Assembly (NCBI RefSeq): GCF_029953595.1
Contig: NZ_CP124535.1
Location: 1,116,001-1,180,000, forward strand
Source of the DNA: Fuscovulum ytuae
Lineage (GTDB): Bacteria; Pseudomonadota; Alphaproteobacteria; Rhodobacterales; Rhodobacteraceae
Length of the DNA: 64,000 bases
Direction: 5' to 3'
This document shows, in pieces, positions 1-64,000 of the stretch. Made by a program: the position numbers and the translations under genes. Each line of letters starts with the position of its first letter. The stretch's first letter is position 1. The notes under the pieces were generated by a model. The model worked only from the letters and a program-made list of their open reading frames with translations, was not told the DNA's origin and did no database searches.

Positions 1-2160
1 CCAGCGCGCCTCAAAGGCCACCAGCTCCTCTTGCCCTGCCCCGGCCTCAAGCAAGGCAACCAGCGCCCCGACCTCTTCGGTCATGTTGTTTGCCGCCCGA
101 TAGGCGGCCTGCGCCGCCCGCCCGCCGTCGATACGCGTCAGCAGGTTCAAGGCCGCAATGCGCAAAGACCGCCGTCCCGCAGCGCGGGCATCCGGCGTGA
201 ACGGCCCCGGTTCGGCCAAAGCCTCGATCAACCCCGGCAGTTGCGGGCCAAGCCGCTTTGCCAGCGCCTCCGCCATCCGCCGCCGTTCGGTCCAGATGCG
301 CGCGGGGTCGGGCGTCACGCCGCCCGCATGCAGCGTGGCAGCCATGTCATCCTCGCCCGGCAGGCGCAGGGCCAGCGCGCGGAAGGCAGGGTCCAGCGTT
401 TCGTCGAATGTCACCCGCGCGATGGCATCCAGCCAATCCGGCCCCGGCGCTGCGCCGTCGGTCACCATCCGCGCGAGAAGATCCTTGGCCAAGGCCCGCC
501 CCGCCTCCCATTTGTTGAAGGGATCGGTGTCATGGGCCAGAAGGAAGGCGCGTTCTTCGGGGGAAACCTCACGCTCCAGCACGACAGGCGCGGAAAACCC
601 CCGCAGGATCGATGGGACAGGGCGCGTCGCCGCCGGAAAGCGGAAGGACTGCCGCCCTTCCGTCAGTTCCAGCACCGTCGTCGGCAGCACTTCATCGCCA
701 TTGGGGTTCAACAGGCCCAGCGCGATGGGGATGACCTTCGCCCCCTTTTCGGGCTGCCCCGGGGTGGGCGGGTTTTCCTGTTCAAAGGTCAGGGTATAGG
801 TCGCGCCGTCCCATTCCTCCCAGACTTTCACCCTTGGGGTGCCCGCCTCGGTGTACCACCGCTTGAACTGGGTCAGATCGCGGCCCGTCGCATCCTGAAA
901 CACCGTCAGCCAATCTTCGATCGTCGCCGCCTGCCCGTCATGCCGGGTGAAGTAAAGGTCGAGCGCTTTGGCATAGCCCTCATCCCCCACCAGCCGCTTC
1001 AGCATCCCGATGACCTCGGCCCCCTTTTCGTAGATGGTGGCCGTGTAGAAATTGTTGATCTCGACATAACTGTCGGGGCGCACCGGATGGGCCAATGGGC
1101 CGCCATCCTCGCGGAACTGCCGCGCGCGCAAAAGCAGCACATCCTCGATCCGCTTCACTGCGTGGGACCGCATGTCGCCGGAAAACTGCTGATCGCGGAA
1201 CACCGTCAGCCCCTCTTTCAGGCAAAGCTGGAACCAATCGCGGCAGGTGATCCGGTTCCCGGTCCAATTGTGGAAATATTCATGCGCGATGATCGCCTCG
1301 ATCCGGGCGAAATCGTCATCCGTCGCGGTTTCCGGACTGGCCAGCACGAATTTGGAGTTGAAGATGTTCAGCCCCTTATTCTCCATCGCGCCCATGTTGA
1401 AATCATCGACGGCCACGATGTTGAAGACATCAAGATCATACTCGCGCCCATACACCTCTTCGTCCCAGCGCATCGACCGGATCAGGCTGTCCATCGCATA
1501 GGCGCAGCGATCCTCATCGCCCTTGCGCACCCAGATGTTCAGCGCGACCTCGCGCCCCGATGCGGTGCGGAAGGGGGCGGAATGGGCCACAAGGTCGCCC
1601 GCCACAAGGGCAAACAGATAGGCAGGCTTGGGCCATGGGTCCACCCATTCGGCCCATCCCGTCCCCTGCCCCGTCGGATTGCCGTTCGACAGAAGAACGG
1701 GCAGATCCCCCTCGACCCGCACGCGGAAGGGGGCCATCACATCGGGACGGTCAGGATAAAAGGTGATCTTGCGGAACCCCTCCGCCTCGCATTGCGTGCA
1801 ATACATGCCGCGCGACATGTAAAGCCCTTCGAGCGCGGTATTGCCTTCGGGGTCGATCTCCACCTCTGTCTCCACGGTGAAGGGTCCATCGGGCAGATGT
1901 GCGGCCGGGATCGTCAGCCCCGTGTCATCTGGCGCGCACTCCAACGCCGCCCCGTTCAGCCGCAGGGACAGAAGGCGCAGGTTTTCGCCGTCCAGCCGCA
2001 GATCATGCCGCCCCGGCCGCGCCGGATTGGGCGCAAGGCGCAGGGTCGCGGCCACCCGCGTGGCCTTGGGCGCTAGGCGGAAGACCAGCGCCACCTCCTC
2101 GACCAGATGGGTGTAGGGCAGATAGTCCGACAGATGGATGGCGCGCGGCGAAACGGTCAT
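1..2160 (-). CDS. pepN: Aminopeptidase N (M1 zinc metallopeptidase), 3' part beyond the left edge
   Basis: Translating the minus strand from the ATG at 2160 gives 720 residues with no stop, so the C-terminus lies outside the window. The exopeptidase motif GAMEN is at about residues 257-261 and the zinc site HEYFH with its downstream Glu (about H293, H297, E316) is intact. The order of N-terminal beta domain, thermolysin-like catalytic domain and start of the helical C-terminal domain fits PepN (family length about 850-870). It removes N-terminal residues from peptides in the cytoplasm. The next gene upstream is on the same strand about 60 bases away. No disruption was seen. Confidence 0.95.
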   Translation of the reverse strand, partial: MTVSPRAIHLSDYLPYTHLVEEVALVFRLAPKATRVAATLRLAPNPARPGRHDLRLDGENLRLLSLRLNGAALECAPDDTGLTIPAAHLPDGPFTVETEVEIDPEGNTALEGLYMSRGMYCTQCEAEGFRKITFYPDRPDVMAPFRVRVEGDLPVLLSNGNPTGQGTGWAEWVDPWPKPAYLFALVAGDLVAHSAPFRTASGREVALNIWVRKGDEDRCAYAMDSLIRSMRWDEEVYGREYDLDVFNIVAVDDFNMGAMENKGLNIFNSKFVLASPETATDDDFARIEAIIAHEYFHNWTGNRITCRDWFQLCLKEGLTVFRDQQFSGDMRSHAVKRIEDVLLLRARQFREDGGPLAHPVRPDSYVEINNFYTATIYEKGAEVIGMLKRLVGDEGYAKALDLYFTRHDGQAATIEDWLTVFQDATGRDLTQFKRWYTEAGTPRVKVWEEWDGATYTLTFEQENPPTPGQPEKGAKVIPIALGLLNPNGDEVLPTTVLELTEGRQSFRFPAATRPVPSILRGFSAPVVLEREVSPEERAFLLAHDTDPFNKWEAGRALAKDLLARMVTDGAAPGPDWLDAIARVTFDETLDPAFRALALRLPGEDDMAATLHAGGVTPDPARIWTERRRMAEALAKRLGPQLPGLIEALAEPGPFTPDARAAGRRSLRIAALNLLTRIDGGRAAQAAYRAANNMTEEVGALVALLEAGAGQEELVAFEARW

Positions 2161-2219
2161 GAGGCAACTCCCTTTGCAGGGAAAGCTATGGACCGCGCCG
2201 CGCGAAGGCAAGCCGCCCC

Positions 2220-4304
2220 TCAGGCCAGCGGAACCCGCAACGTGAAGGTGCTGCCTTGCCCTTCATGGCTTTCGAAAGCGATGCTGCTGTCGGTCAGATC
2301 GGCCAGACGGCGGCAGATCGCAAGGCCGATCCCCGTGCCGGAAATCGTGCCATTCTCATGACCCAGACGGTCAAAGGGCGTGAACAGCCGCGTCTGCCGG
2401 TCTGCTGGAATACCGATGCCCGTATCCGTCACCTTGATGGCCAGACGCCCCGGTTCCTGTACGAAAGACACCGTCACCGACCCGCCCGCGCGATTGTACT
2501 TCACCCCGTTCGACACAAGATGCGTCAGGATGCGCAGCACGATCTCTGGATCGGCCAGCACCTTGGGCAACGCCCCCTCCGGCACCTCGACCTTCAGCGT
2601 CACGTCATGCAGCTTCAGCCCCGGTCGCGCCGCATCGACCGCCTGCCCTGCCAAATGCAAGACCGAGATGGGCTGTCGGCTGTTCTTCACCTCGCCCCGT
2701 TCGATCCGACTTAACTCGATCACCCCCTCGACCAGTTGCAAAAGCTGCCAGCCCGCATCGGATATGGCTTGCACCTGCCGCCGCGCCTCGGGCGTCAGGG
2801 GCTGGCTTGTGTCGTTCTTCAGCAATTCGGAAAAGCCAAGGATCGCATTCAACGGCGTGCGCAACTCATGGCTCATGGCGGACAGGAAATTCGCCTTGGC
2901 CGCATTCGCCGCCTGCAAACGCGCAGCCATATGGACCAGATGATCCCCCACCGCCTGCAATTCCGCCACACCATAGCGGTGATCGGCGGCCAAGGTGCCA
3001 CCATCGGTGATGCGGGCCATATTGCGCTCGATCTCGGCCAAGGGATGGGCCACACGGGCCGACATCGCCACCGACCGCCGCCACAGGATCAGAAAGAAGA
3101 TGCCGTAAAACAGGATCAGAATGACCAGCATCGCCCAAGACACGAAAGCCAGTTCATCCCGCAGGGTGGTGGCACCCGCAAGGATGCTCTCCTCGCTGGT
3201 CAGCACCATCAGCTTCCATTGCGGGCCTGCGATGGTGGCCCAAGCGGCGATCATGGGGCGGCCCAGATCGACGTGCAGTTCCCCTTCATCCGCCGATTGC
3301 ACCGCCTGCGCCAGATCGAACAGTTCCGGCCTGCGGTAGATGTTGAATGTGTCGGGCTTGAACGTGTCCTGAAGGATCGCCTCTTCATAGCTGTGTTCCA
3401 AGAGCGCGCTCACCCCCAGATCGCCCTCGGCCTCGGGCGGTAGGGCAAGAATGGTGCCGTCGCGGCTGACAAGGATGGCATAGCCGTCGCCCTTGAAGGC
3501 GATGTCAAGCACCTGATCCACGATGGTCTTTGTGGTGATATCAAGGCCCACCACGGCCTCCAGCCGATCCGGGTCCGTGGCGCCATAGACGGGCGCGATG
3601 GCCGACACCATCCAGCCCGCCCCGGCTGGGTCCACATAGGCATCGGTCCAGACGACGCCGCGTTCCGGGTTATGGGCGGCATCGGCCTCGTAATAGAAAT
3701 TGTAGCTGGGGATATCCATCTGCGGCGGATAGATCGCCAGCACGTCGAACCACGGATAGATGCGGTTCAGCGAATCCCACGTGTTCACGTAAAGCTGCGC
3801 GATCAAGGGGTCGCTGGCCCGGATCGATTTCATCACCGGGTCAAGGCTGAGGGTGCGCCAGACCTTATCCTCTTCCGCAGGCCCGACCGGGACGATGCCC
3901 GTATAGAACACCGCCGATCCGCCCCGATCCGCCTTGCTGTAAAAGGCCCCTTCGGGCGTGCGGGCATGGTTCGCGCGCTCTTCAGCCGAAACCTCTGGCG
4001 CAGGCGTGGCCAGCGCCCGCCCCGTCTCATCGGCATAGACCCGCGTCAGGGCGGCGATCGTTTCCAGCCGCCGCGCGATCACCTCGGCCTCGCGCGCCGC
4101 CGCATCGCCCAAGGCCGCCGTCGAGATATCGGTGATCGAATCCGCGCTGCGGTCATAGACGACGCGGCTGGTTCCCCAGTAAAGCCCCACAAAGGTCAAT
4201 TCGATCAGAAGCAGCGGCACCAGCGCCGCCCGCAGATAAGACCGCCACAACCATGCCTTCAGAGGCGGCGGCGCTTTCTCCGGTTTGGTGGCAGTCACAG
4301 TCAT
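2220..4304 (-). CDS. Membrane sensor histidine kinase with extracytoplasmic Cache domain
   Basis: A 694-residue protein from the ATG at 4304; the frame is open to another ATG at 4358, but the shorter N-terminus looks more natural. Order: cytoplasmic lysine/proline-rich tail, TM1 about 24-47, a large periplasmic region about 50-385 that looks like a double Cache sensor, TM2 about 387-410, a HAMP-like linker, then HisKA with the phosphoacceptor in SHELRTPLN (about H479). An HATPase domain follows with N-box SNGVKYN (about 598-604), G1 box DTGIGIP (about 627) and G2 box GTGIGL (about 656-661). All catalytic boxes are intact. No response regulator lies beside it, so the partner is encoded elsewhere. 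Signal unknown; Cache domains typically bind small molecules. Confidence 0.9.
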   Translation of the reverse strand: MTVTATKPEKAPPPLKAWLWRSYLRAALVPLLLIELTFVGLYWGTSRVVYDRSADSITDISTAALGDAAAREAEVIARRLETIAALTRVYADETGRALATPAPEVSAEERANHARTPEGAFYSKADRGGSAVFYTGIVPVGPAEEDKVWRTLSLDPVMKSIRASDPLIAQLYVNTWDSLNRIYPWFDVLAIYPPQMDIPSYNFYYEADAAHNPERGVVWTDAYVDPAGAGWMVSAIAPVYGATDPDRLEAVVGLDITTKTIVDQVLDIAFKGDGYAILVSRDGTILALPPEAEGDLGVSALLEHSYEEAILQDTFKPDTFNIYRRPELFDLAQAVQSADEGELHVDLGRPMIAAWATIAGPQWKLMVLTSEESILAGATTLRDELAFVSWAMLVILILFYGIFFLILWRRSVAMSARVAHPLAEIERNMARITDGGTLAADHRYGVAELQAVGDHLVHMAARLQAANAAKANFLSAMSHELRTPLNAILGFSELLKNDTSQPLTPEARRQVQAISDAGWQLLQLVEGVIELSRIERGEVKNSRQPISVLHLAGQAVDAARPGLKLHDVTLKVEVPEGALPKVLADPEIVLRILTHLVSNGVKYNRAGGSVTVSFVQEPGRLAIKVTDTGIGIPADRQTRLFTPFDRLGHENGTISGTGIGLAICRRLADLTDSSIAFESHEGQGSTFTLRVPLA

Positions 4305-4392
4305 GGTGTCGCGGGCGCGGGAGGCAATCCCCCCTCCATAAGGATGTAAGCGCAACATGACGTATTACGCCGTCCGGGCGAAGAGGCTTCCC

Positions 4393-4418
4393 GCGCGACT
4401 AACGAAGGAGAGTCGCGC
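4393..4418. repeat. 8-bp inverted repeat between the kinase and photolyase genes
   Basis: GCGCGACT at 4393-4400 is repeated inverted as AGTCGCGC at 4411-4418 with a 10-base spacer. It sits in the 235-base divergent intergenic region between the sensor kinase and the cryptochrome/photolyase gene. It could be an operator or a hairpin in a leader; nothing in the sequence decides. No convincing -35/-10 pair was recognised nearby. Confidence 0.35.
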
Positions 4419-4539
4419 ACCATCCCAATGTATGACCGCATACCTCTAAAGAAGTAGTTCCAGAAAGGCCGCGCCGCGCCCTGTTGCGGGCCCATGCCGG
4501 GGCTTTACGAATCTCTCGCTTCCGCTAGATAGATGTTCC

Positions 4540-6054
4540 ATGAATGTTCTCATCTGGTTCAAGCGCGACCTGCGCATCCACGACCACCCCGCCCTCGCCC
4601 GCGCGGCCGAATTGGGCGCGGTGCTGCCGCTTTACATCGTGGAACCTGAATATTGGCAATTGCCAGACACTTCAGCCCGACACTGGGCCTTCACCGCCGA
4701 GGCGCTGGCCGATCTGCGGTCCTCACTCGGCGCGCTGGGTGCCCCCCTGATCTTGCGTGTGGGGGATGCGGTCTCGGTGCTGGACCGGCTGTGCCGCCAG
4801 CACCACATCGCCCGTATCCTGAGCCATGAGGAAACCGGTAATCTCTGGACCTATGGCCGCGACCGCCGCGTGGCGGCTTGGGCACGGACGGCGGGGGTGA
4901 TCTGGGACGAACTGCCCCAGCAGGGCGTGATCCGCCGTCTGGCCAGCCGCAATGGCTGGGCAGGCCGGCGCGACGCCTTCACCGCCGCCCCGCAGGTCGC
5001 CGCTCCGGCGGCGCTGCGGGCGGTGGCGGGGGTGGAACCGGGGGCAATCCCGTCAGCCCGCGCGCTGCGCCTGCCCGATGACCCTTGCGCCCATCGTCAG
5101 GCCGGGGGGCGCGGGCATGGGTTGGCGCTTCTGGACAGTTTCCTTGCCCATCGCGGCGAACCCTATCGCGCGGCCATGTCCTCTCCCCTCACAGGGGAAC
5201 GCGCCTGTTCGCGGCTGTCCGCCCATCTGGCGCTGGGGGCGCTGTCGTCGCGCGAGGTGGTGCAAGCCGCCGCCGCCCGCGCCGCCGAACGGCCCGGCGG
5301 GCGCTGGCCCGGCGCCTTGGCGAGCTTTCAGTCCCGCATGGCCTGGCGCGACCATTTCATCCAGAAATTGGAAAGCGAACCGCAGATCGAAATCCGCGCC
5401 CTTCACCGCGCGGCCGACAGGCTCCGCCCTCTGACGCCCGATCCCGTCCGCCTTCACGCCTGGGAGGCGGGCGAGACCGGCCTGCCCTTCCTTGACGCCT
5501 GCATGCGCTATCTGCGCGCCACGGGCTGGCTGAATTTCCGCATGCGCAGCATGGTGATGGCCGTGGCCTCCTATCACCTCTGGCTCGACTGGCGTGCAAC
5601 GGGGGCGGTGCTGGCCCGCCGCTTCACCGATTACGAACCCGGCATCCACTGGCCGCAGGTGCAGATGCAGGCGGGCGTGACAGGGATCAACACGATCCGC
5701 ATCTACAACCCTGTGAAACAGGGGCACGACCAAGACCCGACCGGGGCCTTCACCCGCCGCTGGGTGCCGGAACTCGCCGCCGTGCCCGATCCCTTCCTGC
5801 AAGAGCCGTGGAAATGGCCCGGCGCCCGCGCCGTGCTGGGCCGCCTTTACCCCGAACCCATCGTCGATGTCACCGCCGCCGCCCGCGCCGCCCGCGACGC
5901 CTGCTGGGGCCTGCGGAAAGAGCGGACCTATCGCGAAGAGGTGGCCGAGGTCATCGAACGCCATGCCAGCCGCGCCGATCCCCGTTTCGTCAATGACCGC
6001 AGCCCCCGGCCCAAACGGCGCACCGATGCCGCACAGATGAGCCTCGACCTCTGA
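4540..6054 (+). CDS. Cryptochrome/photolyase family flavoprotein
   Basis: 504 residues with an N-terminal photolyase alpha/beta domain (starts [18 protein letters not shown]) and a C-terminal FAD-binding helical domain ([44 protein letters not shown]). Photolyases use blue light and FADH- to split pyrimidine dimers. The segment equivalent to the GGWQW stretch of E. coli PhrB reads [12 protein letters not shown] here, and the MHNRLRM-like segment reads LNFRMRSM, so the flavin/substrate pocket is non-classical. Repair function is therefore less certain than family membership. The stop codon overlaps the start of a DUF2256 gene by one base (TGATG), so they are translationally coupled. Confidence 0.88.
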
Positions 6055-6233
6055 TGGCCAAGATGCGCAAGAAGGGTGACCTGCCCGAAAAAATCTGCGC
6101 CACCTGCGGGCGGCCTTTCGCATGGCGGAAGAAATGGGAAAAGGTCTGGGACGAGGTGCGCTATTGTTCCGATCGCTGCCGGGATGGGCGTAGGACGTGC
6201 CATTCGGCCCATACTGCGGAAAGGAAGCCGTAA
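6054..6233 (+). CDS. DUF2256 small zinc-ribbon-like protein
   Basis: A 59-residue protein starting at the ATG that overlaps the photolyase stop codon. It carries [20 protein letters not shown] followed by RYCSDRC, giving a CxxC plus CxxxC arrangement that suggests one bound metal ion; this is the DUF2256 signature. From memory, DUF2256 proteins often accompany cryptochrome/photolyase genes, and this overlap supports a joint role, though none is established. Its last 12 or so residues (after GRRT) fall inside a REP-like palindromic sequence, so the C-terminus may have been altered by an element landing there. Confidence 0.8.
6184..6218. repeat. REP-like palindromic sequence upstream of the RayT relic
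   Basis: ATGGGC at 6184-6189 pairs with GCCCAT at 6207-6212, and the stretch starting GTAGGAC at 6190 resembles, in inverted orientation, the sequence at 6609-6637 at the other end of the transposase relic. Paired inverted REP sequences flanking a rayT gene are typical of that family. The match between the two copies is imperfect and was judged by eye. Confidence 0.45.
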
Positions 6234-6608
6234 CCCGCATGGCCTAACCACAGACGCTGACCGATTATCGCCGCCTGCGCATTCCCGGTGGGACCTATGT
6301 CTTCCCCCTGCGCCGAGACGTGGGGGGCGGTTCCCGGCTGACCGACCGGATTGGTCTTCTGCGCGCCGCTTGGGCGGCGGCCTTCGGCGATTATCCGGCG
6401 ACGCAGCATTCCGTCGTCATCCTGCCCGACATCTGCATGTCGTGCTGACTAAGGCCGAGGGGGCCGTGCATGTCTCAGCGCGCTGGCAAAGGCTGAACGG
6501 TTATTTCAGCCATGCCTTGGGCGAGACGCACCCCGCAATCCTCCGCCACGGCCTTGTCCGGGACACCGCCGACTGGCCCTTTCTGCGCCTGAACGCCCTT
6601 CCTGCAAC

Positions 6609-6637
6609 GCAGGGGCGGACCGCCCATCCTACCCTGC
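6609..6637. repeat. REP-like palindrome inside the 3' end of the RayT relic
   Basis: GCAGGG at 6609-6614 pairs with CCCTGC at 6632-6637, and inside it GGGCGG (6613-6618) pairs with CCGCCC (6620-6625). The reverse complement begins GCAGGGTAGGATGGGCGG, a GTAGGRTGGGC-type REP core. Together with the 6184-6218 copy it brackets the transposase relic. Confidence 0.5.
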
Positions 6638-6647
6638 ACCGTTATCG

Positions 6648-6667
6648 GATGGGCCATCCGGCCCATC
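6648..6667. terminator. Hairpin between the RayT relic and the SRPBCC operon
   Basis: GATGGGCC at 6648-6655 and GGCCCATC at 6660-6667 form a perfect 8-bp stem with a 4-base loop. It lies just downstream of the minus-strand SRPBCC gene ending at 6684. There is no T-tract on either side, so it may be another REP unit and not a true intrinsic terminator. Confidence 0.35.
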
Positions 6668-6683
6668 CCGCCTTCGGTCCCCG

Positions 6684-7547
6684 CTAGACCAGCGCCGCCA
6701 GCTTGCCCAAGGTCTGCAAGCCCAGCGCCTCTGCCCCGAACCCTTTCGCCCCCTGCCATTCCTCGGCACTGGCAAAGACCATGCCCAAAGTGACCTCCGT
6801 CCCGCCCTCTACCGGCAAGAACAGCGCCCAGGCATCCGCATGTTTCGGCCCTCCCTCGCCCGCATGCAGCGCATAGTCGATCCGCGCCTCGGGCAGCACC
6901 GCGCCATAACGATGATGGTTGGGCCAGACCGTCCCATCCGGCCCGATCATGTCAAACACCCACTCGCCCCCGGCCCGCAGATCAATCCGTGCCGTGCGGC
7001 AGGAAAACCCGTCGGGCCCCCACCAGCGCGGAAGGGTGTCTGCATCCCACCACGCGCCCCAGACCCGCGCCACAGGTGCCTCGATCCGGCGCGAGATCAC
7101 CATCATCCGCCCCGCAACCCCGGCCAGATTGTCCAAGCCCGCCGCGAAGCCCGTGCGATAGCCCGCCTCCATCCCGCCCGCCAGATCGGCAAGCTGCACC
7201 GTCACCTCGATCCGCGCGCCCTCGCCGTCTGCCTGAACCTCCGCCGTCACCAGCGCCGCCGAAAGCGTGAGACCGCCACGCGAGATCACCTCCGAATTCA
7301 CGCTCCGCCGTCCCGGCTCCAGCACCAGCCAGACCACCTCGCAGCGGATATCCTCCTCCCCCGCCACATGGCAAAGCGACACTTCCCGCCCGCCAACTGG
7401 CGTATCGGCCTCCAGAAACTCCACCGTGACCTCGGGCGACGGGGCCGCCCAGATCGCCCGCGCTGCCGGGGCCGTCCAGCCTTGCCAAAGCGTCGCCACC
7501 GGGGCCGCCACGCTGCGCGCAAAACGCAATGTTGAAAAGCCGGTCAC
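6684..7547 (-). CDS. Protein of two tandem SRPBCC (AHSA1-like) domains
   Basis: 287 residues. The first half (about 1-130) starts LRFARSVAAPVATLWQGWT, and the second half (about 148-287) starts ISRRIEAPVARVWGAWWDADTLPRWWGP; each is the opening strand and helix of an AHSA1/START-like lipid- or ligand-binding fold. The second copy keeps the typical WWGPDGFSC and LRAGGEWVFDMIGPDG segments, while the first is more diverged. Its start overlaps the stop of the single-domain SRPBCC gene by 4 bases (ATGA), and an ArsR regulator heads the operon. Ligand unknown. Confidence 0.82.
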   Translation of the reverse strand: MTGFSTLRFARSVAAPVATLWQGWTAPAARAIWAAPSPEVTVEFLEADTPVGGREVSLCHVAGEEDIRCEVVWLVLEPGRRSVNSEVISRGGLTLSAALVTAEVQADGEGARIEVTVQLADLAGGMEAGYRTGFAAGLDNLAGVAGRMMVISRRIEAPVARVWGAWWDADTLPRWWGPDGFSCRTARIDLRAGGEWVFDMIGPDGTVWPNHHRYGAVLPEARIDYALHAGEGGPKHADAWALFLPVEGGTEVTLGMVFASAEEWQGAKGFGAEALGLQTLGKLAALV

Positions 7548-8032
7548 TTCATCAACCCCTGCGCATAGGCCTCAAGCTGGGTGGCCACCGTGCCCCAACC
7601 ATCGTGAAAGCCCATCTCGGCATGGGTCTTTGCCGTATCGGCATTGCGATGCCGCGCAACGGCGGTATAGCGCGTCCGCCCGCCCCCAATATCCTCAAAG
7701 GTCAGGATCGCGGTCATGAACGGCTCTGCCGCAGGCTTCCACCCCTCGGTATAGGTGTCGGTAAAGACCAGCCGCTCTTGCGGGACGACCTCCAGATAGA
7801 CGCCGCGATTTTCCATCACAGTCCCATCAACGTCGAACGTCGTATCGCAGGCCCCGCCCACACGCACATCCAGACGGCAGGCCGTCACCCGATGCGGGCG
7901 TGGCACAAACCAGTGCATCAGATGCTCGGCCTTGGTCCAACACTCCCAGATCACCGCGCGCGGTGCGGCCAGTTCGCGCACCAACACAAGGTCCAGCGCC
8001 GGGTCGAACCCCGGCAGGTCTTCGGAAGTCAT
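7544..8032 (-). CDS. SRPBCC family protein (AHSA1 domain)
   Basis: 162 residues with a single AHSA1-like domain: LDLVLVRELAAPRAVIWECWTKAEHLMHWF at the N-terminus is split here only for description, and the C-terminal helix ends in HDGWGTVATQLEAYAQG. Such proteins form a helix-grip cavity for hydrophobic ligands; in bacteria they are commonly co-transcribed with ArsR regulators. The gene overlaps the ArsR gene upstream by 4 bases and the two-domain paralogue downstream by 4 bases, so the three are one translationally coupled unit. No substrate can be inferred. Confidence 0.85.
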   Translation of the reverse strand: MTSEDLPGFDPALDLVLVRELAAPRAVIWECWTKAEHLMHWFVPRPHRVTACRLDVRVGGACDTTFDVDGTVMENRGVYLEVVPQERLVFTDTYTEGWKPAAEPFMTAILTFEDIGGGRTRYTAVARHRNADTAKTHAEMGFHDGWGTVATQLEAYAQGLMK

Positions 8033-8370
8033 CGCTCGCGCTCCTTCATCAGCCGCATCACGTAATCCTCAAGCCGGTCCAGCCGCGCCTCCCATTCGGC
8101 GCGTTGCCCTGCCAGCCAATCCTCCACCGGGGCCAGCGCCTGTGGCACCAGCGCGCAGGATCGCACCCGCCCGTCCTTTGTCGTCACGATCAACCCCGCC
8201 CCCTCCAGCACCGCCAGATGCCGCATCACCGTGGGCAGGCGCAGCCCCGTGGGCGCGGCCAGTTCCGTCACCGCCGCAGGCCCCCGCGCCAATCGTTCCA
8301 GCATCGCCCTCCGCGTGGGATCGGAAAGCGCTTGGAACAGCAGCGACAGGTCGGGATCTTGCTTAGCCAT
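8029..8370 (-). CDS. ArsR/SmtB family winged-helix regulator
   Basis: 113 residues forming one winged helix: LLFQALSDPTRRAMLERLARG, then AAVTELAAPTGLRLPTVMRH as recognition region, and LIVTTKDGRVRSCAL as wing. The Cys pair of metal-sensing ArsR proteins is absent, which fits the subgroup that travels with SRPBCC genes. It heads the three-gene operon running left and is divergent from malate synthase; the 205-base gap between them presumably holds both promoters. It is likely autoregulatory by family precedent. Confidence 0.88.
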   Translation of the reverse strand: MAKQDPDLSLLFQALSDPTRRAMLERLARGPAAVTELAAPTGLRLPTVMRHLAVLEGAGLIVTTKDGRVRSCALVPQALAPVEDWLAGQRAEWEARLDRLEDYVMRLMKERER

Positions 8371-8575
8371 TCCGCTAACTATCAGCCCCAGCCGCGCCGC
8401 GAAAGAAAAAACTTAGCCAGTTATCAAACTATCCGCATTCCCCGCGAAATTCGGAAAGTGAAATATCGATTTTTGCATCAAATCCCTCCCCTCACGATGT
8501 TGCGAGCGGCGCGCCCCGGAATATATGTGTGCCGTTGCATACCGAAGACCCCAATACCCAAGACGGAATAAACGC

Positions 8576-10726
8576 ATGGAACGACTGGATCGCCACGGCC
8601 TGCAAGTGGACGCAAGACTGGCCGCCTTTCTCGAAGACCGCGCCCTGCCCGGAACAGGCGTGACGGCAGACCACTTCTGGAAAGGCTTCGCCGCGGCTGT
8701 GGCAGAGCTTGGCCCCATCAACCGCGCCCTTCTTGCCACGCGCGACCGGATGCAGACCCAGATCGACGACTGGCACCGCGCCCGCAAAGGCCAGCCCCAT
8801 GATGCGGCGGCCTACACGGCCTTCCTGCGCGAGATTGGCTATCTGCTGCCCGAAGGCCCGGATTTCACCATCCGCACCACCGGCACCGACCCCGAGATTG
8901 CCGCCATGCCCGGCCCGCAACTCGTGGTTCCCGTGATGAACGCGCGCTACGCGCTCAATGCCGCCAATGCGCGCTGGGGGTCGCTTTATGACGCGCTCTA
9001 TGGCACCGATGCCTTGGGCGATGCGCCACAGGGCAAGGACTATGACCCCGCCCGTGGTGCCCGCGTCATCGCCTGGGCCAAGGCTTTTCTTGATGACGTG
9101 GCACCGCTCGCCAAAGGCAGCCATGCCGATGTCACCCGCTATGCGGTGAAGGACGGCCAGCTGACGCCTGCGCTGAAAGACCCCACCCAATTCGCAGGCT
9201 TCCGCGGCAAGGCCGACGCCCCTTCGGCGGTCCTTCTGAAAAACCATGGCCTGCACCTTGTTTTGCGCATCGACCCCGGCCACCGCATCGGCGCAGACGA
9301 TCCCGCAGGCCTTGCCGATATCCGGATGGAGGCCGCGCTTTCCGCCATCATGGATTGCGAAGACAGCATCGCCGCCGTCGATGCCGAAGACAAAGTCGCG
9401 GCCTATGGCAACTGGCTTGGCCTGATGAAGGGGGATCTGGTCGAGATGGTCACGAAAGGCGACCAGACGATCGAACGCCGCCTGCGCGACGATTACGCCT
9501 TCTCCGCCCCCGATGGCACGCCCCTCCTTCTGAAAGGGCGCGCCCTGATGCTGGTGCGCAATGTGGGCCATCTGATGACCAACCCGGCCATCCTTGATGC
9601 CGAAGGGCGCGAAGTGGGCGAAGGCCTCATGGATGCCTTCATCACCACGCTCTGCGCGCTGCATGACCTGCAAAAGACCCAAGGCCCGCGCAATTCGCTG
9701 CACGGGTCTGTTTATGTGGTGAAACCCAAGATGCACGGGCCAGAAGAGGTGGCCTTCGCCTGCACGATCTTCGACCGGGTCGAGGCGACACTCGGCCTGC
9801 CCCCCTTCACCGTGAAACTCGGCATCATGGATGAGGAACGCCGCACCAGCGCCAACCTCAAGGAATGCATCCGGGCGGCGGCAGACCGTGTGGCCTTCAT
9901 CAACACGGGCTTCCTTGATCGCACAGGGGATGAGATCCACACCTCGATGGAAGCCGGCCCCATGATCCGCAAAGGCGATATGAAAGCCGCGCCCTGGATC
10001 GCGGCCTATGAAGATCGCAATGTCGATATCGGCCTTGCCTGCGGGCTCAAAGGCCGCGCTCAGATCGGCAAGGGCATGTGGGCCATGCCCGACCGGATGG
10101 AGGCGATGCTGCACGCCAAGATCGCCCATCCGCAGGCAGGTGCCACCTGCGCCTGGGTGCCCTCGCCCACCGCCGCCACCCTGCACGCCACGCATTACCA
10201 CCGCGTCGATGTGCTGGCGCGGCAAGACCAGATCGCCGCGGGCGGCCCGCGCGGACGGCTGGAAGACCTGCTGACCATCCCCCTCGCCCATGGCCAGAAC
10301 TGGTCCGAGGCCGAGATTCGGGATGAAGTTGAAAACAACGCCCAAGGCATCCTCGGCTATGTCGTGCGCTGGGTCGATCAGGGCGTGGGCTGTTCCAAGG
10401 TGCCCGATATCCATGATGTCGGCCTGATGGAGGACCGCGCCACCTGCCGCATCTCGGCGCAAGCGCTGGCCAATTGGCTGCACCATGGCGTGGTGTCTGA
10501 GGCGCAGGTCATGGCCGCCTTCCGCAAGATGGCCGCCGTGGTGGATCGCCAGAATGCCGGCGACCCGGCCTATCGCCCCATGGCGCCGGGCTTTGACGGC
10601 GTAGCCTTCAAGGCCGCCTGCGATCTGGTCTTTGCAGGCCGTGAACAGCCCTCCGGCTATACCGAACCCGTCCTGCACCGCCGCCGTCTGGAATGGAAAG
10701 CCCGCAACCGCTTGCGCAGCGTCTGA
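8576..10726 (+). CDS. glcB: Malate synthase G
   Basis: 716 residues from the ATG at 8576 (family length about 720). It condenses glyoxylate with acetyl-CoA to malate in the glyoxylate shunt. Characteristic segments are present: [17 protein letters not shown], the [13 protein letters not shown] stretch that carries metal/acid-base residues, and the C-terminal [19 protein letters not shown]. The start is chosen because upstream in-frame sequence lacks malate synthase similarity and GACGGAA lies a few bases upstream as a ribosome site. No isocitrate lyase gene is nearby. Confidence 0.96.
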
Positions 10727-10741
10727 CGCTTATCAAAAAGC

Positions 10742-10757
10742 GCGGGCATGCGCCCGC
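10742..10757. terminator. Hairpin after malate synthase
   Basis: GCGGGC (10742-10747) pairs with GCCCGC (10752-10757) around a 4-base loop 16 bases after the glcB stop codon, followed by ATTCCTTTCC on the plus strand. The T-tract is weak, so this is a probable rather than certain transcription terminator. Confidence 0.45.
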
Positions 10758-10760
10758 ATT

Positions 10761-10947
10761 CCTTTCCTCTCGCCTGCGCGCGTGCCGCGCTCCGGCTCGG
10801 TGTTTTTTGAGTATTTGGGGCCAAGATGAAGATCATGCTGCTTCATCTTGGCCAAAATACTCGCGGGGGAGACGCCCGGAACGGGCGGCGGGGGCGGCAG
10901 CCCCCCATCGAGCCGAAGCGCGGCACGCGCGCAGGCGAGGGGAAAGG
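10761..10947. repeat. Nested long inverted repeat containing the Rhodobacterales GAGTATTTTGGCCAAGATGAAG element
   Basis: Outer arms 10761-10802 and 10906-10947 are inverted copies matching at 39 of 42 positions. An inner inverted pair, 10809-10831 (GAGTATTTGGGGCCAAGATGAAG, 23 bases when counted in two parts) and 10841-10862, differs by one substitution and one extra G. The right side has an unpaired GC-rich insert at 10863-10905. No gene is present. It looks like a folded-back repeat element between glcB and bolA. Confidence 0.75.
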
Positions 10948-10982
10948 CGTGCGCAGCCCCCTGGGGGGCAAGCTCCGATAAG

Positions 10983-11234
10983 TCAGCCGATATCAAGGGC
11001 CAGCGCGTGGATGCGGCTGTTCAGGTCGCCCAGCGCCTTTTGCACGGCCCGGTGGCGATCGACCCGTCCCATCGGGCCAAAGGCGGCGGCGCGGATCTTC
11101 ACCCGGAAATGGCTTTCGCCTGACCCATCATCGCCTGCATGGCCCGCATGGCGATGGCTTTCATTGACCACCTCAAGTTCCGTGGGCTGGAAAGCCTTGG
11201 TCAGCCTTTGTGTGATTTCATCGCTCACGGCCAT
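10983..11234 (-). CDS. bolA: BolA family protein
   Basis: 83 residues. It shows the BolA fold pattern: an N-terminal helix (SDEITQRLTKAFQPTELEVV), the strand NESHRHAGH with conserved His residues, then SHFRVKIRAAAF and a C-terminal HRAVQKALGD helix followed by IHALALDI. BolA proteins pair with monothiol glutaredoxins in iron-sulfur handling and affect cell shape under stress. It is divergent from the J-domain gene, with 76 bases between them. GAGGGGG about 12 bases upstream of the start is a plausible ribosome site. Confidence 0.92.
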   Translation of the reverse strand: MAVSDEITQRLTKAFQPTELEVVNESHRHAGHAGDDGSGESHFRVKIRAAAFGPMGRVDRHRAVQKALGDLNSRIHALALDIG

Positions 11235-11310
11235 TTTTCGCTGCCCCCTCTTCTATCCGCTGCAAGAACCCCTAAACTCTCGCCTCCGAGTCGGAAAGGC
11301 CTGCCCCAGA

Positions 11311-11946
11311 ATGTCATCACGCCCCCCTTTTGAGTTCGATCTTCGCGTCTCTGCCGATAAAAAGCGCCGCAAGACGGGGCGGCGCGGCATGTCGGGCGCT
11401 TTCGAGACATCGCAAAAACAATGCGAATATCCGGGTTGCAGCGAACAGGGGGCGTATCGCGCGCCGAAATCGCCCGACCATCTCGATGAATTTTTCTGGT
11501 TCTGCAAAGACCATGTGCGCGAATACAATCTGAAGTGGAACTTCTTTCAGGGCACCACGGACGAGGAATTTCAGAAATTCCTCGACAAGGACCGGGTCTG
11601 GGGCCGCGCCACACAGCCCTTCGGCAAAAAGCCCGATGAAGGCCGCGCTTGGGCGCGGTTGGGGGTTGATGATCCGATGGCGATCTTGGGGGAAAAGGCC
11701 ACGCTCAACCCGGCCAAGCCGACGGGCCATGCCACCCGCAAACTGCCGCCAACGGAACGCAAGGCGCTCGAGATTCTTGATGCCCGCGACACCATGACGA
11801 AGGCCGAGATTCGCAAGCAATACAAATCCCTCGTCAAGGATCTGCATCCTGACATGAACGGCGGCGATCGGTCGGATGAGGACCGCCTGCAAGAGGTTGT
11901 CTGGGCTTGGGATCAGATCAAGGACAGCCGCTATTTCCGCGACTGA
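11311..11946 (+). CDS. J-domain (DnaJ-like) protein
   Basis: 211 residues from the ATG at 11311; the frame is open far upstream but only through repeat sequence. Residues about 30-70 hold CEYPGCSEQGAYRAPKSP and FCKDHVREYN, a Cys/His pattern that may bind metal. The C-terminal about 60 residues form a J domain (ALEILDARDTMTKAEIRKQ, then HPD in KDLHPDMNGG), which stimulates Hsp70 ATPase. The J domain is at the C-terminus, as in DjlA-type co-chaperones; the Zn-like N-terminal part is typical of an alphaproteobacterial group. Its 3' end overlaps the convergent membrane protein gene by 16 bases. Confidence 0.88.
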   Translation: MSSRPPFEFDLRVSADKKRRKTGRRGMSGAFETSQKQCEYPGCSEQGAYRAPKSPDHLDEFFWFCKDHVREYNLKWNFFQGTTDEEFQKFLDKDRVWGRATQPFGKKPDEGRAWARLGVDDPMAILGEKATLNPAKPTGHATRKLPPTERKALEILDARDTMTKAEIRKQYKSLVKDLHPDMNGGDRSDEDRLQEVVWAWDQIKDSRYFRD

Positions 11947-12317
11947 CCCTGCCTAAGGGCCACCGCCTGCGTGGCCAAAGCCCCCGCCAAGCCTGCGCCC
12001 CAAGCCAAGGGCCAGCGCGGCACTTCGGCCAGTAATGACAGCATGCCCCCGCCTTGCAGCAGCGGCACCACCAGACCCACGGCCAACAAAAGCCCCGCCG
12101 TCGCCAGCACCGCCCGCAGCCAGCCGCCGAGCCCCCCCTGCCCAAAAGCCCCCGCCAGCAGCCAGCCCCCCACCAGTGCCACCGGAAAGGCCAGCGCGAA
12201 GGCGGGCGTGAACAGGGCCGAGGCTTCGCTATCCGCCCCAAGCTCTGCCCGCGCCAATGTGGCAGCGGTGAAGAGGGCCAGAAGAAGGCTGCGGATCAGG
12301 CGGTGTTTCGCGGTCAT
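11931..12317 (-). CDS. Small predicted integral membrane protein
   Basis: 128 residues from the ATG at 12317 (an in-frame ATG at 12338 is an alternative). After MTAKHRLIRS comes a hydrophobic segment, then three or four more (FTPAFALAFPVALVGGWLL, LRAVLATAGLLLAVGLVVPLL, WPLAWGAGLAGALATQAVAL) and a basic tail. I do not recognise a family. The gene is divergent from cobS and overlaps the J-domain gene tail to tail. It is supported by the coherent hydrophobic pattern, not by a motif. Confidence 0.6.
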   Translation of the reverse strand: MTAKHRLIRSLLLALFTAATLARAELGADSEASALFTPAFALAFPVALVGGWLLAGAFGQGGLGGWLRAVLATAGLLLAVGLVVPLLQGGGMLSLLAEVPRWPLAWGAGLAGALATQAVALRQGQSRK

Positions 12318-12471
12318 GGCCCCCAGATAATCCGACATCCCGCCGCGCGCCAGCCCTGCCCCCGCCCCAACTGGACTGCAAAGACCCGCAGCGTGGCCCT
12401 TCCCCTTGCACCCCCCCGCGATATGTTCCACACATCCCAGACGCCCAAGGGGGCGCGCGACTTTGACCATG

Positions 12472-13458
12472 ATGGCGGACCGAATGCTGGACACTGTGAT
12501 GAAACCCACCGAAGAAATTTCTGTCCGCGACGTGTTCGGCATCGACACGGACATGAAGGTCAAGGCCTTTGCCGACCGCACCGATCGCGTGCCGGAAATC
12601 GATCCGACCTATAAATTCGATCCCGACACCACGCTCGCCATCCTTGCAGGCTTTGCCTATAACCGCCGCGTGATGATCCAAGGCTATCACGGCACCGGGA
12701 AATCCACCCATATCGAACAGGTGGCCGCCCGGCTGAACTGGCCTTGCGTGCGCGTCAACCTGGACAGCCACATCTCGCGCATCGACCTGATCGGCAAGGA
12801 CGCGATCAAGCTGCGTGATGGCAAGCAGGTCACCGAGTTTCACGAAGGCATCCTGCCTTGGGCGCTGCGCAACCCCGTCGCCATCGTCTTTGACGAATAT
12901 GATGCAGGCCGCGCCGATGTGATGTTCGTCATCCAGCGCGTGCTGGAACATGACGGCAAGCTCACGCTTCTTGATCAGAATGAGATCATTACACCCCACC
13001 CGTCCTTCCGCCTGTTTGCCACGGCAAACACCGTGGGTCTGGGCGATACGACGGGCCTTTACCACGGCACCCAGCAAATCAACCAAGCGCAGATGGACCG
13101 CTGGTCGCTTGTCGCCACGTTGAACTATCTGTCCCACGATGCCGAAGCGGCGATCGTTCTGGCCAAGAACCCGCATTACAATACCGAGAAGGGCCGCAAG
13201 ACCATCAACCAGATGGTCACCGTGGCCGACCTGACGCGCACGGCCTTCATGAATGGCGATCTTTCCACCGTCATGTCACCGCGCACCGTCATCAACTGGG
13301 CCCAGAACGCCGAAATTTTCCGCAATGTGGGTTACGCCTTCCGCCTCTCCTTCCTCAACAAATGCGATGAGTTGGAACGTCAGACGGTGGCCGAATTCTA
13401 TCAGCGCTGCTTCGGCGAGGAATTGCCCGAAAGCGCCGCCTCCATGGCGATGAAGTAA
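12472..13458 (+). CDS. cobS: Cobaltochelatase subunit CobS (AAA+ ATPase)
   Basis: 328 residues from the second of two adjacent ATG codons (12469 and 12472). N-terminal [20 protein letters not shown] is diagnostic of CobS. Walker [10 protein letters not shown] is at about residues 71-79 and the Walker B-like IVFDEYDAG at about 138-146; sensor region [20 protein letters not shown] follows. CobS forms an ATPase ring that, with CobT and CobN, inserts cobalt into hydrogenobyrinate a,c-diamide in aerobic cobalamin synthesis. CobT lies 5 kb downstream on the same strand with chemoreceptor genes between. A strong terminator follows the gene, so cobS is transcribed apart from cobT. Confidence 0.95.
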
Positions 13459-13485
13459 CCCGCGCGCCCATCGCGCCGGATCAAG

Positions 13486-13510
13486 GCCCCGCCATCGGCG
13501 GGGCTTTTTT
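13486..13510 (+). terminator. Intrinsic terminator of cobS
   Basis: GCCCCGCC (13486-13493), loop ATC, GGCGGGGC (13497-13504), immediately followed by TTTTTT. This is a textbook Rho-independent terminator 28 bases after the cobS stop codon. Confidence 0.9.
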
Positions 13511-13632
13511 CTTTATTCTCAAATAGATATAAAATTCTTTGAATGCGAATGTTTCGCAATCGCGACCTAAACTCGGGCACAGCACGCCGTTCTTATGGCG
13601 ATATTTCATCTTCCTCTGTGCCGGAGACCCGC

Positions 13633-15156
13633 ATGACGCTTATCCAACGCCTGTCCCTGCGAACGCGCCTTATCGCCGCGATCTTCACCACCATGATCGC
13701 CGTCACTGCCGCGCTCGTGGCTTTCGTGTTGTCCGAAAAGGAAAAAGAACTGCGCGACTTCGCCAGCGACAAGGTCGATACCGCGATCTGGGCGCTGTCC
13801 AACAATCTGCCAGTGCAGGCCCGCGGCTTCACCCTTGGACCGCCGGTCGAGGGGCGCATCAACAGCCTTGTCGTCGATGCCGCGCAGGTGGACATCGCGC
13901 CCAGCGTCAACGATGCCATCTATGCCGGCACCGGGGTGCATGTGACCTATTTCCGGCTCGACCCGGACAGCAAGGAATTCATCCGCGTCATGACCAGTGT
14001 CACCGCCAAGGATGGCACCCGCGCCGTGGGCACGCCGCTTGATCCGACCGGGCCTGCCACGGCGGCGCTGTTGCGCGGGGAAACCTATAGCGGCGACGGG
14101 ATCATCCTCGGCGAATTGCATCTGACGCGCTATGAACCCGTCTATGATGCCGCGGGCCAGATCGTGGGCTCTGTTGGCGTGGGCAAATCCATCGCCATCC
14201 TTGCCACCATGCTGCGCGACACCACGGTGCAGCTTGCCCTCGTGATGCTTGTCCTGAATGCCATCGCCGCCCTTGGCTGCTTTTTCCTCATCAACCGCGC
14301 GATGCGCCCTGTCCGCCGTCTGGTCGATACGGTGAACCGCCTCAAGAACCGCGACTATGACGCCGAGATCCTCCCCGTCGCCAGCAAGGATGAGGTGGGC
14401 GAACTGACCACCGCCTGCATCAAGCTGCGCGATGACCTGCGCGAGGCGGCACGGCTGGAAACCATCGCTGCCGCGCAGGCCGCCGAACGCGACGCGCGCC
14501 GCGCCGAGATGGACCTGTTGATGGCCCAACTCAGCCGGGGCGCCTCCGAACAGGCTGTCGCCGCCGAAAAGGCCAGCGCCTCGATGGAAGAGATGCGCGC
14601 CAATGTCCGCCAGTCCGCCAACAATGCCGCCCAGACCGAACGCATCGCGCTGCAGGCCGCCCATGACGCCGCCGAAACCGGGGCCGTGGTGACCGAGGCC
14701 GTAAAGTCGATGACCAGCATCGCCGAAAAGATCACCATCATCCGCGAGATCGCGCGCCAGACCGACCTCCTCGCCCTCAACGCGGCGGTCGAGGCCGCGC
14801 GGGCGGGCCAGCACGGACAGGGCTTCGCCGTGGTCGCCGCCGAGGTGCGCAAACTCGCCGAACGCAGCCAGCAGGCCGCGGCCGAGATCGGCACCCTGTC
14901 AGGCAGCACCCTGAAGGTCAGCCGCGAGGCGGGCGAGCGTCTTTCCGGCCTTGTTCCCGCGATCCAGAAGACCGCGCATCTGGTGCAGGCGATCAGCGCC
15001 GCCTCCAACGAACAAAGCATCGGCATCGAACAGATCAACGAGGCGATCCGCGACCTCGACGCCGTGATCCAGCAGAACGCCACCGCTGCGGGCCGGGTGA
15101 CCATGTCGACCGCCACCGAGGAGGCGGCAGAACCCCTCTTCCGCCGCGCCGCCTGA
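13633..15156 (+). CDS. Methyl-accepting chemotaxis protein with Cache-like sensor
   Basis: 507 residues from the ATG at 13633. TM1 about 12-32, periplasmic sensor about 35-195 with [19 protein letters not shown] typical of a Cache_3/Cache_2-type domain, TM2 about 198-220, a HAMP linker beginning [15 protein letters not shown], and a cytoplasmic signalling region whose tip [19 protein letters not shown] is at about 377-400. Its C-terminus lacks a CheR-tethering pentapeptide. It is a close paralogue of the receptor at 15905-17425, identical over long stretches of the signalling domain but diverged in the sensor, so the two probably detect different ligands through one signalling array. Confidence 0.93.
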
Positions 15157-15167
15157 TACCGCCCGGC

Positions 15168-15197
15168 GCAGGCCCCGCCTTCCCGCGCGGGGCCTGC
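15168..15197 (+). terminator. Strong hairpin after the first chemoreceptor
   Basis: GCAGGCCCCGC (15168-15178) and GCGGGGCCTGC (15187-15197) form a perfect 11-bp stem with an 8-base loop 12 bases after the stop codon. Only a short T run (CATCTTT) follows, so termination may be partial. Confidence 0.6.
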
Positions 15198-15413
15198 CCA
15201 TCTTTCCCCTTGGCCTGTCCCCCTGACGGGTCAAAGCCCGCCGCAGCGGCACCTGCGCGGCCCCGTCTGGCAGGATTAGCGCCCACTTCCCCGGCGGTCC
15301 CCGACCCCAACAGTGGCAGATCGTGCCGGATTTGTCGGGCTTGCGGAAAAAACCACAAAAAGTTTTCTTTCTGCTCGCTTGATAAACAGATTTTCTGCCG
15401 TAATGCTTTAATC

Positions 15414-15806
15414 ATGGGCGGTTTGAAAACATATCTCCGCGCCACGGCGCTTTTCTGCGCGCTCGCCGCACCTGTCGCGGCTCGGGCCGATGCCGATCTT
15501 CCCGACGATCCCTTGCGCTTTTTCGCCGCCTGCGCGGGCCGGATGTCGGCCCTGATGGAACATCAATGGATCGTGGACGGCCCCGCTTCGGAGGCGACCA
15601 AGGCACGGCGGGCCGACATCCTCGACCTTCTCACCGCGCTGACCCCGCCGGGGCAAGAGGCGCGGGTCATGGGCTGGCGGATCGAGGCCAAAGCCGCCCA
15701 TGCCGCCCTCCTTGCCCGGACGTGGCAGGACGACGCCGCATCCACCGCCCGCGCCGCCCGCCAAGCCCTCGCTCTGCACAATCAATGCATGGCATTTCTG
15801 TCCTGA
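15414..15806 (+). CDS. Small exported protein of unknown function between two chemoreceptors
   Basis: 130 residues from the ATG at 15414. A signal peptide is clear: basic MGGLKTYLR, hydrophobic [13 protein letters not shown], cleavage near ARA-DAD. The mature part of about 105 residues is largely helical, with two Cys (in FFAACAGRM and HNQCMAF) that could form a disulfide. No family was recognised. It lies between two paralogous chemoreceptor genes on the same strand, 98 bases before the second. A periplasmic binding or accessory role is possible but is only inferred from position. The longer upstream frame is rejected because it lacks a signal peptide and crosses the terminator-like hairpin. 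Confidence 0.65.
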
Positions 15807-15904
15807 TCTTTCTCTCCCTGATTGTATTTCAGCCTCACATTCCGAAAGTCACTGTCGTTTTGATAGTCACATCCTCGGCACATCTTTCCGGAGACTGGCA
15901 GATC

Positions 15905-17425
15905 ATGCGCATTCCCAAGCTTTCCCTTAGGTCACGGCTTCTCGCGGTGCTTTTCACGGCCATGGTGGCGGTAAGTGCCACCTTATTCGCGGTCGTTCTG
16001 TCGCAGAAAGAAGCGGAACTTCGCGCCGCAACCCATGAAAGCGTCAACGCCGCCATCTGGGCATTCGCCCGCGCCCTTCCCCATGAGGCAGCAGGCTTCA
16101 CCCCTGCCCCGCAGGAAAATGGCCGACTGCATGGCGTGGCGGGCTCTGGCACGCCCGCGAATATTCCCGAAGGCACGGTCGACGCCGTTTTCGCAAATAC
16201 CGGCGTGCATGTGACCTATTTCGCCTTCCAACCCGAAAGCGGGGAATTCATCCGCCACATGACCAGCATCACAGCCGCCGATGGCAAACGTGTCGTCGGC
16301 ACACCGCTGGACCCCAAGGGTCCGGTCCTGCCGGTTCTCATGCAGGGCGACGTCTTCATTGGCGATGCCACCATTCTTGGTGAACCCTACCTCACCCGCT
16401 ATGAGCCTGTCTTCGATGCCCAAGGGGCAATCGTGGGCGCGCTTTTCGCAGGCAAATCCATCGCGCAGATCCATTCCGTCTTCATGTCCACCGCGACCTC
16501 GCTTGGCACGCTGCTGCTGGGCCTTATCCTTGCGGCCTCGGTCGCCTGCTTCTTCCTGATCAACCGCACCATGCGTCCGGTGCGGCGTCTGGTGGAAAGC
16601 GTCAACCGCCTGAAGGACCGCGATTACGACGTGGACATCCGCCCCGTCGCCACCCGCGACGAGGTGGGCCAACTGACCACCGCCTGCATCCAGCTGCGCG
16701 ATGACCTGCGCGAAGGCGCGCGGCTCGCCACCATCGCCGCCGCCCAAGCCGCCGAACGCGACGAACGCCGGGCCGAGATGGACCGCCTGATGGCGCAACT
16801 CAGCCGGGGCGCCACCGAACAGGCCGCCGCCGCCGAAAAGGCCTCGGCCTCGATGGAAGAGATGCGTGCCAATATCCGCCAATCCGCCGAAAATGCGGCC
16901 CAGACCGAACGCATCGCGCTGACCGCCGCGCATGACGCCGCCGAAACCGGGGCTGTTGTGACCGATGCCGTGACCGCCATGGCCAGCATCGCCGAAAAGA
17001 TCGGCATCATCCGCGAGATTGCGCGCCAAACCGACCTTCTGGCCCTGAATGCGGCGGTCGAGGCCGCGCGGGCTGGCCAGCACGGCCAAGGCTTCGCCGT
17101 GGTGGCGGCCGAGGTGCGCAAACTGGCCGAGCGCAGCCAAGAGGCGGCGGTTGAAATCGGCCAGCTTTCCGGCTCCACCCTGCAAGTCAGCCGCAAGGCG
17201 GGCCAAAAGCTTGCCGCCCTCGTCCCGGCCATTCAGGAAACCGCCTCCCTCGTGCAATCGATCAGCGCGGCCTCTAGCGAGCAGAGCATCGGCATCGAAC
17301 AGATCAACGAAGCCATCCGCGACCTCGACGCCGTCATCCAGCAAAACGCCAGCGCTGCGGCCAAGATCGGTGCCGCCTCGCAGGAAGACGAAGCCCCCCG
17401 CCTGCCTTATCTCCGGGCGGCCTGA
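15905..17425 (+). CDS. Methyl-accepting chemotaxis protein, paralogue of the preceding receptor
   Basis: 506 residues from the ATG at 15905 ([15 protein letters not shown]). Same architecture as its neighbour: TM1, single periplasmic Cache-like sensor with [22 protein letters not shown]2 followed by [15 protein letters not shown] of the HAMP domain, and the signalling tip [19 protein letters not shown] at about 376-399. The sensor halves of the two receptors align along their length but share far fewer identities than the cytoplasmic halves. Tandem duplication with sensor divergence is the simplest explanation. No other chemotaxis (che) genes are in the window. Confidence 0.93.
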
Positions 17426-17735
17426 TCACCGCGCCGTCCGCGCGCAGCGATCCTACTGGACAACGCGCGCGGGCGGACTCTGCGCCCCGAAACGGGCGGA
17501 AGTGACGAGGCTTTCGCCCTGCACCGCGTTCGCCACAGGTCTTGCTTCGGCGTTAACCTTAACGCGTTGCGAGCGCGCGCTGCGTGCCCACAGTTTGCGG
17601 CACAAAACCCGGCACAAAACAGGGCACAGGCGTTTTCGGCCAAACCCTTGCGGTTAATCACCTTTTCCCGCAGCCGCATAAGAAAAAGGGGCGGCTTTCG
17701 CCACCCCTTTCCCCGACAGGGAGATGTCGGTCAAA
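17426..17735. other. 310-base intergenic stretch without a gene
   Basis: Between the second chemoreceptor and the convergent FMN reductase gene. It holds a short direct-repeat patch at about 17600-17632 (GGCACAAAAC twice, then GGGCACAGG) and, at 17683-17710, the terminator for the minus-strand gene. No open reading frame with a plausible protein, no RNA gene and no recognisable promoter were seen in the remainder. Confidence 0.6.
17683..17710 (-). terminator. Intrinsic terminator of the FMN reductase gene
   Basis: Read on the minus strand: GGGGTGGC, loop GAAA, GCCGCCCC, then TTTTT. The stem allows one G-T pair. It begins about 26 bases after the stop codon of the minus-strand FMN reductase gene. 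Confidence 0.88.
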
Positions 17736-18320
17736 TCAGCCGCGCGCAGCCTTGGTCGCATTGGCCCACCACACCAGATCGTCCAGCGAGGCGGTGGCAG
17801 CGGGCAGAAGGTTCGCTTCCACATCGGCCATATTGCCCGACCCGCCAAAGCCCGGATGAACCTTGAAGAAATCGCCCATCCCCAGATGCACGGCATTGCG
17901 GGTGGGGACCATCTGCAACTCCACCGCGATGTTGCGCAGATGCTCCATCGCGCGGGTGCCGCCCACCGAACCATAGGCCATCGCCGTCATCGGCTTCTTG
18001 GCCCATTCCACATAGGCCTGATCCAAAGCGTTCTTCAAAGACCCGGTGATCGACCGATTGTATTCCGCGACGACAAAGATGTAACCGTCGAATTCTGCAA
18101 TCTTTTTCTGCCATTTCACGGCAGCGGCCGATTGCGACGGGGCCCATGCGTTCGACGCCACTTCGTTGAACAAGGGCAGGTCATAGTCGCGCAGATCGAC
18201 CAGTTCGACGGTCATATCCGTGCGCGCCTTGGCCTGCGCCAGCATCCACTGCGCCGGGATATCGGCAAAGCGGCTGTCGCGGGTCGATCCAATGATAAGG
18301 GCGATTTTCGGGGTGCTCAT
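17736..18320 (-). CDS. NAD(P)H-dependent FMN reductase (flavodoxin-like fold)
   Basis: 194 residues from the ATG at 18320. The N-terminal IALIIGSTRDSRFADIPAQW is the phosphate-binding loop of the NADPH-dependent FMN reductase family (GSTR), and FVVAEYNRSITGSLKNALD plus YGSVGGTRA are further family blocks for flavin contact. Such enzymes reduce FMN or quinones with NAD(P)H. It lies between the second chemoreceptor and cobT. Cobalamin synthesis needs a flavin-dependent cobalt reductase, but nothing in the sequence links this gene to that step. It ends at a clear terminator. Confidence 0.9.
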   Translation of the reverse strand: MSTPKIALIIGSTRDSRFADIPAQWMLAQAKARTDMTVELVDLRDYDLPLFNEVASNAWAPSQSAAAVKWQKKIAEFDGYIFVVAEYNRSITGSLKNALDQAYVEWAKKPMTAMAYGSVGGTRAMEHLRNIAVELQMVPTRNAVHLGMGDFFKVHPGFGGSGNMADVEANLLPAATASLDDLVWWANATKAARG

Positions 18321-18542
18321 GGCGTTGATCCGTTCCGTTGAGGAGGGTTGAATTCTGCCCCTCACAGATGGGCTTTTGGGCAGACCCGAACAATTCGGCG
18401 CGGACGCAAAACACCTGTGCATCCGCGCACCTTTCGTCCCATTGATCCCTGAAAGACGACGCCTGCCCTTGCCCCTGCCCGCCCCAAGTGCAAATCTGCC
18501 CCAAAGGTGCCGCACCCTGCGCACCGCCCTGCGCGTGACCCA

Positions 18543-20411
18543 ATGACCAAACCCACCGACAACCCCGCCGATCCCTTCAAGAAGGCGCTCGCCGAAGCCA
18601 CCCGCACCATGGCCGATGACCCGGACATGACGGTACAATATTCGGTAGACCCCCCCGGCATGAACCGCGAGGGGGTGCGTCTGCCACAGGTTTCCCGCCG
18701 CATGACACGGGATGAGGTGATGCTGGCGCGCGGCACCGCCGATGCCTTCGCGCTGCGCCGCAAGTTCCACGATGACACCGTCGCCGCCCGCTACGCGCCG
18801 CAAGGCAATCTTGCGCGCGAGATTTATGAGGCGATGGAAACCGCCCGGTGCGAGGCCGTGGGGGCCCGCGCCATGCCGGGCACGGCGGTCAACATCGATG
18901 CCAAGATCGCGCATGAGGCTGAACGCAAAGGATATTCCCAGATCACCAACATGCAGGACGCGCCCCTTTCGGTCGCGGCAGGCTATCTTGTCCGTCACCT
19001 TGCAACGGGGCGCGAGATGCCGAAAGGTGCGGGCAACGTGATGGACCTGTGGCGCGGTTTCATCGAAGAACAGGCCGGCGGCACGCTGGAAAACATCGAC
19101 CATGTGCTAGAGGATCAGGCCGCCTTCGCACGTCTGGCGCGCAAGGTGATCTCTGACCTCGGCTATGGCGATCAGCTGGGCGACGACCCTGATCAAGACG
19201 AACCCGACGATCAGGAAGGCGAGGCTGAAGAAGATCAAGACAGCCCCGACAGCGCAGGAGACGAAGAACAGGAAAGCGACGAATCCGAGGCTGCGCCCGA
19301 ACGCAGCCAAGAGGAACAGCAGGACCAGTCGCAGGCGCAGGTCACGATGGAAGACAGCGCCGATATGGAACAGGGCGATGAGGCGGAATTGCCGGAAGGT
19401 GAGGCCCCGCTTGAGCCGCCGCCACCTGCGCCCTATTCTGATGCCGACCCGAACTATACCGTCTATACCACGGATTTCGATGAAGAAATTCGCGCCGAGG
19501 AACTCGCCGAACCGGCCGAGTTGGAACGCTTGCGCGCCTATCTTGACCAGCAGTTGGAACCCCTGAAGGGTGCGGTGTCGCGGCTGGCAAACAAGCTGCA
19601 GCGCCGCCTTCAGGCGCAGCAGAACCGGTCTTGGCTTTTCGATCTGGAGGAAGGCACGCTGGACGCAGGCCGCCTTGCCCGCGTCGTCGCGAACCCCACC
19701 ACGCCGCTGTCCTTCAAGCAGGAAAAGGACACCGAATTCCGCGATACCTGTGTGACGCTGCTTCTGGACAATTCCGGGTCGATGCGGGGTCGCCCGATCT
19801 CGATCGCCGCGATCTGCGCCGATGTGCTGGCGCGCACGCTGGAACGCTGCTCGGTCAAGGTGGAAATCCTTGGCTTCACCACCCGCGCGTGGAAGGGCGG
19901 GCAGTCGCGCGAACGCTGGCTGGCCCAAGGCCGCCCGCAGGGGCCGGGCCGCCTGAACGACCTGCGCCACATCATCTATAAGGGCGCAGATGCCCCATGG
20001 CGCCGCGCGCGGCCCAATCTGGGGCTGATGATGAAGGAAGGGCTTCTGAAGGAAAACATCGATGGCGAGGCGCTGGAATGGGCGCATCGCCGGATGATGG
20101 CCCGGCCCGAAGCGCGAAAGATCCTTATGGTGATCTCTGACGGGGCGCCGGTCGATGATTCAACTTTGTCCGTCAACCCCGCGAATTTCCTTGAAAAACA
20201 CCTGCGCGACGTGATCGCGATGGTCGAGCGGCGGCGACAGGTGGAACTGATCGCCATCGGCATCGGCCATGACGTGACGCGCTATTACCAACGCGCGGTC
20301 ACGATCACGGATGTAGAGCAGTTGGCGGGTGCGATGACAGAACAACTCGCAGGGCTGTTCGAAAGCGATCCGAAGAAACGCGCCAAGGCCGGGATGCGGC
20401 GGGCGGGGTAA
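18543..20411 (+). CDS. cobT: Cobaltochelatase subunit CobT
   Basis: 622 residues from the ATG at 18543. N-terminal region [19 protein letters not shown] is typical of CobT; residues about 215-310 form a highly acidic, low-complexity linker rich in Asp, Glu and Gln; the C-terminus is a von Willebrand A domain with the metal site DNSGSMRGR at about 409 and SDGAPVDD later. CobT works with CobS as the chelatase ATPase module. The two are normally neighbours; here they are 5 kb apart. A G/C hairpin follows the stop. Confidence 0.94.
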
Positions 20412-20423
20412 AGGGCCGGCCAA

Positions 20424-20447
20424 GAGGGGGGGCTGTCTGCCCCCCTC
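20424..20447 (+). terminator. G/C-rich hairpin after cobT
   Basis: GAGGGGGGGC (20424-20433) faces GCCCCCCTC (20439-20447), a 9-bp stem with one extra G and a 5-base loop, 12 bases after the cobT stop. It is extended by GGCC/GGCC flanks. No T-tract follows, so it may act as a pause or mRNA 3' end structure. Confidence 0.4.
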
Positions 20448-20504
20448 ATGGCCTACGACCAATTCACCCCCGCGGATATTTGACGACAGAACATGAGGGG
20501 CGCG

Positions 20505-22301
20505 ATGTTCCAGAATTTCGAAACCTCCGCCGATCCTTCCGCCGGGCCGGGCCGTCTGTCGCGGCTGCGCGATCATCTGCGGGGCGAGGGGCTGGCAGGC
20601 TTCATGGTCCCACGGGCCGATGTGCATCAGGGCGAATATGTCGCCGCGCGGGATGAACGTCTTCAATGGCTTACGGGCTTTACCGGATCGGCGGGCTTTG
20701 CCATCGTCCTGCCGGACGTGGCCGGGGTCTTCATTGACGGGCGCTATCGGGTGCAGGTGAAGCATCAGGTCGATCTGACGGCCTTCACCCCCGTGCCATG
20801 GCCAGAGACCAAGCCCGGCCCGTGGATCGCGGATCATCTGGCCGAGGGCGTGGTGGGGTTCGACCCCTGGCTGCATACGGGGGATGAGGTGACACGTCTT
20901 GAAGAGGCGCTGAAGGGAACCAAGGTCACCTTGCGCGCGGTGGAAAACGCCGTCGATGCAATCTGGCCTGACCAGCCCGCAGCGCCCGTGGGCGCAGCCT
21001 TTCCGCATCCCGTGACGCTGGCCGGCGAAAGCTCAGAGGCCAAGCGGGTGAGGCTGGCCGAAGGCCTGCGCAAGGCGGGGCAAGAGGCGGCGGTGATCAC
21101 CCTGCCCGACTCGCTTTGTTGGCTTTTGAACCTGCGGGGGGCGGATGTGCCGCGCAATCCGATCCTGCATGGCTTTGCCATTTTGCGGGCGGATGGGTCC
21201 GTGGATGTCTTTACCGCCCCTGCCAAGCTTGGCCCCGCCGCGCGGGCCGCTTTGGATGCGGGCGTGCGACTGCACCCGGTAGAAGCCTTTGAAACCACGT
21301 TGCAATCCCTGTCGGGAAAGGTCCGCGTGGACCGCGCAACCGCACCCCTTGCCGTGTCGCGGCTGATTGAGGGTGCGGGAGGGACCGTCGTCTGGGGCGA
21401 TGACCCCTGCCGCCTGCCCAAAGCGACCAAGAACGCCGCCGAAGTGGCCGGCATGCGCGAGGCGCATCTGCGCGACGGCGCGGCTATGGTCGAATTCCTC
21501 TGCTGGTTGGACGATGCCGCACCCAAAGGCGGGCTGACCGAGATTGATGTTGTGACCGCGCTGGAAGCCTATCGCCGGGCGACGAATGTGCTGCATGACA
21601 TCAGCTTTGACACGATCTGCGGCACAGGGCCGAATGGCGCGATCATGCATTACCGGGTAACGCATGAGACGAACCGCACCGTGGGGAGGGGCGAACTCCT
21701 CCTCGTTGACAGCGGTGCGCAATATGCCGATGGCACGACCGATATCACCCGCACCATCGCCGTGGGCGATCCGGGAGAGGAGGCGCGCGCCTGCTATACC
21801 CGCGTTTTGCAAGGACTTATCGCCATTTCGCGCGTCCGCTGGCCGCGCGGCATCGCGGGGCGCGATCTGGACGCCTTGGCGCGGTTCAACCTTTGGGTGG
21901 CGGGGCAGGATTTCGACCATGGCACGGGGCATGGCGTCGGGGCCTTTCTGTCGGTGCATGAAGGGCCGCAGCGCCTGTCGCGCGTCTCGGAGGTGCCGCT
22001 GGAACCGGGGATGATCCTGTCGAACGAACCAGGCTACTATCGCGAAGGGGCCTTCGGCATAAGGCTGGAGAATTTGATCGTCGTGCAAGAGGCACCGCCC
22101 TTGGGCGACAAGCGCGATCAGCTTTGCTTTGAAACGCTGACCTTCGCGCCCTTTGACCGGCGCCTGATTCTGGCCGACCGCCTGTCGCCGGATGAACGGG
22201 ATTGGCTGAACGCCTATCACGCCGAGGTTCAGGCCAAGCTTTCCGCCCGCCTAGGCGACGCAGCGGCGGATTGGCTTAAGGCGGTCTGCGCGCCGCTGTA
22301 A
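20505..22301 (+). CDS. Xaa-Pro aminopeptidase (aminopeptidase P family, M24B)
   Basis: 598 residues starting at the ATG at 20505, preceded by GAGGGG six bases upstream; an upstream ATG at 20493 lies within that ribosome site. It has two N-terminal creatinase-like domains and a C-terminal pita-bread domain. Metal ligands are visible in DSGAQYADGTTDITRT (about residue 402), FDHGTGHGVG (about 471), NEPGYYREG (about 508) and IRLENLIVV (about 522). It cleaves the N-terminal residue before proline. The length fits the three-domain, roughly 600-residue class. It stands alone between cobT and DUF427. Confidence 0.93.
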   Translation: MFQNFETSADPSAGPGRLSRLRDHLRGEGLAGFMVPRADVHQGEYVAARDERLQWLTGFTGSAGFAIVLPDVAGVFIDGRYRVQVKHQVDLTAFTPVPWPETKPGPWIADHLAEGVVGFDPWLHTGDEVTRLEEALKGTKVTLRAVENAVDAIWPDQPAAPVGAAFPHPVTLAGESSEAKRVRLAEGLRKAGQEAAVITLPDSLCWLLNLRGADVPRNPILHGFAILRADGSVDVFTAPAKLGPAARAALDAGVRLHPVEAFETTLQSLSGKVRVDRATAPLAVSRLIEGAGGTVVWGDDPCRLPKATKNAAEVAGMREAHLRDGAAMVEFLCWLDDAAPKGGLTEIDVVTALEAYRRATNVLHDISFDTICGTGPNGAIMHYRVTHETNRTVGRGELLLVDSGAQYADGTTDITRTIAVGDPGEEARACYTRVLQGLIAISRVRWPRGIAGRDLDALARFNLWVAGQDFDHGTGHGVGAFLSVHEGPQRLSRVSEVPLEPGMILSNEPGYYREGAFGIRLENLIVVQEAPPLGDKRDQLCFETLTFAPFDRRLILADRLSPDERDWLNAYHAEVQAKLSARLGDAAADWLKAVCAPL

Positions 22302-22416
22302 GGCGACACACCGCTTGCGACGGCTTGCCATGCGCGCTCTCGTGCCGAGCCGTGAACGCGCGCTTGCCGTAGGGGCAGCCCACGCGCATCATCACCCTTA
22401 GGCAAGGGAGGCTGAC

Positions 22417-22758
22417 ATGACCGTAACGCTGGAAATCCGGCCCGTTTCGGGCCGCTATATCGTGCGTGCGAGTGGAACCATCATCGGCGAGACAGAGCGG
22501 GCCGTGGAATTGGTGGAAGGCGCGCGCCCGCCCGTGATCTATGTCCCGCGCGAGGATGTGGCGATGGCGCTTTTGGACCCGACCGACCGCCATTCCACCT
22601 GCCCGCACAAGGGTGAGGCGCGATATTACAGCATCGTCACGCCTGAGGCGCGGCTGGAAAACGCCGTCTGGTCTTATGAAAGCCCAGTCGCGGGTGCAGA
22701 GGCCATCGCGGGCCATCTGGCCTTCTACCCCGACAAAGTGCGGGTGGAGCCGCGCTAG
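22417..22758 (+). CDS. DUF427 domain protein
   Basis: 113 residues. The DUF427 pattern is clear: an N-terminal RASGTIIGETERAVELVEG, then VIYVPREDVAMALLDPTDRHSTCPHKGEA, and C-terminal ENAVWSYESPV with IAGHLAFYP. The conserved TxCPxKG and YPDKV segments are kept. The function of the family is unsettled. AGGGAGG about 7 bases upstream marks the start. Its last bases overlap the convergent SufE-like gene by 4 bases. Confidence 0.87.
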   Translation: MTVTLEIRPVSGRYIVRASGTIIGETERAVELVEGARPPVIYVPREDVAMALLDPTDRHSTCPHKGEARYYSIVTPEARLENAVWSYESPVAGAEAIAGHLAFYPDKVRVEPR

Positions 22759-23162
22759 GCCGCCGCCGCCACCGCCCGGATCCGTTCGACCATAGCGCGC
22801 AGCCCGTTTGATCGTTGGGAAGACAGATGTTCATTCAACCCAAGCCGCGCCAGTTCGGCAGGGGCATTCACCTTCACGACCTCGGCCACGGGCAGGCCCG
22901 CATAGAGGGCATGCAGAACGGCGATCAGGCCCTTCACGATCATTGCATCGCTATCGCCCTGAAAATCAAAACGCCCCTCGGCGATGATCGGCTGCAACCA
23001 CACTTGACTGGCGCAGCCCTGCACCTTGGTCGCTGGCACCTTGAAGGCCTCATCCATCGGCGGCAGGGCCTTGCCCAATTCGATCACATGGCGATAGCGG
23101 TCTTCCCAATCGTCAAGGAAGTCGAAGGTTTCGGCGATCTCTTCAAAGGCGGGGGTGGCCAT
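22755..23162 (-). CDS. sufE: SufE family cysteine desulfuration protein
   Basis: 135 residues from the ATG at 23162, chosen because GGAGAG lies 5 bases upstream; the frame is open 8 codons further. Residues about 6-30 (EEIAETFDFLDDWEDRYRHVIELG) and VQGCASQVWL, which holds the persulfide-accepting Cys, are typical of SufE. SufE takes sulfur from the SufS desulfurase and passes it to the SufBCD scaffold for Fe-S cluster assembly. No suf operon is nearby. Confidence 0.92.
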   Translation of the reverse strand: MATPAFEEIAETFDFLDDWEDRYRHVIELGKALPPMDEAFKVPATKVQGCASQVWLQPIIAEGRFDFQGDSDAMIVKGLIAVLHALYAGLPVAEVVKVNAPAELARLGLNEHLSSQRSNGLRAMVERIRAVAAAA

Positions 23163-23285
23163 CACGCTCTCCGATGTTCTGGCCATGACCTAGGGCCTTG
23201 CAGCGAAAAGGTCCACCCCATGCGGCGGGGTGCTTTTCAAAGCCTGCGCCATGGGCTACCCAAGGGACAACAGACGGGGGACCGA

Positions 23286-23744
23286 ATGAAACGCAGGGTG
23301 GTTCTGGCTTTGGGCGCGGCTTTCGTGGTGACGGGCTGCGGTGCGGTGCGTGACTCGCGGCTCAATCCTTTCAACTGGTTCGGGGGCGCGCGCCGTCGCG
23401 AACGGGTGCAACAGACCGCCGAAGTGGCGCGTGATCAGCGCTTGCTTGTAGCGGATGTCACCTCGCTGTCGGTCGATGCCTATTCCAGCGGGGCCATTGT
23501 CCGCGCCACGGGCATTCCGCCCAGCCAAGGCTGGTGGGATGCCGAACTCGTGGCCCGCCCCATCGATGAAAACGGGGTACTGGTCTACGACTTCCGCGTC
23601 TTCCCACCAATCATCGACACCCCCACCGGCACGCCGCGTTCGCGTGAGATTACGGTCGGCGTGTCCATCTCGGCTGTTCGCCTTGATCAGGTGCGGGAGA
23701 TTGTGGTTCAGGGCGCGAACAACGCCCTTTCCTCGCGCCGCTAA
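23286..23744 (+). CDS. Predicted lipoprotein of unknown function
   Basis: 152 residues starting MKRRVVLALGAAFVVTGCG; the lipobox VTGC places the lipidated Cys at about residue 18. The mature part begins with a short basic stretch (FGGARRRERVQQ) and then a beta-rich domain, RLLVADVTSLSVDAYSSGAIVRATG to RSREITVGVSISAV. I do not recognise a named family; it looks like a conserved rhodobacterial envelope protein. ACCGAATG gives no strong ribosome site. The end overlaps the convergent rnd gene by 4 bases. Confidence 0.75.
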   Translation: MKRRVVLALGAAFVVTGCGAVRDSRLNPFNWFGGARRRERVQQTAEVARDQRLLVADVTSLSVDAYSSGAIVRATGIPPSQGWWDAELVARPIDENGVLVYDFRVFPPIIDTPTGTPRSREITVGVSISAVRLDQVREIVVQGANNALSSRR

Positions 23745-24904
23745 CCGCCCAACCGCACGACCCGCACTTCGCTGCCCTTGGCCGAAAGCGCGATCTCGCC
23801 GCGACACAGGCGCATCGCGTCATCGCCAAAGGCTTCGGCGCGCCAACCTTTCAGCGCTTCGATGTTCCGCTCGCCCGCCGCGATGGCGTCCAGATCAGAG
23901 GCCGAGGCGATCAGCTTTGGCGCCACGCCAAGCTGTTCGGATTTCGCCTTCAAGAGAACCCGCAGCAGATCGGCCAGCGCCGGGTTCACCTGCAACTGTT
24001 CGCGCGAAAGGTCAGGCTTGGGCAGCTCGTCGGGCCGCGTCTCCATCCCGGCGCGGATCGCGGCAAGGATGCCTTCGGCAATCTCGGGCTTGCGCCCTTC
24101 GCGCAAAAGAAGGCGCGACCGACCCAATTCCTCCATCGACGTGGGGCGGGTCGAGGCCAGTTCCAAAAGCGCGTCATCCTTCATCACGCGCGACCGCGGC
24201 ACATTCTGACGCTGGGCGTAATCTTCGCGGAACCGGGCCAATTCCTTGACGATGGCCAAAAACCGCCCCGACGTGGTGCGTGTCTTGACCCGCAGCCATG
24301 CCTCTTCGGGATGCACGGTATAGGTGGCCGGATCGGTGAGGATCGCCAACTCTTCCTCAACCCAATTCGTGCGGCCGTTCTTTTCCAATTGGCCCGCAAG
24401 CCATTCATAGATCACCCGCAGATGGGTGACATCGGCCAGCGCATATTCCTGCTGCGCCGTCGAAAGGGGCCGCCGCGACCAATCGGTAAAGCGCGAGGTC
24501 TTGTCGAGGTTCTGCTTGGCGATCTTTTTCACCAGCGTCTCATAGCCCACCTGTTCGCCAAACCCGCAAACCATCGCGGCGATCTGCGTATCGAACAGCG
24601 GGTCGGGGAACACTTTGCCTTCGACGAAAAAGATTTCCAGATCCTGCCGCGCGGCGTGAAAGACCTTCACTGTGGCCTTGTGACGGAGCAGGTCATAAAG
24701 CGGCTCGAGGCTCATCTCATCGCCCTCGATCGGGTCGACGAGGACAGCATCTCCGTCCTTGCCGGGCAGCGCCATCTGGATGAGGCAAAGTTTCGACCAA
24801 TAGGTCCGTTCCCGCAGGAATTCGGTATCGATCGTCACATAGGGTTCGGACTTAGCGGCTTCGCAAAAGGCAGCGAGGTCTTCGGTCGTGGTAATCGTGC
24901 GCAT
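23741..24904 (-). CDS. rnd: Ribonuclease D
   Basis: 387 residues from the ATG at 24904 (MRTITTTEDL); an upstream in-frame start at 24940 is less likely. The DEDD exonuclease domain is seen from YVTIDTEFLRERTYWSKLCL (first acidic pair) through VFHAARQDLEIFF and EYALADVTHLRVIYEWL (Y and D of motif III), followed by an HRDC-type helical region. It trims the 3' ends of tRNA precursors and other stable RNAs. Length matches the alphaproteobacterial enzyme. It is convergent with the lipoprotein gene. Confidence 0.95.
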   Translation of the reverse strand: MRTITTTEDLAAFCEAAKSEPYVTIDTEFLRERTYWSKLCLIQMALPGKDGDAVLVDPIEGDEMSLEPLYDLLRHKATVKVFHAARQDLEIFFVEGKVFPDPLFDTQIAAMVCGFGEQVGYETLVKKIAKQNLDKTSRFTDWSRRPLSTAQQEYALADVTHLRVIYEWLAGQLEKNGRTNWVEEELAILTDPATYTVHPEEAWLRVKTRTTSGRFLAIVKELARFREDYAQRQNVPRSRVMKDDALLELASTRPTSMEELGRSRLLLREGRKPEIAEGILAAIRAGMETRPDELPKPDLSREQLQVNPALADLLRVLLKAKSEQLGVAPKLIASASDLDAIAAGERNIEALKGWRAEAFGDDAMRLCRGEIALSAKGSEVRVVRLGG

Positions 24905-25024
24905 CTCGCGATCCGTTCTGCCAAGGGGGCACGGGGTCATCCCGCAACCCCGCTATAGGCAAGGGCGCGGCAAATGGAAAGACGTGACGGACAGCCCGGC
25001 ATGATCCGGCCAAGGTTGCGGCTG

Positions 25025-25618
25025 TCACAGATAGATCGGCGTCCGGTTCCCGGCGGCAAAGCGGCGCAGGACCGCAGGGTAAAGCCGATGCTCCTGTTCC
25101 AGAACCCGTGTGGCAAGGCTGTCGGCGGTATCGCCGGGCATGACAGGCACCCGCGCCTGCCCAAGGATCGGGCCATCGTCAAGGACGGGTGTCACCTCAT
25201 GCACGGTGCAGCCTGCCTCCTGATCCCCCGCCTCCAGCGCGCGCTGATGCGTGTGCAGACCGGGATAAAGCGGCAAAAGCGACGGGTGGATGTTCAGCAT
25301 CCGCCCCGCGAAGGCCTGCACGAAGGCAGGGGTCAGAACGCGCATGAAGCCCGCCAGACAGATCAGATCGGCCCCACATTCAAGGATCGGCTGCATCAAC
25401 GCGGCCTCAAAGGCGGCCCGGTCCTTGCCGAAGGGGCGATGATCGACCGCCACCGTCGCCACGCCTGCGGCTGCGGCCTTCACCAAGCCTCCGGCCGATG
25501 GATCGTTCGACGCCACAAGAACGGGCTGCGCGGGATGGTCCCCCTGCCCCATGTCGCGCAACAGCGCCATCATGTTCGACCCGCCACCGGAAATCAGGAT
25601 GGCGACGCGGCGTGTCAC
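25025..25618 (-). CDS. purN: Phosphoribosylglycinamide formyltransferase
   Basis: 197 residues. The phosphate loop [12 protein letters not shown] opens the protein, and the catalytic triad region is intact: Asn and His in [13 protein letters not shown] and Asp in [10 protein letters not shown]. It transfers a formyl group from 10-formyl-tetrahydrofolate to GAR in purine synthesis. The ATG overlaps the purM stop by 4 bases, so purM-purN is a coupled operon transcribed leftward. Confidence 0.97.
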
Positions 25619-26652
25619 AGAAGGCGGCCCTTGTAGATGACCCCCTGCCCTTCCACCACTTGGCCCAGCGCAACCACCGTCTCGCCCACCTCGCGCAGCA
25701 GGGCTGCGATGCCTTCGGCCCGGTCGGGGGCCACAACCAGCATCATGCCGATCCCGCAGTTAAAGGTCTTAAGAAGCTCTGCCTCGGCCATATTCGCCGT
25801 CGTTGCGAGCCACCGGAAAACAGGCGGCAATTCCCATGCCGAAAGGTCGATCTCGCAGGCCATGCCCTCGGGCAAGATGCGCGGCGGATTCTCGGTCAGT
25901 CCGCCGCCGGTGATATGGGCCAGACCATGCACGCCGCCGGCGCGGATCGCAGCCAAGGCCTGCTTGACATAAAGCCGCGTGGGCGCCAGCAGCGCCGCGC
26001 CAAGGCTGCCTTCGGCAAAAGGCGCGGGCGCGTCCCACGTAAGGCCCGACAGTTCCACCACCTTGCGGACAAAGCTGTAGCCGTTCGAATGAACCCCGTT
26101 CGAGGCAAGGCCCAGCAGCACATCCCCCACCGCAACACCCGCGGGCAGATCCTGCCCTCGCTCCATCGCGCCCACGGCAAAGCCCGCAAGGTCGAAATCG
26201 CCCTTGTGATACATCCCCGGCATTTCTGCCGTCTCGCCACCAATCAAAGCACAGCCCGAAGCCGCGCAGCCTTCCGCGATGCCTTCGATGATGCGGGCGG
26301 CCTGATCCACCTCCAGCTTGCCGGTCGCGAAATAGTCCAGAAACAGCAGGGGTTCCGCACCCTGGCAGACAAGATCATTCACGCACATGGCGACAAGATC
26401 GATGCCGATCGTATCGACATTTCCGGTATCGATCGCGATGCGCAGCTTGGTGCCGACCCCATCGGTCGCAGCCACAAGGATCGGATCGTTGTAGCCTGCA
26501 GCCTTCAGATCGAACAGCGCTCCAAACCCGCCAAGACCCGACATGGTGCCGGGGCGAGTGGTGCGCTTTGCCGCTGGCTTGATCCGTTCGACCAGCGCAT
26601 TGCCCGCGTCGATATCCACACCCGCCTGCGCATAGGTAAGGCCGTTCGTCAT
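25615..26652 (-). CDS. purM: Phosphoribosylformylglycinamidine cyclo-ligase (AIR synthetase)
   Basis: 345 residues from the ATG at 26652, where [18 protein letters not shown] is the usual beginning; in-frame sequence further upstream has no family similarity. Signature blocks are [47 protein letters not shown] and [17 protein letters not shown]. It closes the imidazole ring of the purine precursor in an ATP-dependent step, followed by PurN-type chemistry in the same pathway. It is the first gene of the purMN pair. Confidence 0.97.
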
Positions 26653-26805
26653 CGCACCGCTCCGCCGCTGTCCCGCTTTGCGGCGCGGCATATACCACCC
26701 CCGCCCGCGCCGCAACGCCGGAAGGCATGGCTTGATGCGGATCAAGGTAGCAAGCCGCGCGCGATGCTATCCAAACCCCGGAACGCGCTGATCGGAGGAC
26801 CCGCC

Positions 26806-26997
26806 ATGCCGCGACTTTTCATGCTGCTCTTTGCCCTGATCGGGCCATCCTTGGCCGGGGTTGGCATCATCGCCGTCCTGACCATGGGTCTTGTCACCCT
26901 CAAACCCATCCTCGCGGCGGCAGCGCTTGGCATGGCCTTTGGCGTGCCCGTCGCGTGGGCGGTGATGCGCCGCCTGACCTTGGGCGAAACAGTCTGA
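26806..26997 (+). CDS. Small two-helix membrane protein
   Basis: 63 residues: MPRLFMLLFALIGPSLAGVG, a first hydrophobic helix, then LKPILAAAALGMAFGVPVAW as the second, and a short basic tail MRRLTLGETV. GGAGG lies 7 bases upstream of this ATG, which decides the start over the ATG at 26764. It resembles widespread small membrane proteins of Rhodobacterales with no assigned function. It is divergent from purM. Confidence 0.7.
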   Translation: MPRLFMLLFALIGPSLAGVGIIAVLTMGLVTLKPILAAAALGMAFGVPVAWAVMRRLTLGETV

Positions 26998-27076
26998 AAC
27001 GATCAGGTCACAGCCCCCGCCACGGACGAAACCTGCACTTGACCGGGGCGGGGGGAAGGCTTACCCCCTTGCCCAT

Positions 27077-27149
27077 GGGGCTGTAGCTCAATGGTTAGAG
27101 CCGGGCGCTCATAACGCCTTGGTTGGGGGTTCGAGTCCCTCCGGCCCTA
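27077..27149 (+). tRNA. tRNA with CAT anticodon (likely Ile2, possibly Met)
   Basis: A 73-base cloverleaf: acceptor GGGGCTG (27077-27083) pairs with CGGCCCT (27142-27148), discriminator A at 27149, D arm GCTC...GAGC, anticodon stem GGGCG/CGCCT-type with loop CTCATAA, and T arm GGGGG-TTCGAGT-CCCTC. The anticodon is CAT. The body resembles isoleucine tRNAs whose C34 becomes lysidine more than elongator Met tRNAs, but this needs a covariance model. CCA is not encoded. The LysR gene on the other strand overlaps it. Confidence 0.93.
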
Positions 27150-28041
27150 CATCACCTCCCGCCGCCTCTTCAGCGATCCAGTTCCGAAAGGCTTCTATCG
27201 CCGGAAAGGACGGGGTCTCTTTTGGCCAAACCAACCAATAGTTGCCCGCGCTGGGCACAGGGCCACCCCAGACAGGGACCAGCCTTTCCTTGTCCAGATC
27301 TTCCACAACCAAAAAGCGCGGCAGAAGCGCCACTCCTAGACCATGGATGGCCGCCTGTTGCATGGTGGCGAATTGGTCAAAGACCATGCCGACCGGGCGC
27401 TGCCCTGGCAGGCCTTGCGCAGCAAACCAACGCCCCCAGTCGCCCTTGCGCCCTTCGATCTGCAGAAGCGGTAGGTCAAGCAGGTCCGCCGCCCCCGTGA
27501 TCGGCCCCGTCACAAAATCGGGCGAAGCCACCGCCACCACTTCCTCGCGCATCAAAAGCAGATGCTCGGCATCCGGCCAATCGGCCCGCCCGTAATGGAT
27601 CGCCGCGTCAAATCCTTCGGCCCGCAGGTCGAAAGGCCGCAAGCGCGTGCTGAAGGTGAGTGAGATGTCGGGATGCGACTGGCGAAAGTCGCGCAGGCGC
27701 GGGGCCAGCCAATGCATGCCAAAGGCTGGCAGCAGGGCAATCGACAGCACACGGCCGCCCCCGCCCGACCGCAGCCGCAGCCCTGCCTGCCCAAGCAGGT
27801 CCAGCGCGCGCCGCGCCTGTTCCACATAGTCCCGTGCCGCTGGGGTGGGCTGCAACCTTTGCCGATCCCGGATCAGCAGCGTTACGCCCAATTGCGCCTC
27901 CACCTCGCGCAGGGCGCGGCTGATCGCGCCCGGCGTCAGGTTCAATTCCCGCGCGGCGGCGGTGGTGGTACCCAGCCTCTCCACCGCCTCTAGCGCCAAA
28001 AGGCCGGACAGGGCGGGAAGCTGCCGTCGCGCCGGGATCAT
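27109..28041 (-). CDS. LysR family regulator, probable controller of gcdH
   Basis: 310 residues from the ATG at 28041. The N-terminal winged helix (LSGLLALEAVERLGTTTAAA then LNLTPGAISRALREVEAQLG) and effector domain are typical of the GcvA/AmpR-like LysR group. It is divergent from glutaryl-CoA dehydrogenase with a 134-base gap, so control of gcdH in lysine/tryptophan/aromatic degradation is likely. The last 13 residues (VGPEGLEPPTKAL) are read from the antisense strand of the tRNA, and the stop falls opposite the anticodon; a natural end was probably lost. The regulator core is unaffected. Confidence 0.88.
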   Translation of the reverse strand: MIPARRQLPALSGLLALEAVERLGTTTAAARELNLTPGAISRALREVEAQLGVTLLIRDRQRLQPTPAARDYVEQARRALDLLGQAGLRLRSGGGGRVLSIALLPAFGMHWLAPRLRDFRQSHPDISLTFSTRLRPFDLRAEGFDAAIHYGRADWPDAEHLLLMREEVVAVASPDFVTGPITGAADLLDLPLLQIEGRKGDWGRWFAAQGLPGQRPVGMVFDQFATMQQAAIHGLGVALLPRFLVVEDLDKERLVPVWGGPVPSAGNYWLVWPKETPSFPAIEAFRNWIAEEAAGGDVGPEGLEPPTKAL

Positions 28042-28175
28042 GTGAGCAAACCTCAAAATGTTACGATTATCTTTCGCTATTATTGCACAAACAACCAAGG
28101 CATAGAAGCCGCAACCCGCCATAGCGCGACTCGCGCCCGACTGACACACTGGACCGCAGCACCGGAGGAAATGAC

Positions 28176-29399
28176 ATGAGCCTCGACGCCCCCAAACTCA
28201 AAGCCAAGGACGCCCCCGATCTGGCCCGTTTCGACTGGGAAGACCCCTTCCGCCTGAACGACCAGTTGACGGAAGAGGAACGCATGCTGCGCGATGCGGC
28301 CCGCGCCTATGCGCAGGAAAAGCTGCAACCCCGCGTGACCGCCGCCTATCGCGAGGAAACCACCGACCCGTCGATCTTCCGCGAAATGGGCGAAATGGGC
28401 CTTTTGGGCGTGACCATCCCCGAAGAATATGGCGGGCTGGGCGCATCCTACGTCGCCTATGGCCTTGTCGCGCGCGAGGTGGAGCGGGTGGATAGCGGTT
28501 ACCGTTCCATGATGTCGGTGCAAAGCTCGCTCGTTATGTATCCGATCTACGCCTACGGGACCGAGGCGCAGCGGACGAAGTATCTGCCCAAACTGGCCGC
28601 GGGTGAATGGATCGGCTGCTTTGGCCTGACCGAGCCTGATGCCGGGTCCGATCCGGCCGGGATGAAGACCGTCGCGAAGAAGACCGCGAATGGCTATGTG
28701 CTGAATGGCGCGAAAATGTGGATTTCCAACGCCCCTATCGCCGATGTCTTCGTCGTCTGGGCGAAATCCGAGGCGCATGGCGGCAAGATCAAGGGTTTCG
28801 TGCTGGAAAAAGGCATGAAGGGCCTGTCCGCGCCGAAGGTTGGCGGCAAACTGAGCTTGCGCGCCTCTATCACGGGCGAAATCGTGATGAAGGATGTGGA
28901 AGTCGGCGAAGACGCGCTTCTGCCGAATGTAGAGGGGCTGAAGGGCCCGTTCGGCTGCCTCAACCGCGCGCGCTATGGCATTTCTTGGGGCGTCATGGGT
29001 GCGGCCGAATTCTGCATGCATGCCGCCCGCCAATACGGCCTTGATCGCAAGCAGTTCGGCAAGCCGATTGCTGGCACACAGCTCTATCAGCTCAAACTCG
29101 CCAATATGATGACCGAGATTTCTTTGGGTCTTCAGGCCAGCCTCCGCGTGGGCCGCCTGATGGATGAGGCGAATGCCGCGCCAGAGATGATCTCGATCAT
29201 CAAACGCAACAATTGCGGCAAGGCGCTGGAGGCCGCCCGTTGGGCGCGCGACATGCACGGTGGCAATGGCATTCAGGAAGATTTCCAGATCATGCGCCAT
29301 ATGGTGAACCTTGAAACGGTCAACACCTATGAGGGCACGCATGACATCCATGCCCTGATCCTTGGCCGTGCAATCACGGGCGTGCAGGCCTTCTTCTGA
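28176..29399 (+). CDS. gcdH: Glutaryl-CoA dehydrogenase
   Basis: 407 residues of the acyl-CoA dehydrogenase fold. Group-specific blocks are the N-terminal [34 protein letters not shown] for FAD/substrate contacts, [20 protein letters not shown], and the C-terminal [18 protein letters not shown] with the catalytic Glu at about residue 386. It oxidises and decarboxylates glutaryl-CoA to crotonyl-CoA in lysine, tryptophan and some aromatic pathways. GGAGG lies just upstream of the start. LysR lies divergently upstream; three palindromes follow it. Confidence 0.95.
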
Positions 29400-29412
29400 C
29401 ATTTCGCCGAGG

Positions 29413-29518
29413 CGGGAAAACTCTTCTGGAAGAGTTTTCCCGACGCCCTTTCGCAAAACTCTTCGAGAAGAGTTTTGCGGTGATATGGCCGAAAATTCTT
29501 TGCAAAGAATTTTCGGCC
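29413..29518. repeat. Three consecutive near-perfect palindromes downstream of gcdH
   Basis: Palindrome 1: CGGGAAAACTCTTC (29413-29426) with its exact inverse at 29429-29442, loop TG. Palindrome 2: CGCAAAACTCTTC (29452-29464) with its inverse at 29467-29479, loop GA. Palindrome 3: GGCCGAAAATTCTTTG (29487-29502) with its inverse directly abutting at 29503-29518. The first two share the AAAACTCTTC core. They sit 14 bases after the gcdH stop and 79 bases before the next gene. Strong hairpins could end or protect the gcdH transcript; DNA extrusion or protein binding is also possible. Confidence 0.9.
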
Positions 29519-29596
29519 GTTTCTGGCGCAAAATTCCTAACCAGCCCGGTCATTTTCGGGGATGACAGGCCAGTTTTGCCCGCTACGCTCTTGCGC

Positions 29597-30958
29597 ATGA
29601 CACATGCGACGCTGCCCCCCGAACTCGACTCCTATCTTTCCGCACATCCCGGCACCCGCTTTCTGGATGCGGTGATGTTCGACCTTTGCGGCACTGCCAT
29701 CGGCAAGCGATACCCTATCCGCGATGCGGCGAAGGTCTGGACTTCGGGCGTGGCCTTCTGCGCCGGGATCACCACGCTGGATTCACTTGGCGCCTGCTGG
29801 GATGTCGAAGGGATCGGCTTTTCGGATGGCGACCCCGACGCCACCTCTTACCCCATTCCCGGCACGCTGGCCCCGGTGCCTTGGATGCAGGATACTGCCC
29901 AAATCCTGATCGCGCCTGCCCCGCCCGAAGGGGTGGCGCAATGGTGGTTCGATCCGCGCAGCATCCTTGCCAATGTCGTCACCCGTTTCGCCGATCTGGG
30001 CCTGACCCCGGTCACAGCTTGCGAGTTGGAATTCTACCTTGTGGACCCTGCACGGGATACCGCAGGCCGCATCTCGCCTGCCCGCCCTGCAAGATCAGGC
30101 CGGGCGCCCGAGGCGCCACGCGTGCTGGCCTTTGACAAGCTGGATGAATGGGCCGCGATATTGGGCGAGATTGACGCCGCCTGCATAGCCCAAGGCGTGC
30201 CCGCAGGGGCCGCGACCGCAGAATACGGTGGCGCGCAGTTTGAGGTGAACCTTGGCCACCTGCCGGATCCCGTCCGCGCCGCCGATCACGCGCTGATGCT
30301 GCGGCGGATCGTCAAGGGCGTGGCAGGTCGCCACGGGTTGGACGCCACTTTCATGTCAAAACCCTTTGCCGAACAATCCGGGTCTGGCCTACATATTCAT
30401 CTCAGCCTGCTGGATGCCAAGGGACGCAACATTTTTGACGACCGCGCGCCTGATGGCGATACCCAGCTTGGGCATGCCATCGCAGGGCTGCAAGCCACCA
30501 CCTATGACGCCATGGCAATCTTTGCGCCCAATCTGAACGCCTATCGCCGCTTCGCGCCCAACCAATTCGTCCCCGTCAACACCTCTTGGGGCACGAATAA
30601 CCGCTCTGTCAGCTTCCGCATCCCCGCAGGGGGCGGGGCCGCGCGGCGGATCGAACACCGTATCGCGGGGGCAGAAGCGAACCCCTATCTGGTCATGGCC
30701 GCCGTCCTTGCAGGCATCCATCACGGCCTTGCCAACCGCCTTGCCCCCACGCCCCCTTCAACTGGAAATGCGGGGGAGGAGGCGGACCCTGCAATGCCCC
30801 TAAAACTCTGGACTGCGCTGGATCGGCTGGAGACCTCGGCCCTGATGGCCGATTACCTTGGCACCCGCTACCCCGCCGCCTATGCCACGATCAAGCGGGC
30901 GGAGTTCGAGGCCTTCATGGCCGATGTCCTACCCCGCGAATATGACTGGTATCTCTGA
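29597..30958 (+). CDS. Glutamine synthetase family protein, PuuA-like gamma-glutamylamine ligase
   Basis: 453 residues from the ATG at 29597. The GS fold is shown by the N-terminal beta-grasp region, ACELEFYLVD (metal-binding Glu), EYGGAQFEVNLGH (E and H), FMSKPFAEQSGSGLHIHLSL, and RRFAPNQFVPVNTSWGTNNRSVSFRIP (nucleotide and substrate Arg region). Such enzymes ligate glutamate to amines; in the Puu pathway the amine is putrescine. The next gene, 9 bases downstream, is a PuuB-like oxidase, which supports a gamma-glutamylamine route. True GlnA is less likely because of length and neighbourhood. Confidence 0.88.
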   Translation: MTHATLPPELDSYLSAHPGTRFLDAVMFDLCGTAIGKRYPIRDAAKVWTSGVAFCAGITTLDSLGACWDVEGIGFSDGDPDATSYPIPGTLAPVPWMQDTAQILIAPAPPEGVAQWWFDPRSILANVVTRFADLGLTPVTACELEFYLVDPARDTAGRISPARPARSGRAPEAPRVLAFDKLDEWAAILGEIDAACIAQGVPAGAATAEYGGAQFEVNLGHLPDPVRAADHALMLRRIVKGVAGRHGLDATFMSKPFAEQSGSGLHIHLSLLDAKGRNIFDDRAPDGDTQLGHAIAGLQATTYDAMAIFAPNLNAYRRFAPNQFVPVNTSWGTNNRSVSFRIPAGGGAARRIEHRIAGAEANPYLVMAAVLAGIHHGLANRLAPTPPSTGNAGEEADPAMPLKLWTALDRLETSALMADYLGTRYPAAYATIKRAEFEAFMADVLPREYDWYL

Positions 30959-30967
30959 GGTGATGCG

Positions 30968-32350
30968 ATGACCGCCCCTGCCCGCATCGGTGACGTTTCC
31001 TTCTGGTATGCCGATATCGGCCTGCCCCAGACACGCCGCCCTCCCCTGCCGGGGGATACTATGGCAGATGTCTGCATCATCGGCGCGGGCTATACCGGGC
31101 TTTGGTCGGCCTATTATCTGAAGAAGGCCGATCCCGGCCTGAAGATCGTGATCTGCGAAAAGAATTTCGCAGGTTTCGGTGCCTCGGGCCGCAATGGCGG
31201 CTGGCTGACGGGGGGCTTTGCTTGGAACCATGACCGCTATCTGGCCACGTCGGATGAGGCGGGCGTCCGCGCCATGGTGCAGGCGATGAACGGCACGGTG
31301 GATGAAATCATCCGCGTGGCCGATGCCGAAGGGATCGACGCAGATATCCGGCGCACGGATGAGTTGATGGTCGCCACCACGCCCGCACAGCTTGCCCGGT
31401 GTGAGGCGGAGACCGCCCATCGCCGCCACTGGGGCGAAGATCGCGTCCATATGATCGGCGCGGGCCAGACCGCCAGCCGCGTGAACATCCCCGGCGTTCT
31501 TGGCGCGATGGTGGTGGGGGGCGTGGCGCGCATCCAGCCCGCCAAACTGGTGCGCGGCTTGGCGCAGGTGGTCGAAGCGATGGGCGTGACCATCCACGAA
31601 GAGACCGAAGTCACAGGCCTTGCCCCCGGCCGCGTCACCACCGCGCGGGGCAGTGTTACCGCCCATACGATTCTGCGCTGCACCGAAGGCTTCACCGCCA
31701 CCCTGCCGGGGCTGCGGCGGGAATGGCTGCCGCTAAACTCGGCCCAGATCGCGACCGAGCCGCTTCCGCCCGAGGTTTGGGCGCAGATCGGCTGGTCGGG
31801 GCATGAAATCCTTGGCGATTTCGCCAATGCCTATTGCTATTGCCAGCGCACGCGCGAGGGGCGCATCACCGTGGGCGCGCGGGGGGTGCCCTATCGCTTT
31901 GGTTCGGCAATTGACAATTCCGGCATTCCCGATCCTGAAACCATCCGCCGCCTCACCGATATCCTGCACCGCCATTTTCCCGCCGCCCGGCCGTTCCGCA
32001 TAGATCACGCATGGTGCGGTGTGATCGGCGTGCCGCGCGATTGGTGCGCGACGGCGGGGATTGATCCCGTCACCCGCATCGGCTGGGCGGGGGGATATGT
32101 CGGGGTGGGTGTCTCTACCTCCAACCTGTCGGGGCGGACGCTCGCGGACCTGACGCTGGACCGTCAGACCAACCTGACGCGCTTGCCATGGGTCAATCGC
32201 CGGGTACGGAAATGGGAACCGGAACCGCTGCGTTGGTTGGGTGTGCATGGGATGTATGGGCTTTACGGCATGGCCGACCGGCGCGAGGCCGCACGGCAGG
32301 GGCCGCCCTCACGGCTGGCCAAGTTCGGCAATTGGCTGACGGGGCGGTGA
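30968..32350 (+). CDS. FAD-dependent oxidoreductase, PuuB-like gamma-glutamylamine oxidase
   Basis: 460 residues of the DAO family. The FAD-binding Rossmann motif is VCIIGAGYTGLWSAYYL at about residues 36-52, followed by FGASGRNGGWLTGGFAW, the flavin-anchoring block of PuuB-like oxidases. The C-terminal WAGGYVGVGVSTSNLSGRTL completes the FAD site. It would oxidise gamma-glutamylated amines made by the ligase upstream, giving an aldehyde, ammonia and H2O2. The next gene starts within its stop codon (TGATG). Confidence 0.87.
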   Translation: MTAPARIGDVSFWYADIGLPQTRRPPLPGDTMADVCIIGAGYTGLWSAYYLKKADPGLKIVICEKNFAGFGASGRNGGWLTGGFAWNHDRYLATSDEAGVRAMVQAMNGTVDEIIRVADAEGIDADIRRTDELMVATTPAQLARCEAETAHRRHWGEDRVHMIGAGQTASRVNIPGVLGAMVVGGVARIQPAKLVRGLAQVVEAMGVTIHEETEVTGLAPGRVTTARGSVTAHTILRCTEGFTATLPGLRREWLPLNSAQIATEPLPPEVWAQIGWSGHEILGDFANAYCYCQRTREGRITVGARGVPYRFGSAIDNSGIPDPETIRRLTDILHRHFPAARPFRIDHAWCGVIGVPRDWCATAGIDPVTRIGWAGGYVGVGVSTSNLSGRTLADLTLDRQTNLTRLPWVNRRVRKWEPEPLRWLGVHGMYGLYGMADRREAARQGPPSRLAKFGNWLTGR

Positions 32351-33003
32351 TGGCCTCCGCACTGGTCTTCGATCTGGATGGCACGCTGGTCGATAGCGCA
32401 CCCGATATCCATGCCGGTGTCGCGCATCTCTTGGCCGAGGAAGGTCTGCCCACCCTGTCTTTCGAAACCATCCGGGGTTTCATCGGGGGCGGCGTGCCCA
32501 TCTTGATCACACGTGTCATGCGGGCCTTGGACCTTCCCGATGATCCGCAGCGCCATGCCGATCTCTGCGCCCGATTTATCCAGCGCTATGAACATGATCC
32601 GGGCGGTCTGACGCAGCCCTATCCGGGGGTGGCGGCGGCTCTGGATATGCTTGACCTGCCCTTGGCCCTTTGCACCAACAAACCCGAAGGCCCAACCCGC
32701 GCGCTTCTGGCGCAGCTTGGCTGGACCCATCGCTTTCCGGTGATCGTGGGGGGGGATACGCTGCCCATGCGAAAACCCGATCCGGCCCCGCTGCACCTTG
32801 CCATCGAACGGCTGGGGGCTGGACCGATCCTTTTTGTCGGCGACAGCGAGGTGGATGCCGAAACCGCCGCGCGGGCGCAGGTGCCGCTTCTTCTGTTCAC
32901 ACAGGGCTATCGCAGCACACCCCTAGACCGCCTGCCGCATCACGCGGCCTTCGATCATTGGGATGCCTTCGCGGCACTGGTCGACGGGTTCACCCCAAGG
33001 TGA
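32350..33003 (+). CDS. gph: HAD-superfamily phosphatase, Gph-like
   Basis: 217 residues. The HAD motifs are in order: ALVFDLDGTLVDSAPDIH (motif I, nucleophile Asp), LALCTNKP (motif II Thr), GGDTLPMRKPDPAP (motif III Lys), and ILFVGDSEVDAETAARA (motif IV acidic pair). It matches phosphoglycolate phosphatase, which clears 2-phosphoglycolate. It overlaps the PuuB-like gene by one base at its start and the convergent VOC gene by 14 bases at its end. Confidence 0.88.
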   Translation: MASALVFDLDGTLVDSAPDIHAGVAHLLAEEGLPTLSFETIRGFIGGGVPILITRVMRALDLPDDPQRHADLCARFIQRYEHDPGGLTQPYPGVAAALDMLDLPLALCTNKPEGPTRALLAQLGWTHRFPVIVGGDTLPMRKPDPAPLHLAIERLGAGPILFVGDSEVDAETAARAQVPLLLFTQGYRSTPLDRLPHHAAFDHWDAFAALVDGFTPR

Positions 33004-33658
33004 CGCGCAGCCCATCGGGGCCAAGACGCACACCCGGCCCCGCCGCCGCACCGATCAGGCGGAGCCCGCGCCAAAGTCCCTCATCCGCAAAGGGCGAAGG
33101 TCGCCCCCGCAAGGCGGGCGGTTCGTAAAGCTCTACCATTCCGTCGCCTGCCGAAAGGAAGCGGACCTTCGTAACCCCGTCTGCCCTCTCCAGATCGACC
33201 GCGGCGACCGGGGCCAGCCCCAGCGCAAGGAAGAACCCCTCAGTCGCCGCGATATCCGTGCAGGGGATGCCCAGATGGTCATGCCCCGGCAGATCGGCTC
33301 GGGTCTGTCCCCCAAGCTTTGCGCAGAACTCGATCCGCGCGCCTTCAGGGCCTTGCAGAAAGACATAGCGCACGCCCGCCTGCCAGAATTCGGCAATCTC
33401 GCAAGGGCCATCGGGCGTCGTCGACTCAAGCCGGGCACCCTGCGCCAATGCCGCCGCCAAGGCCTGATCCACATCCCGTACGGCCAAGGCCAGATGATCA
33501 ATCACGCCATGCGCAGGTGCCGTGCCCTGAACCAAGGCAAGTACCTGATCGCCCAGATGAAGCAGGTCCCCTTCCCCACGGGAAAAACCGAAGACCTCCA
33601 CAAGCATATGCGCAGCGGCGGCCCTGTCACGGACGGCGAGTTCAGGAACGATCCGCAC
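32990..33658 (-). CDS. VOC superfamily protein with two glyoxalase-like domains
   Basis: 222 residues. The first VOC repeat is about residues 1-112 (RIVPELAVRDRAAAAHMLVE ... FLQGPEGARIEF) and the second about 120-222 (HDHLGIPCTDIAATEGFFLA ... FLSAGDGMVELYEPP). In such dimers-in-one-chain, His and Glu from the two repeats bind a metal; HDHLGI and IEF supply candidates. The reaction is not predictable. The gene is convergent with gph. Confidence 0.78.
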   Translation of the reverse strand: MRIVPELAVRDRAAAAHMLVEVFGFSRGEGDLLHLGDQVLALVQGTAPAHGVIDHLALAVRDVDQALAAALAQGARLESTTPDGPCEIAEFWQAGVRYVFLQGPEGARIEFCAKLGGQTRADLPGHDHLGIPCTDIAATEGFFLALGLAPVAAVDLERADGVTKVRFLSAGDGMVELYEPPALRGRPSPFADEGLWRGLRLIGAAAGPGVRLGPDGLRVTLG

Positions 33659-33784
33659 GGCTGTCTTTCCTTTGCAAGTCGGTTACATGCCTGTGGCAGA
33701 AGCCATGCCCGCGATCAACAGAGTCTTTGGCCCCAACGCCCCGCGCCACAGGATTGCCGCCGCAAAACCCACGGCCCCGCTTTC

Positions 33785-33822
33785 TTGACTTTCCAATCAC
33801 TAAGGTAAATGCAGGGTTTACC
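33785..33822 (+). promoter_or_regulatory. Candidate promoter/operator upstream of the RND pump genes
   Basis: TTGACT at 33785-33790 is a good -35 element; 14 bases further an inverted repeat GGTAAA (33804-33809) / TTTACC (33817-33822) with a 7-base spacer covers the expected -10 area. That layout suits a repressor site for the efflux operon, though no regulator gene is adjacent and no good -10 hexamer is visible. Confidence 0.35.
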
Positions 33823-33865
33823 ATTTTTCAGATTGATCCAAGCCCACATCCCGAAAGCCCTTGTT

Positions 33866-34993
33866 ATGGTCAAACGCTTCATCATCGCCATTCTTCTACT
33901 CGGCCTTGTCGGTGGCGGTCTTGTTGGTTTCAACCTGTTCCGCGACAACATGATCGCGCAGATCTTCGCCAACATGCCACGCCCACCCGCGACGGTTTCG
34001 ACGATCGAGGCGCAACCCGTCAGCTGGACCCCGATGATCGAGGCGATCGGCACCGTCAACGCAGCGCAAGGCGTTGATCTGACGGTGGAAACGGCAGGTG
34101 TCATAAAGGAGATCGCCTTCCAGCCCAACACGCAGGTCGAAGCGGGCGCGATGCTGATCCGGCTGGATGACGTGGTCCAAAAGGCCGATGTCGAAGCGGC
34201 GCGGACGCAAGCAGATCTGGAAAAGTCGAACCTTGCCCGCGCGCAGGGCCTGACCCGGCGGGGGGTAACGACGAATGTCTCGCTCGACCAGACGCAGGCC
34301 GCGGCTGAGGCCGCCGAGGCGCAGCTTGCCCGCGCCATGGCCGTGCTGGAACAACGGCAACTGACCGCGCCCTTCGCCGGAACGATCGGCCTGCCCCGCG
34401 TGGACCTTGGCCAATATGTGACCCCCGGCACCATCGTGGCGACGCTGCAAGACATCTCGACCATGCGTGTGGATTTCTCGCTGCCCGAACAGGATCTGCC
34501 CAACCTGACCATCGGGCAGAAGATCGAGGTGCGGATCGAAGGTCTGGACGAAACTTTTGCGGGGGCGCTGACGGGTATCGATCCCCGCGTCGATCCCGCC
34601 TCGCGTCTGGTCGCCCTACGCGGGTCCATCGACAATCCAATGGGCAAACTGACCCCCGGCCAATTCGTCCGCATCCGCGTGATCCTGCCCGCCGAAAGCG
34701 GCGTGATCGCCCTGCCCCAGACCACCGTCTCGGCCAGCCTTTATGGCGATTACGTCTATATCGTCCGCCCGTCCGAAGCGGATGCCGCACAGCTTGAACT
34801 GCGGCAGGTCTTCGTGAAGCTCGGCCGCCGCTCGGGTGGGGTGGTGGAAATCGTCGAAGGCGTCTCGCCAGGCGATCAGGTGGTGACGGCAGGCCAGAAC
34901 CGGCTGTCGAACGGCCAGTCCGCCACCATCGACAACAGCGTGAACCCCGCCGCCACGGCGACCGGGGATGCCATCGCCGGGGGCACAGAATGA
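33866..34993 (+). CDS. RND efflux periplasmic adaptor (membrane fusion protein)
   Basis: 375 residues from the ATG at 33866 (MVKRFIIAILLLG); the frame is open 19 codons earlier but that part disrupts the N-terminal anchor. One N-terminal hydrophobic helix is followed by lipoyl-type and hairpin segments (TAGVIKEIAFQPNTQVEAG and LTAPFAGTIGLPRVDLGQYV), then beta-barrel and membrane-proximal domains. It links the inner-membrane RND pump to an outer-membrane channel, which is not in the window. The stop overlaps the pump gene by 4 bases. Confidence 0.92.
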   Translation: MVKRFIIAILLLGLVGGGLVGFNLFRDNMIAQIFANMPRPPATVSTIEAQPVSWTPMIEAIGTVNAAQGVDLTVETAGVIKEIAFQPNTQVEAGAMLIRLDDVVQKADVEAARTQADLEKSNLARAQGLTRRGVTTNVSLDQTQAAAEAAEAQLARAMAVLEQRQLTAPFAGTIGLPRVDLGQYVTPGTIVATLQDISTMRVDFSLPEQDLPNLTIGQKIEVRIEGLDETFAGALTGIDPRVDPASRLVALRGSIDNPMGKLTPGQFVRIRVILPAESGVIALPQTTVSASLYGDYVYIVRPSEADAAQLELRQVFVKLGRRSGGVVEIVEGVSPGDQVVTAGQNRLSNGQSATIDNSVNPAATATGDAIAGGTE

Positions 34994-37900
34994 GCCCCTC
35001 TGACATCTTCATCAAACGCCCAGTCCTATCGACGGTTCTGGGCCTTCTGATTGTGCTGCTTGGCCTGCAAGGTTTCTTCAACCTGCAGATCCGCGAATAC
35101 CCGGAGGTCGAGGAAACCGTGGTCACCATCACCACGATCTATCCCGGTGCCTCGCCCGATCTGATCCAAGGCTTCATCACCTCGCCCATCTCGGCCGCTG
35201 TGGCGACGACCGAGAATGTGGATTACATCACCTCTTCCTCATCGCCATCGATGTCGACGGTCACCGTCAACATGCGGCTGGGGGCCAATCCGGATATCGC
35301 CCTGACCGAGGTCTTGTCGAAGGTGCAACAGGTGCGATCCCGCCTGCCGTCCGAGGCCGAGGATCCGACCATCGTCAAGGGCACGGGCATGACCTTTGCC
35401 ACGATGTATCTGGCCTTGCAGAACCCCAACATGACCTCGGAACAGGTCACGGAATACATCGAAAGGGTGATCCGCCCGCGCATGTCCACCATCCCCGGCG
35501 TGGCCGAGATTCAGGTACTGGGCGGGCAGGTCTATGCCATGCGCGTCTGGATCGATCCCGTCCGCCTTGCCGGCCGCAACGTGACCGCGGCCGAGGTTCT
35601 GGCCGCGATCAACGCATCCAACTTCCTTGCCGCGCCAGGGCGCACGCGCGGCGACCTTGTCACCTATCCGATCACGATGGAGACGACGCTTCAAACGCCC
35701 GAAGCCTTTGGTGCCCTGCCGATCAAGGGCAACGGGGCCGATGTGGTGCGCCTGTCCGATGTGGCGCGGGTGGAACTCGCGGCGGAATCCACCGATACGA
35801 TCGTTAATTTCAACGGCGAACCCGGCACCTTCATCGGCGTCTTTCCGACGCCCGGGGCAAACCCCCTCGACATGTCATCCGCCGTTTTGGCGGAACTGCC
35901 GCTCATTCAGGCCAGCCTGCCCGAAGGCATGACGCTTTCGCTGATGTATGACGCCACTGAACAGATCAGTGCCTCGATCGAAGAGGTCTTTCTGACCATC
36001 GCCGAGGCCGTGGCCATCGTTATCCTGATCATCCTTCTGTTCCTTGGGTCTTTCCGATCCGTCCTGATGCCCGTGGTGACGATCCCGCTCTCCCTTCTGG
36101 GCGTGCTGTTCGTGCTGTACCTCTTCGGCTATTCGATCAACCTTCTCTCCCTTCTTGCCATGGTGCTGGCCATCGGCCTTGTGGTCGATGACGCCATCGT
36201 GGTGGTCGAAAACGTGCATCGCCATATCGAGGAAGGCTTCCGCCCCATTCAGGCCGCCTTCATCGGGATGAAAGAGATTTTTGGCGCCGTCATCGCCATG
36301 ACCATCACGCTGGCCGCCGTCTTTGCCCCCCTCGCCTTTACCGGAGGGCTTACGGGGGCGCTGTTTCGCGAGTTCGCGGTGACGCTGGCGGGATCGGTCA
36401 TCATCTCTGGCATCGTGGCTGTCACCATCACCCCGATGATGGCCGCGCGGCTGCTGCAGAAAGGGGGCCATTCCCGCTTTCAGGTCACAGTAGACCGTGC
36501 CTTTGACGGGCTGGCCAACTGGTATGAACGCCGCGTGTCCTCCTCGCTCGACTATCGCCCAGTGACCATCCTGATGGTCGTCGCGCTGGTCGGCCTGACG
36601 GGCTATCTCTTCACCAAAACCTCCACCGAACTGGCGCCGGAAGAGGATTCGGGTGCCCTCTTTTCCTTCGTCAATGCGCCGCCCTATGCAACTTCGGATT
36701 ACACGCGCACCTATGTCGACCAGATGCGCGAACTGACGCAGGATTTGCCGGAATTGTCGGCCAATTTCTCGATCACCGGCTTTGGTGGCGGCACAAATAC
36801 CGCCATCGCCCTATGGGCCTTCAAGGACTGGTCGGAACGCGAACGTTCGCAAGCCGAAATCCAGCAAGAGCTGCAAGGCAAGATCGGCGCGATCACCGGG
36901 GTGCAGGCCTTTGTCTTTGCGCCCCCGTCCCTGCCGGGCGCGGGCGGCGGCTTGCCAATCAGCGTCGTGCTGCAATCCACCGGCCCTTCGGACCGCATCT
37001 TCGAAGTGGCCGAAGAGGTGAAGGCCGCCGCCATGGCCTCAGGCCGTTTCATCGTGGTGCAGAATTCGCTGTCCTACAATTCCTCGCAGGTCGTCCTACG
37101 CATCGACCGCGACCGCGCGGCGGCGCTGAACCTGCCCGCGCGCGACATCGGCACAACGCTGGGCCTTTTGGTTGGCGGTGGCAGCATCGCGCAATTTGAC
37201 CGGGATTCGAACAGCTATGACGTCATCATGCAGGTGCCGCCTGAATACCGGAACAACCCCGAACGGCTGACTGAATTCTACATCCGCTCGGCCACCGGGC
37301 GGATGGTGCCGCTTTCTGCCGTGGTGACCGTCGAAACTGAGGTGGCCCCCACCGCCATCGAACAGTTCAACCAGCTGAACTCGACCACCATCTCTGCGCT
37401 GCCCATCCCCGGTGTGTCCACCGGCGATGCCCTGCAGGTCATCGTGGATGAGGCGCGCAAGGTTATGCCCGACGGGTTCTTCATCGATTATTCGGGCCAG
37501 TCGCGGCTAGAGGTGACCGAAGGCAATACCATCCTTCTGGCCTTCGGTCTGGCGGTCGTGGTGATCTACCTCGTCCTTGCCGCGCAATTCGAAAGCTTTC
37601 GCGACCCGCTGATCATCTTGATGTCGGTGCCCCTGTCGATCTTCGGGGCGATCGTGCCCCTGAACCTTGGTCTTGGCACGCTGAACATTTACACGCAGGT
37701 CGGGCTGATCACGCTGATCGGGCTGATCACCAAACACGGCATCCTGATGGTGGAATTCGCCAATCAGGCCCGCCGCGAGCGGGGGCTGTCGGCCCGCGAC
37801 GGCATCGTCATCGCGGCCAAGGTGCGCCTGCGCCCCATCCTGATGACGACGGCCGCCATGGCGCTTGGGGTGATCCCCTTGATCATCGCCGATGGCGCGG

Positions 37901-38052
37901 GGGCGGCGGCGCGATATTCGGTGGGCCTTGTGATCTTTTCCGGCATCACGGTGGGCACGATCTTCACGCTTTTCGTCGTGCCAGCCTTCTACACGCTGAT
38001 CTCACGCAAGACCTTGGCGAAACCGGTGGAAGACCCTGTCTCGGCGCATTGA
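34990..38052 (+). CDS. RND family multidrug efflux transporter (HAE1 group)
   Basis: 1020 residues, as expected for AcrB/MexF-like pumps. TM1 follows SPSDIFIKRPVLSTVLG; the first large periplasmic loop spans about residues 35-330; TM4 carries the proton-relay DD pair in GLVVDDAIVVVENVHRH; the second half repeats the plan, with GLITKHGILMVEFANQ. It exports hydrophobic compounds with proton uptake. It is translationally coupled to the adaptor. No repressor or outer-membrane factor lies beside it. Confidence 0.95.
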   Translation: MSPSDIFIKRPVLSTVLGLLIVLLGLQGFFNLQIREYPEVEETVVTITTIYPGASPDLIQGFITSPISAAVATTENVDYITSSSSPSMSTVTVNMRLGANPDIALTEVLSKVQQVRSRLPSEAEDPTIVKGTGMTFATMYLALQNPNMTSEQVTEYIERVIRPRMSTIPGVAEIQVLGGQVYAMRVWIDPVRLAGRNVTAAEVLAAINASNFLAAPGRTRGDLVTYPITMETTLQTPEAFGALPIKGNGADVVRLSDVARVELAAESTDTIVNFNGEPGTFIGVFPTPGANPLDMSSAVLAELPLIQASLPEGMTLSLMYDATEQISASIEEVFLTIAEAVAIVILIILLFLGSFRSVLMPVVTIPLSLLGVLFVLYLFGYSINLLSLLAMVLAIGLVVDDAIVVVENVHRHIEEGFRPIQAAFIGMKEIFGAVIAMTITLAAVFAPLAFTGGLTGALFREFAVTLAGSVIISGIVAVTITPMMAARLLQKGGHSRFQVTVDRAFDGLANWYERRVSSSLDYRPVTILMVVALVGLTGYLFTKTSTELAPEEDSGALFSFVNAPPYATSDYTRTYVDQMRELTQDLPELSANFSITGFGGGTNTAIALWAFKDWSERERSQAEIQQELQGKIGAITGVQAFVFAPPSLPGAGGGLPISVVLQSTGPSDRIFEVAEEVKAAAMASGRFIVVQNSLSYNSSQVVLRIDRDRAAALNLPARDIGTTLGLLVGGGSIAQFDRDSNSYDVIMQVPPEYRNNPERLTEFYIRSATGRMVPLSAVVTVETEVAPTAIEQFNQLNSTTISALPIPGVSTGDALQVIVDEARKVMPDGFFIDYSGQSRLEVTEGNTILLAFGLAVVVIYLVLAAQFESFRDPLIILMSVPLSIFGAIVPLNLGLGTLNIYTQVGLITLIGLITKHGILMVEFANQARRERGLSARDGIVIAAKVRLRPILMTTAAMALGVIPLIIADGAGAAARYSVGLVIFSGITVGTIFTLFVVPAFYTLISRKTLAKPVEDPVSAH

Positions 38053-38078
38053 CCGCTGCGCCCCGATCCGCGCCGGGG

Positions 38079-38366
38079 TTAAAGCCCATCGACGATGACC
38101 ACTGCCACCTCGGCGGCCCCCGCACGCGCCGCCCGCGCGGCGCGGTATTCGTCTGAATGATAACAGGCCCGCGCGGCGGCAAGATCGGGGAATTCGATCA
38201 CCACATGGCGCGCGGCCTCTGGCCCTTCCAGAACTTCGGACTGCCCACCCCGCGCCAAAAACCGCGCACCGAACCGCGCGAAGGCCGCAGGGGCCAAGGA
38301 CTGATAGCCCTTATAGGCCTCCGGGTCCGTCACCGTCACATGGGCGATCCAATAGGCGGGCATCAC
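38079..38366 (-). CDS. DUF1330 protein (EthD-like ferredoxin fold)
   Basis: 95 residues: AYWIAHVTVTDPEAYKGYQ at the start and GPEAARHVVIEFPDLAAARA then CYHSDEYRAARAAR, the DUF1330 signature. These small dimeric ferredoxin-fold proteins often occur in catabolic operons, some with monooxygenase or isomerase roles. Its ATG overlaps the GntR gene stop by 4 bases, so it is co-translated with that regulator. No substrate is evident. Confidence 0.85.
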   Translation of the reverse strand: MMPAYWIAHVTVTDPEAYKGYQSLAPAAFARFGARFLARGGQSEVLEGPEAARHVVIEFPDLAAARACYHSDEYRAARAARAGAAEVAVVIVDGL

Positions 38367-39031
38367 TCCGCCTCCAGCGCATGTTGCGCCAAGGCGGCGG
38401 CCTCGGTCAGATGGTCCTCTACCGCACGCCGCGCCCTGGCCCCGTCACGTGCCGCGATGGCGGCGGCGATGCGCGCCATCCGTTCCGGCCCCGGCACGGC
38501 ACGCTCCGTCGCGGCCAGAGTCAAAGCCCGCAGACGGCTGATTCGCCCGTTCAGGCGCTGCACGATCTCCCATGCGATATGGTGGCCTGCGGCGGCGAAG
38601 ATCACTTCGTAGAACCGCGTCGTGGCGACAAAGACCCCCTCGTCGCCGCCCTCCCTGATCTGCGCCAAGGCTTGCGCCAAGGCCGCATCCACGCCCGCAT
38701 CCGCGACAGTGGCACAGACCTCTGCCGCGCTGCCCTCCAACTGACGCCGGATATCATAGACCTGCCGCGCCTGCGCCCAATCCAGCCGCGCCACCACCGG
38801 CCCGCGATGGGGCAGCGTTTCAACCAGCCCTTCCGTCTCCAGCACCCGGATCACCTCGCGCACCACGGACCGACTGACGCCAAGCTGATCACAGAGCGTG
38901 CGTTCCACCAGCCGCGTGCCACCAGGAAAGCGCCCCGCGATGATCGCCGCGCGCAGCCTGTCCAGAGCGATGCCACGCAACGTCTGGGGCGGGCGGTCAA
39001 TCCGCAGCTCGTCCGGTGCAAGATGCTCCAT
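38363..39031 (-). CDS. GntR family regulator (FCD/FadR type)
   Basis: 222 residues from the ATG at 39031, with GGGAGAC just upstream; the longer frame starts within the divergent gene. N-terminal winged helix: IALDRLRAAIIAGRFPGGTR then LCDQLGVSRSVVREVIRVLE. C-terminal FCD domain with metal/ligand residues in VYDIRRQLEG, TRFYEVIFAAAGH and VEDHLTEAAALA. It is divergent from the DUF1185-hydrolase-flavin-monooxygenase operon, and a GntR-type palindrome lies in the 93-base gap. It probably represses that operon and itself until an acid ligand binds. Confidence 0.9.
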   Translation of the reverse strand: MEHLAPDELRIDRPPQTLRGIALDRLRAAIIAGRFPGGTRLVERTLCDQLGVSRSVVREVIRVLETEGLVETLPHRGPVVARLDWAQARQVYDIRRQLEGSAAEVCATVADAGVDAALAQALAQIREGGDEGVFVATTRFYEVIFAAAGHHIAWEIVQRLNGRISRLRALTLAATERAVPGPERMARIAAAIAARDGARARRAVEDHLTEAAALAQHALEAE

Positions 39032-39066
39032 CCCGTCTCCCTTGGCCTTATGCGGCCAACGACTCA

Positions 39067-39102
39067 TTGACATTCCGTCTGATGGTATACCAACATACCA
39101 TC
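39067..39102 (+). promoter_or_regulatory. Promoter -35 element with overlapping GntR-type operator
   Basis: TTGACA at 39067-39072 precedes an inverted repeat GATGGTAT (39081-39088) / ATACCATC (39095-39102). Inside it, 39083-39092 is the perfect 10-base palindrome TGGTATACCA, the kind of site bound by FadR/VanR-type GntR proteins. It lies 22 bases before the DUF1185 start and 50 bases from the gntR start, suited to controlling both. Confidence 0.7.
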
Positions 39103-39124
39103 CATCGAAAGCCTGAGGTTTCCC

Positions 39125-39727
39125 ATGCCCGCCGAAATCCGCAAGACCCTGCTGCACGTTGAAACCACGCTGGTCGAAGGGGGCCGTTCCGCGCCGCGCC
39201 CCCTGAAACTGATCGGCGCTGCGGCGGTGGTCCGCAACCCTTGGGCCGGGTTGGGGTTTGTCGAAGATCTGAAACCTGCCATCCACGACATCGCCCCCGA
39301 ACTCGGCGCGCTGCTGACCGGCATGATCCTTGATGCAGCAGGCGGTGGCGACAAGGTCGAAGGCTATGGCAAGGCTGCCATCTGCGGCCTGAAGGGCGAG
39401 GTAGAGCATGCCTCCGCCCTGATCCACACCCTGCGCTTTGGCAATCATTACCGACAGGCCGTGGGCGCCAAGACCTATCTCGCCTTCACCAATATCCGGG
39501 GCGGGGCGAATACGCCCATCATGATCCCGCTGATGGACAAGAATGACGAGGGCCGCCGCTCGCATTACCTGACCGTGCATTTTGCCATCCCGGACGCCCC
39601 TGCCGAAGATGAGATCGTCGTGGCCCTTGGCGCCTCCATCGGTGGACGTCCGCATCACCGCATCGGCGACCGCTATCAGGATCTGAAGGATCTGGGCCAT
39701 GATGTCGCGAACCCTGCGGCTGTCTGA
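39125..39727 (+). CDS. DUF1185 (so-called amino acid synthesis) family protein
   Basis: 200 residues. Family blocks are IRKTLLHVETTLVEGGR, AAVVRNPWAGLGFVEDL, DKVEGYGKAAICGLKGEVEH and FGNHYRQAVGAKTYLAFTNI. Despite the family name, members have no proven amino-acid biosynthetic activity and are usually found in catabolic operons. It is first in a five-gene operon and its 3' end overlaps the alpha/beta hydrolase gene by 29 bases. The operator above lies directly in front. Confidence 0.85.
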   Translation: MPAEIRKTLLHVETTLVEGGRSAPRPLKLIGAAAVVRNPWAGLGFVEDLKPAIHDIAPELGALLTGMILDAAGGGDKVEGYGKAAICGLKGEVEHASALIHTLRFGNHYRQAVGAKTYLAFTNIRGGANTPIMIPLMDKNDEGRRSHYLTVHFAIPDAPAEDEIVVALGASIGGRPHHRIGDRYQDLKDLGHDVANPAAV

Positions 39728-40529
39728 CGGCACCACGGTCGGGTTGATCGAGGTCGGGCCAAAGGATCGGGCCGGGGAACCCTTGGTCCTGATCCATGGC
39801 GTGGGGCTGAACGCCCGGGCTTGGGCACCGCAGATCGCCGCACTCGCAGCCAGCCATCGCGTCTTTGCCATCGACATGCCAGGGCATGGTGGGTCCTCCC
39901 CTCTGCCCCAAGGCGCGCGCCTGCCCGATTACGTCACATGGGCCGCGCGGGTGATCCTTGCGCTGAACGTCGGCGCTGTGAATGTAGCAGGGCATTCCAT
40001 GGGGGCGCTGATTGCCACCGGGCTGTCCGCCGATTACCCCGAACTCATCCGCCGCGTGGCCATGCTGAACGCCGTCCATCGCCGCACGCCCGAGGCGCGC
40101 GCCGCCGTCCTTGCCCGCGCCTTGGCCATGGCCGAAGGGCAGTTTGATGCGCAAGCCCCGCTTGATCGTTGGTTCACCCGCAGCGCCGAAGAGACCCCCT
40201 TGCGCGCCCAAGTCGCGCGCTGGCTGCAAGAGGTGGACCGCCAAGGTTATGCCGCCGCCTATCACGCCTTTGCCGAAGGCGATGATGTCTATGCCGACCG
40301 CTGGGCATCCATCTGCTGCCCTGCCCTGGTTCTGACGGCGGATGGCGATCCGAACTCCACTCCAGAAATGACGCGCGCCATGGCGGCAACTGCCCCTTGC
40401 GGGCGGGCCGTGGTGATCGAAGGGCATCGCCATATGGTCAACCTCACTGCGCCCGACCGAGTGACGGCGGCCCTGCGCGACTGGCTGGCCATCCCGTTGA
40501 TGGCCGAAACCGAAGGGCTGCGCGCATGA
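39699..40529 (+). CDS. Alpha/beta hydrolase
   Basis: 276 residues from the first of two adjacent ATG codons (39699, 39702). The fold is clear: LVLIHGVGLNARAWAPQI (oxyanion region), VNVAGHSMGALIATGLS with the nucleophile Ser, an acid near LVLTADGDPN and a His in EGHRHMVNLTAP. It overlaps the genes on both sides (29 bases and 4 bases). In this context it may cleave an amide, ester or enol-type product of the flavin monooxygenase; no substrate is established. Confidence 0.88.
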   Translation: MMSRTLRLSDGTTVGLIEVGPKDRAGEPLVLIHGVGLNARAWAPQIAALAASHRVFAIDMPGHGGSSPLPQGARLPDYVTWAARVILALNVGAVNVAGHSMGALIATGLSADYPELIRRVAMLNAVHRRTPEARAAVLARALAMAEGQFDAQAPLDRWFTRSAEETPLRAQVARWLQEVDRQGYAAAYHAFAEGDDVYADRWASICCPALVLTADGDPNSTPEMTRAMAATAPCGRAVVIEGHRHMVNLTAPDRVTAALRDWLAIPLMAETEGLRA

Positions 40530-41452
40530 CCGATCCCACCGACACCCGCCGCGCCCTGCGTGATGCCTTTGGCACCTTCATGACCGGGGTGACCGTCGTC
40601 ACGACAACGGATGGCGCGGGCCAACCGCTTGGCTTTACGGCCAACAGCTTTGCCTCCGTCTCTCTCGACCCGCCGCTCCTTTTGGTGCAGATCGCGCGAA
40701 ATTCCGCAAATTACGTAAAATTCACCACCACCGCGCATTTCGCGGTGAACATCCTTGCCGAAGGGCAAAAGGACATCTCCTCCACCTTCGCCCGGCCTGT
40801 GGCGGATCGCTTCGCCGGGATCGATTGGCAGCCGGGGCCAGAGGGCAGCCCGATCCTGCCGGGGGTGGCGGCTTGGTTTGACTGCACCCTTTTCAAGGTC
40901 GTGGATGCCGGCGATCACGCCATCCTGATTGGCCATGTCGAAGGCTTTCACGCCAGCACCGCGCCGGGCCTTGGCTATTACCGTGGCACCTACTTCACCC
41001 CTGTGGCGACGCAGGCCACCGTTCCCACAGGGCCGGATATCATCGTCTCGGCCATCCTTGAGCGGGGGGGGCAGGTGCTGCTGGTCGATGACGGTTTCGG
41101 CGGCCTGACCCTGCCCACCGCCCGTGTCGGACGCGACGGTACTGCCGCCGCCCTTGCCGCTCTGACCCATCAATCCGGACTGACTGCCGCGCCCGGCCCG
41201 CTTTATTCCGTCTATGAAGACGTAGCCCGCGGGCAGCAGCATATCGCCTTCCGCTGCCCTTGCACGGGCGGCACGCCCGTCAAGGGTGCCTTCGTCGACC
41301 TCGCCCCCGACAGCTTTGCCGAAGTGACCGATCAGGCCCTTCGCGTGATGCTGGAGCGGCTGGCCGAGGAATCGCGCATGGGCAATTACGGCATCTATTT
41401 CGGCAATCAGGACAGGGGCCAGGTCGCGCTGGTCTCCGGGGGGACCACGTGA
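40526..41452 (+). CDS. Flavin reductase fused to a degenerate Nudix-like domain
   Basis: 308 residues from the ATG at 40526. Residues about 1-165 are a flavin reductase-like domain (DAFGTFMTGVTVVTTTDGAG, LGFTANSFASVSLDPPLLL, HFAVNILAEGQ, LGYYRGTYF) that supplies FMNH2 or FADH2 to a partner. Residues about 175-300 look like a Nudix fold (DIIVSAILERGGQVLLVDDG, LTLPTARVG), but the Nudix box REUXEE is replaced by ALTHQSGL, so hydrolase activity is unlikely. The stop codon overlaps the monooxygenase start by one base, fitting a two-component system. Confidence 0.85.
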   Translation: MTDPTDTRRALRDAFGTFMTGVTVVTTTDGAGQPLGFTANSFASVSLDPPLLLVQIARNSANYVKFTTTAHFAVNILAEGQKDISSTFARPVADRFAGIDWQPGPEGSPILPGVAAWFDCTLFKVVDAGDHAILIGHVEGFHASTAPGLGYYRGTYFTPVATQATVPTGPDIIVSAILERGGQVLLVDDGFGGLTLPTARVGRDGTAAALAALTHQSGLTAAPGPLYSVYEDVARGQQHIAFRCPCTGGTPVKGAFVDLAPDSFAEVTDQALRVMLERLAEESRMGNYGIYFGNQDRGQVALVSGGTT

Positions 41453-42489
41453 TGAAATTCTCGCTCTTCGTGCATATGGAGCGTGTTAGCCCAACCGACC
41501 CCGAACCGCGCCTTTATGCGGAAATGCTGGAACTGTGCCACATGGCCGATGAAGGCGGCATGTGCGCGATCTGGACGGGCGAACATCACGGCATGTCCTT
41601 CACCATCGCGCCGAACCCCCTACTGAACCTTGTCGACCTTGCACGGCGGACCAAGAATGTCCGCCTAGGCACGGGCACTGTCATCGCCCCCTTCTGGCAT
41701 CCGATCAAGCTGGCGGGTGAGGCGGCGATGGCTGATATCATCATGGATGGCCGCCTTGATCTTGGCATCGCGCGGGGGGCCTATAGCTTTGAATATGAAC
41801 GCATCCTGCCGGGGTTGGACGCCTGGAACGCAGGCGGGCGGATGCGCGAGCTGATCCCAGCGATCAAGGGCCTTTGGGCCGGCGACTACGCCCATAACGG
41901 GCAATACTGGCAGTTCCCCGCAACAACAAGCGCCCCGCAACCCTTGCAACGGCCCCATCCCCCGATCTGGGTCGCGGCGCGCGACCCGAACAGCCACGAA
42001 TTCGCCGTGGCCAATGGCTGCCATGTGCAATGCACACCTCTCCACAATCCCTTTGCCGAAATCGAAACCCTGATGGGCCGCTTTAACGAGGCCTGCGCAA
42101 AATCGCCCGACGTGCCGCGCCCGAAGATCATGGTCCTGCAACATGGCTATGTCGCCAAGGACCGCGCCGATGCCGACCTCGCCGCACAGGAACTCAATCA
42201 CTTCTACAACTATTTCGGGGCATGGTTCCTGAACAAGCGGCCCATTTCCAAGGGCCTGATCGAACCCCTGACCGAAGCGGAAATCGCCGCCCACCCCTTC
42301 TATTCCCCGCAGGTGATGCGCGACAACCTTCTGATCGGCGACGTGCCCGAGGTGATCGACAAGCTGCACCGCATCAAGGCGCTGGGTTATGACGAATTTT
42401 CGCTCTGGATCGACAGCGGCCAAAGCTTCCAGCGCAAGCGTGACAGCTTGAAACGCTTCATCGAAGATGTGATGCCCGCCTTCCAATAA
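41452..42489 (+). CDS. Luciferase-like (LLM class) flavin-dependent monooxygenase
   Basis: 345 residues with the luciferase-like TIM barrel: MKFSLFVHMERVSPTDPEPR, MCAIWTGEHHGMSFTIAPNP, NVRLGTGTVIAPFWHPIKLA, GRLDLGIARGAYSFEYERI and HPPIWVAARDPNSHEFA. It uses reduced flavin from the adjacent reductase to oxygenate a substrate. The GEHH segment is shared with the bacterial luciferase group. It sits between the reductase and an aldehyde dehydrogenase, which hints at a product that becomes an aldehyde, as in N-heterocycle ring opening. Confidence 0.9.
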   Translation: MKFSLFVHMERVSPTDPEPRLYAEMLELCHMADEGGMCAIWTGEHHGMSFTIAPNPLLNLVDLARRTKNVRLGTGTVIAPFWHPIKLAGEAAMADIIMDGRLDLGIARGAYSFEYERILPGLDAWNAGGRMRELIPAIKGLWAGDYAHNGQYWQFPATTSAPQPLQRPHPPIWVAARDPNSHEFAVANGCHVQCTPLHNPFAEIETLMGRFNEACAKSPDVPRPKIMVLQHGYVAKDRADADLAAQELNHFYNYFGAWFLNKRPISKGLIEPLTEAEIAAHPFYSPQVMRDNLLIGDVPEVIDKLHRIKALGYDEFSLWIDSGQSFQRKRDSLKRFIEDVMPAFQ

Positions 42490-42499
42490 GGACCCGCGC

Positions 42500-43966
42500 A
42501 TGGACCGGTTTCAGCTTTACATCGACGGGGTGTTTGAGGATGGCGCAGCCCGCTTTCCCAGCCTCGACCCCGCGACGGGCGCCGCTTGGACCGATATGCC
42601 CGAGGCCCGCGAGGATGAGGTGAACCGCGCCGTCACCGCCGCCCATCGCGCCTTCATCACAGGCCCATGGCCCAAAATGACCGCGACGCAGCGCGGCAAG
42701 CTCCTGATGAAACTTGCCGATCTGATGGCCGAGGCTGCGCCGGATCTTGCCCGGCTGGAAACCCGCGACACAGGGAAAATCATCCGCGAAACCACCGCTC
42801 AGATCACCTATGTGGCCGATTACTACCGCTATTACGCAGGTCTTGCGGACAAGATCGAAGGCGCGCATCTGCCCATCGACAAGCCGGATATGGAGGTCTG
42901 GCTGCGCCGCGAACCCGTTGGCGTGGTGGCCTCCATCGTGCCTTGGAACTCGCAACTGTTCCTATCCGCCGTGAAACTCGGCCCTGCCCTTGCCGCAGGC
43001 TGCACGGTGGTGCTGAAGGCGTCGGAGGATGGCCCCGCGCCCCTTTTGCATTTCGCAAGGCTCATCCATGCTGCGGGCTTTCCCCCCGGCGTGGTGAATA
43101 TCCTTACAGGCTTCGGTGCGACCTGCGGCCAGGTCCTGACCACACACCCGAAGGTGGCCCATATCGCCTTCACCGGCGGCCCCGGCACGGCGCGGGCGGT
43201 GGTGCGCAATTCGGCCGAAAACCTTGCCTCCACCTCGCTGGAACTGGGGGGGAAGTCGCCCTTCATCGTCTTTGACGATGCCGATCTCGACAGTGCCGCC
43301 AATGCGCAGGTGTCGGGCATCTTTGCCGCCACGGGGCAAAGCTGCGTGGCAGGGTCACGCCTTCTCGTGCAGGCCGGCGTCAAGGACGCCTTTCTCGCCA
43401 AGCTGAAGGAAAAGGCCGAAGCGATCCGCATCGCCGCCCCCGATGACATGGCAACCGAAGTGGGTCCCCTCTGCACCGCCCGCCAGCGCGACCATATCAT
43501 CGCGACCATCGCCGCCTCGCAGGCGAAAGGGGCCAAGGTGATCACAGGCGGCGCCCCCCTGCCCGGCGCGGGTTTTTATTTCCCGCCCACCATCCTTGAC
43601 TGTTCCTCCGCCCCCGAGGCCCCTGCACTGGCCGAAGAATTCTTCGGCCCCGTCCTTGCTGTCGAAAGCTTTGCGACCGAGGAAGAGGCGCTGGAAAAGG
43701 CCAATGCCACGGCCTATGGCCTTGCCTCTGGCGTTTTCACAAGGTCCCTCACCCGCGCGCATCGGATGATCCGGGGCATCCGGGCGGGTGTCGTCTGGGT
43801 GAACACCTACCGCGCCGTCTCGCCCATCGCCCCCTTCGGTGGCCACGGCCTTTCTGGCCACGGCCGCGAAGGGGGCCTTGCCGCCGCCTTGGACTATACG
43901 CGCACGAAAACCGTCTGGCTGCGCACGTCCGATGATCCGATCCCCGATCCCTTCGTCATGCGCTGA
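42500..43966 (+). CDS. NAD(P)-dependent aldehyde dehydrogenase
   Basis: 488 residues. Conserved segments are VGVVASIVPWNSQLFLSAVK, the general base in STSLELGGKSPFIVFDDADL and the nucleophile in AATGQSCVAGSRLL. It ends the flavin-monooxygenase operon, 10 bases after the LLM gene, so it should oxidise the aldehyde arising there. A semialdehyde such as succinate semialdehyde is one possibility, as an inference. It is convergent with the kinase gene, 6 bases apart. Confidence 0.92.
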   Translation: MDRFQLYIDGVFEDGAARFPSLDPATGAAWTDMPEAREDEVNRAVTAAHRAFITGPWPKMTATQRGKLLMKLADLMAEAAPDLARLETRDTGKIIRETTAQITYVADYYRYYAGLADKIEGAHLPIDKPDMEVWLRREPVGVVASIVPWNSQLFLSAVKLGPALAAGCTVVLKASEDGPAPLLHFARLIHAAGFPPGVVNILTGFGATCGQVLTTHPKVAHIAFTGGPGTARAVVRNSAENLASTSLELGGKSPFIVFDDADLDSAANAQVSGIFAATGQSCVAGSRLLVQAGVKDAFLAKLKEKAEAIRIAAPDDMATEVGPLCTARQRDHIIATIAASQAKGAKVITGGAPLPGAGFYFPPTILDCSSAPEAPALAEEFFGPVLAVESFATEEEALEKANATAYGLASGVFTRSLTRAHRMIRGIRAGVVWVNTYRAVSPIAPFGGHGLSGHGREGGLAAALDYTRTKTVWLRTSDDPIPDPFVMR

Positions 43967-43972
43967 CCCGCG

Positions 43973-44914
43973 TCAGCCCTGCGCATCGAGCCAACGAGCA
44001 CACATCACCTCGGCATCCGCGATGAACCGGGCATTGCGCGCCGTTCCCCCGTCTTCCCGCAAACGGGGCACGATCCAACCCAGATAGGTCACCGCCCGCA
44101 AGGCCATGAACAAGGGCAGCGGGGCCGCATCGACCGCACGGAGTTGGCCATAGCCCGCCAGCAGCGCCGCTTCCAAGGCCGGGTAGTCCGGTTCTTGACG
44201 ATGCTTTAGCAAGGCAGTTGCGATGTCGAACAGACGAAACCCCCAGCCGCCATCATCGAAATCAATCAGATGCAGCCTGTCGCCATCCAAAAGCACATTC
44301 TCGCCCACCAGATCGGCATGGATCAGCCCCAGATCCAAGGCACCACCAATCCGCGCCAGTTCCGCCGCAGCCTTTTCCCGAAACCGCAAGAAAAAGGCCC
44401 GCTGATCAGCTGACAGCGTCGGGTTGTCCCAGAACTGGCCCCAGATCGGGGCTTTACCCAGCAACCCTTCAGCATCCCATCGCAGGCGGATGAACCCTTC
44501 CGGCGGCGTCCAAGCATCGCAAGCTGCGTGGAACCGCGCCATCTCGGCCCCCAAACGCGCAAAGACGGCAGGCGCATCCGACAGGGCCAAGGGCGCGCGC
44601 CCCTCTCTCAACGGTTGTCCCGGTAGCCACTGCAACAGATCGACGCGGAACCCCTCGACCTGTTCCAGCAACGCCCCAGATGCAGACGCGATCGGTTGCG
44701 GCACCGAAAGCCCGGCCTTCCGCATCGCGGCCATCCAGTCCAATTCGGACCGCAATTCCGCATCGCTGCGATAGCCCGGCCGCCGCAGCCGCAGCGCAGC
44801 CGTGCCCCAAGGCGCCACAACCCGGAACACCCGGTTCTCTCGCCCCGCAACAAGGCGACACTCCGCCCCTGACAGCCCCCACAGCGCCAGCACCTTTTCG
44901 ACCGGATCGGTCAT
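43973..44914 (-). CDS. APH-superfamily kinase paired with a phospho-lyase
   Basis: 313 residues of the aminoglycoside phosphotransferase fold. Catalytic loop: LIHADLVGENVLLDG with Asp at about 201 and Asn at 206; metal-binding Asp in LHLIDFDDGGWGFRLFDIA. N-terminal lobe: RLVAGRENRVFRVVAPWG and AALRLRRPGY with a Lys-equivalent Arg. Members phosphorylate small alcohols such as homoserine, choline or hydroxylysine. Its ATG overlaps the stop of the class III PLP gene (ATGA), and this pairing resembles human HYKK with its phospho-lyases. It is the last gene of a 12-gene run. Confidence 0.82.
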   Translation of the reverse strand: MTDPVEKVLALWGLSGAECRLVAGRENRVFRVVAPWGTAALRLRRPGYRSDAELRSELDWMAAMRKAGLSVPQPIASASGALLEQVEGFRVDLLQWLPGQPLREGRAPLALSDAPAVFARLGAEMARFHAACDAWTPPEGFIRLRWDAEGLLGKAPIWGQFWDNPTLSADQRAFFLRFREKAAAELARIGGALDLGLIHADLVGENVLLDGDRLHLIDFDDGGWGFRLFDIATALLKHRQEPDYPALEAALLAGYGQLRAVDAAPLPLFMALRAVTYLGWIVPRLREDGGTARNARFIADAEVMCARWLDAQG

Positions 44915-46188
44915 GCCGCCGGATCCAGATCGGTCAGCACCGCCTCCAACGTGCCAATCAGGATATCCAGATGCTCTGCGCCAAAGGGCATGGGCGGGCG
45001 GATCTTCAACGTGTTGCGATGCCGCCCCAGCTTTGACAACAACACCCCCCGGTCGCGCATCGCATTTACCACGCGGTCGGCATAGGCCGGGTCCGGTGTC
45101 TTGGCGGCGCGGTCCGTCACAAATTCCGCGCCGAAGACCATGCCGCTTTCTCGCACATCCCCGATCATCGGAAACCGCTCCGCCAGCGCCCGCAACCGCG
45201 CGGCGGCAAGGGTGCCAATGCGGCGGGCGTTGCCTTGCAAGCCCTGCGCCTCCACCTCATCCAGCACCGCCATCGCCACGGCACAGGACACAGGGTTCCC
45301 CCCAAAGGTGTTGAAATAGCGAAATGCCGTGCGGAACCGCGCCATCACGGCCTCGCTTGTCACCACCCCCGCAACCGGATGACCATTCCCCATCGGCTTG
45401 CCCAACGTGACCACATCCGGCACCACCCCCTGCCGCTGATGCGCCCAGAAATGGCTGCCGGAGCGGCCAAAGCCCGACTGAACCTCGTCGCAGATCAAAA
45501 GACCGCCCGCCCGCCGCGCCACCTCGGCCGCAGGACGCAGCCAGCCCTCCGCCTGCGTCGGAAAGCCTTCATTCAAAAACAGCGGGCAAACGATCAGAGC
45601 GGCAAAGCCAACCCCGGACCGTTCCAGATCGGCCACTGCCGCCTCGACCTTTGCGGCAAAGCGCTGCCCATCGGGATCGGGGATGCGATAGCTGTCCGGG
45701 GCCTCTACATGCCGGATCAGCCCACCAAGGCCGAACCCAACTTCCGGCACATTGCTGCGCGACAGATGGCTTACCAGCGCGGTATTGCCGTGATACGTGG
45801 CATCGGTGGCCACGATCCCCCTCTTGCCCGTCATCGCTTCGGCCATCCGAAGGGCGATGTCATTCGCTTCGGATCCCGTGCAGGTCAGGATGGCGGTCTT
45901 CAACGGTTCGGCAAAGGTGGCGGTCAGCCGGTCGACATAGTCAAGAATGCCCTCGTGCAGATAGCGCGTATGGGTGTTCAAGGTGCCCGCCTGCCGACAC
46001 AGCGCCTCCACCACGCGCGGGTTGCAATGGCCCACATGAGCCACATTGTTATAGCAATCGAGGTAACGCCGCCCCTCGGCATCCCAAAGCCAGACCCCTT
46101 CCCCTCGCACCAGATGGACGGGTTCGTCGTAAAAGGTCGACATGTTCGGCCCCAAAAGCGCCCGCCGCCGTGCCATCAAATCGGTCAT
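44911..46188 (-). CDS. Class III PLP enzyme resembling amine phospho-lyases
   Basis: 425 residues. Besides general class III aminotransferase features (Schiff-base Lys at about 264 in TLGKPMGNGHPVAGVV), it carries LDCYNNVAHVGHCNPRVVEA near the N-terminus and LGRHRNTLKIRPPMPF at the C-terminus, which are marks of the AGXT2L/ETNPPL group. Members of this group remove ammonia and phosphate together from O-phosphoethanolamine or 5-phosphohydroxylysine, giving an aldehyde. The kinase gene directly following would make such a phospho-amine. A simple transaminase remains possible. Confidence 0.85.
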   Translation of the reverse strand: MTDLMARRRALLGPNMSTFYDEPVHLVRGEGVWLWDAEGRRYLDCYNNVAHVGHCNPRVVEALCRQAGTLNTHTRYLHEGILDYVDRLTATFAEPLKTAILTCTGSEANDIALRMAEAMTGKRGIVATDATYHGNTALVSHLSRSNVPEVGFGLGGLIRHVEAPDSYRIPDPDGQRFAAKVEAAVADLERSGVGFAALIVCPLFLNEGFPTQAEGWLRPAAEVARRAGGLLICDEVQSGFGRSGSHFWAHQRQGVVPDVVTLGKPMGNGHPVAGVVTSEAVMARFRTAFRYFNTFGGNPVSCAVAMAVLDEVEAQGLQGNARRIGTLAAARLRALAERFPMIGDVRESGMVFGAEFVTDRAAKTPDPAYADRVVNAMRDRGVLLSKLGRHRNTLKIRPPMPFGAEHLDILIGTLEAVLTDLDPAA

Positions 46189-46203
46189 TCCCGCCCTTTC
46201 GCT

Positions 46204-47001
46204 TCAGAATGCCACGGATACATGGCCGAAGGGGCCGAAGTCGGCCTCGATACGGCTGCCAACCGGGGCCTCCACCGGGCGGATGAAACTGCCCGACAGC
46301 AGAACCTCCCCCGCCGCGATCCCTTGGCCATAGCGGGCCAGCCGATGCACCAGCCACAGGATGCCCGTCACCGGATCGTCCAGAACGCCGGCGCCAAGGC
46401 CTGTCTCTTCCACCACCCCATCGCGTTTCAGGATCGCGCCGACCCAGCGCAGGTCAACCGCGTCGACCTGATGCCGCGCCTTGCCCAGAACGATGCCTGC
46501 ATTGGCGGCATTGTCGCTGACCGTGTCGGTGATGATCCGCGACCGCCCCGTTGCGGGATCGACGCGCAGGATGCGCGTATCAAGGATTTCCAGCGCCGGG
46601 CAGACATAATCGGTCGCCGCCAGAACATCAGCCCGCGTCACCCCTTCGCCCGCCAAGGGGGCTTTCATGATGAAGGCGATCTCAGCCTCTACCCTCGGCT
46701 GGATGAACCGCCCCTCAGGCACCACCGCCCCATCGGAAAACAGCATGTCATCCAACAAAACGCCCGAATCCGGCGTGTCGATCGCCAGCGCCTGCTGCAT
46801 CGCGCGGCTGGTCAACCCGATCTTCCAGCCAATCCGCCTTGCCCCCGCAGCCTCCTTCAGCGCGACAAAAGCCGCCTGCACGGCATAGGCCTCATCCAGC
46901 GTCATCCCCGGATGGGCAAGGGACATAAGCCCGCATTGCACTCCCGTTACCTCGGCCTTGCGCAACATCTGCGCCGCCGCCGCGATGTCATCCCCAGTCA
47001 T
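46204..47001 (-). CDS. hpaH: 2-oxohept-4-ene-1,7-dioate hydratase-like enzyme
   Basis: 265 residues from the ATG at 47001 (HpaH about 267). Family features are MTLDEAYAVQAAFVALK, IGWKIGLTSRAMQQAL, the metal-binding IQPRVEAEIAFIM and the C-terminal GEVLLSGSFIRPVEAP. The enzyme hydrates the dienoate in homoprotocatechuate degradation. Its start overlaps the FAH-family gene by 4 bases. In the same fold group are 2-hydroxypenta-2,4-dienoate hydratases, but the neighbours favour the C7 substrate. Confidence 0.85.
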   Translation of the reverse strand: MTGDDIAAAAQMLRKAEVTGVQCGLMSLAHPGMTLDEAYAVQAAFVALKEAAGARRIGWKIGLTSRAMQQALAIDTPDSGVLLDDMLFSDGAVVPEGRFIQPRVEAEIAFIMKAPLAGEGVTRADVLAATDYVCPALEILDTRILRVDPATGRSRIITDTVSDNAANAGIVLGKARHQVDAVDLRWVGAILKRDGVVEETGLGAGVLDDPVTGILWLVHRLARYGQGIAAGEVLLSGSFIRPVEAPVGSRIEADFGPFGHVSVAF

Positions 47002-47849
47002 TCGTCGGCCACCCCATTGCGCAAAAGGCCGATCCCTTCGGCCTCCACCTCCACAACATCGCCGGGGCGCAGCCAGATCGGCGGGTCGAACCGCGCCCCC
47101 GCCCCGGTGGGTGTGCCGGTCACGATGATGTCGCCCGGCACCAGCGTGGTAAAGGTGCTGACATAGGCGATCTGCCGCGCCACGGGAAACAGCATCCGCC
47201 CTGTCCGATCCGCCTGCCGCACCGCGCCATTCACCCGGCAGGTCAGCGCCACATCCAAGATTTGGGCGGGGTCGCGGAATGGAACCAGCCCCGGCCCCAT
47301 CGCCCCCGACCGATCCCAATTCTTGCCCTGCGTCACGTTGAACTTGGCATGGCGCACCCAATCGCGGATCGTGCCCTCATTGCACAGCGTCAGCGCCGCG
47401 ATATGGCCGAGCGCCTCAGCCTCCGGGATGCGTCGCCCACCCTTGCCGATCACCACCGCAATCTCGCCCTCGTAATCCAGCTGCGCGCTTTCAGGCGGGC
47501 GGATCAGCGGTGCGCCATGCCCGTTAAAACTGCGCGGAAACCGCACGAAAAGTGACATGTTCGGCGGGGCCTCCTGCCCGTCGCGGTATTCGGCATTGCG
47601 GTCGGGGAAATTGACCCCCACGCAGATAATCTTTTCCGGGTCGCGGATCGGGATGTCATAGGTGAAAGCACCCTCCCGATGCGTCACCACCCGCCCCTTG
47701 GCCGCCTCTAGAACAAGGTCCATCCCCCCTGCCGCGATCACCTCGCGCAGGCCGGGCCATTGCGGGAAGTCGGGTGACAGCGCGATCACCCCGCCCTCTC
47801 CCACCACACCCCAAAAGGCACGCCCCTCTGCCGTGAAACTGACCAGCAT
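46998..47849 (-). CDS. FAH-family hydrolase/decarboxylase, HpaG-like
   Basis: 283 residues from the ATG at 47849, preceded by GGGAGGGGAAGG; a TTG six codons earlier lies within that ribosome site. Metal-binding residues are in LDYEGEIAVVIGKGGR (E..E) and CNEGTIRDWV, with VTGTPTGAG near the C-terminus. In this setting it probably isomerises or decarboxylates 5-carboxymethyl-2-oxohex-3-ene-1,6-dioate-type intermediates (HpaG/HpcE role). The chain is one FAH domain, as opposed to the two-domain enterobacterial HpaG. Confidence 0.83.
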   Translation of the reverse strand: MLVSFTAEGRAFWGVVGEGGVIALSPDFPQWPGLREVIAAGGMDLVLEAAKGRVVTHREGAFTYDIPIRDPEKIICVGVNFPDRNAEYRDGQEAPPNMSLFVRFPRSFNGHGAPLIRPPESAQLDYEGEIAVVIGKGGRRIPEAEALGHIAALTLCNEGTIRDWVRHAKFNVTQGKNWDRSGAMGPGLVPFRDPAQILDVALTCRVNGAVRQADRTGRMLFPVARQIAYVSTFTTLVPGDIIVTGTPTGAGARFDPPIWLRPGDVVEVEAEGIGLLRNGVADE

Positions 47850-47863
47850 CCTTCCCCTCCCGC

Positions 47864-48844
<981 letters not shown>

Positions 48845-48882
48845 CGCGGCTCCTTTCTTCTCTCTGCGGTCGGTCAGGCCCC

Positions 48883-50388
48883 TTAAAGGCCCAACCTCTG
48901 CATTTTGTGGCGGCCAAGCGCGAAGGCCGTATTCTTCGTTTCCATGTAGAAATCGAAGGACCAATCCCCGCCATCACGCCCGATACCCGACGCCTTCACC
49001 CCGCCAAAGGGGGTGGGCAAGTGGCGGACATTTTCGGAATTCACCCAGATCATCCCAGCCTCCAACCCATCGCTAAAGCGCAGCGCGCGGGTCAGGTCAT
49101 TGGTCCAGACATATCCCGTCAGACCGTAGGCAACGCCATTGGCGATGGACAAAGCCTCGGCCTCATCGCGAAAGCGGAGAGAGGTAAGAAAAGGCCCAAA
49201 CACCTCTTCCTGCGCGATCCGCATATCCGGGCGTGCATCGGTGAACAGCGTGGGCCGCATAAACCAGCCCTTATCCCCCAGCCTTTCGCCCCCCGCCGCC
49301 AGCGTCGCGCCCCCGGCCTGCCCGATGGCCACATAGCCCGCCACCTTGTCGAAATGCGTGCGGTGGATCAGTGGCCCCACCTCCGTCGCCGGGTCCAGCG
49401 GATGGCCCACGCGAATGCGGTTCGCCCGCTCCACCAGCCGCGCATGAAAGGCATCCGCGATGCTCTCTTGCACCAAGAGGCGCGAGGATGAGGTGCAGCG
49501 TTCCCCATTCAGCGAATAGATCATGAAGATCACCGCATCGAGCGCCCGCTCCAGATCGGCATCCTCGAACACCACGACGGGGTTCTTCCCCCCCAATTCG
49601 AAATGGACACGTTTCAACGTGTCCGCCCCCTGTTTCATGATCGCGCTTCCGGTGCGCGATTCCCCCACAAAGGCTATCGCCTTGATATCGGGATGTTCGG
49701 TCAGGGCCTTGCCCGCCCCCTCGCCCATGCCGTTGACAAGGTTCAAGACACCGGGCGGCAACCCCGCCTCATGGCAGATCTCGGCCAGAAGCCGCGCGGT
49801 CAGGGGGCTGAACTCCGCAGGCTTATGCACCACCGTGCATCCCGCCGCCAAGGCGGGCGCGATCTTCCATGTCGACAGCATGAAAGGCGTATTCCACGGC
49901 GTGATCACGCCCACCGGGCCGATGGGATGTCGGCTTGTGATGTTCAAATGATCGGGCGAAGGCAGGCTTTGCCCATCTCGTGCACCGGGGGCAAGATCGG
50001 CGAAAAAGCGGAAATTCTCGGCCCCGCGCAGCGCGGCCTTGGACATGAAGCGCCACGCCTGCCCGGTATCCCAGCATTCGCAAAGGGCGATCTCTTCCGC
50101 CCGCGCCTCGATCATATCCGCGACGCGATGGAGCAGCGCCTTGCGTTCCGCCCCCGGCATCGCGGCCCAGGCCGGAAAGGCCGCCTTGGCCGCCTGCGCC
50201 GCTTGGTCCACCGTCGCCGCATCGCCCAGCGCCACCGTTGCAATCAGGCTGTCATCGACCGGGGATCGCGTCTCGAACCACGTCTCCCCCGCCACATCCT
50301 GCCCGCCGATCAGGTTGAGGATACCCCCCGCCCGGAACCGCGCCAGATGACCCTCCAGCCGGGCCAGATGGGTGGCAAGATCGGTCAT
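48883..50388 (-). CDS. hpaE: 5-carboxymethyl-2-hydroxymuconate semialdehyde dehydrogenase
   Basis: 501 residues of the aldehyde dehydrogenase fold: PVGVITPWNTPFMLSTWK, general-base Glu in VHFELGGKNPVVVFEDADL and nucleophile in LNGERCTSSSRLLVQ. The RCTS catalytic environment and position next to hpaD and hpaF support the HpaE assignment: oxidation of the ring-cleavage semialdehyde. It overlaps hpaF by 4 bases. Confidence 0.9.
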   Translation of the reverse strand: MTDLATHLARLEGHLARFRAGGILNLIGGQDVAGETWFETRSPVDDSLIATVALGDAATVDQAAQAAKAAFPAWAAMPGAERKALLHRVADMIEARAEEIALCECWDTGQAWRFMSKAALRGAENFRFFADLAPGARDGQSLPSPDHLNITSRHPIGPVGVITPWNTPFMLSTWKIAPALAAGCTVVHKPAEFSPLTARLLAEICHEAGLPPGVLNLVNGMGEGAGKALTEHPDIKAIAFVGESRTGSAIMKQGADTLKRVHFELGGKNPVVVFEDADLERALDAVIFMIYSLNGERCTSSSRLLVQESIADAFHARLVERANRIRVGHPLDPATEVGPLIHRTHFDKVAGYVAIGQAGGATLAAGGERLGDKGWFMRPTLFTDARPDMRIAQEEVFGPFLTSLRFRDEAEALSIANGVAYGLTGYVWTNDLTRALRFSDGLEAGMIWVNSENVRHLPTPFGGVKASGIGRDGGDWSFDFYMETKNTAFALGRHKMQRLGL

Positions 50389-50777
50389 GTCGTCTCTCCC
50401 GGCAGATAGCGGCGGATGGAGGATGTCTTGGGCGAAAGCGCGGGATCAATCTCGCGCATCTCGAAACTCAGCATGAAAGACGAGGTGGCCAGAACCTCGG
50501 CACAGAACGCCTCGGCGGCGGCAAAAATGCTTTCCGTCGCGCGCCGCTTGGCCTCGGCCTCGCGCCCGCCGCGCAGACGCAAGGAGATGTCGAGGAATGC
50601 ATGGTCGGGATTGCCATCCGCGATCACCACATGACTGCAAGCCGTGGCCCGCACGCGGATACCAGCAAGCGGCAGAATACCCGTCGCCACCGCCGCATCC
50701 CGCAACACGGCGCAGAGCGCGGCGATATCCAGACGCTCTTCCAGATTTGCGGAATAGTCGATCTGGATATGTGGCAT
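50385..50777 (-). CDS. hpaF: 5-carboxymethyl-2-hydroxymuconate delta-isomerase
   Basis: 130 residues from the ATG at 50777. MPHIQIDYSANLEERLDI supplies the catalytic N-terminal Pro of the tautomerase superfamily; RATACSHVVIADG and AFLDISLRLRGGR are typical of CHMI. Active as a trimer, it isomerises the product of HpaE. Start and stop are tied to the neighbours: 4 bases after the Tm-1-like gene and overlapping hpaE. A longer in-frame extension is out of frame similarity and rejected. Confidence 0.9.
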   Translation of the reverse strand: MPHIQIDYSANLEERLDIAALCAVLRDAAVATGILPLAGIRVRATACSHVVIADGNPDHAFLDISLRLRGGREAEAKRRATESIFAAAEAFCAEVLATSSFMLSFEMREIDPALSPKTSSIRRYLPGETT

Positions 50778-50781
50778 CCCC

Positions 50782-52020
50782 TTACCCTTTCGACAGAAGG
50801 CCCGCGCCGATCCAGCCATCCACCACCGCAAGCGCCGCCTCGGTAAAGGCCGGATCGTTGATATGTGCCCCGATTTCCACAAGCCGCACATTGGGCGGGC
50901 AGGCCTTGCGCACCTCATCGACATAGGCCGCCAACCCTTCGGCATCATGCAAGGGCGCGCCCGCGCGGTCCCATTCGTTGCCCCCTTCCAGCGGCAAAAG
51001 GAACACCGTCTCGCCCTTGGCACTGGCCAGCTTTTCCATCACCGCCCGCGCCATCATGCGCCGCTGTGGCCCATCCAGCACCACAGAGGACAAAAGGCGA
51101 TTATGCGCATGCGTCGGATTGGCGGCAAACCGCTCCGGGATCGGGTTCCAGCCCACGAAATCGACCAGATCATAGCATCCGATGGAAACCGCCTGCGGCA
51201 CGCCCCGCTGGCCGGCCGCCGTCATGCGGTCCGGCCCCGCGCTGATCGCCGATCCGAACAGATGATTGCCCACCTCTTGCGGTGCAAAATCCAGTACGGC
51301 GGCAAAGGCCCCCTCAGCGGCAAGGCTTTCGAAGGCGCGCCCACCCATCCCCGTGGCATGAAACACCGCCACCTCGAACCCCCGCGCCTCAAGCGCAGGC
51401 TTCAGGTCCACCATATAGCGCAGCACGGTCTTGCCAAAGCTGGTCATCCCGATCAGCGGACGGTCACGCCGGGGCAGTTCCACCGCCCGCGCGGCACCCA
51501 GAACCGCCCCCGCCGCCTGCGAAAGCGATGCCTTGCAGATAGAGTTCAGCCCATACAGCCCACCCGCCCAAAGGATCATCTGGATATCCGCGGGCAACCG
51601 TTCCGGCGGGATCATGGGCGAAAAGCTGACGGTCGAAACCACATATTTCGGCACCCCCAAGGGCAGTGCCGAACACAGATCGAGCGCAAGATCCGTCCCC
51701 ATCGTGCCGCCCAAAACGACAACACCATGGATCGCCCCCTCGGCCTGCAACCGCGCCGCAACCTGCGCCGACCCCCGCGCCATGATCTGCATGGCGACAT
51801 TCTCATCCTCGGCGGCGATGGCCTCGGCGATGCTTGCCCCCGCCGCCTCTGCCACCTGATGTTTGCTGATGTCGCAAGGCACCGACGGGTCGCCCAGCAC
51901 CGATACATCCATCGTCAGCACCCGCCCGCCCTGCGCGCGGATCACATCGGCCATATAGCCCAGTTCATCGTCCTTGGTGTCCCAAGTCCCGGCGACAAGA
52001 ATGGTGCGCGTCTCAGTCAT
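50782..52020 (-). CDS. Tm-1-like ATP-binding (UPF0261) protein
   Basis: 412 residues from the ATG at 52020. Family blocks: ILVAGTWDTKDDELGYMADV, VVVLGGTMGTDLALDLC, PKYVVSTVSFSP, DIQMILWAGGLYGLNSI and VAVFHATGMGGRAFESLA. Related to the N-terminal part of tomato Tm-1; in bacteria and fungi these genes are commonly paired with a TIM-barrel partner, absent here. Biochemical role uncertain; it lies within the aromatic operon between aldehyde dehydrogenase and hpaF, 1-base overlap with the former. Confidence 0.85.
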   Translation of the reverse strand: MTETRTILVAGTWDTKDDELGYMADVIRAQGGRVLTMDVSVLGDPSVPCDISKHQVAEAAGASIAEAIAAEDENVAMQIMARGSAQVAARLQAEGAIHGVVVLGGTMGTDLALDLCSALPLGVPKYVVSTVSFSPMIPPERLPADIQMILWAGGLYGLNSICKASLSQAAGAVLGAARAVELPRRDRPLIGMTSFGKTVLRYMVDLKPALEARGFEVAVFHATGMGGRAFESLAAEGAFAAVLDFAPQEVGNHLFGSAISAGPDRMTAAGQRGVPQAVSIGCYDLVDFVGWNPIPERFAANPTHAHNRLLSSVVLDGPQRRMMARAVMEKLASAKGETVFLLPLEGGNEWDRAGAPLHDAEGLAAYVDEVRKACPPNVRLVEIGAHINDPAFTEAALAVVDGWIGAGLLSKG

Positions 52021-53507
52021 CACAGTTGAATCCATGCCGTCTTCAGATCGGTATATTTCTCCAGCGCATGCAACGACTTATCGGCCCCATTGCCCGATTG
52101 CTTGGCCCCCGCCAAGGGCACGGTGACATCGGCCCCGCCATAGGTGTTCACATGCACCACACCCGCGCGGATGCCCCGTACCATCCGATGCGCCCGGCCA
52201 AGGTTCGCCGTCCAGACCCCTGCCGCCAACCCGTAATCGGTCGCATTGGCCAGATGCAGCGCCTCGGCCTCTGTCTCAAACGCTGTCACGGCAAGAACAG
52301 GCCCGAACACCTCTTCGCGGAACAGCCGCTGCGAAGGGGCCACCCGGGCCACGATGGCCGGGTCCATGTAATACCCCCCCGTTTCGGTCAGGATGCGCGC
52401 ACCGCCACGCACCACCTCGGCCCCTTCCGCGCGCGACTCGGCGACAAACCGCAGGTTTCCCTCCAACTGCGCCAGCGAATTGACCGCCCCGACCTGCGTG
52501 CCAAGGTCCAGCGGGTTGCCCACCCGCAGCGCGGCCGTCGCCTTGGCCAAAGCCTCCAGAAAGTCCTCCTGAACAGACGCCTCGACCAAAAGCCGCGACC
52601 CCGCCACGCAGACCTGACCCGCATTACGAAAGATCGCCATCGCCGCTGCCTTCGCCGCCGCCGCCAGATCAGGCGCATCGGCAAAGACGATGTTGGGCGA
52701 CTTGCCCCCCAGTTCCAGATAGCAGCGTTTCAGGTTCGACCGCGCGGAATATTCCAAAAGCCGCCGCCCTGTTGCCCCCGATCCGGTAAAGACCAGCACA
52801 TCTACATCCGGCGAAAGCGCCAGCGCCTCGCCCGTCACCCGCCCCTGTCCAGTGACGACATTGAACACCCCCGGCGGCACCCCCGCCTCCAGCGCCAATT
52901 CCGCCAAGCGCAGCAGCGTCAAGGATGCCGTCTCGGCTGGCTTCAGCACAACCGAATTCCCCATGGCCAGCGCGGGCGCCACCTTCCACGCCCCGATCAT
53001 CAGGGGGAAGTTCCACGGCACGATGGCCCCCACCACCCCCACGGGTTCGCGATGGATAAGCGCCAGCACATTGCCCGCCGTCGGTGCCACCTCGCCATAG
53101 ACCTTGTCGATGGCTTCCGCGTAATAGCGGAAGGTCGCCGCCGCACTGCCCGGCTCGGCCTTCAACGCCATCGAAATCTCGGTCCCATTGTCGCGCACTC
53201 CCAGAACAGCCAGTTCCACCGCATGCGCCTCGATCAGGTCCGCCAGACGGTGCAGCACACGCTTGCGATCGGCAGGGGCCAGCCCCGCCCAGCGCCCGTC
53301 GTCAAAGGCCGCCCGTGCCACGGCACAGGCCCGCGCGACATCCGCCGCACTCGCCCCCGCCAGTTCCGTCAACCGCGCCCCGTTGATGGGAGAGATCACG
53401 GGAACCGGCTCCCCCTCCCCCTCGACCCAGTTCCCGCCAATGAGCAGGCGCTGGGGCGGCACCGGTTTCGCTGCCAGACGGTCGATGGTTGCTTGGTCAA
53501 GTGTCAT
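52020..53507 (-). CDS. Aldehyde dehydrogenase, operon-encoded
   Basis: 495 residues. VGVVGAIVPWNFPLMIGAWK, YLELGGKSPNIVFADAPDL and NAGQVCVAGSRLLVEA mark an NAD-dependent enzyme of the betaine/gamma-glutamyl-aminobutyraldehyde dehydrogenase group. It could oxidise an arylacetaldehyde to the acid entering the HpaD pathway, or succinate semialdehyde leaving it; sequence alone cannot choose. Its start lies within the end of the tctA gene (11 bases overlap), so it is linked to uptake genes. Confidence 0.92.
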   Translation of the reverse strand: MTLDQATIDRLAAKPVPPQRLLIGGNWVEGEGEPVPVISPINGARLTELAGASAADVARACAVARAAFDDGRWAGLAPADRKRVLHRLADLIEAHAVELAVLGVRDNGTEISMALKAEPGSAAATFRYYAEAIDKVYGEVAPTAGNVLALIHREPVGVVGAIVPWNFPLMIGAWKVAPALAMGNSVVLKPAETASLTLLRLAELALEAGVPPGVFNVVTGQGRVTGEALALSPDVDVLVFTGSGATGRRLLEYSARSNLKRCYLELGGKSPNIVFADAPDLAAAAKAAAMAIFRNAGQVCVAGSRLLVEASVQEDFLEALAKATAALRVGNPLDLGTQVGAVNSLAQLEGNLRFVAESRAEGAEVVRGGARILTETGGYYMDPAIVARVAPSQRLFREEVFGPVLAVTAFETEAEALHLANATDYGLAAGVWTANLGRAHRMVRGIRAGVVHVNTYGGADVTVPLAGAKQSGNGADKSLHALEKYTDLKTAWIQL

Positions 53508-54999
53508 TGATCTGCCAGTCCTCGCGCGGGCGACGCGCCTTCAACGCCCCCCGGATGGTAAAGAAAATAAGGATGCACAGCCCCACCAACATGATGGCCG
53601 AAATGGGCCGGGTCACGAAGATTGACATGTCGCCCCCCGCGCCACCCACTGCTTGCCGGAAGCGGTTTTCAAGGATCGGCCCCATCACCACGCCCAAAAG
53701 GATGGGCGTCAGCGGCCAGCGATGACTGCGCAGGATAAAGCCCAAAATGGCAAATCCCATGGCCAGCCCCACATCCGAGAAATTGTAGTTCGACGCATAG
53801 GTCCCGATCAGCGACAAGGTCAGGATCGCCACCCCCAGGAACCGTTTGTTGATCAGCGCCGCCCGCGCAATCGTATTGGTCGCCAGCAGCAAAAACAGAA
53901 TGATGACCACATTCATTGCCAGAAGCGTCCAGTAAAGCCCCGCCACAAATTCCGGTCGGTTCAGAAACAGATCCGGCCCCGGAATGACGTTATGCACAAG
54001 GAAAACCGCCAGCATCATCGCGGTCAGCTCTTCACCCGGAATACCAAGCGCCAACATGGGGATCAGCGCCGCAGGCGGCACGGCATTGTTCGTGGCCTCG
54101 GACACGATAATCCCTTCCGGCGCGCCCTTGCCGAACAGATGCCCCTCTTTCGAAAGCTTTCGCGCCCAGACGTAATTCACCTGTTGCGCCAAAAACTCCC
54201 CCACCCCCGGCATGATCCCGCAGATGATGCCAAAGACCGATGAACCAAAGAGGGTGACCTTGTAGCGGAACACTTCCATGAAACCTTGGAAGAAATGCCC
54301 CTTCAGTTGCACTGTCTGCCGTGCTGTGTCCCGGCCCGTCAGCTGGATCAGCGCCTCAGACATGGCGAACAGCCCGATCACCATCGGCACCAGCGGGATA
54401 CCTTGGATCAACCAACTTTGCCCGAAACTGTAGCGTTGCGTGGAATAGGCCGTCTCGATCCCCACCGTTGCTAGGAAAAGACCAAAGGCCAGCGCCGCCG
54501 TCGCCTCTACCCGCCGCCCGCCATGCCCGATGACAACCAGAACCAGCGCCGCGAAGGCCAGCATGGCAAACTCCGCCGATCCGAAATTCTTGGCAACCTC
54601 CGCCAAGGGTTTCGTCAGCATCATCAAAGCCAGCACCGCCAGCACGCCCCCCACGAAGGACGATGAATAGGCAAGGCTCAGCGCCCGCCGCGCCTCGCCT
54701 CGGTCAACGAATGGCTTGGCCTCCAGCGCCGTCAGCACGGCTACCGGACTGCCGGGCGTATTGATCATCACAGCAGGAATCGCCGATCCGTAGGCCGACC
54801 CGCAATAAACCCCCAACAGCAGCGTCATCCCCGTCAGGGGCTCCATCGCGAAAGTGCTGGGCAGCAGGATCGAGATCGTCACCGCCGCCCCCGCGCCCGG
54901 AATGGCCCCCACGATGACGCCAAGGATCGCCCCGATGCACATGGTCACGAAGACCGCAGGATCGGCCAATTGCTGCAAGCCAAGAAGGATAAAGTCCAT
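53497..54999 (-). CDS. tctA: Tripartite tricarboxylate transporter large membrane subunit (TctA)
   Basis: 500 residues with about 12 membrane helices. The TctA signature GAIPGAGAAVTISILLPSTF and YCGSAYGSAIPAVMINTPGSP appears near the N-terminus and GIMPGVGEFLAQQ with EATNNAVPPAALIPMLALGIPG in the second half, as in the duplicated plan of the family. With TctB and the periplasmic TctC it takes up organic acids with an ion gradient. Gene order tctC-tctB-tctA is leftward. Confidence 0.95.
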   Translation of the reverse strand: MDFILLGLQQLADPAVFVTMCIGAILGVIVGAIPGAGAAVTISILLPSTFAMEPLTGMTLLLGVYCGSAYGSAIPAVMINTPGSPVAVLTALEAKPFVDRGEARRALSLAYSSSFVGGVLAVLALMMLTKPLAEVAKNFGSAEFAMLAFAALVLVVIGHGGRRVEATAALAFGLFLATVGIETAYSTQRYSFGQSWLIQGIPLVPMVIGLFAMSEALIQLTGRDTARQTVQLKGHFFQGFMEVFRYKVTLFGSSVFGIICGIMPGVGEFLAQQVNYVWARKLSKEGHLFGKGAPEGIIVSEATNNAVPPAALIPMLALGIPGEELTAMMLAVFLVHNVIPGPDLFLNRPEFVAGLYWTLLAMNVVIILFLLLATNTIARAALINKRFLGVAILTLSLIGTYASNYNFSDVGLAMGFAILGFILRSHRWPLTPILLGVVMGPILENRFRQAVGGAGGDMSIFVTRPISAIMLVGLCILIFFTIRGALKARRPREDWQINDT

Positions 55000-55010
55000 C
55001 GCCGCGCCTT

Positions 55011-55562
55011 TCAGAACCAGCGCAACAGCGCAAGGCGGATCGCATCGGGAAACAGGTCATAGACATCCGGCGCAGGCATCCACACGCCCAGCCCCGCCCG
55101 GAACACCCCGATCATGAAAACCGAAAGGCCAAACCCCGCCAGCATCCAGCGCGGCGCGGTCAAACCGACCCGCCACAAAAGGCCCAGCACGAAAATCAGC
55201 GTCGACGGGAAATAGCCCAGATGCTGGATCGCCCAGATATAGGCTGCGTAATGGGCCAGAAACTCCAAAGGCCGCAGCCAAGCCAGCATCTTGGCCCGCG
55301 CCTCTTCCCATTCTGCAGCCGTGGCTGGATTGGCCCGCAGATCGGCAATGTCGCGCCAAAGGGTGATCAGGTTCGCCCCGGTCAGCACCACCAGCGCCAC
55401 ACCCGGCGCAAAGGCCGGTCGCGTCCACCACCCGCCCGAGGCCTGCCCCGTGCGCGTGGCCACCCCGATCAGCGCCAAAAGCAAAACCGACACCGCCGCA
55501 AAGATCAGGGCCAGCGCCATGCTCTCCAATCGGTTTGCCTGTGGTTCGTCCGGGTCCGTCAT
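55011..55562 (-). CDS. tctB: Tripartite tricarboxylate transporter small membrane subunit (TctB)
   Basis: 183 residues with four predicted helices: MALALIFAAVSVLLLALIGV, FAPGVALVVLTGANLITLW, AAYIWAIQHLGYFPSTLIFV and MLAGFGLSVFMIGVFRAGLG. Weakly conserved in sequence, as usual, but size, topology and position between tctC and tctA identify it. The 11-base gap to tctA supports one transcript. Confidence 0.9.
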   Translation of the reverse strand: MTDPDEPQANRLESMALALIFAAVSVLLLALIGVATRTGQASGGWWTRPAFAPGVALVVLTGANLITLWRDIADLRANPATAAEWEEARAKMLAWLRPLEFLAHYAAYIWAIQHLGYFPSTLIFVLGLLWRVGLTAPRWMLAGFGLSVFMIGVFRAGLGVWMPAPDVYDLFPDAIRLALLRWF

Positions 55563-55619
55563 GCCAAGTCCCCGCCTTGTGGAAAGGGGCGCGACCCTCT
55601 GGCCGCGCCCCGCCAGACC

Positions 55620-56567
55620 TTATTCCGCCACGCCCAGCTTTTCGCGCAGCGCCCCCAGTTCGACCATGTCCTTGGCCACCTGCGCGGTCGATGCCGCCTG
55701 ATCCTGCCAATAGACCAGCGCCCCGGTCGTCTTGGCGATCTCTTGCGCGGCCTCGCTTGCTACAACGGTCTGCGCCACGGCGGCGATCTTGTCCTTCACC
55801 TCTTGCGGCGTGCCCTTCGGGACGAACAGCCCGTTCCACAGCGAAGATCCTTCCAGCGCAGGCACCTGTTCGCCCAGCGTCGCCACATCCGGCGTGATCG
55901 CTGTCCGGTCGCCGGTGATCGTGGCAAGAACCTTGATCTCGCCAAGGCAAGAGAGCACCAGCTGCGCCGTCGTGTTGATCACATCCGCATCGCCATTGGC
56001 CAGCGTGGAACAATCTACCGCGTCAAAGGCCGCCTCGGCGCTGAAGGCCCCGCCCAGTTCCTGAAGGCCATAGACCGTCATCATTGTAGGCTCGATCCCA
56101 TAGCCGAAATGGCCCAGACGCACGGGGTTCGCTTTCGAATATTCCGCCAGTTCCGCCATGTTGGAATAGGGTGCATCCCCCTTGGCCGCGATCAGGAAGG
56201 GATAGGTCAGGAAGATGCCCACAGGCTCCAACGCATCCGCCGCGAATTGCGCATCCGGCCCCATCGTCTTGACCGTCGGGATACCCACGGTCAGCGACCC
56301 AACCGTATAGCCATCCGGGGCCGCCGTTGCGACCTCAAGCCCGCCCACGACGCCACCGCCGCCCGGCTTGTTCACCACCGCCGCAGGCACCCCCGTCTGG
56401 CTTTGCAATTCCTCGGCGATCATCCGCGTCAGCACATCCTCCAGATCGCCGGGGGGCCACGGCACGATGAAGGTCACGGGCTTTTCGGGATACTCCGCCA
56501 ACGCGGCACCACTGAACGCAGCAAGGGCAAGCGCAGCCGCGCTGCCCAGAAGGGCGACTTTCTTCAT
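55620..56567 (-). CDS. tctC: Tripartite tricarboxylate transporter solute-binding protein (TctC)
   Basis: 315 residues from the ATG at 56567, with a signal peptide MKKVALLGSAAALALAAF...ALA. The mature part starts YPEKPVTFIVPWPPGD, the typical beta-strand and loop of the Bug/TctC family, followed by VVNKPGGGGVVGG and GTPQEVKDKIAAV. A disulfide could link the two Cys in DCSTLAN and VLSCLGE. It captures a carboxylated compound in the periplasm. It is first in the 12-gene operon and divergent from an IclR regulator. Confidence 0.93.
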   Translation of the reverse strand: MKKVALLGSAAALALAAFSGAALAEYPEKPVTFIVPWPPGDLEDVLTRMIAEELQSQTGVPAAVVNKPGGGGVVGGLEVATAAPDGYTVGSLTVGIPTVKTMGPDAQFAADALEPVGIFLTYPFLIAAKGDAPYSNMAELAEYSKANPVRLGHFGYGIEPTMMTVYGLQELGGAFSAEAAFDAVDCSTLANGDADVINTTAQLVLSCLGEIKVLATITGDRTAITPDVATLGEQVPALEGSSLWNGLFVPKGTPQEVKDKIAAVAQTVVASEAAQEIAKTTGALVYWQDQAASTAQVAKDMVELGALREKLGVAE

Positions 56568-56586
56568 TTCTCTCTCCGCTGTTGGT

Positions 56587-56648
56587 GGTTCATTATTTGA
56601 ACCGTTGGTTTGAAAAATAGATTGACAGGCCAAGCGCCGATCTGTCAA
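56587..56648. promoter_or_regulatory. Candidate IclR operator and divergent promoter region
   Basis: GGTTCA (56587-56592) and TGAACC (56598-56603) form an inverted repeat with a 5-base spacer, followed by another GGTTTGAA. Then TTGACAG (56622-56628) and CTGTCAA (56642-56648) form a second inverted pair whose halves are consensus -35 sequences pointing both ways. This 91-base gap separates tctC and the IclR gene. No -10 hexamers are clear. Confidence 0.5.
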
Positions 56649-56658
56649 CAAAAATGCA

Positions 56659-57495
56659 ATGGCGGGGATGCAGCCTTTCCCGCCACCGCCGCAGGACGCC
56701 GGAAAGCCAATGGGAACCGTAGGAAAAGCTCTTGATCTGCTTGATCTTTTCACCCGCCAAAGGGCGCAGGTGGGGCTTTCTGAAATGGCCCGGCTGTCGG
56801 GGTTGAACAAGGCCACTTGCCACCGCCTGCTCACGGAAATGGAATCGCGCGGGCTGGTGGAACAGGTCGGCGCCGCCCGCGAATACCGCCTTGGCCCCGC
56901 CGTCCTGCGCCTTGCCGCCCTTCGCGAAACCGCCGTTCCCACCCGCGATGCAGCGATGCCCGTCCTGCAAACCCTCGCCCGCGCAACGGGGGAAACCGCG
57001 CATCTGTCGCTGCGCGAAGGCGACAAGCTCGTCACCCTCGCCTTCGCCTATGCCCCCACCCATGCCACCAAGGTGATGATGGAGGATGCCGACATCCTGC
57101 CATGGCATGCCACCTCATCCGGGCAGGCGGTTCTGGCCTTTCTGCCCGAAGCCGAACAGGTGGCCCTCCTGTCGCATCCGCTTCGTCGCCTGACGGATGT
57201 CACGGAAACCGATCCCGCCCGCCTGCGCGCCCGTCTGGATGACGTGCGCGCCAAGGGCTGCGCCGAAACGGCGGGCACCTTCGAATCCGATGCGCAAAGC
57301 GTGGCCGTCCCGCTGTTCCTGCATGGCGAGGCGGCGGTGGGCGCGCTTGGCGTCGCCGTCCCCGTCAGCCGCATGACGCCCGAACGGCAGACCCTGATCC
57401 GCCGCCACCTTGCGCTTGCCGCCACGGAAATCATCGATCTCTGGGGCGGGCATGTCCCCCCCGCCGTCACCGCGCTCTGGCAGCGCCTCACATGA
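56659..57495 (+). CDS. IclR family transcriptional regulator
   Basis: 278 residues from the ATG at 56659; an ATG at 56710 preceded by GGAAAG would give 261 residues and is equally plausible. Winged helix: VGKALDLLDLFTRQRAQVGL and ARLSGLNKATCHRLLTEME. Effector domain: AHLSLREGDKLVTLAF, PWHATSSGQAVLAFLP and a Cys/Glu region in AKGCAETAGTFESDAQSVAV. It is divergent from the tctCBA-hpa run and 19 bases ahead of the aminotransferase gene; it probably controls the former and perhaps both. Confidence 0.9.
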   Translation: MAGMQPFPPPPQDAGKPMGTVGKALDLLDLFTRQRAQVGLSEMARLSGLNKATCHRLLTEMESRGLVEQVGAAREYRLGPAVLRLAALRETAVPTRDAAMPVLQTLARATGETAHLSLREGDKLVTLAFAYAPTHATKVMMEDADILPWHATSSGQAVLAFLPEAEQVALLSHPLRRLTDVTETDPARLRARLDDVRAKGCAETAGTFESDAQSVAVPLFLHGEAAVGALGVAVPVSRMTPERQTLIRRHLALAATEIIDLWGGHVPPAVTALWQRLT

Positions 57496-57514
57496 TCCCC
57501 CGAAGGAGACAGCC

Positions 57515-58867
57515 ATGAAGGACGAGAACTTCCTCAAGGCGAACAATGCCCGCAGCCTGTGGCATCCGATGACGGCCCCTTCCGACAGCCTGAAGAACGC
57601 CCCCACCATCGTGACTGGCGCGCAAGGCGTGCGGATCACCGATCTTGACGGGCATGAGGTGGTGGATGCCGTCGGCGGCCTTTGGAACGTCAATCTGGGC
57701 TATTCCTGCCAGCCAGTGAAAGAGGCGATCACGGGCCAACTCGACCGCCTGCCCTATTATTCCATCTTCCGTGGCACCTCGAACGACTGCGTCATCGAAC
57801 TGGCCGAGGAATTGCGCACCTTCTTCGAACCCGATGGCCTGACCCGTGCCTTCTTCACCTCGGGCGGGTCGGATTCCGTGGAAACCGCCCTTCGCCTTGC
57901 CCGCCAATATCACAAGATCCGGGGCGAGGCGGGGCGGGTGAAATACCTCTCCCTGAAAAAGGGCTATCACGGCACGCATTTCGGCGGGGCCTCGGTCAAT
58001 GGCAATGCGAATTTCCGCACCGCTTATGAACCGCTGCTTCCCGGCTGCCACCACATCCCCGCCCCCTACACCTATCGCAACCCCTTCAACGAAACCGATC
58101 CCGCGCGCCTGGCGCAACTCTGCCTTGCCGCGCTGGAAGATGAGATCGCCTTCCAAGGTGCCGCCACCATCGCTGCCTTCATCATGGAACCGATCCTCGG
58201 CGCGGGCGGGGTGATCCCGCCGCATCCCTCCTTCATGCCGGGGGTAGAGTCGATCTGCCGCAAGCACGGCATCCTTCTGATTGCTGACGAGGTCATCACC
58301 GCCTTTGGCCGCACCGGGGCCTGGACAGGCAGCCGCCTCTGGGGCGTGAAACCCGATTTCGCCTGCACCGCCAAGGCCATCACCAATGGCTATTTCCCCT
58401 TCGGCGCGGTGATGATCGCCGAAAGCGTGGCGCAGGTCTTCGAATCCGATGCGACAGGCAAGGCCGCCATCGGCCACGGCTATACCTATTCCGGCCATCC
58501 CGTCGGCGCAGCAGCAGCACTTGCCTGCCTTGCCGAAACGAAACGCCTGAACGTGGTGGAAAACGCCGCCGCCCGTGGCACGCAGCTCTACGAAGGGGCC
58601 AAGGCCCTGATGGCCAAGCATGACATCATCGGCGATGTGCGTGGTGGGCATGGCCTGATGACGGCCATCGAATTGGTGGCAGATCGCGCCACCAAATCCG
58701 CCCCCGACAAGGCCATCCCCGCCCGCGTGCAAGAGGTGGCCTATCGTTCCGGCGCGATGATCCGCATCTCGGGGCCCAACATCATCCTCTCGCCCCCCCT
58801 GATCCTGACGGCGGCGGATGTCGACGTGATCCTGTCGGCCCTCGACGCCGGCTTCCTGGCGCTCTGA
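57515..58867 (+). CDS. Class III omega-aminotransferase
   Basis: 450 residues from the ATG at 57515, with GGAG 8 bases upstream. LWHPMTAPSDSLKNAPTIV, YYSIFRGTSNDCVIELAEEL, FFTSGGSDSVETALRLARQYH and ADEVITAFGRTGAW are typical of omega-amino acid:pyruvate/putrescine-type aminotransferases; the PLP Lys is in CTAKAITNGYFPFGA. It differs from the phospho-lyase-like paralogue at 44.9-46.2 kb in lacking the NNVAHVGH motif. It starts an operon with an HDAC-like hydrolase and a metallo-hydrolase. Confidence 0.9.
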   Translation: MKDENFLKANNARSLWHPMTAPSDSLKNAPTIVTGAQGVRITDLDGHEVVDAVGGLWNVNLGYSCQPVKEAITGQLDRLPYYSIFRGTSNDCVIELAEELRTFFEPDGLTRAFFTSGGSDSVETALRLARQYHKIRGEAGRVKYLSLKKGYHGTHFGGASVNGNANFRTAYEPLLPGCHHIPAPYTYRNPFNETDPARLAQLCLAALEDEIAFQGAATIAAFIMEPILGAGGVIPPHPSFMPGVESICRKHGILLIADEVITAFGRTGAWTGSRLWGVKPDFACTAKAITNGYFPFGAVMIAESVAQVFESDATGKAAIGHGYTYSGHPVGAAAALACLAETKRLNVVENAAARGTQLYEGAKALMAKHDIIGDVRGGHGLMTAIELVADRATKSAPDKAIPARVQEVAYRSGAMIRISGPNIILSPPLILTAADVDVILSALDAGFLAL

Positions 58868-58868
58868 C

Positions 58869-59975
58869 ATGGTCACGGGATTCTGCTTCGGCGAACGCAC
58901 GCTCTGGCATTCCACGGGCGAGGCCGCGCTGTTCCTGCGCCCCGGCGGCTGGATTCAGCCCCCTGCAGGTGGCGGTGCAGCGGAAAACCCCGAAACCAAG
59001 CGCCGTTTCAAGAACCTGCTCGATGTGTCGGGCCTTGCCCGCCACCTTGCCGTCGAAACCGCCGCCCTCGCCAGCGATGAAGCCCTGCGCCGCATCCACC
59101 CCGAAAACTACCTGGCCGAATTCAAACGCCTTTCCGATGCAGATGGCGGCATCTTGGGCGAGGAATCCCCCTTTGGCCATGGCGGCTTTGAAATTGCCAA
59201 ACTCTCCGCAGGCCTTGCCATCCATGCGATGGACCGCGTGCTGACCGGCACATGGCAGAACGCCTACTCCCTGTCGCGCCCGCCGGGCCATCACTGCATG
59301 CCCGATCATTCCATGGGCTTCTGCCTTCTGGCCAATATCCCCATCGCGATCGAAGAGATGAAGGCCCGCCACCATCTTGGAAAAGTCGCGGTGGTGGATT
59401 GGGACGTCCATCACGGCAATGGCACGCAGGCCATCTTCTGGGACCGCCCCGATGTCCTAACAATCTCGATCCATCAGAATGCCTGCTATCCCGTGCATCT
59501 GGGCAGCACCGCAGAACGCGGCGCAGGCGCGGGGGAAGGGGCGAATATCAACATCCCCCTCCTGCCCGGCGGCGGCCACAACAGTTATCTCGCCGCGCTT
59601 GACCGCATCGTCCTGCCCGCGCTGGAACGGTTCCGCCCCGATCTTATCGTGGTGGCCTCTGGCCTTGATGCCAACGGGCTTGATCCACTCGCGCGCATGC
59701 TCGCCCATTCCGGCACCTATCGCGCGATGACCGCGCGCCTGATGCAGGCCGCAGATATGCTGTGCAAAGGCCGCCTCGTCCTTGTCCATGAAGGCGGCTA
59801 TTCCGAGGTGATGGTCCCGTTCTGCGGCCATGCCATCATGGAAACCCTGTCCGGTCGCAGCACCGACGTGGTCGACCCCCTCCTTGACTTCCTGACCGCC
59901 CAACAACCCCCACCCGAATTCGACGCGCTGGAATCGCGGCGGCTTGCCGAAATGGCCCAAGGCTTCGGACTTTGA
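58869..59975 (+). CDS. Class II histone deacetylase-like amidohydrolase
   Basis: 368 residues. Zinc and catalytic motifs: SRPPGHHCMPDHSMGFCL (His dyad at about 141-142), VDWDVHHGNGTQAIFW (Asp/His at about 177-181) and VVASGLDANGLDPLARM (Asp). Bacterial members deacetylate acetylated polyamines or other N-acyl amines. Placed 1 base after the aminotransferase stop, it may free an amine that is then transaminated. Confidence 0.9.
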   Translation: MVTGFCFGERTLWHSTGEAALFLRPGGWIQPPAGGGAAENPETKRRFKNLLDVSGLARHLAVETAALASDEALRRIHPENYLAEFKRLSDADGGILGEESPFGHGGFEIAKLSAGLAIHAMDRVLTGTWQNAYSLSRPPGHHCMPDHSMGFCLLANIPIAIEEMKARHHLGKVAVVDWDVHHGNGTQAIFWDRPDVLTISIHQNACYPVHLGSTAERGAGAGEGANINIPLLPGGGHNSYLAALDRIVLPALERFRPDLIVVASGLDANGLDPLARMLAHSGTYRAMTARLMQAADMLCKGRLVLVHEGGYSEVMVPFCGHAIMETLSGRSTDVVDPLLDFLTAQQPPPEFDALESRRLAEMAQGFGL

Positions 59976-59986
59976 AAGAGAACAGC

Positions 59987-60853
59987 ATGACCGATTTCGT
60001 GGCCCTTCTCGGCACCAAAGGCGGCCCCGCAATCCGGACCGGGTCACCGATGCCGACTTCCTCACTTCTTTCGCTGGGCGGGCAACGCATCGTGGTCGAT
60101 GCGGGCCTTGGCGTCACCCGGGGGCTCTGTGATCAGGGAATGGCGCTGAAGGACATCGCCACGATCTTCATCACCCATCTGCATTCCGACCATTACCTCG
60201 AACTCGGCCCGCTCCTTCACACCGCATGGACCGCTGGCCTGAAAACCCCCGTCCGCATCTGGGGGCCATCGGGCCTTGCCACCTATTTCAAGGGCTTCTT
60301 CCTGTCGATGCAGGAAGACATCGACACGCGGATCGAAGACGAAGGCCGCCCCGATCTGCGCGACCTGATCTCCTGCCACATCATCCGTGCAGGGCAGCCC
60401 ATCACCGAAGGCGCGATCACAGTCACGGCCCAAGCCTCCATCCACCCACCCCTGACCGAAAGCTGGTCGCTCTCCTTCAAGGGCGCGGGCCGTCATGTGG
60501 TCTTCTCGGGCGACACCGCCCATAACCCCGCCCTCGTCCCTTTCGCCAAAGGGGCCGACCTCCTGATCCACGAAGTCATGCTCGCCGAGGGGCTTCAGGC
60601 CCTTCAGGCGCGCATCGGCAATGGCGACGACCGCCTTATGACGCACTGGCTACGCGCCCATACGCTGGCCAGCGATGCCGCCCGCATCGCGGCCGAGGCA
60701 GGCGTCGCGGCACTCGCGCTCCATCACCTTATCCCCTCCGACGATCCTGCTTTCGGCCCGGATGACTGGCACCGCGCCTGCGCACCCCATTGGCAGGGGC
60801 CGCTCCATGTCGGGCGCGACGGGCTGCGCATCGACTTGCCGCCACAGGGATGA
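59987..60853 (+). CDS. Metallo-beta-lactamase fold hydrolase (RNase Z-like subgroup)
   Basis: 288 residues from the ATG at 59987; a TTG overlapping the previous stop (59972) is a weaker alternative. Metal site: ITHLHSDHYLELGPLL at about residues 60-75, then FSGDTAHNPALV and ALHHLIPSDDP. The short N-terminal GTKGGPAIRTGSPMPTSSLL is typical of the arylsulfatase/RNase Z-like set. In this operon a small-molecule lactone or amide substrate is more likely than RNA. Confidence 0.85.
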   Translation: MTDFVALLGTKGGPAIRTGSPMPTSSLLSLGGQRIVVDAGLGVTRGLCDQGMALKDIATIFITHLHSDHYLELGPLLHTAWTAGLKTPVRIWGPSGLATYFKGFFLSMQEDIDTRIEDEGRPDLRDLISCHIIRAGQPITEGAITVTAQASIHPPLTESWSLSFKGAGRHVVFSGDTAHNPALVPFAKGADLLIHEVMLAEGLQALQARIGNGDDRLMTHWLRAHTLASDAARIAAEAGVAALALHHLIPSDDPAFGPDDWHRACAPHWQGPLHVGRDGLRIDLPPQG

Positions 60854-60905
60854 CAAGTCCGCCCGCCCGTGGCAGGGTCACCGCACCCCGCCACGCGACA
60901 GGACC

Positions 60906-61574
60906 ATGACCAACACCCCTTTCCCCGGCCCGCAGATCCCGACCCTTGTCCAGCACGTTCTGGCGCGTATCGATCTTGGCCAATTGAACCCCGGCGATCT
61001 TCTGGACGAGGCAGAGCTTGCCGAAACCTATGGCGTCTCGCGCACCCCCGTCCGCGAAGCGATCCTTTATCTCGAAGCGCTCGGTCTGGTCCGCCGCCTG
61101 CCGCGCAAAGGCTCCACCATCTTTCGCCCAACGCTGGAAGAATTCCTCGCCATCCTCGAAGTGCATGCCAAGCTGGAAGGTCAGGCCGCAGGCCTCGCCG
61201 CCCGCCGCCTGTCGCGCCAAGGCGCCGCCGATCTTGAGGCAGCGGTGCGCGCCTGCGAAGCTCATGCCAAGACCAGCCCCGACAGCGACCCCGACGGCTA
61301 TTACCAGCACAACCTGCGCTTCCACGAATGCGTGGCCATTGCCTCGGGCAATGGCGTCCTTCTGGAAAGCCTCAAGACAAATGCGCGCAAACTGCTGGCC
61401 TATTACCGCGCGCGCTATCGCTTTGCCGGATCGATCACGCAATCGGCCAAGGAACACCGCGCCATCGCCGAACGCATCACCGACCGCGATTCCGCCGGGG
61501 CCGAAGCCGCGATGCAGACCCATGTGCAATTCGATCAGGTCACCGCAATGGACCTGATCGCCGCTCTTTCCTAG
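60906..61574 (+). CDS. GntR family regulator (FCD type)
   Basis: 222 residues from the ATG at 60906. Winged helix: QIPTLVQHVLARIDLGQLNP and LAETYGVSRTPVREAILYLE; FCD effector domain: LAILEVHAKLEGQAAGLAAR, YYQHNLRFHECVAIASGNGV and QSAKEHRAIAERITDRD, with metal-binding His and Asp. It ends the aminotransferase-HDAC-hydrolase run and is convergent with the amidotransferase gene, overlapping by 4 bases. The likely target is one of these neighbouring units. Confidence 0.9.
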   Translation: MTNTPFPGPQIPTLVQHVLARIDLGQLNPGDLLDEAELAETYGVSRTPVREAILYLEALGLVRRLPRKGSTIFRPTLEEFLAILEVHAKLEGQAAGLAARRLSRQGAADLEAAVRACEAHAKTSPDSDPDGYYQHNLRFHECVAIASGNGVLLESLKTNARKLLAYYRARYRFAGSITQSAKEHRAIAERITDRDSAGAEAAMQTHVQFDQVTAMDLIAALS

Positions 61575-62290
61575 GTCGTCCGCCCCGCAGTAGCCTGCTC
61601 AAAGAACCGCGCGATCCATTCCGCAAAGCGCGGGCCTTCAATCCCCCGCTGCAAGGCCACGCGCCCCGCCACCCCCACATCCGCCGGGAAATGCGGCGCG
61701 AATTCCTCCACCAAGGCCGCCGCGAAATCCGGCGTCATCTCGGGGTGGTGCTGCGTGGCGAAAACCCTGTCGCCCATCCGATAGGCGGCCACCGCGCAGC
61801 CCTCCGATCGCCCGATCACCTCGGCCCCTTCTGGCAAGTCCACCACCTGCTCGCCATGCGCGGCGGCCAGACGGATGCGCCCCGCCCCCTCCATCCACGG
61901 CGCGGGGGCGAAAATCTCCGTCTCTGCCGCGCCCAGAACAAAGGGGCCGGGATTATGTCCCACCGTCCCGCCCAAGGCCTGCGCGATGGCCTGATGCCCG
62001 AAACAGGCCCCCACCATCGGCACGCCCTGCCCATAGGCCGCACGGATCACCCCCATCAACCGATGCACCCAAGGCAGATCATCCCGAACCGAGGCTGGGC
62101 TTCCCCCGATCAAAACCCCGTCAAACCCTTCCAAATCCTCAGGAAATTCGCCCTTCGGCAGATCAAAGGCCGTCACCTGCCACGCGGGCCGGACGCCGGC
62201 GATCAATCGGCGGAACTTCTCGGCATCCCGCGGGTGACGTGCCGCGAAATCGGACTCGTCGGTATTCGTCACCAGCAGGGCGATATGCAT
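61571..62290 (-). CDS. Class I glutamine amidotransferase-like protein
   Basis: 239 residues from the ATG at 62290. The nucleophile elbow is MVGACFGHQAIAQALGG (Cys) and the catalytic His-x-Glu is QHHPEMTPDF. Short stand-alone members are GMP synthase-like or gamma-glutamyl hydrolases of the PuuD type. Because it is divergent from a P450 and a glutamine synthetase-like ligase, removal of a gamma-glutamyl group is a reasonable guess. The 70-base AT-rich gap to the P450 gene probably holds both promoters. Confidence 0.85.
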   Translation of the reverse strand: MHIALLVTNTDESDFAARHPRDAEKFRRLIAGVRPAWQVTAFDLPKGEFPEDLEGFDGVLIGGSPASVRDDLPWVHRLMGVIRAAYGQGVPMVGACFGHQAIAQALGGTVGHNPGPFVLGAAETEIFAPAPWMEGAGRIRLAAAHGEQVVDLPEGAEVIGRSEGCAVAAYRMGDRVFATQHHPEMTPDFAAALVEEFAPHFPADVGVAGRVALQRGIEGPRFAEWIARFFEQATAGRTT

Positions 62291-62360
62291 CAAGATTTTC
62301 CTTTACATATTTATAAGCCCCATCATTATGCAAAAAACCCTATTCGGCAAGGAGGCATAA

Positions 62361-63617
62361 ATGACGGTCTGGACGCCCAACGATGACGGCCATGCCGATC
62401 TGACCAGCCATGACACCTTCCTGAGCGGCCCACCCCATAACACCTTCGCCCGCCTGCGCCGCGACGATCCTGCCCATTGGACGGAATGGGATCAGGGCGA
62501 ACCTTTCTGGTCCATCACCCGCCACGCCGATATTCACGCGCTGAACGGCAAGCCCGACCTCCTGTCCTCTGCCCGCGGAATCAGGATGGAGGATCAGAGC
62601 TACGAGGAATACCTCGCCCGCCGCACCTTTCAGGAAACCGACCCGCCCGAACACATGATGACGCGGGTCAAAGTGGCCAAGGCCTTTTCCAAACCCGTGG
62701 TGGCAGGCTTCGAAGACGCGATCCGCGACCTTTGCACCGACATCCTCGATCAGGCGCTGGCCAAAGGCACCTTCGACGCCACAAAGGATATCGCCCGCGA
62801 ATTGCCCATGCGCATGCTGGGCCGCATCGTGGGCCTGCCGGATGCAGACCTGCCATGGCTTGTCGAAAAGGGCGATGCCCTCATCGCCAACACCGACCCC
62901 GATTTCACCGATCACGTGCTGGACAAACTCACGACAGACGAATTCCGCATGATGCCCTTCAACTCGCCCGCCGGGGCCGAGCTTTTCGTCTACGCCAAGG
63001 ACCTGATGGCCAATAAGGCTGCGGCGGGCGATACCTCCGGCGTCCTGCATCTGATCCTGCAACCGGGGCCGGACGGATCAGTCCTGCCAGAAAACGAGTT
63101 TCGGAATTTCTTCTGCCTGATCGTTGCCGCGGGCAATGACACCACCCGCTATTCCATCGCCGCAGGCATTCAGGCCCTTGCCCATCAACCCGAACTTCTG
63201 CCGCTGATCCAATCCGGCGCGGTCGATGATACCATGGCGGATGAGATCATCCGCTGGGCCTCACCCACCTCCTATTTCCGACGCACCGCGACACGCGACT
63301 TCGAATTGCACGGCAAACAGATCAAGGCAGGCGACAAGGTGCTTTACTGGTTTGCCTCTGCCAACCGCGACGAAGAGGCCTTCGACACCCCCTTCCGCGT
63401 CGACCTTGCCCGCAACCCGAACCGCCACCTCGCCTTCGGCCAAGGTGGCCCCCATCTCTGCCTCGGCATGTGGCTCGCGCGGCTTGAGGTGCGGGTGCTG
63501 TTTCAGGAACTCGCCAAACGCATCAAATCCATCGAACCGGCAGGGGAACAGAAATTCCTCCGCTCCAACTTCGTGGCCGGGCTGAAATCGCTGCCCGTTC
63601 ATGTGACACTGCAATAA
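62361..63617 (+). CDS. Cytochrome P450
   Basis: 418 residues. Heme-binding segment LAFGQGGPHLCLGMWLARLE with Cys at about 367; oxygen-activating I-helix VAAGNDTTRYSIA with Thr at about 261; the ExxR region lies in the K helix (DEIIRWASPTSYFRRTA). It has no membrane anchor, as in soluble bacterial P450s. GGAGG precedes the start. No ferredoxin or reductase gene is visible in the window. The next gene, 30 bases on, is a glutamine synthetase-like ligase, so the pair probably modifies an amine. Confidence 0.93.
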   Translation: MTVWTPNDDGHADLTSHDTFLSGPPHNTFARLRRDDPAHWTEWDQGEPFWSITRHADIHALNGKPDLLSSARGIRMEDQSYEEYLARRTFQETDPPEHMMTRVKVAKAFSKPVVAGFEDAIRDLCTDILDQALAKGTFDATKDIARELPMRMLGRIVGLPDADLPWLVEKGDALIANTDPDFTDHVLDKLTTDEFRMMPFNSPAGAELFVYAKDLMANKAAAGDTSGVLHLILQPGPDGSVLPENEFRNFFCLIVAAGNDTTRYSIAAGIQALAHQPELLPLIQSGAVDDTMADEIIRWASPTSYFRRTATRDFELHGKQIKAGDKVLYWFASANRDEEAFDTPFRVDLARNPNRHLAFGQGGPHLCLGMWLARLEVRVLFQELAKRIKSIEPAGEQKFLRSNFVAGLKSLPVHVTLQ

Positions 63618-63647
63618 TCAAAAGAACAAAGAAAAGGGAGTGACACC

Positions 63648-64000
63648 ATGGCAGACCGTCTCAGGGCCATGTTCTGCGACCATCTCAGCCTGATGCGCGG
63701 CAAATACCTGCCCGCCTCCAAGATGAAATCCGATGGCACACGCCTCGCCCGCCCCACATTTTCCGTGCATTGGGACAAGGACCTGATCCTTGACGCGCCC
63801 CATACCAAATGCCGCGAAGGTATCCCCGATATGGAATTCCGCTGGGACGGGGCCGAAATCCGCGACGGCTGGGAACCGAATACCAAGGTCGTCACCGGCG
63901 ATCTTTACGACAGCGACGGCTCCCCCATCCCCCTCTGCCCACGCGGCGCGCTGAAACGCGCGGTGGCCGATTGGCAGCGCCACGGGTTGACCCCCAAAGT
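63648..64000 (+). CDS. Glutamine synthetase-like gamma-glutamylamine ligase, 5' part
   Basis: 117 residues are visible before the right edge. The start at 63648 has GGGAG 6 bases upstream. The beta-grasp part of the GS fold is recognisable: MRGKYLPASKMKSDGTRLA, IPDMEFRWDGAEIRDGWEP, TKVVTGDLYDSDGSPIPLCP and PRGALKRAVADWQRHGLTPK. The catalytic domain lies outside. Its link with the P450, the amidotransferase and the aminotransferase nearby suggests an amine-glutamylating catabolic enzyme, not GlnA. Confidence 0.8.
   Translation, partial: MADRLRAMFCDHLSLMRGKYLPASKMKSDGTRLARPTFSVHWDKDLILDAPHTKCREGIPDMEFRWDGAEIRDGWEPNTKVVTGDLYDSDGSPIPLCPRGALKRAVADWQRHGLTPK

What the first reader, a model, noticed from the sequence alone, without database searches (positions are those of the whole stretch)
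43973..56567. A 12-gene operon joining a kinase/phospho-lyase pair to homoprotocatechuate cleavage: possible route for beta-hydroxylated aromatic amines
Seen: twelve minus-strand genes with gaps or overlaps of a few bases (two slightly larger) run from tctC to an APH kinase, including hpaF, hpaE, hpaD, an HpaG-like FAH gene and hpaH, then a PLP enzyme with AGXT2L/ETNPPL-like motifs. Known: ETNPPL-type enzymes split beta-phosphorylated amines into aldehyde, ammonia and phosphate. Inference: phosphorylating the benzylic OH of noradrenaline or octopamine and eliminating it would yield (di)hydroxyphenylacetaldehyde; the operon aldehyde dehydrogenase would make (homo)protocatechuate-type acid for HpaD. 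I do not know of an annotated operon with this full set.
Basis: partly seen in the sequence, partly recalled or inferred. Interest (0 to 1): 0.85.

Follow-up and report, generated by a model that had tools for sequence, protein, structure and literature searches.

The report
Phosphorylating route for hydroxylated aromatic amines
A twelve-gene bacterial operon appears to feed adrenaline-like aromatic amines into a known ring-breaking pathway by first putting a phosphate on them and then splitting it off together with the nitrogen, a route that could give genes to an old enzyme activity still without any.

Summary
In detail: twelve co-directional genes, tctC to an APH kinase, gaps at most 57 bp. 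HpaE, HpaD and HpaH pass curated cut-offs. The PLP enzyme is nearest to solved phospholyases. The kinase is nearest, by sequence and fold, to an aminopropanol kinase (6ef6), whose substrate shares the CH(OH)-CH2-NH2 unit of noradrenaline and octopamine.
New evidence ties the pair to homoprotocatechuate. In a class sample, 5 of 6 genomes with this phospholyase (>=60% identity; window genome included) carry HpaD over its cut-off, against 2 of 379 others; the sixth carries the unrelated LigB-type HpaD. Within the order: 17 of 24 (>=64%), 5 of 25 for distant homologues, 51 of 223 without a match. hpa genes recur beside the pair in several gene orders, some with HpaB or an aromatic decarboxylase.
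The window genome has no HpaB, so catechols such as noradrenaline are likelier inputs here. Substrates are inferred, not shown; 4 of 24 order genomes lack both HpaD types. Known chemistry in a new combination; my paper searches listed none describing it.

The parts
55620..56567 (-). tctC: substrate-binding protein of a tripartite tricarboxylate transporter (uptake)
   Evidence: PF03401 99.7 bits; gene limits
55011..55562 (-). tctB: small membrane subunit
   Evidence: PF07331 40.7 bits
53497..54999 (-). tctA: large membrane subunit
   Evidence: PF01970 391.6 bits
52020..53507 (-). aldehyde dehydrogenase (PuuC-like), proposed arylacetaldehyde dehydrogenase
   Evidence: PF00171 536 bits; best NCBIfam PuuC 544 bits, below its cut-off 850; homologue (>=55% identity) in 44 of 56 context-defined loci
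50782..52035 (-). UPF0261 (Tm-1-like) protein, role unknown; a related solved structure holds acetovanillone
   Evidence: PF06792 and PF23189; 9mpy E 9e-73 and Foldseek rank 1 by E-value (TM 0.55; Tm-1 entries reach 0.74); in 47 of 56 loci
50385..50777 (-). hpaF: 5-carboxymethyl-2-hydroxymuconate isomerase
   Evidence: PF02962 133 bits
48883..50388 (-). hpaE: 5-carboxymethyl-2-hydroxymuconate semialdehyde dehydrogenase
   Evidence: TIGR02299 758.9 bits, cut-off 638.35
47864..48844 (-). hpaD: 3,4-dihydroxyphenylacetate 2,3-dioxygenase (vicinal-oxygen-chelate type)
   Evidence: TIGR02295 403.5 bits, cut-off 321.4; start
46998..47849 (-). FAH-fold gene, HpaG-like decarboxylase/isomerase
   Evidence: PF01557 209.6 bits; HpaG C-terminal model 144 bits, below cut-off 276.4
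46204..47001 (-). hpaH: 2-oxo-hept-4-ene-1,7-dioate hydratase
   Evidence: TIGR02312 370.8 bits, cut-off 351.5
44911..46188 (-). class III PLP enzyme of the phospholyase (ETNPPL/AGXT2L) type, proposed arylethanolamine-phosphate phospho-lyase
   Evidence: PF00202; 5g4i E 5e-111 and 6tor E 5e-102, next PDB family 1e-52
43973..44914 (-). APH-fold kinase, proposed arylethanolamine kinase
   Evidence: PF01636; 6ef6 aminopropanol kinase nearest by sequence and fold
56659..57495 (+). divergent IclR-type regulator, likely regulator of the operon
   Evidence: PF01614, PF09339; an IclR homologue of this kind in 30 of 56 loci
57410..58867 (+). class III amine transaminase-like gene (listed ORF; true start probably after the IclR stop)
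   Evidence: PRK07481 717.9 bits, cut-off 575; nearest solved: omega-transaminase 5lh9, then 6s54; in 45 of 56 loci

Best explanation
The operon encodes a catabolic route for 2-amino-1-(hydroxyphenyl)ethanols, in this genome most likely catechol forms such as noradrenaline. Step 1 (inferred): the APH kinase phosphorylates the benzylic, beta-hydroxyl group with ATP. Step 2 (inferred): the PLP phospholyase eliminates phosphate and releases ammonia, giving (di)hydroxyphenylacetaldehyde. Step 3 (inferred): the operon aldehyde dehydrogenase makes 3,4-dihydroxyphenylacetate. Step 4 (family-level assignment, well supported): HpaD opens the ring; HpaE, HpaF, the HpaG-like FAH and HpaH carry the product on; an HpaI-type aldolase elsewhere in the genome would finish. 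The neighbouring amine transaminase may handle amines without the beta-hydroxyl (inferred). In rhizobia the same set often comes with HpaB and a flavin reductase, so 4-hydroxyphenyl amines such as octopamine would fit there.
For: (a) Linkage: two or more of hpaD/hpaE/FAH/hpaH within the fetched stretch (about 10 kb each side) in 22 of 96 phospholyase loci with neighbourhood data, needing at least 12 changes on a quick gene tree; none among the 22 housekeeping-context loci. (b) Genome co-occurrence: class sample 5 of 6 vs 2 of 379 (Fisher 1.8e-9; by genus 4 of 5 vs 2 of 272, 3e-7); order sample 17 of 24 vs 51 of 223 (4e-6), 8 of 20 and 5 of 25 in lower identity bands. The window genome is one of the 6 and of the 24. 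(c) Replacement by an unrelated enzyme: of 18 genomes with the phospholyase but without VOC-type HpaD, 7 carry LigB-type HpaD (6 over cut-off, 1 in two partial pieces), against 0 of 42 order-sample controls lacking both; within the order sample alone 3 of 7 vs 0 of 42. (d) Kinase: 6ef6 aminopropanol kinase is nearest (profile E 5e-64; Foldseek rank 1, TM 0.85). (e) PLP enzyme: the two best solved matches are phospholyases; model PRK06149 matches the phospholyase strongly and the kinase weakly (38 bits) in different parts of one protein. (f) HpaB in 10 of 56 loci, each with hpa genes, and a flavin reductase-like gene in 11; DOPA/tyrosine-decarboxylase-like gene in 6 of 56. (g) A named R. leguminosarum plasmid holds HpaB, flavin reductase, ALDH, permease, IclR, UPF0261, HAD, transaminase, phospholyase, phosphotransferase, HpaR, isomerase, HpaE, HpaD, gabD, FAH, HpaH, HpaI within about 20 kb.
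Against: No activity is shown. 4 of 24 order-sample genomes with >=64% phospholyase have neither HpaD type; in the locus set 4 of 51 (L042, L046, L050, L057) likewise, and two of the 44 counted as HpaD-positive have only a partial match below cut-off. Many HpaD genomes lack the phospholyase (51 of the 223 order-sample genomes without a match at E <= 1e-140). 34 of 56 context-defined loci show fewer than two hpa genes nearby. Transporters of the TctC kind are known mainly for carboxylates (recalled). The second locus in the same genome has the pair with transporter, demethylase-like and UPF0261 genes but no hpa genes nearby; none of the six loci with the demethylase-like gene has two or more hpa genes. 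A Gemmobacter hpa cluster has UPF0261 and HAD but no phospholyase in the 25 kb shown. The nearest characterised kinase and phospholyase act on small non-aromatic amines. Roles of UPF0261 and the transaminase are unexplained. Shared ancestry inflates all Fisher values.
Confidence: 0.68

Rival explanations
1. The pair handles small non-aromatic amino alcohols (ethanolamine, 1-amino-2-propanol) and shares an operon with hpa genes only because both are accessory catabolic modules.
For: Nearest solved relatives include an aminopropanol kinase and an ethanolamine-phosphate phospho-lyase. A sister group occurs as a pair in housekeeping surroundings (22 loci). The own genome's second pair has no hpa neighbours.
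Against: Co-occurrence with homoprotocatechuate dioxygenases of two unrelated families, at least 12 changes of hpa linkage on the tree, HpaB and aromatic decarboxylase in some of the same loci. In the 55-58% identity band HpaD is only at background (5 of 25).
Confidence: 0.15
2. The PLP enzyme is an aromatic-amine transaminase (tyramine, dopamine) and the kinase does something separate.
For: Class III fold shared with omega-transaminases; phenethylamine transaminases would yield the same aldehydes (general knowledge).
Against: It is far closer to two solved phospholyases (5e-111, 5e-102) than to any transaminase (1e-47 or weaker); a separate amine-transaminase-like gene is in the same locus in 45 of 56 cases; all 56 loci keep the kinase.
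Confidence: 0.07
3. The route is for a carboxylated or N-methylated relative, such as a beta-hydroxylated aromatic amino acid or adrenaline/synephrine, that is first decarboxylated or demethylated.
For: TctABC transporters mostly carry carboxylates (recalled); DOPA-decarboxylase-like genes in 6 of 56 loci and a sarcosine/dimethylglycine-dehydrogenase-like gene in 6 of 56. The own genome has a decarboxylase 58-60% identical to those, but far away, near cysS.
Against: Neither gene is in the window operon; most loci lack both; none of the six demethylase-type loci has two or more hpa genes nearby. It extends rather than replaces the main reading.
Confidence: 0.1

Closest known systems
Microcompartment-associated aminopropanol kinase (6ef6; that its substrate is 1-amino-2-propanol is recalled) and the amino-alcohol kinase plus phospho-lyase route of Erwinia (recalled)
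   Same: APH-fold kinase on the hydroxyl of an amino alcohol; aldehyde formed later
   Different: No microcompartment genes among the genes examined; linked to aromatic ring cleavage; proposed side group is aryl, not methyl. PMC6620236 (passages read) treats a PLP enzyme of that microcompartment cluster as an aminotransferase.
Ethanolamine-phosphate phospho-lyase / AGXT2L family (6tor, 5g4i)
   Same: Nearly full-length alignment and shared N47-N48, R75, Y132-H133-G134, K264
   Different: Positions that separate the 56 context-defined loci from the 22 housekeeping ones, e.g. R290 (55 of 56; mostly G in the other) and position 130 (mostly A or H, H also in 6tor; mostly N in the other); proposed bulkier substrate
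Homoprotocatechuate (hpa) meta-cleavage pathway
   Same: HpaD, E, F, H and an HpaG-like FAH in one operon
   Different: No HpaB in operon or genome, no HpaI in operon; the pair follows hpaH, where HpaI stands in several relatives
Octopamine and synephrine dehydratases EC 4.2.1.87/88 (recalled, genes unknown to me)
   Same: Same net conversion of octopamine or synephrine to 4-hydroxyphenylacetaldehyde
   Different: Proposed route spends ATP and needs two enzymes

Membership tests
Class III phospholyase (ETNPPL/AGXT2L-like) | Class III aminotransferase fold with PLP lysine | tested here: met
   PF00202 248 bits; K264 in at least 98% of 78 rows and in 5g4i and 6tor; that it binds PLP is by family knowledge
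Class III phospholyase (ETNPPL/AGXT2L-like) | Closer to solved phospholyases than to transaminases | tested here: met
   5g4i 5e-111, 6tor 5e-102, next (dialkylglycine decarboxylase) 1e-52, first transaminase 1e-47
Class III phospholyase (ETNPPL/AGXT2L-like) | Phosphate and ammonia elimination activity | not testable with these tools
   needs enzyme assay
Amino-alcohol kinase of the APH fold | Catalytic H-x-D-x4-N and D-F-D motifs (roles recalled) | tested here: met
   H199, D201, N206, D218, D220 invariant in 44 sequences
Amino-alcohol kinase of the APH fold | Nearest solved relative is an amino-alcohol kinase | tested here: met
   6ef6 by profile and fold
Amino-alcohol kinase of the APH fold | Phosphorylates a beta-hydroxy amine | not testable with these tools
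   needs enzyme assay
Homoprotocatechuate meta-cleavage pathway | HpaD, HpaE and HpaH over curated cut-offs | tested here: met
Homoprotocatechuate meta-cleavage pathway | HpaG decarboxylase/isomerase | tested here: inconclusive
   FAH gene 144 bits, cut-off 276.4
Homoprotocatechuate meta-cleavage pathway | HpaI aldolase in the operon | tested here: not met
   none in the operon; seven PF03328 matches elsewhere in the genome, the best 46% and 44% identical to a rhizobial HpaI
4-hydroxyphenylacetate degradation (HpaBC entry) | HpaB hydroxylase | tested here: not met
   no PF11794 match in the own genome at E <= 1e-20
RMM/AUT microcompartment | Shell proteins in the locus | tested here: not met
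   no shell domain among the operon genes and the flanking genes scanned; rest of the genome not searched

The most novel reading that the evidence does not exclude
Roseobacters and rhizobia carry a phosphorylative pathway for arylethanolamines (catecholamines, octopamine, synephrine): kinase plus phospholyase remove the benzylic hydroxyl and the nitrogen in one elimination and feed homoprotocatechuate cleavage. It would supply genes for the octopamine/synephrine dehydratase conversion, which to my recollection has none. A bolder addition not excluded: UPF0261, with the HAD-family hydrolase found in 27 of 56 loci, transiently modifies the ring or an aryl ketone in the same route.
Probability: 0.62. 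Interest if true: 0.75.

Novelty: new variant of a known kind. Interest (0 to 1): 0.64.

Why it matters
If true, neuroactive amines made by animals and plants have a dedicated bacterial catabolic route in many Rhodobacterales and Hyphomicrobiales, with an unusual solution to the benzylic hydroxyl: phosphorylate and eliminate instead of oxidising to mandelate-type products. It would correct annotations such as 'homoserine kinase', 'phosphotransferase' and 'aspartate aminotransferase family protein' seen in the five named pair-bearing records I opened and make the genes behind octopamine and synephrine dehydration testable in culturable model strains.

Tried and rejected
Ten paper searches ran. 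None listed a paper that by title or abstract start describes this operon or an arylethanolamine phospholyase; I saw listings only, one search listed 20 of 1,584 and 20 of 21, and the library holds only open-licence papers. The first HpaD census over loci chosen by phospholyase similarity (44 of 51 context-defined, 11 of 21 housekeeping, 5 of 8 other) is not a clean control, because the housekeeping genomes are related strains and one genome held both types; the class and order samples replaced it. 16 of the 112 phospholyase rows of the tree (class-sample loci without a wider fetched stretch) were left out of the neighbourhood counts. A C2-type hydroxyphenylacetate hydroxylase was looked for in the own genome: seven PF08028 matches, four of the seven scanned, all acyl-CoA-dehydrogenase-like; so an unrecognised hydroxylase is not excluded. 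No inverted repeat was found around the tctC-iclR spacer. Position differences between the groups could not be mapped to a pocket because no coordinates were available. The UPF0261 lead: the solved relative Saro_1862 held acetovanillone (title); whether it is the MarK kinase named in PMC13101465 (passages) is my inference, since the MarK paper is not held. PMC12167813 (abstract, outline and an empty term search) describes a different, ATP-grasp-type kinase. PMC11837543, PMC5028733, PMC4207490 and PMC6620236: passages only.


Full report
Observation. The twelve-gene run is real. All genes lie on the minus strand from 56567 to 43973, with spacers of at most 57 bp and several overlaps. Families: tctC, tctB, tctA, aldehyde dehydrogenase, UPF0261, hpaF, hpaE, hpaD, FAH, hpaH, class III PLP enzyme, APH kinase. 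HpaD, HpaE and HpaH pass curated cut-offs; the FAH gene is only HpaG-like. Divergent from tctC, after a 91-bp spacer, lies an IclR regulator, followed by a class III amine-transaminase-like gene.

The pair. The PLP enzyme matches two solved phospholyases best (5g4i 5e-111, ethanolamine-phosphate phospho-lyase 6tor 5e-102), with a wide gap to the next family at 1e-52. The kinase model (44 sequences, mean pLDDT 96.7) has 6ef6, the microcompartment-associated aminopropanol kinase, as first hit by fold (TM 0.85) and by profile (5e-64). 1-Amino-2-propanol (substrate recalled) differs from octopamine and noradrenaline in bearing methyl instead of aryl on the carbinol carbon. NCBIfam PRK06149 aligns weakly with the kinase at its N-terminal part (38 bits) and strongly with the phospholyase at its C-terminal part (388 bits), which suggests that fused versions exist.

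Neighbourhoods. With own-genome and 13 class-sample stretches, 96 phospholyase loci had neighbourhood data, about 10 kb each side where contigs allowed; 16 further tree rows had none and were left out. 56 have at least one of the transporter, UPF0261, transaminase, ALDH or hpa genes nearby (a group defined by context), 22 have housekeeping neighbours (RF-1-like gene, NAPRTase, vitamin-transporter-like gene) and 18 neither. Among the 56: kinase 56, UPF0261 47, transaminase 45, ALDH 44, hpaH 23, hpaF 23, FAH 22, hpaE 22, hpaD 21, HpaB 10, decarboxylase 6, demethylase-like 6. 22 of 56 have two or more of hpaD/hpaE/FAH/hpaH; 0 of 22 housekeeping loci do. On a quick phospholyase tree this needs at least 12 changes. 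All 10 HpaB loci are among the 22; none of the 6 demethylase loci is. In G310 (L119) the order is hpaF-E-D-FAH-H-I-phospholyase-kinase on one strand, with an HpaB-family gene downstream. In L054 the hpa genes lie between phospholyase and kinase. In L106 (Rhizobium alvei) a window-type phospholyase (79%) sits inside a rhizobial-type cluster. The window operon is itself mosaic: tctA up to 86% identical to L087, phospholyase 85% to L039.

Genome co-occurrence. Class sample, 385 genomes: phospholyase >=60% identity in 6 (window genome included), HpaD over cut-off in 7, both in 5 (Fisher 1.8e-9; by genus 3e-7). Three further genomes have HpaD-like matches below cut-off. Relatedness inflates this, so I repeated it inside the order (292 genomes). 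VOC-type HpaD occurs in 17 of 24 genomes with >=64% phospholyase (window genome included), 8 of 20 at 59-63%, 5 of 25 at 55-58%, and 51 of 223 without a match at E <= 1e-140. The signal belongs to the close subfamily, not to phospholyases in general. Then the discriminating test: HpaD has an unrelated LigB-type counterpart. Of 18 genomes with a phospholyase and no VOC-type HpaD, 7 have the LigB type (6 over cut-off; in L095's genome two partial pieces), against 0 of 42 order-sample controls with neither. The controls are consecutive handles of the same family, while 11 of the 18 lie outside that sample; within the order sample alone it is 3 of 7 against 0 of 42. With both types counted, the class sample is 6 of 6 and the order sample 20 of 24. 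What is shared is then the reaction on homoprotocatechuate, not one hitch-hiking gene. The LigB type was searched in these 60 genomes only.

Which amine? HpaB was searched in 45 genomes: the window's and those of 44 of the 80 relative loci. 38 of the 45 have VOC-type HpaD; 15 of these have HpaB, 23 do not; HpaB without HpaD was not seen. By record title 13 of the 15 are Hyphomicrobiales (rhizobia and kin). The window genome (completeness 100) has none. So here the ring most likely arrives as a catechol, while many rhizobia can start from 4-hydroxyphenyl amines. An unrelated hydroxylase is not excluded. The decarboxylase in 6 loci, 4 of them with hpa genes in the same stretch, is nearest to a DOPA decarboxylase (7xin, 5.5e-115 for the L074 copy). 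A sarcosine/dimethylglycine-dehydrogenase-like gene in 6 loci would suit N-methyl amines, but not next to hpa genes.

Named strains. The R. leguminosarum ATCC 14479 plasmid holds the set from HpaB to HpaI with gabD. Pseudosulfitobacter sp. and Shinella (pyridoxal-dependent decarboxylase inside the hpa operon) hold variants. R. pomeroyi DSS-3 has the pair and hpaE-hpaD-FAH-hpaH on one megaplasmid, far apart. Leisingera has the pair with IclR, transaminase and ALDH, no hpa genes in the stretch. Annotations name the kinase 'homoserine kinase' or 'phosphotransferase' and the lyase an aminotransferase.

Against. No activity is shown; 4 of 24 order-sample genomes lack both HpaD types; many HpaD genomes lack the pair; 34 of the 56 loci show fewer than two hpa genes nearby; the transporter type suggests a carboxylate; the second copy in the same genome (L125) has no hpa neighbours; a Gemmobacter hpa cluster carries UPF0261 and HAD without the pair nearby. 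UPF0261 and the transaminase remain unassigned; UPF0261's best solved match by E-value held acetovanillone, which fits an aromatic substrate but gives no reaction.

Verdict. A phosphorylative arylethanolamine pathway joined to homoprotocatechuate cleavage is the best reading (0.68). Chemistry and families are known; the combination and distribution appear undescribed in the searches listed under Tried and rejected.

Noticed in passing
G000:C1:3653000-3672900 (L125): Second copy of the module in the same genome: IclR, tctCBA, phospholyase (68% identical), kinase, sarcosine/dimethylglycine-dehydrogenase-like protein, UPF0261, an FMN oxidoreductase and an SDR, with no hpa genes nearby; perhaps a parallel route for an N-methylated substrate.
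   Followed up: partly
window 50782-52035: UPF0261 (Tm-1-like) gene travels with the pair in 47 of 56 loci; its best solved match by E-value, Saro_1862, held acetovanillone, and a HAD-family hydrolase is in 27 of 56 loci. A possible aromatic-substrate enzyme of unknown reaction.
   Followed up: partly
window 40397-43966: Convergent plus-strand set: flavin reductase (resembling a hydroxyphenylacetate hydroxylase reductase, below cut-off), luciferase-like monooxygenase, aldehyde dehydrogenase. Homologues (38, 64 and 59%) stand beside a close phospholyase in Pacificoceanicola (L041).
   Followed up: partly
window 58869-60853: Histone-deacetylase-fold gene and metallo-beta-lactamase-fold gene after the transaminase; the latter recurs between transaminase and phospholyase in L051, L055, L057 and L120. 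The HDAC fold might deacylate N-acyl amines.
   Followed up: no
window 60675-64000: GntR regulator, class I glutamine-amidotransferase gene, and, by clustering with L081 and L045 members, P450-like and glutamine-synthetase-like genes; the last two recur near the phospholyase in L045, L054, L066, L081, L089. Looks like a gamma-glutamylation route for an amine.
   Followed up: partly
L015, L083, L096, L098-L101, L103-L105, L107-L118: 22 sister phospholyase loci, with a kinase beside nearly all, in a conserved housekeeping neighbourhood (RF-1-like gene, NAPRTase, vitamin-transporter-like gene); substrate unknown, possibly phosphoethanolamine.
   Followed up: partly
G000:C1:758522-759625 (L151, L152): Aromatic amino-acid decarboxylase-like gene, 58-60% identical to those found in six relative loci, beside cysS in the window genome.
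   Followed up: partly
L154 (Shinella plasmid) 5798-10078: Two genes annotated hpaD in one cluster, possibly one of each unrelated type; not tested.
   Followed up: no
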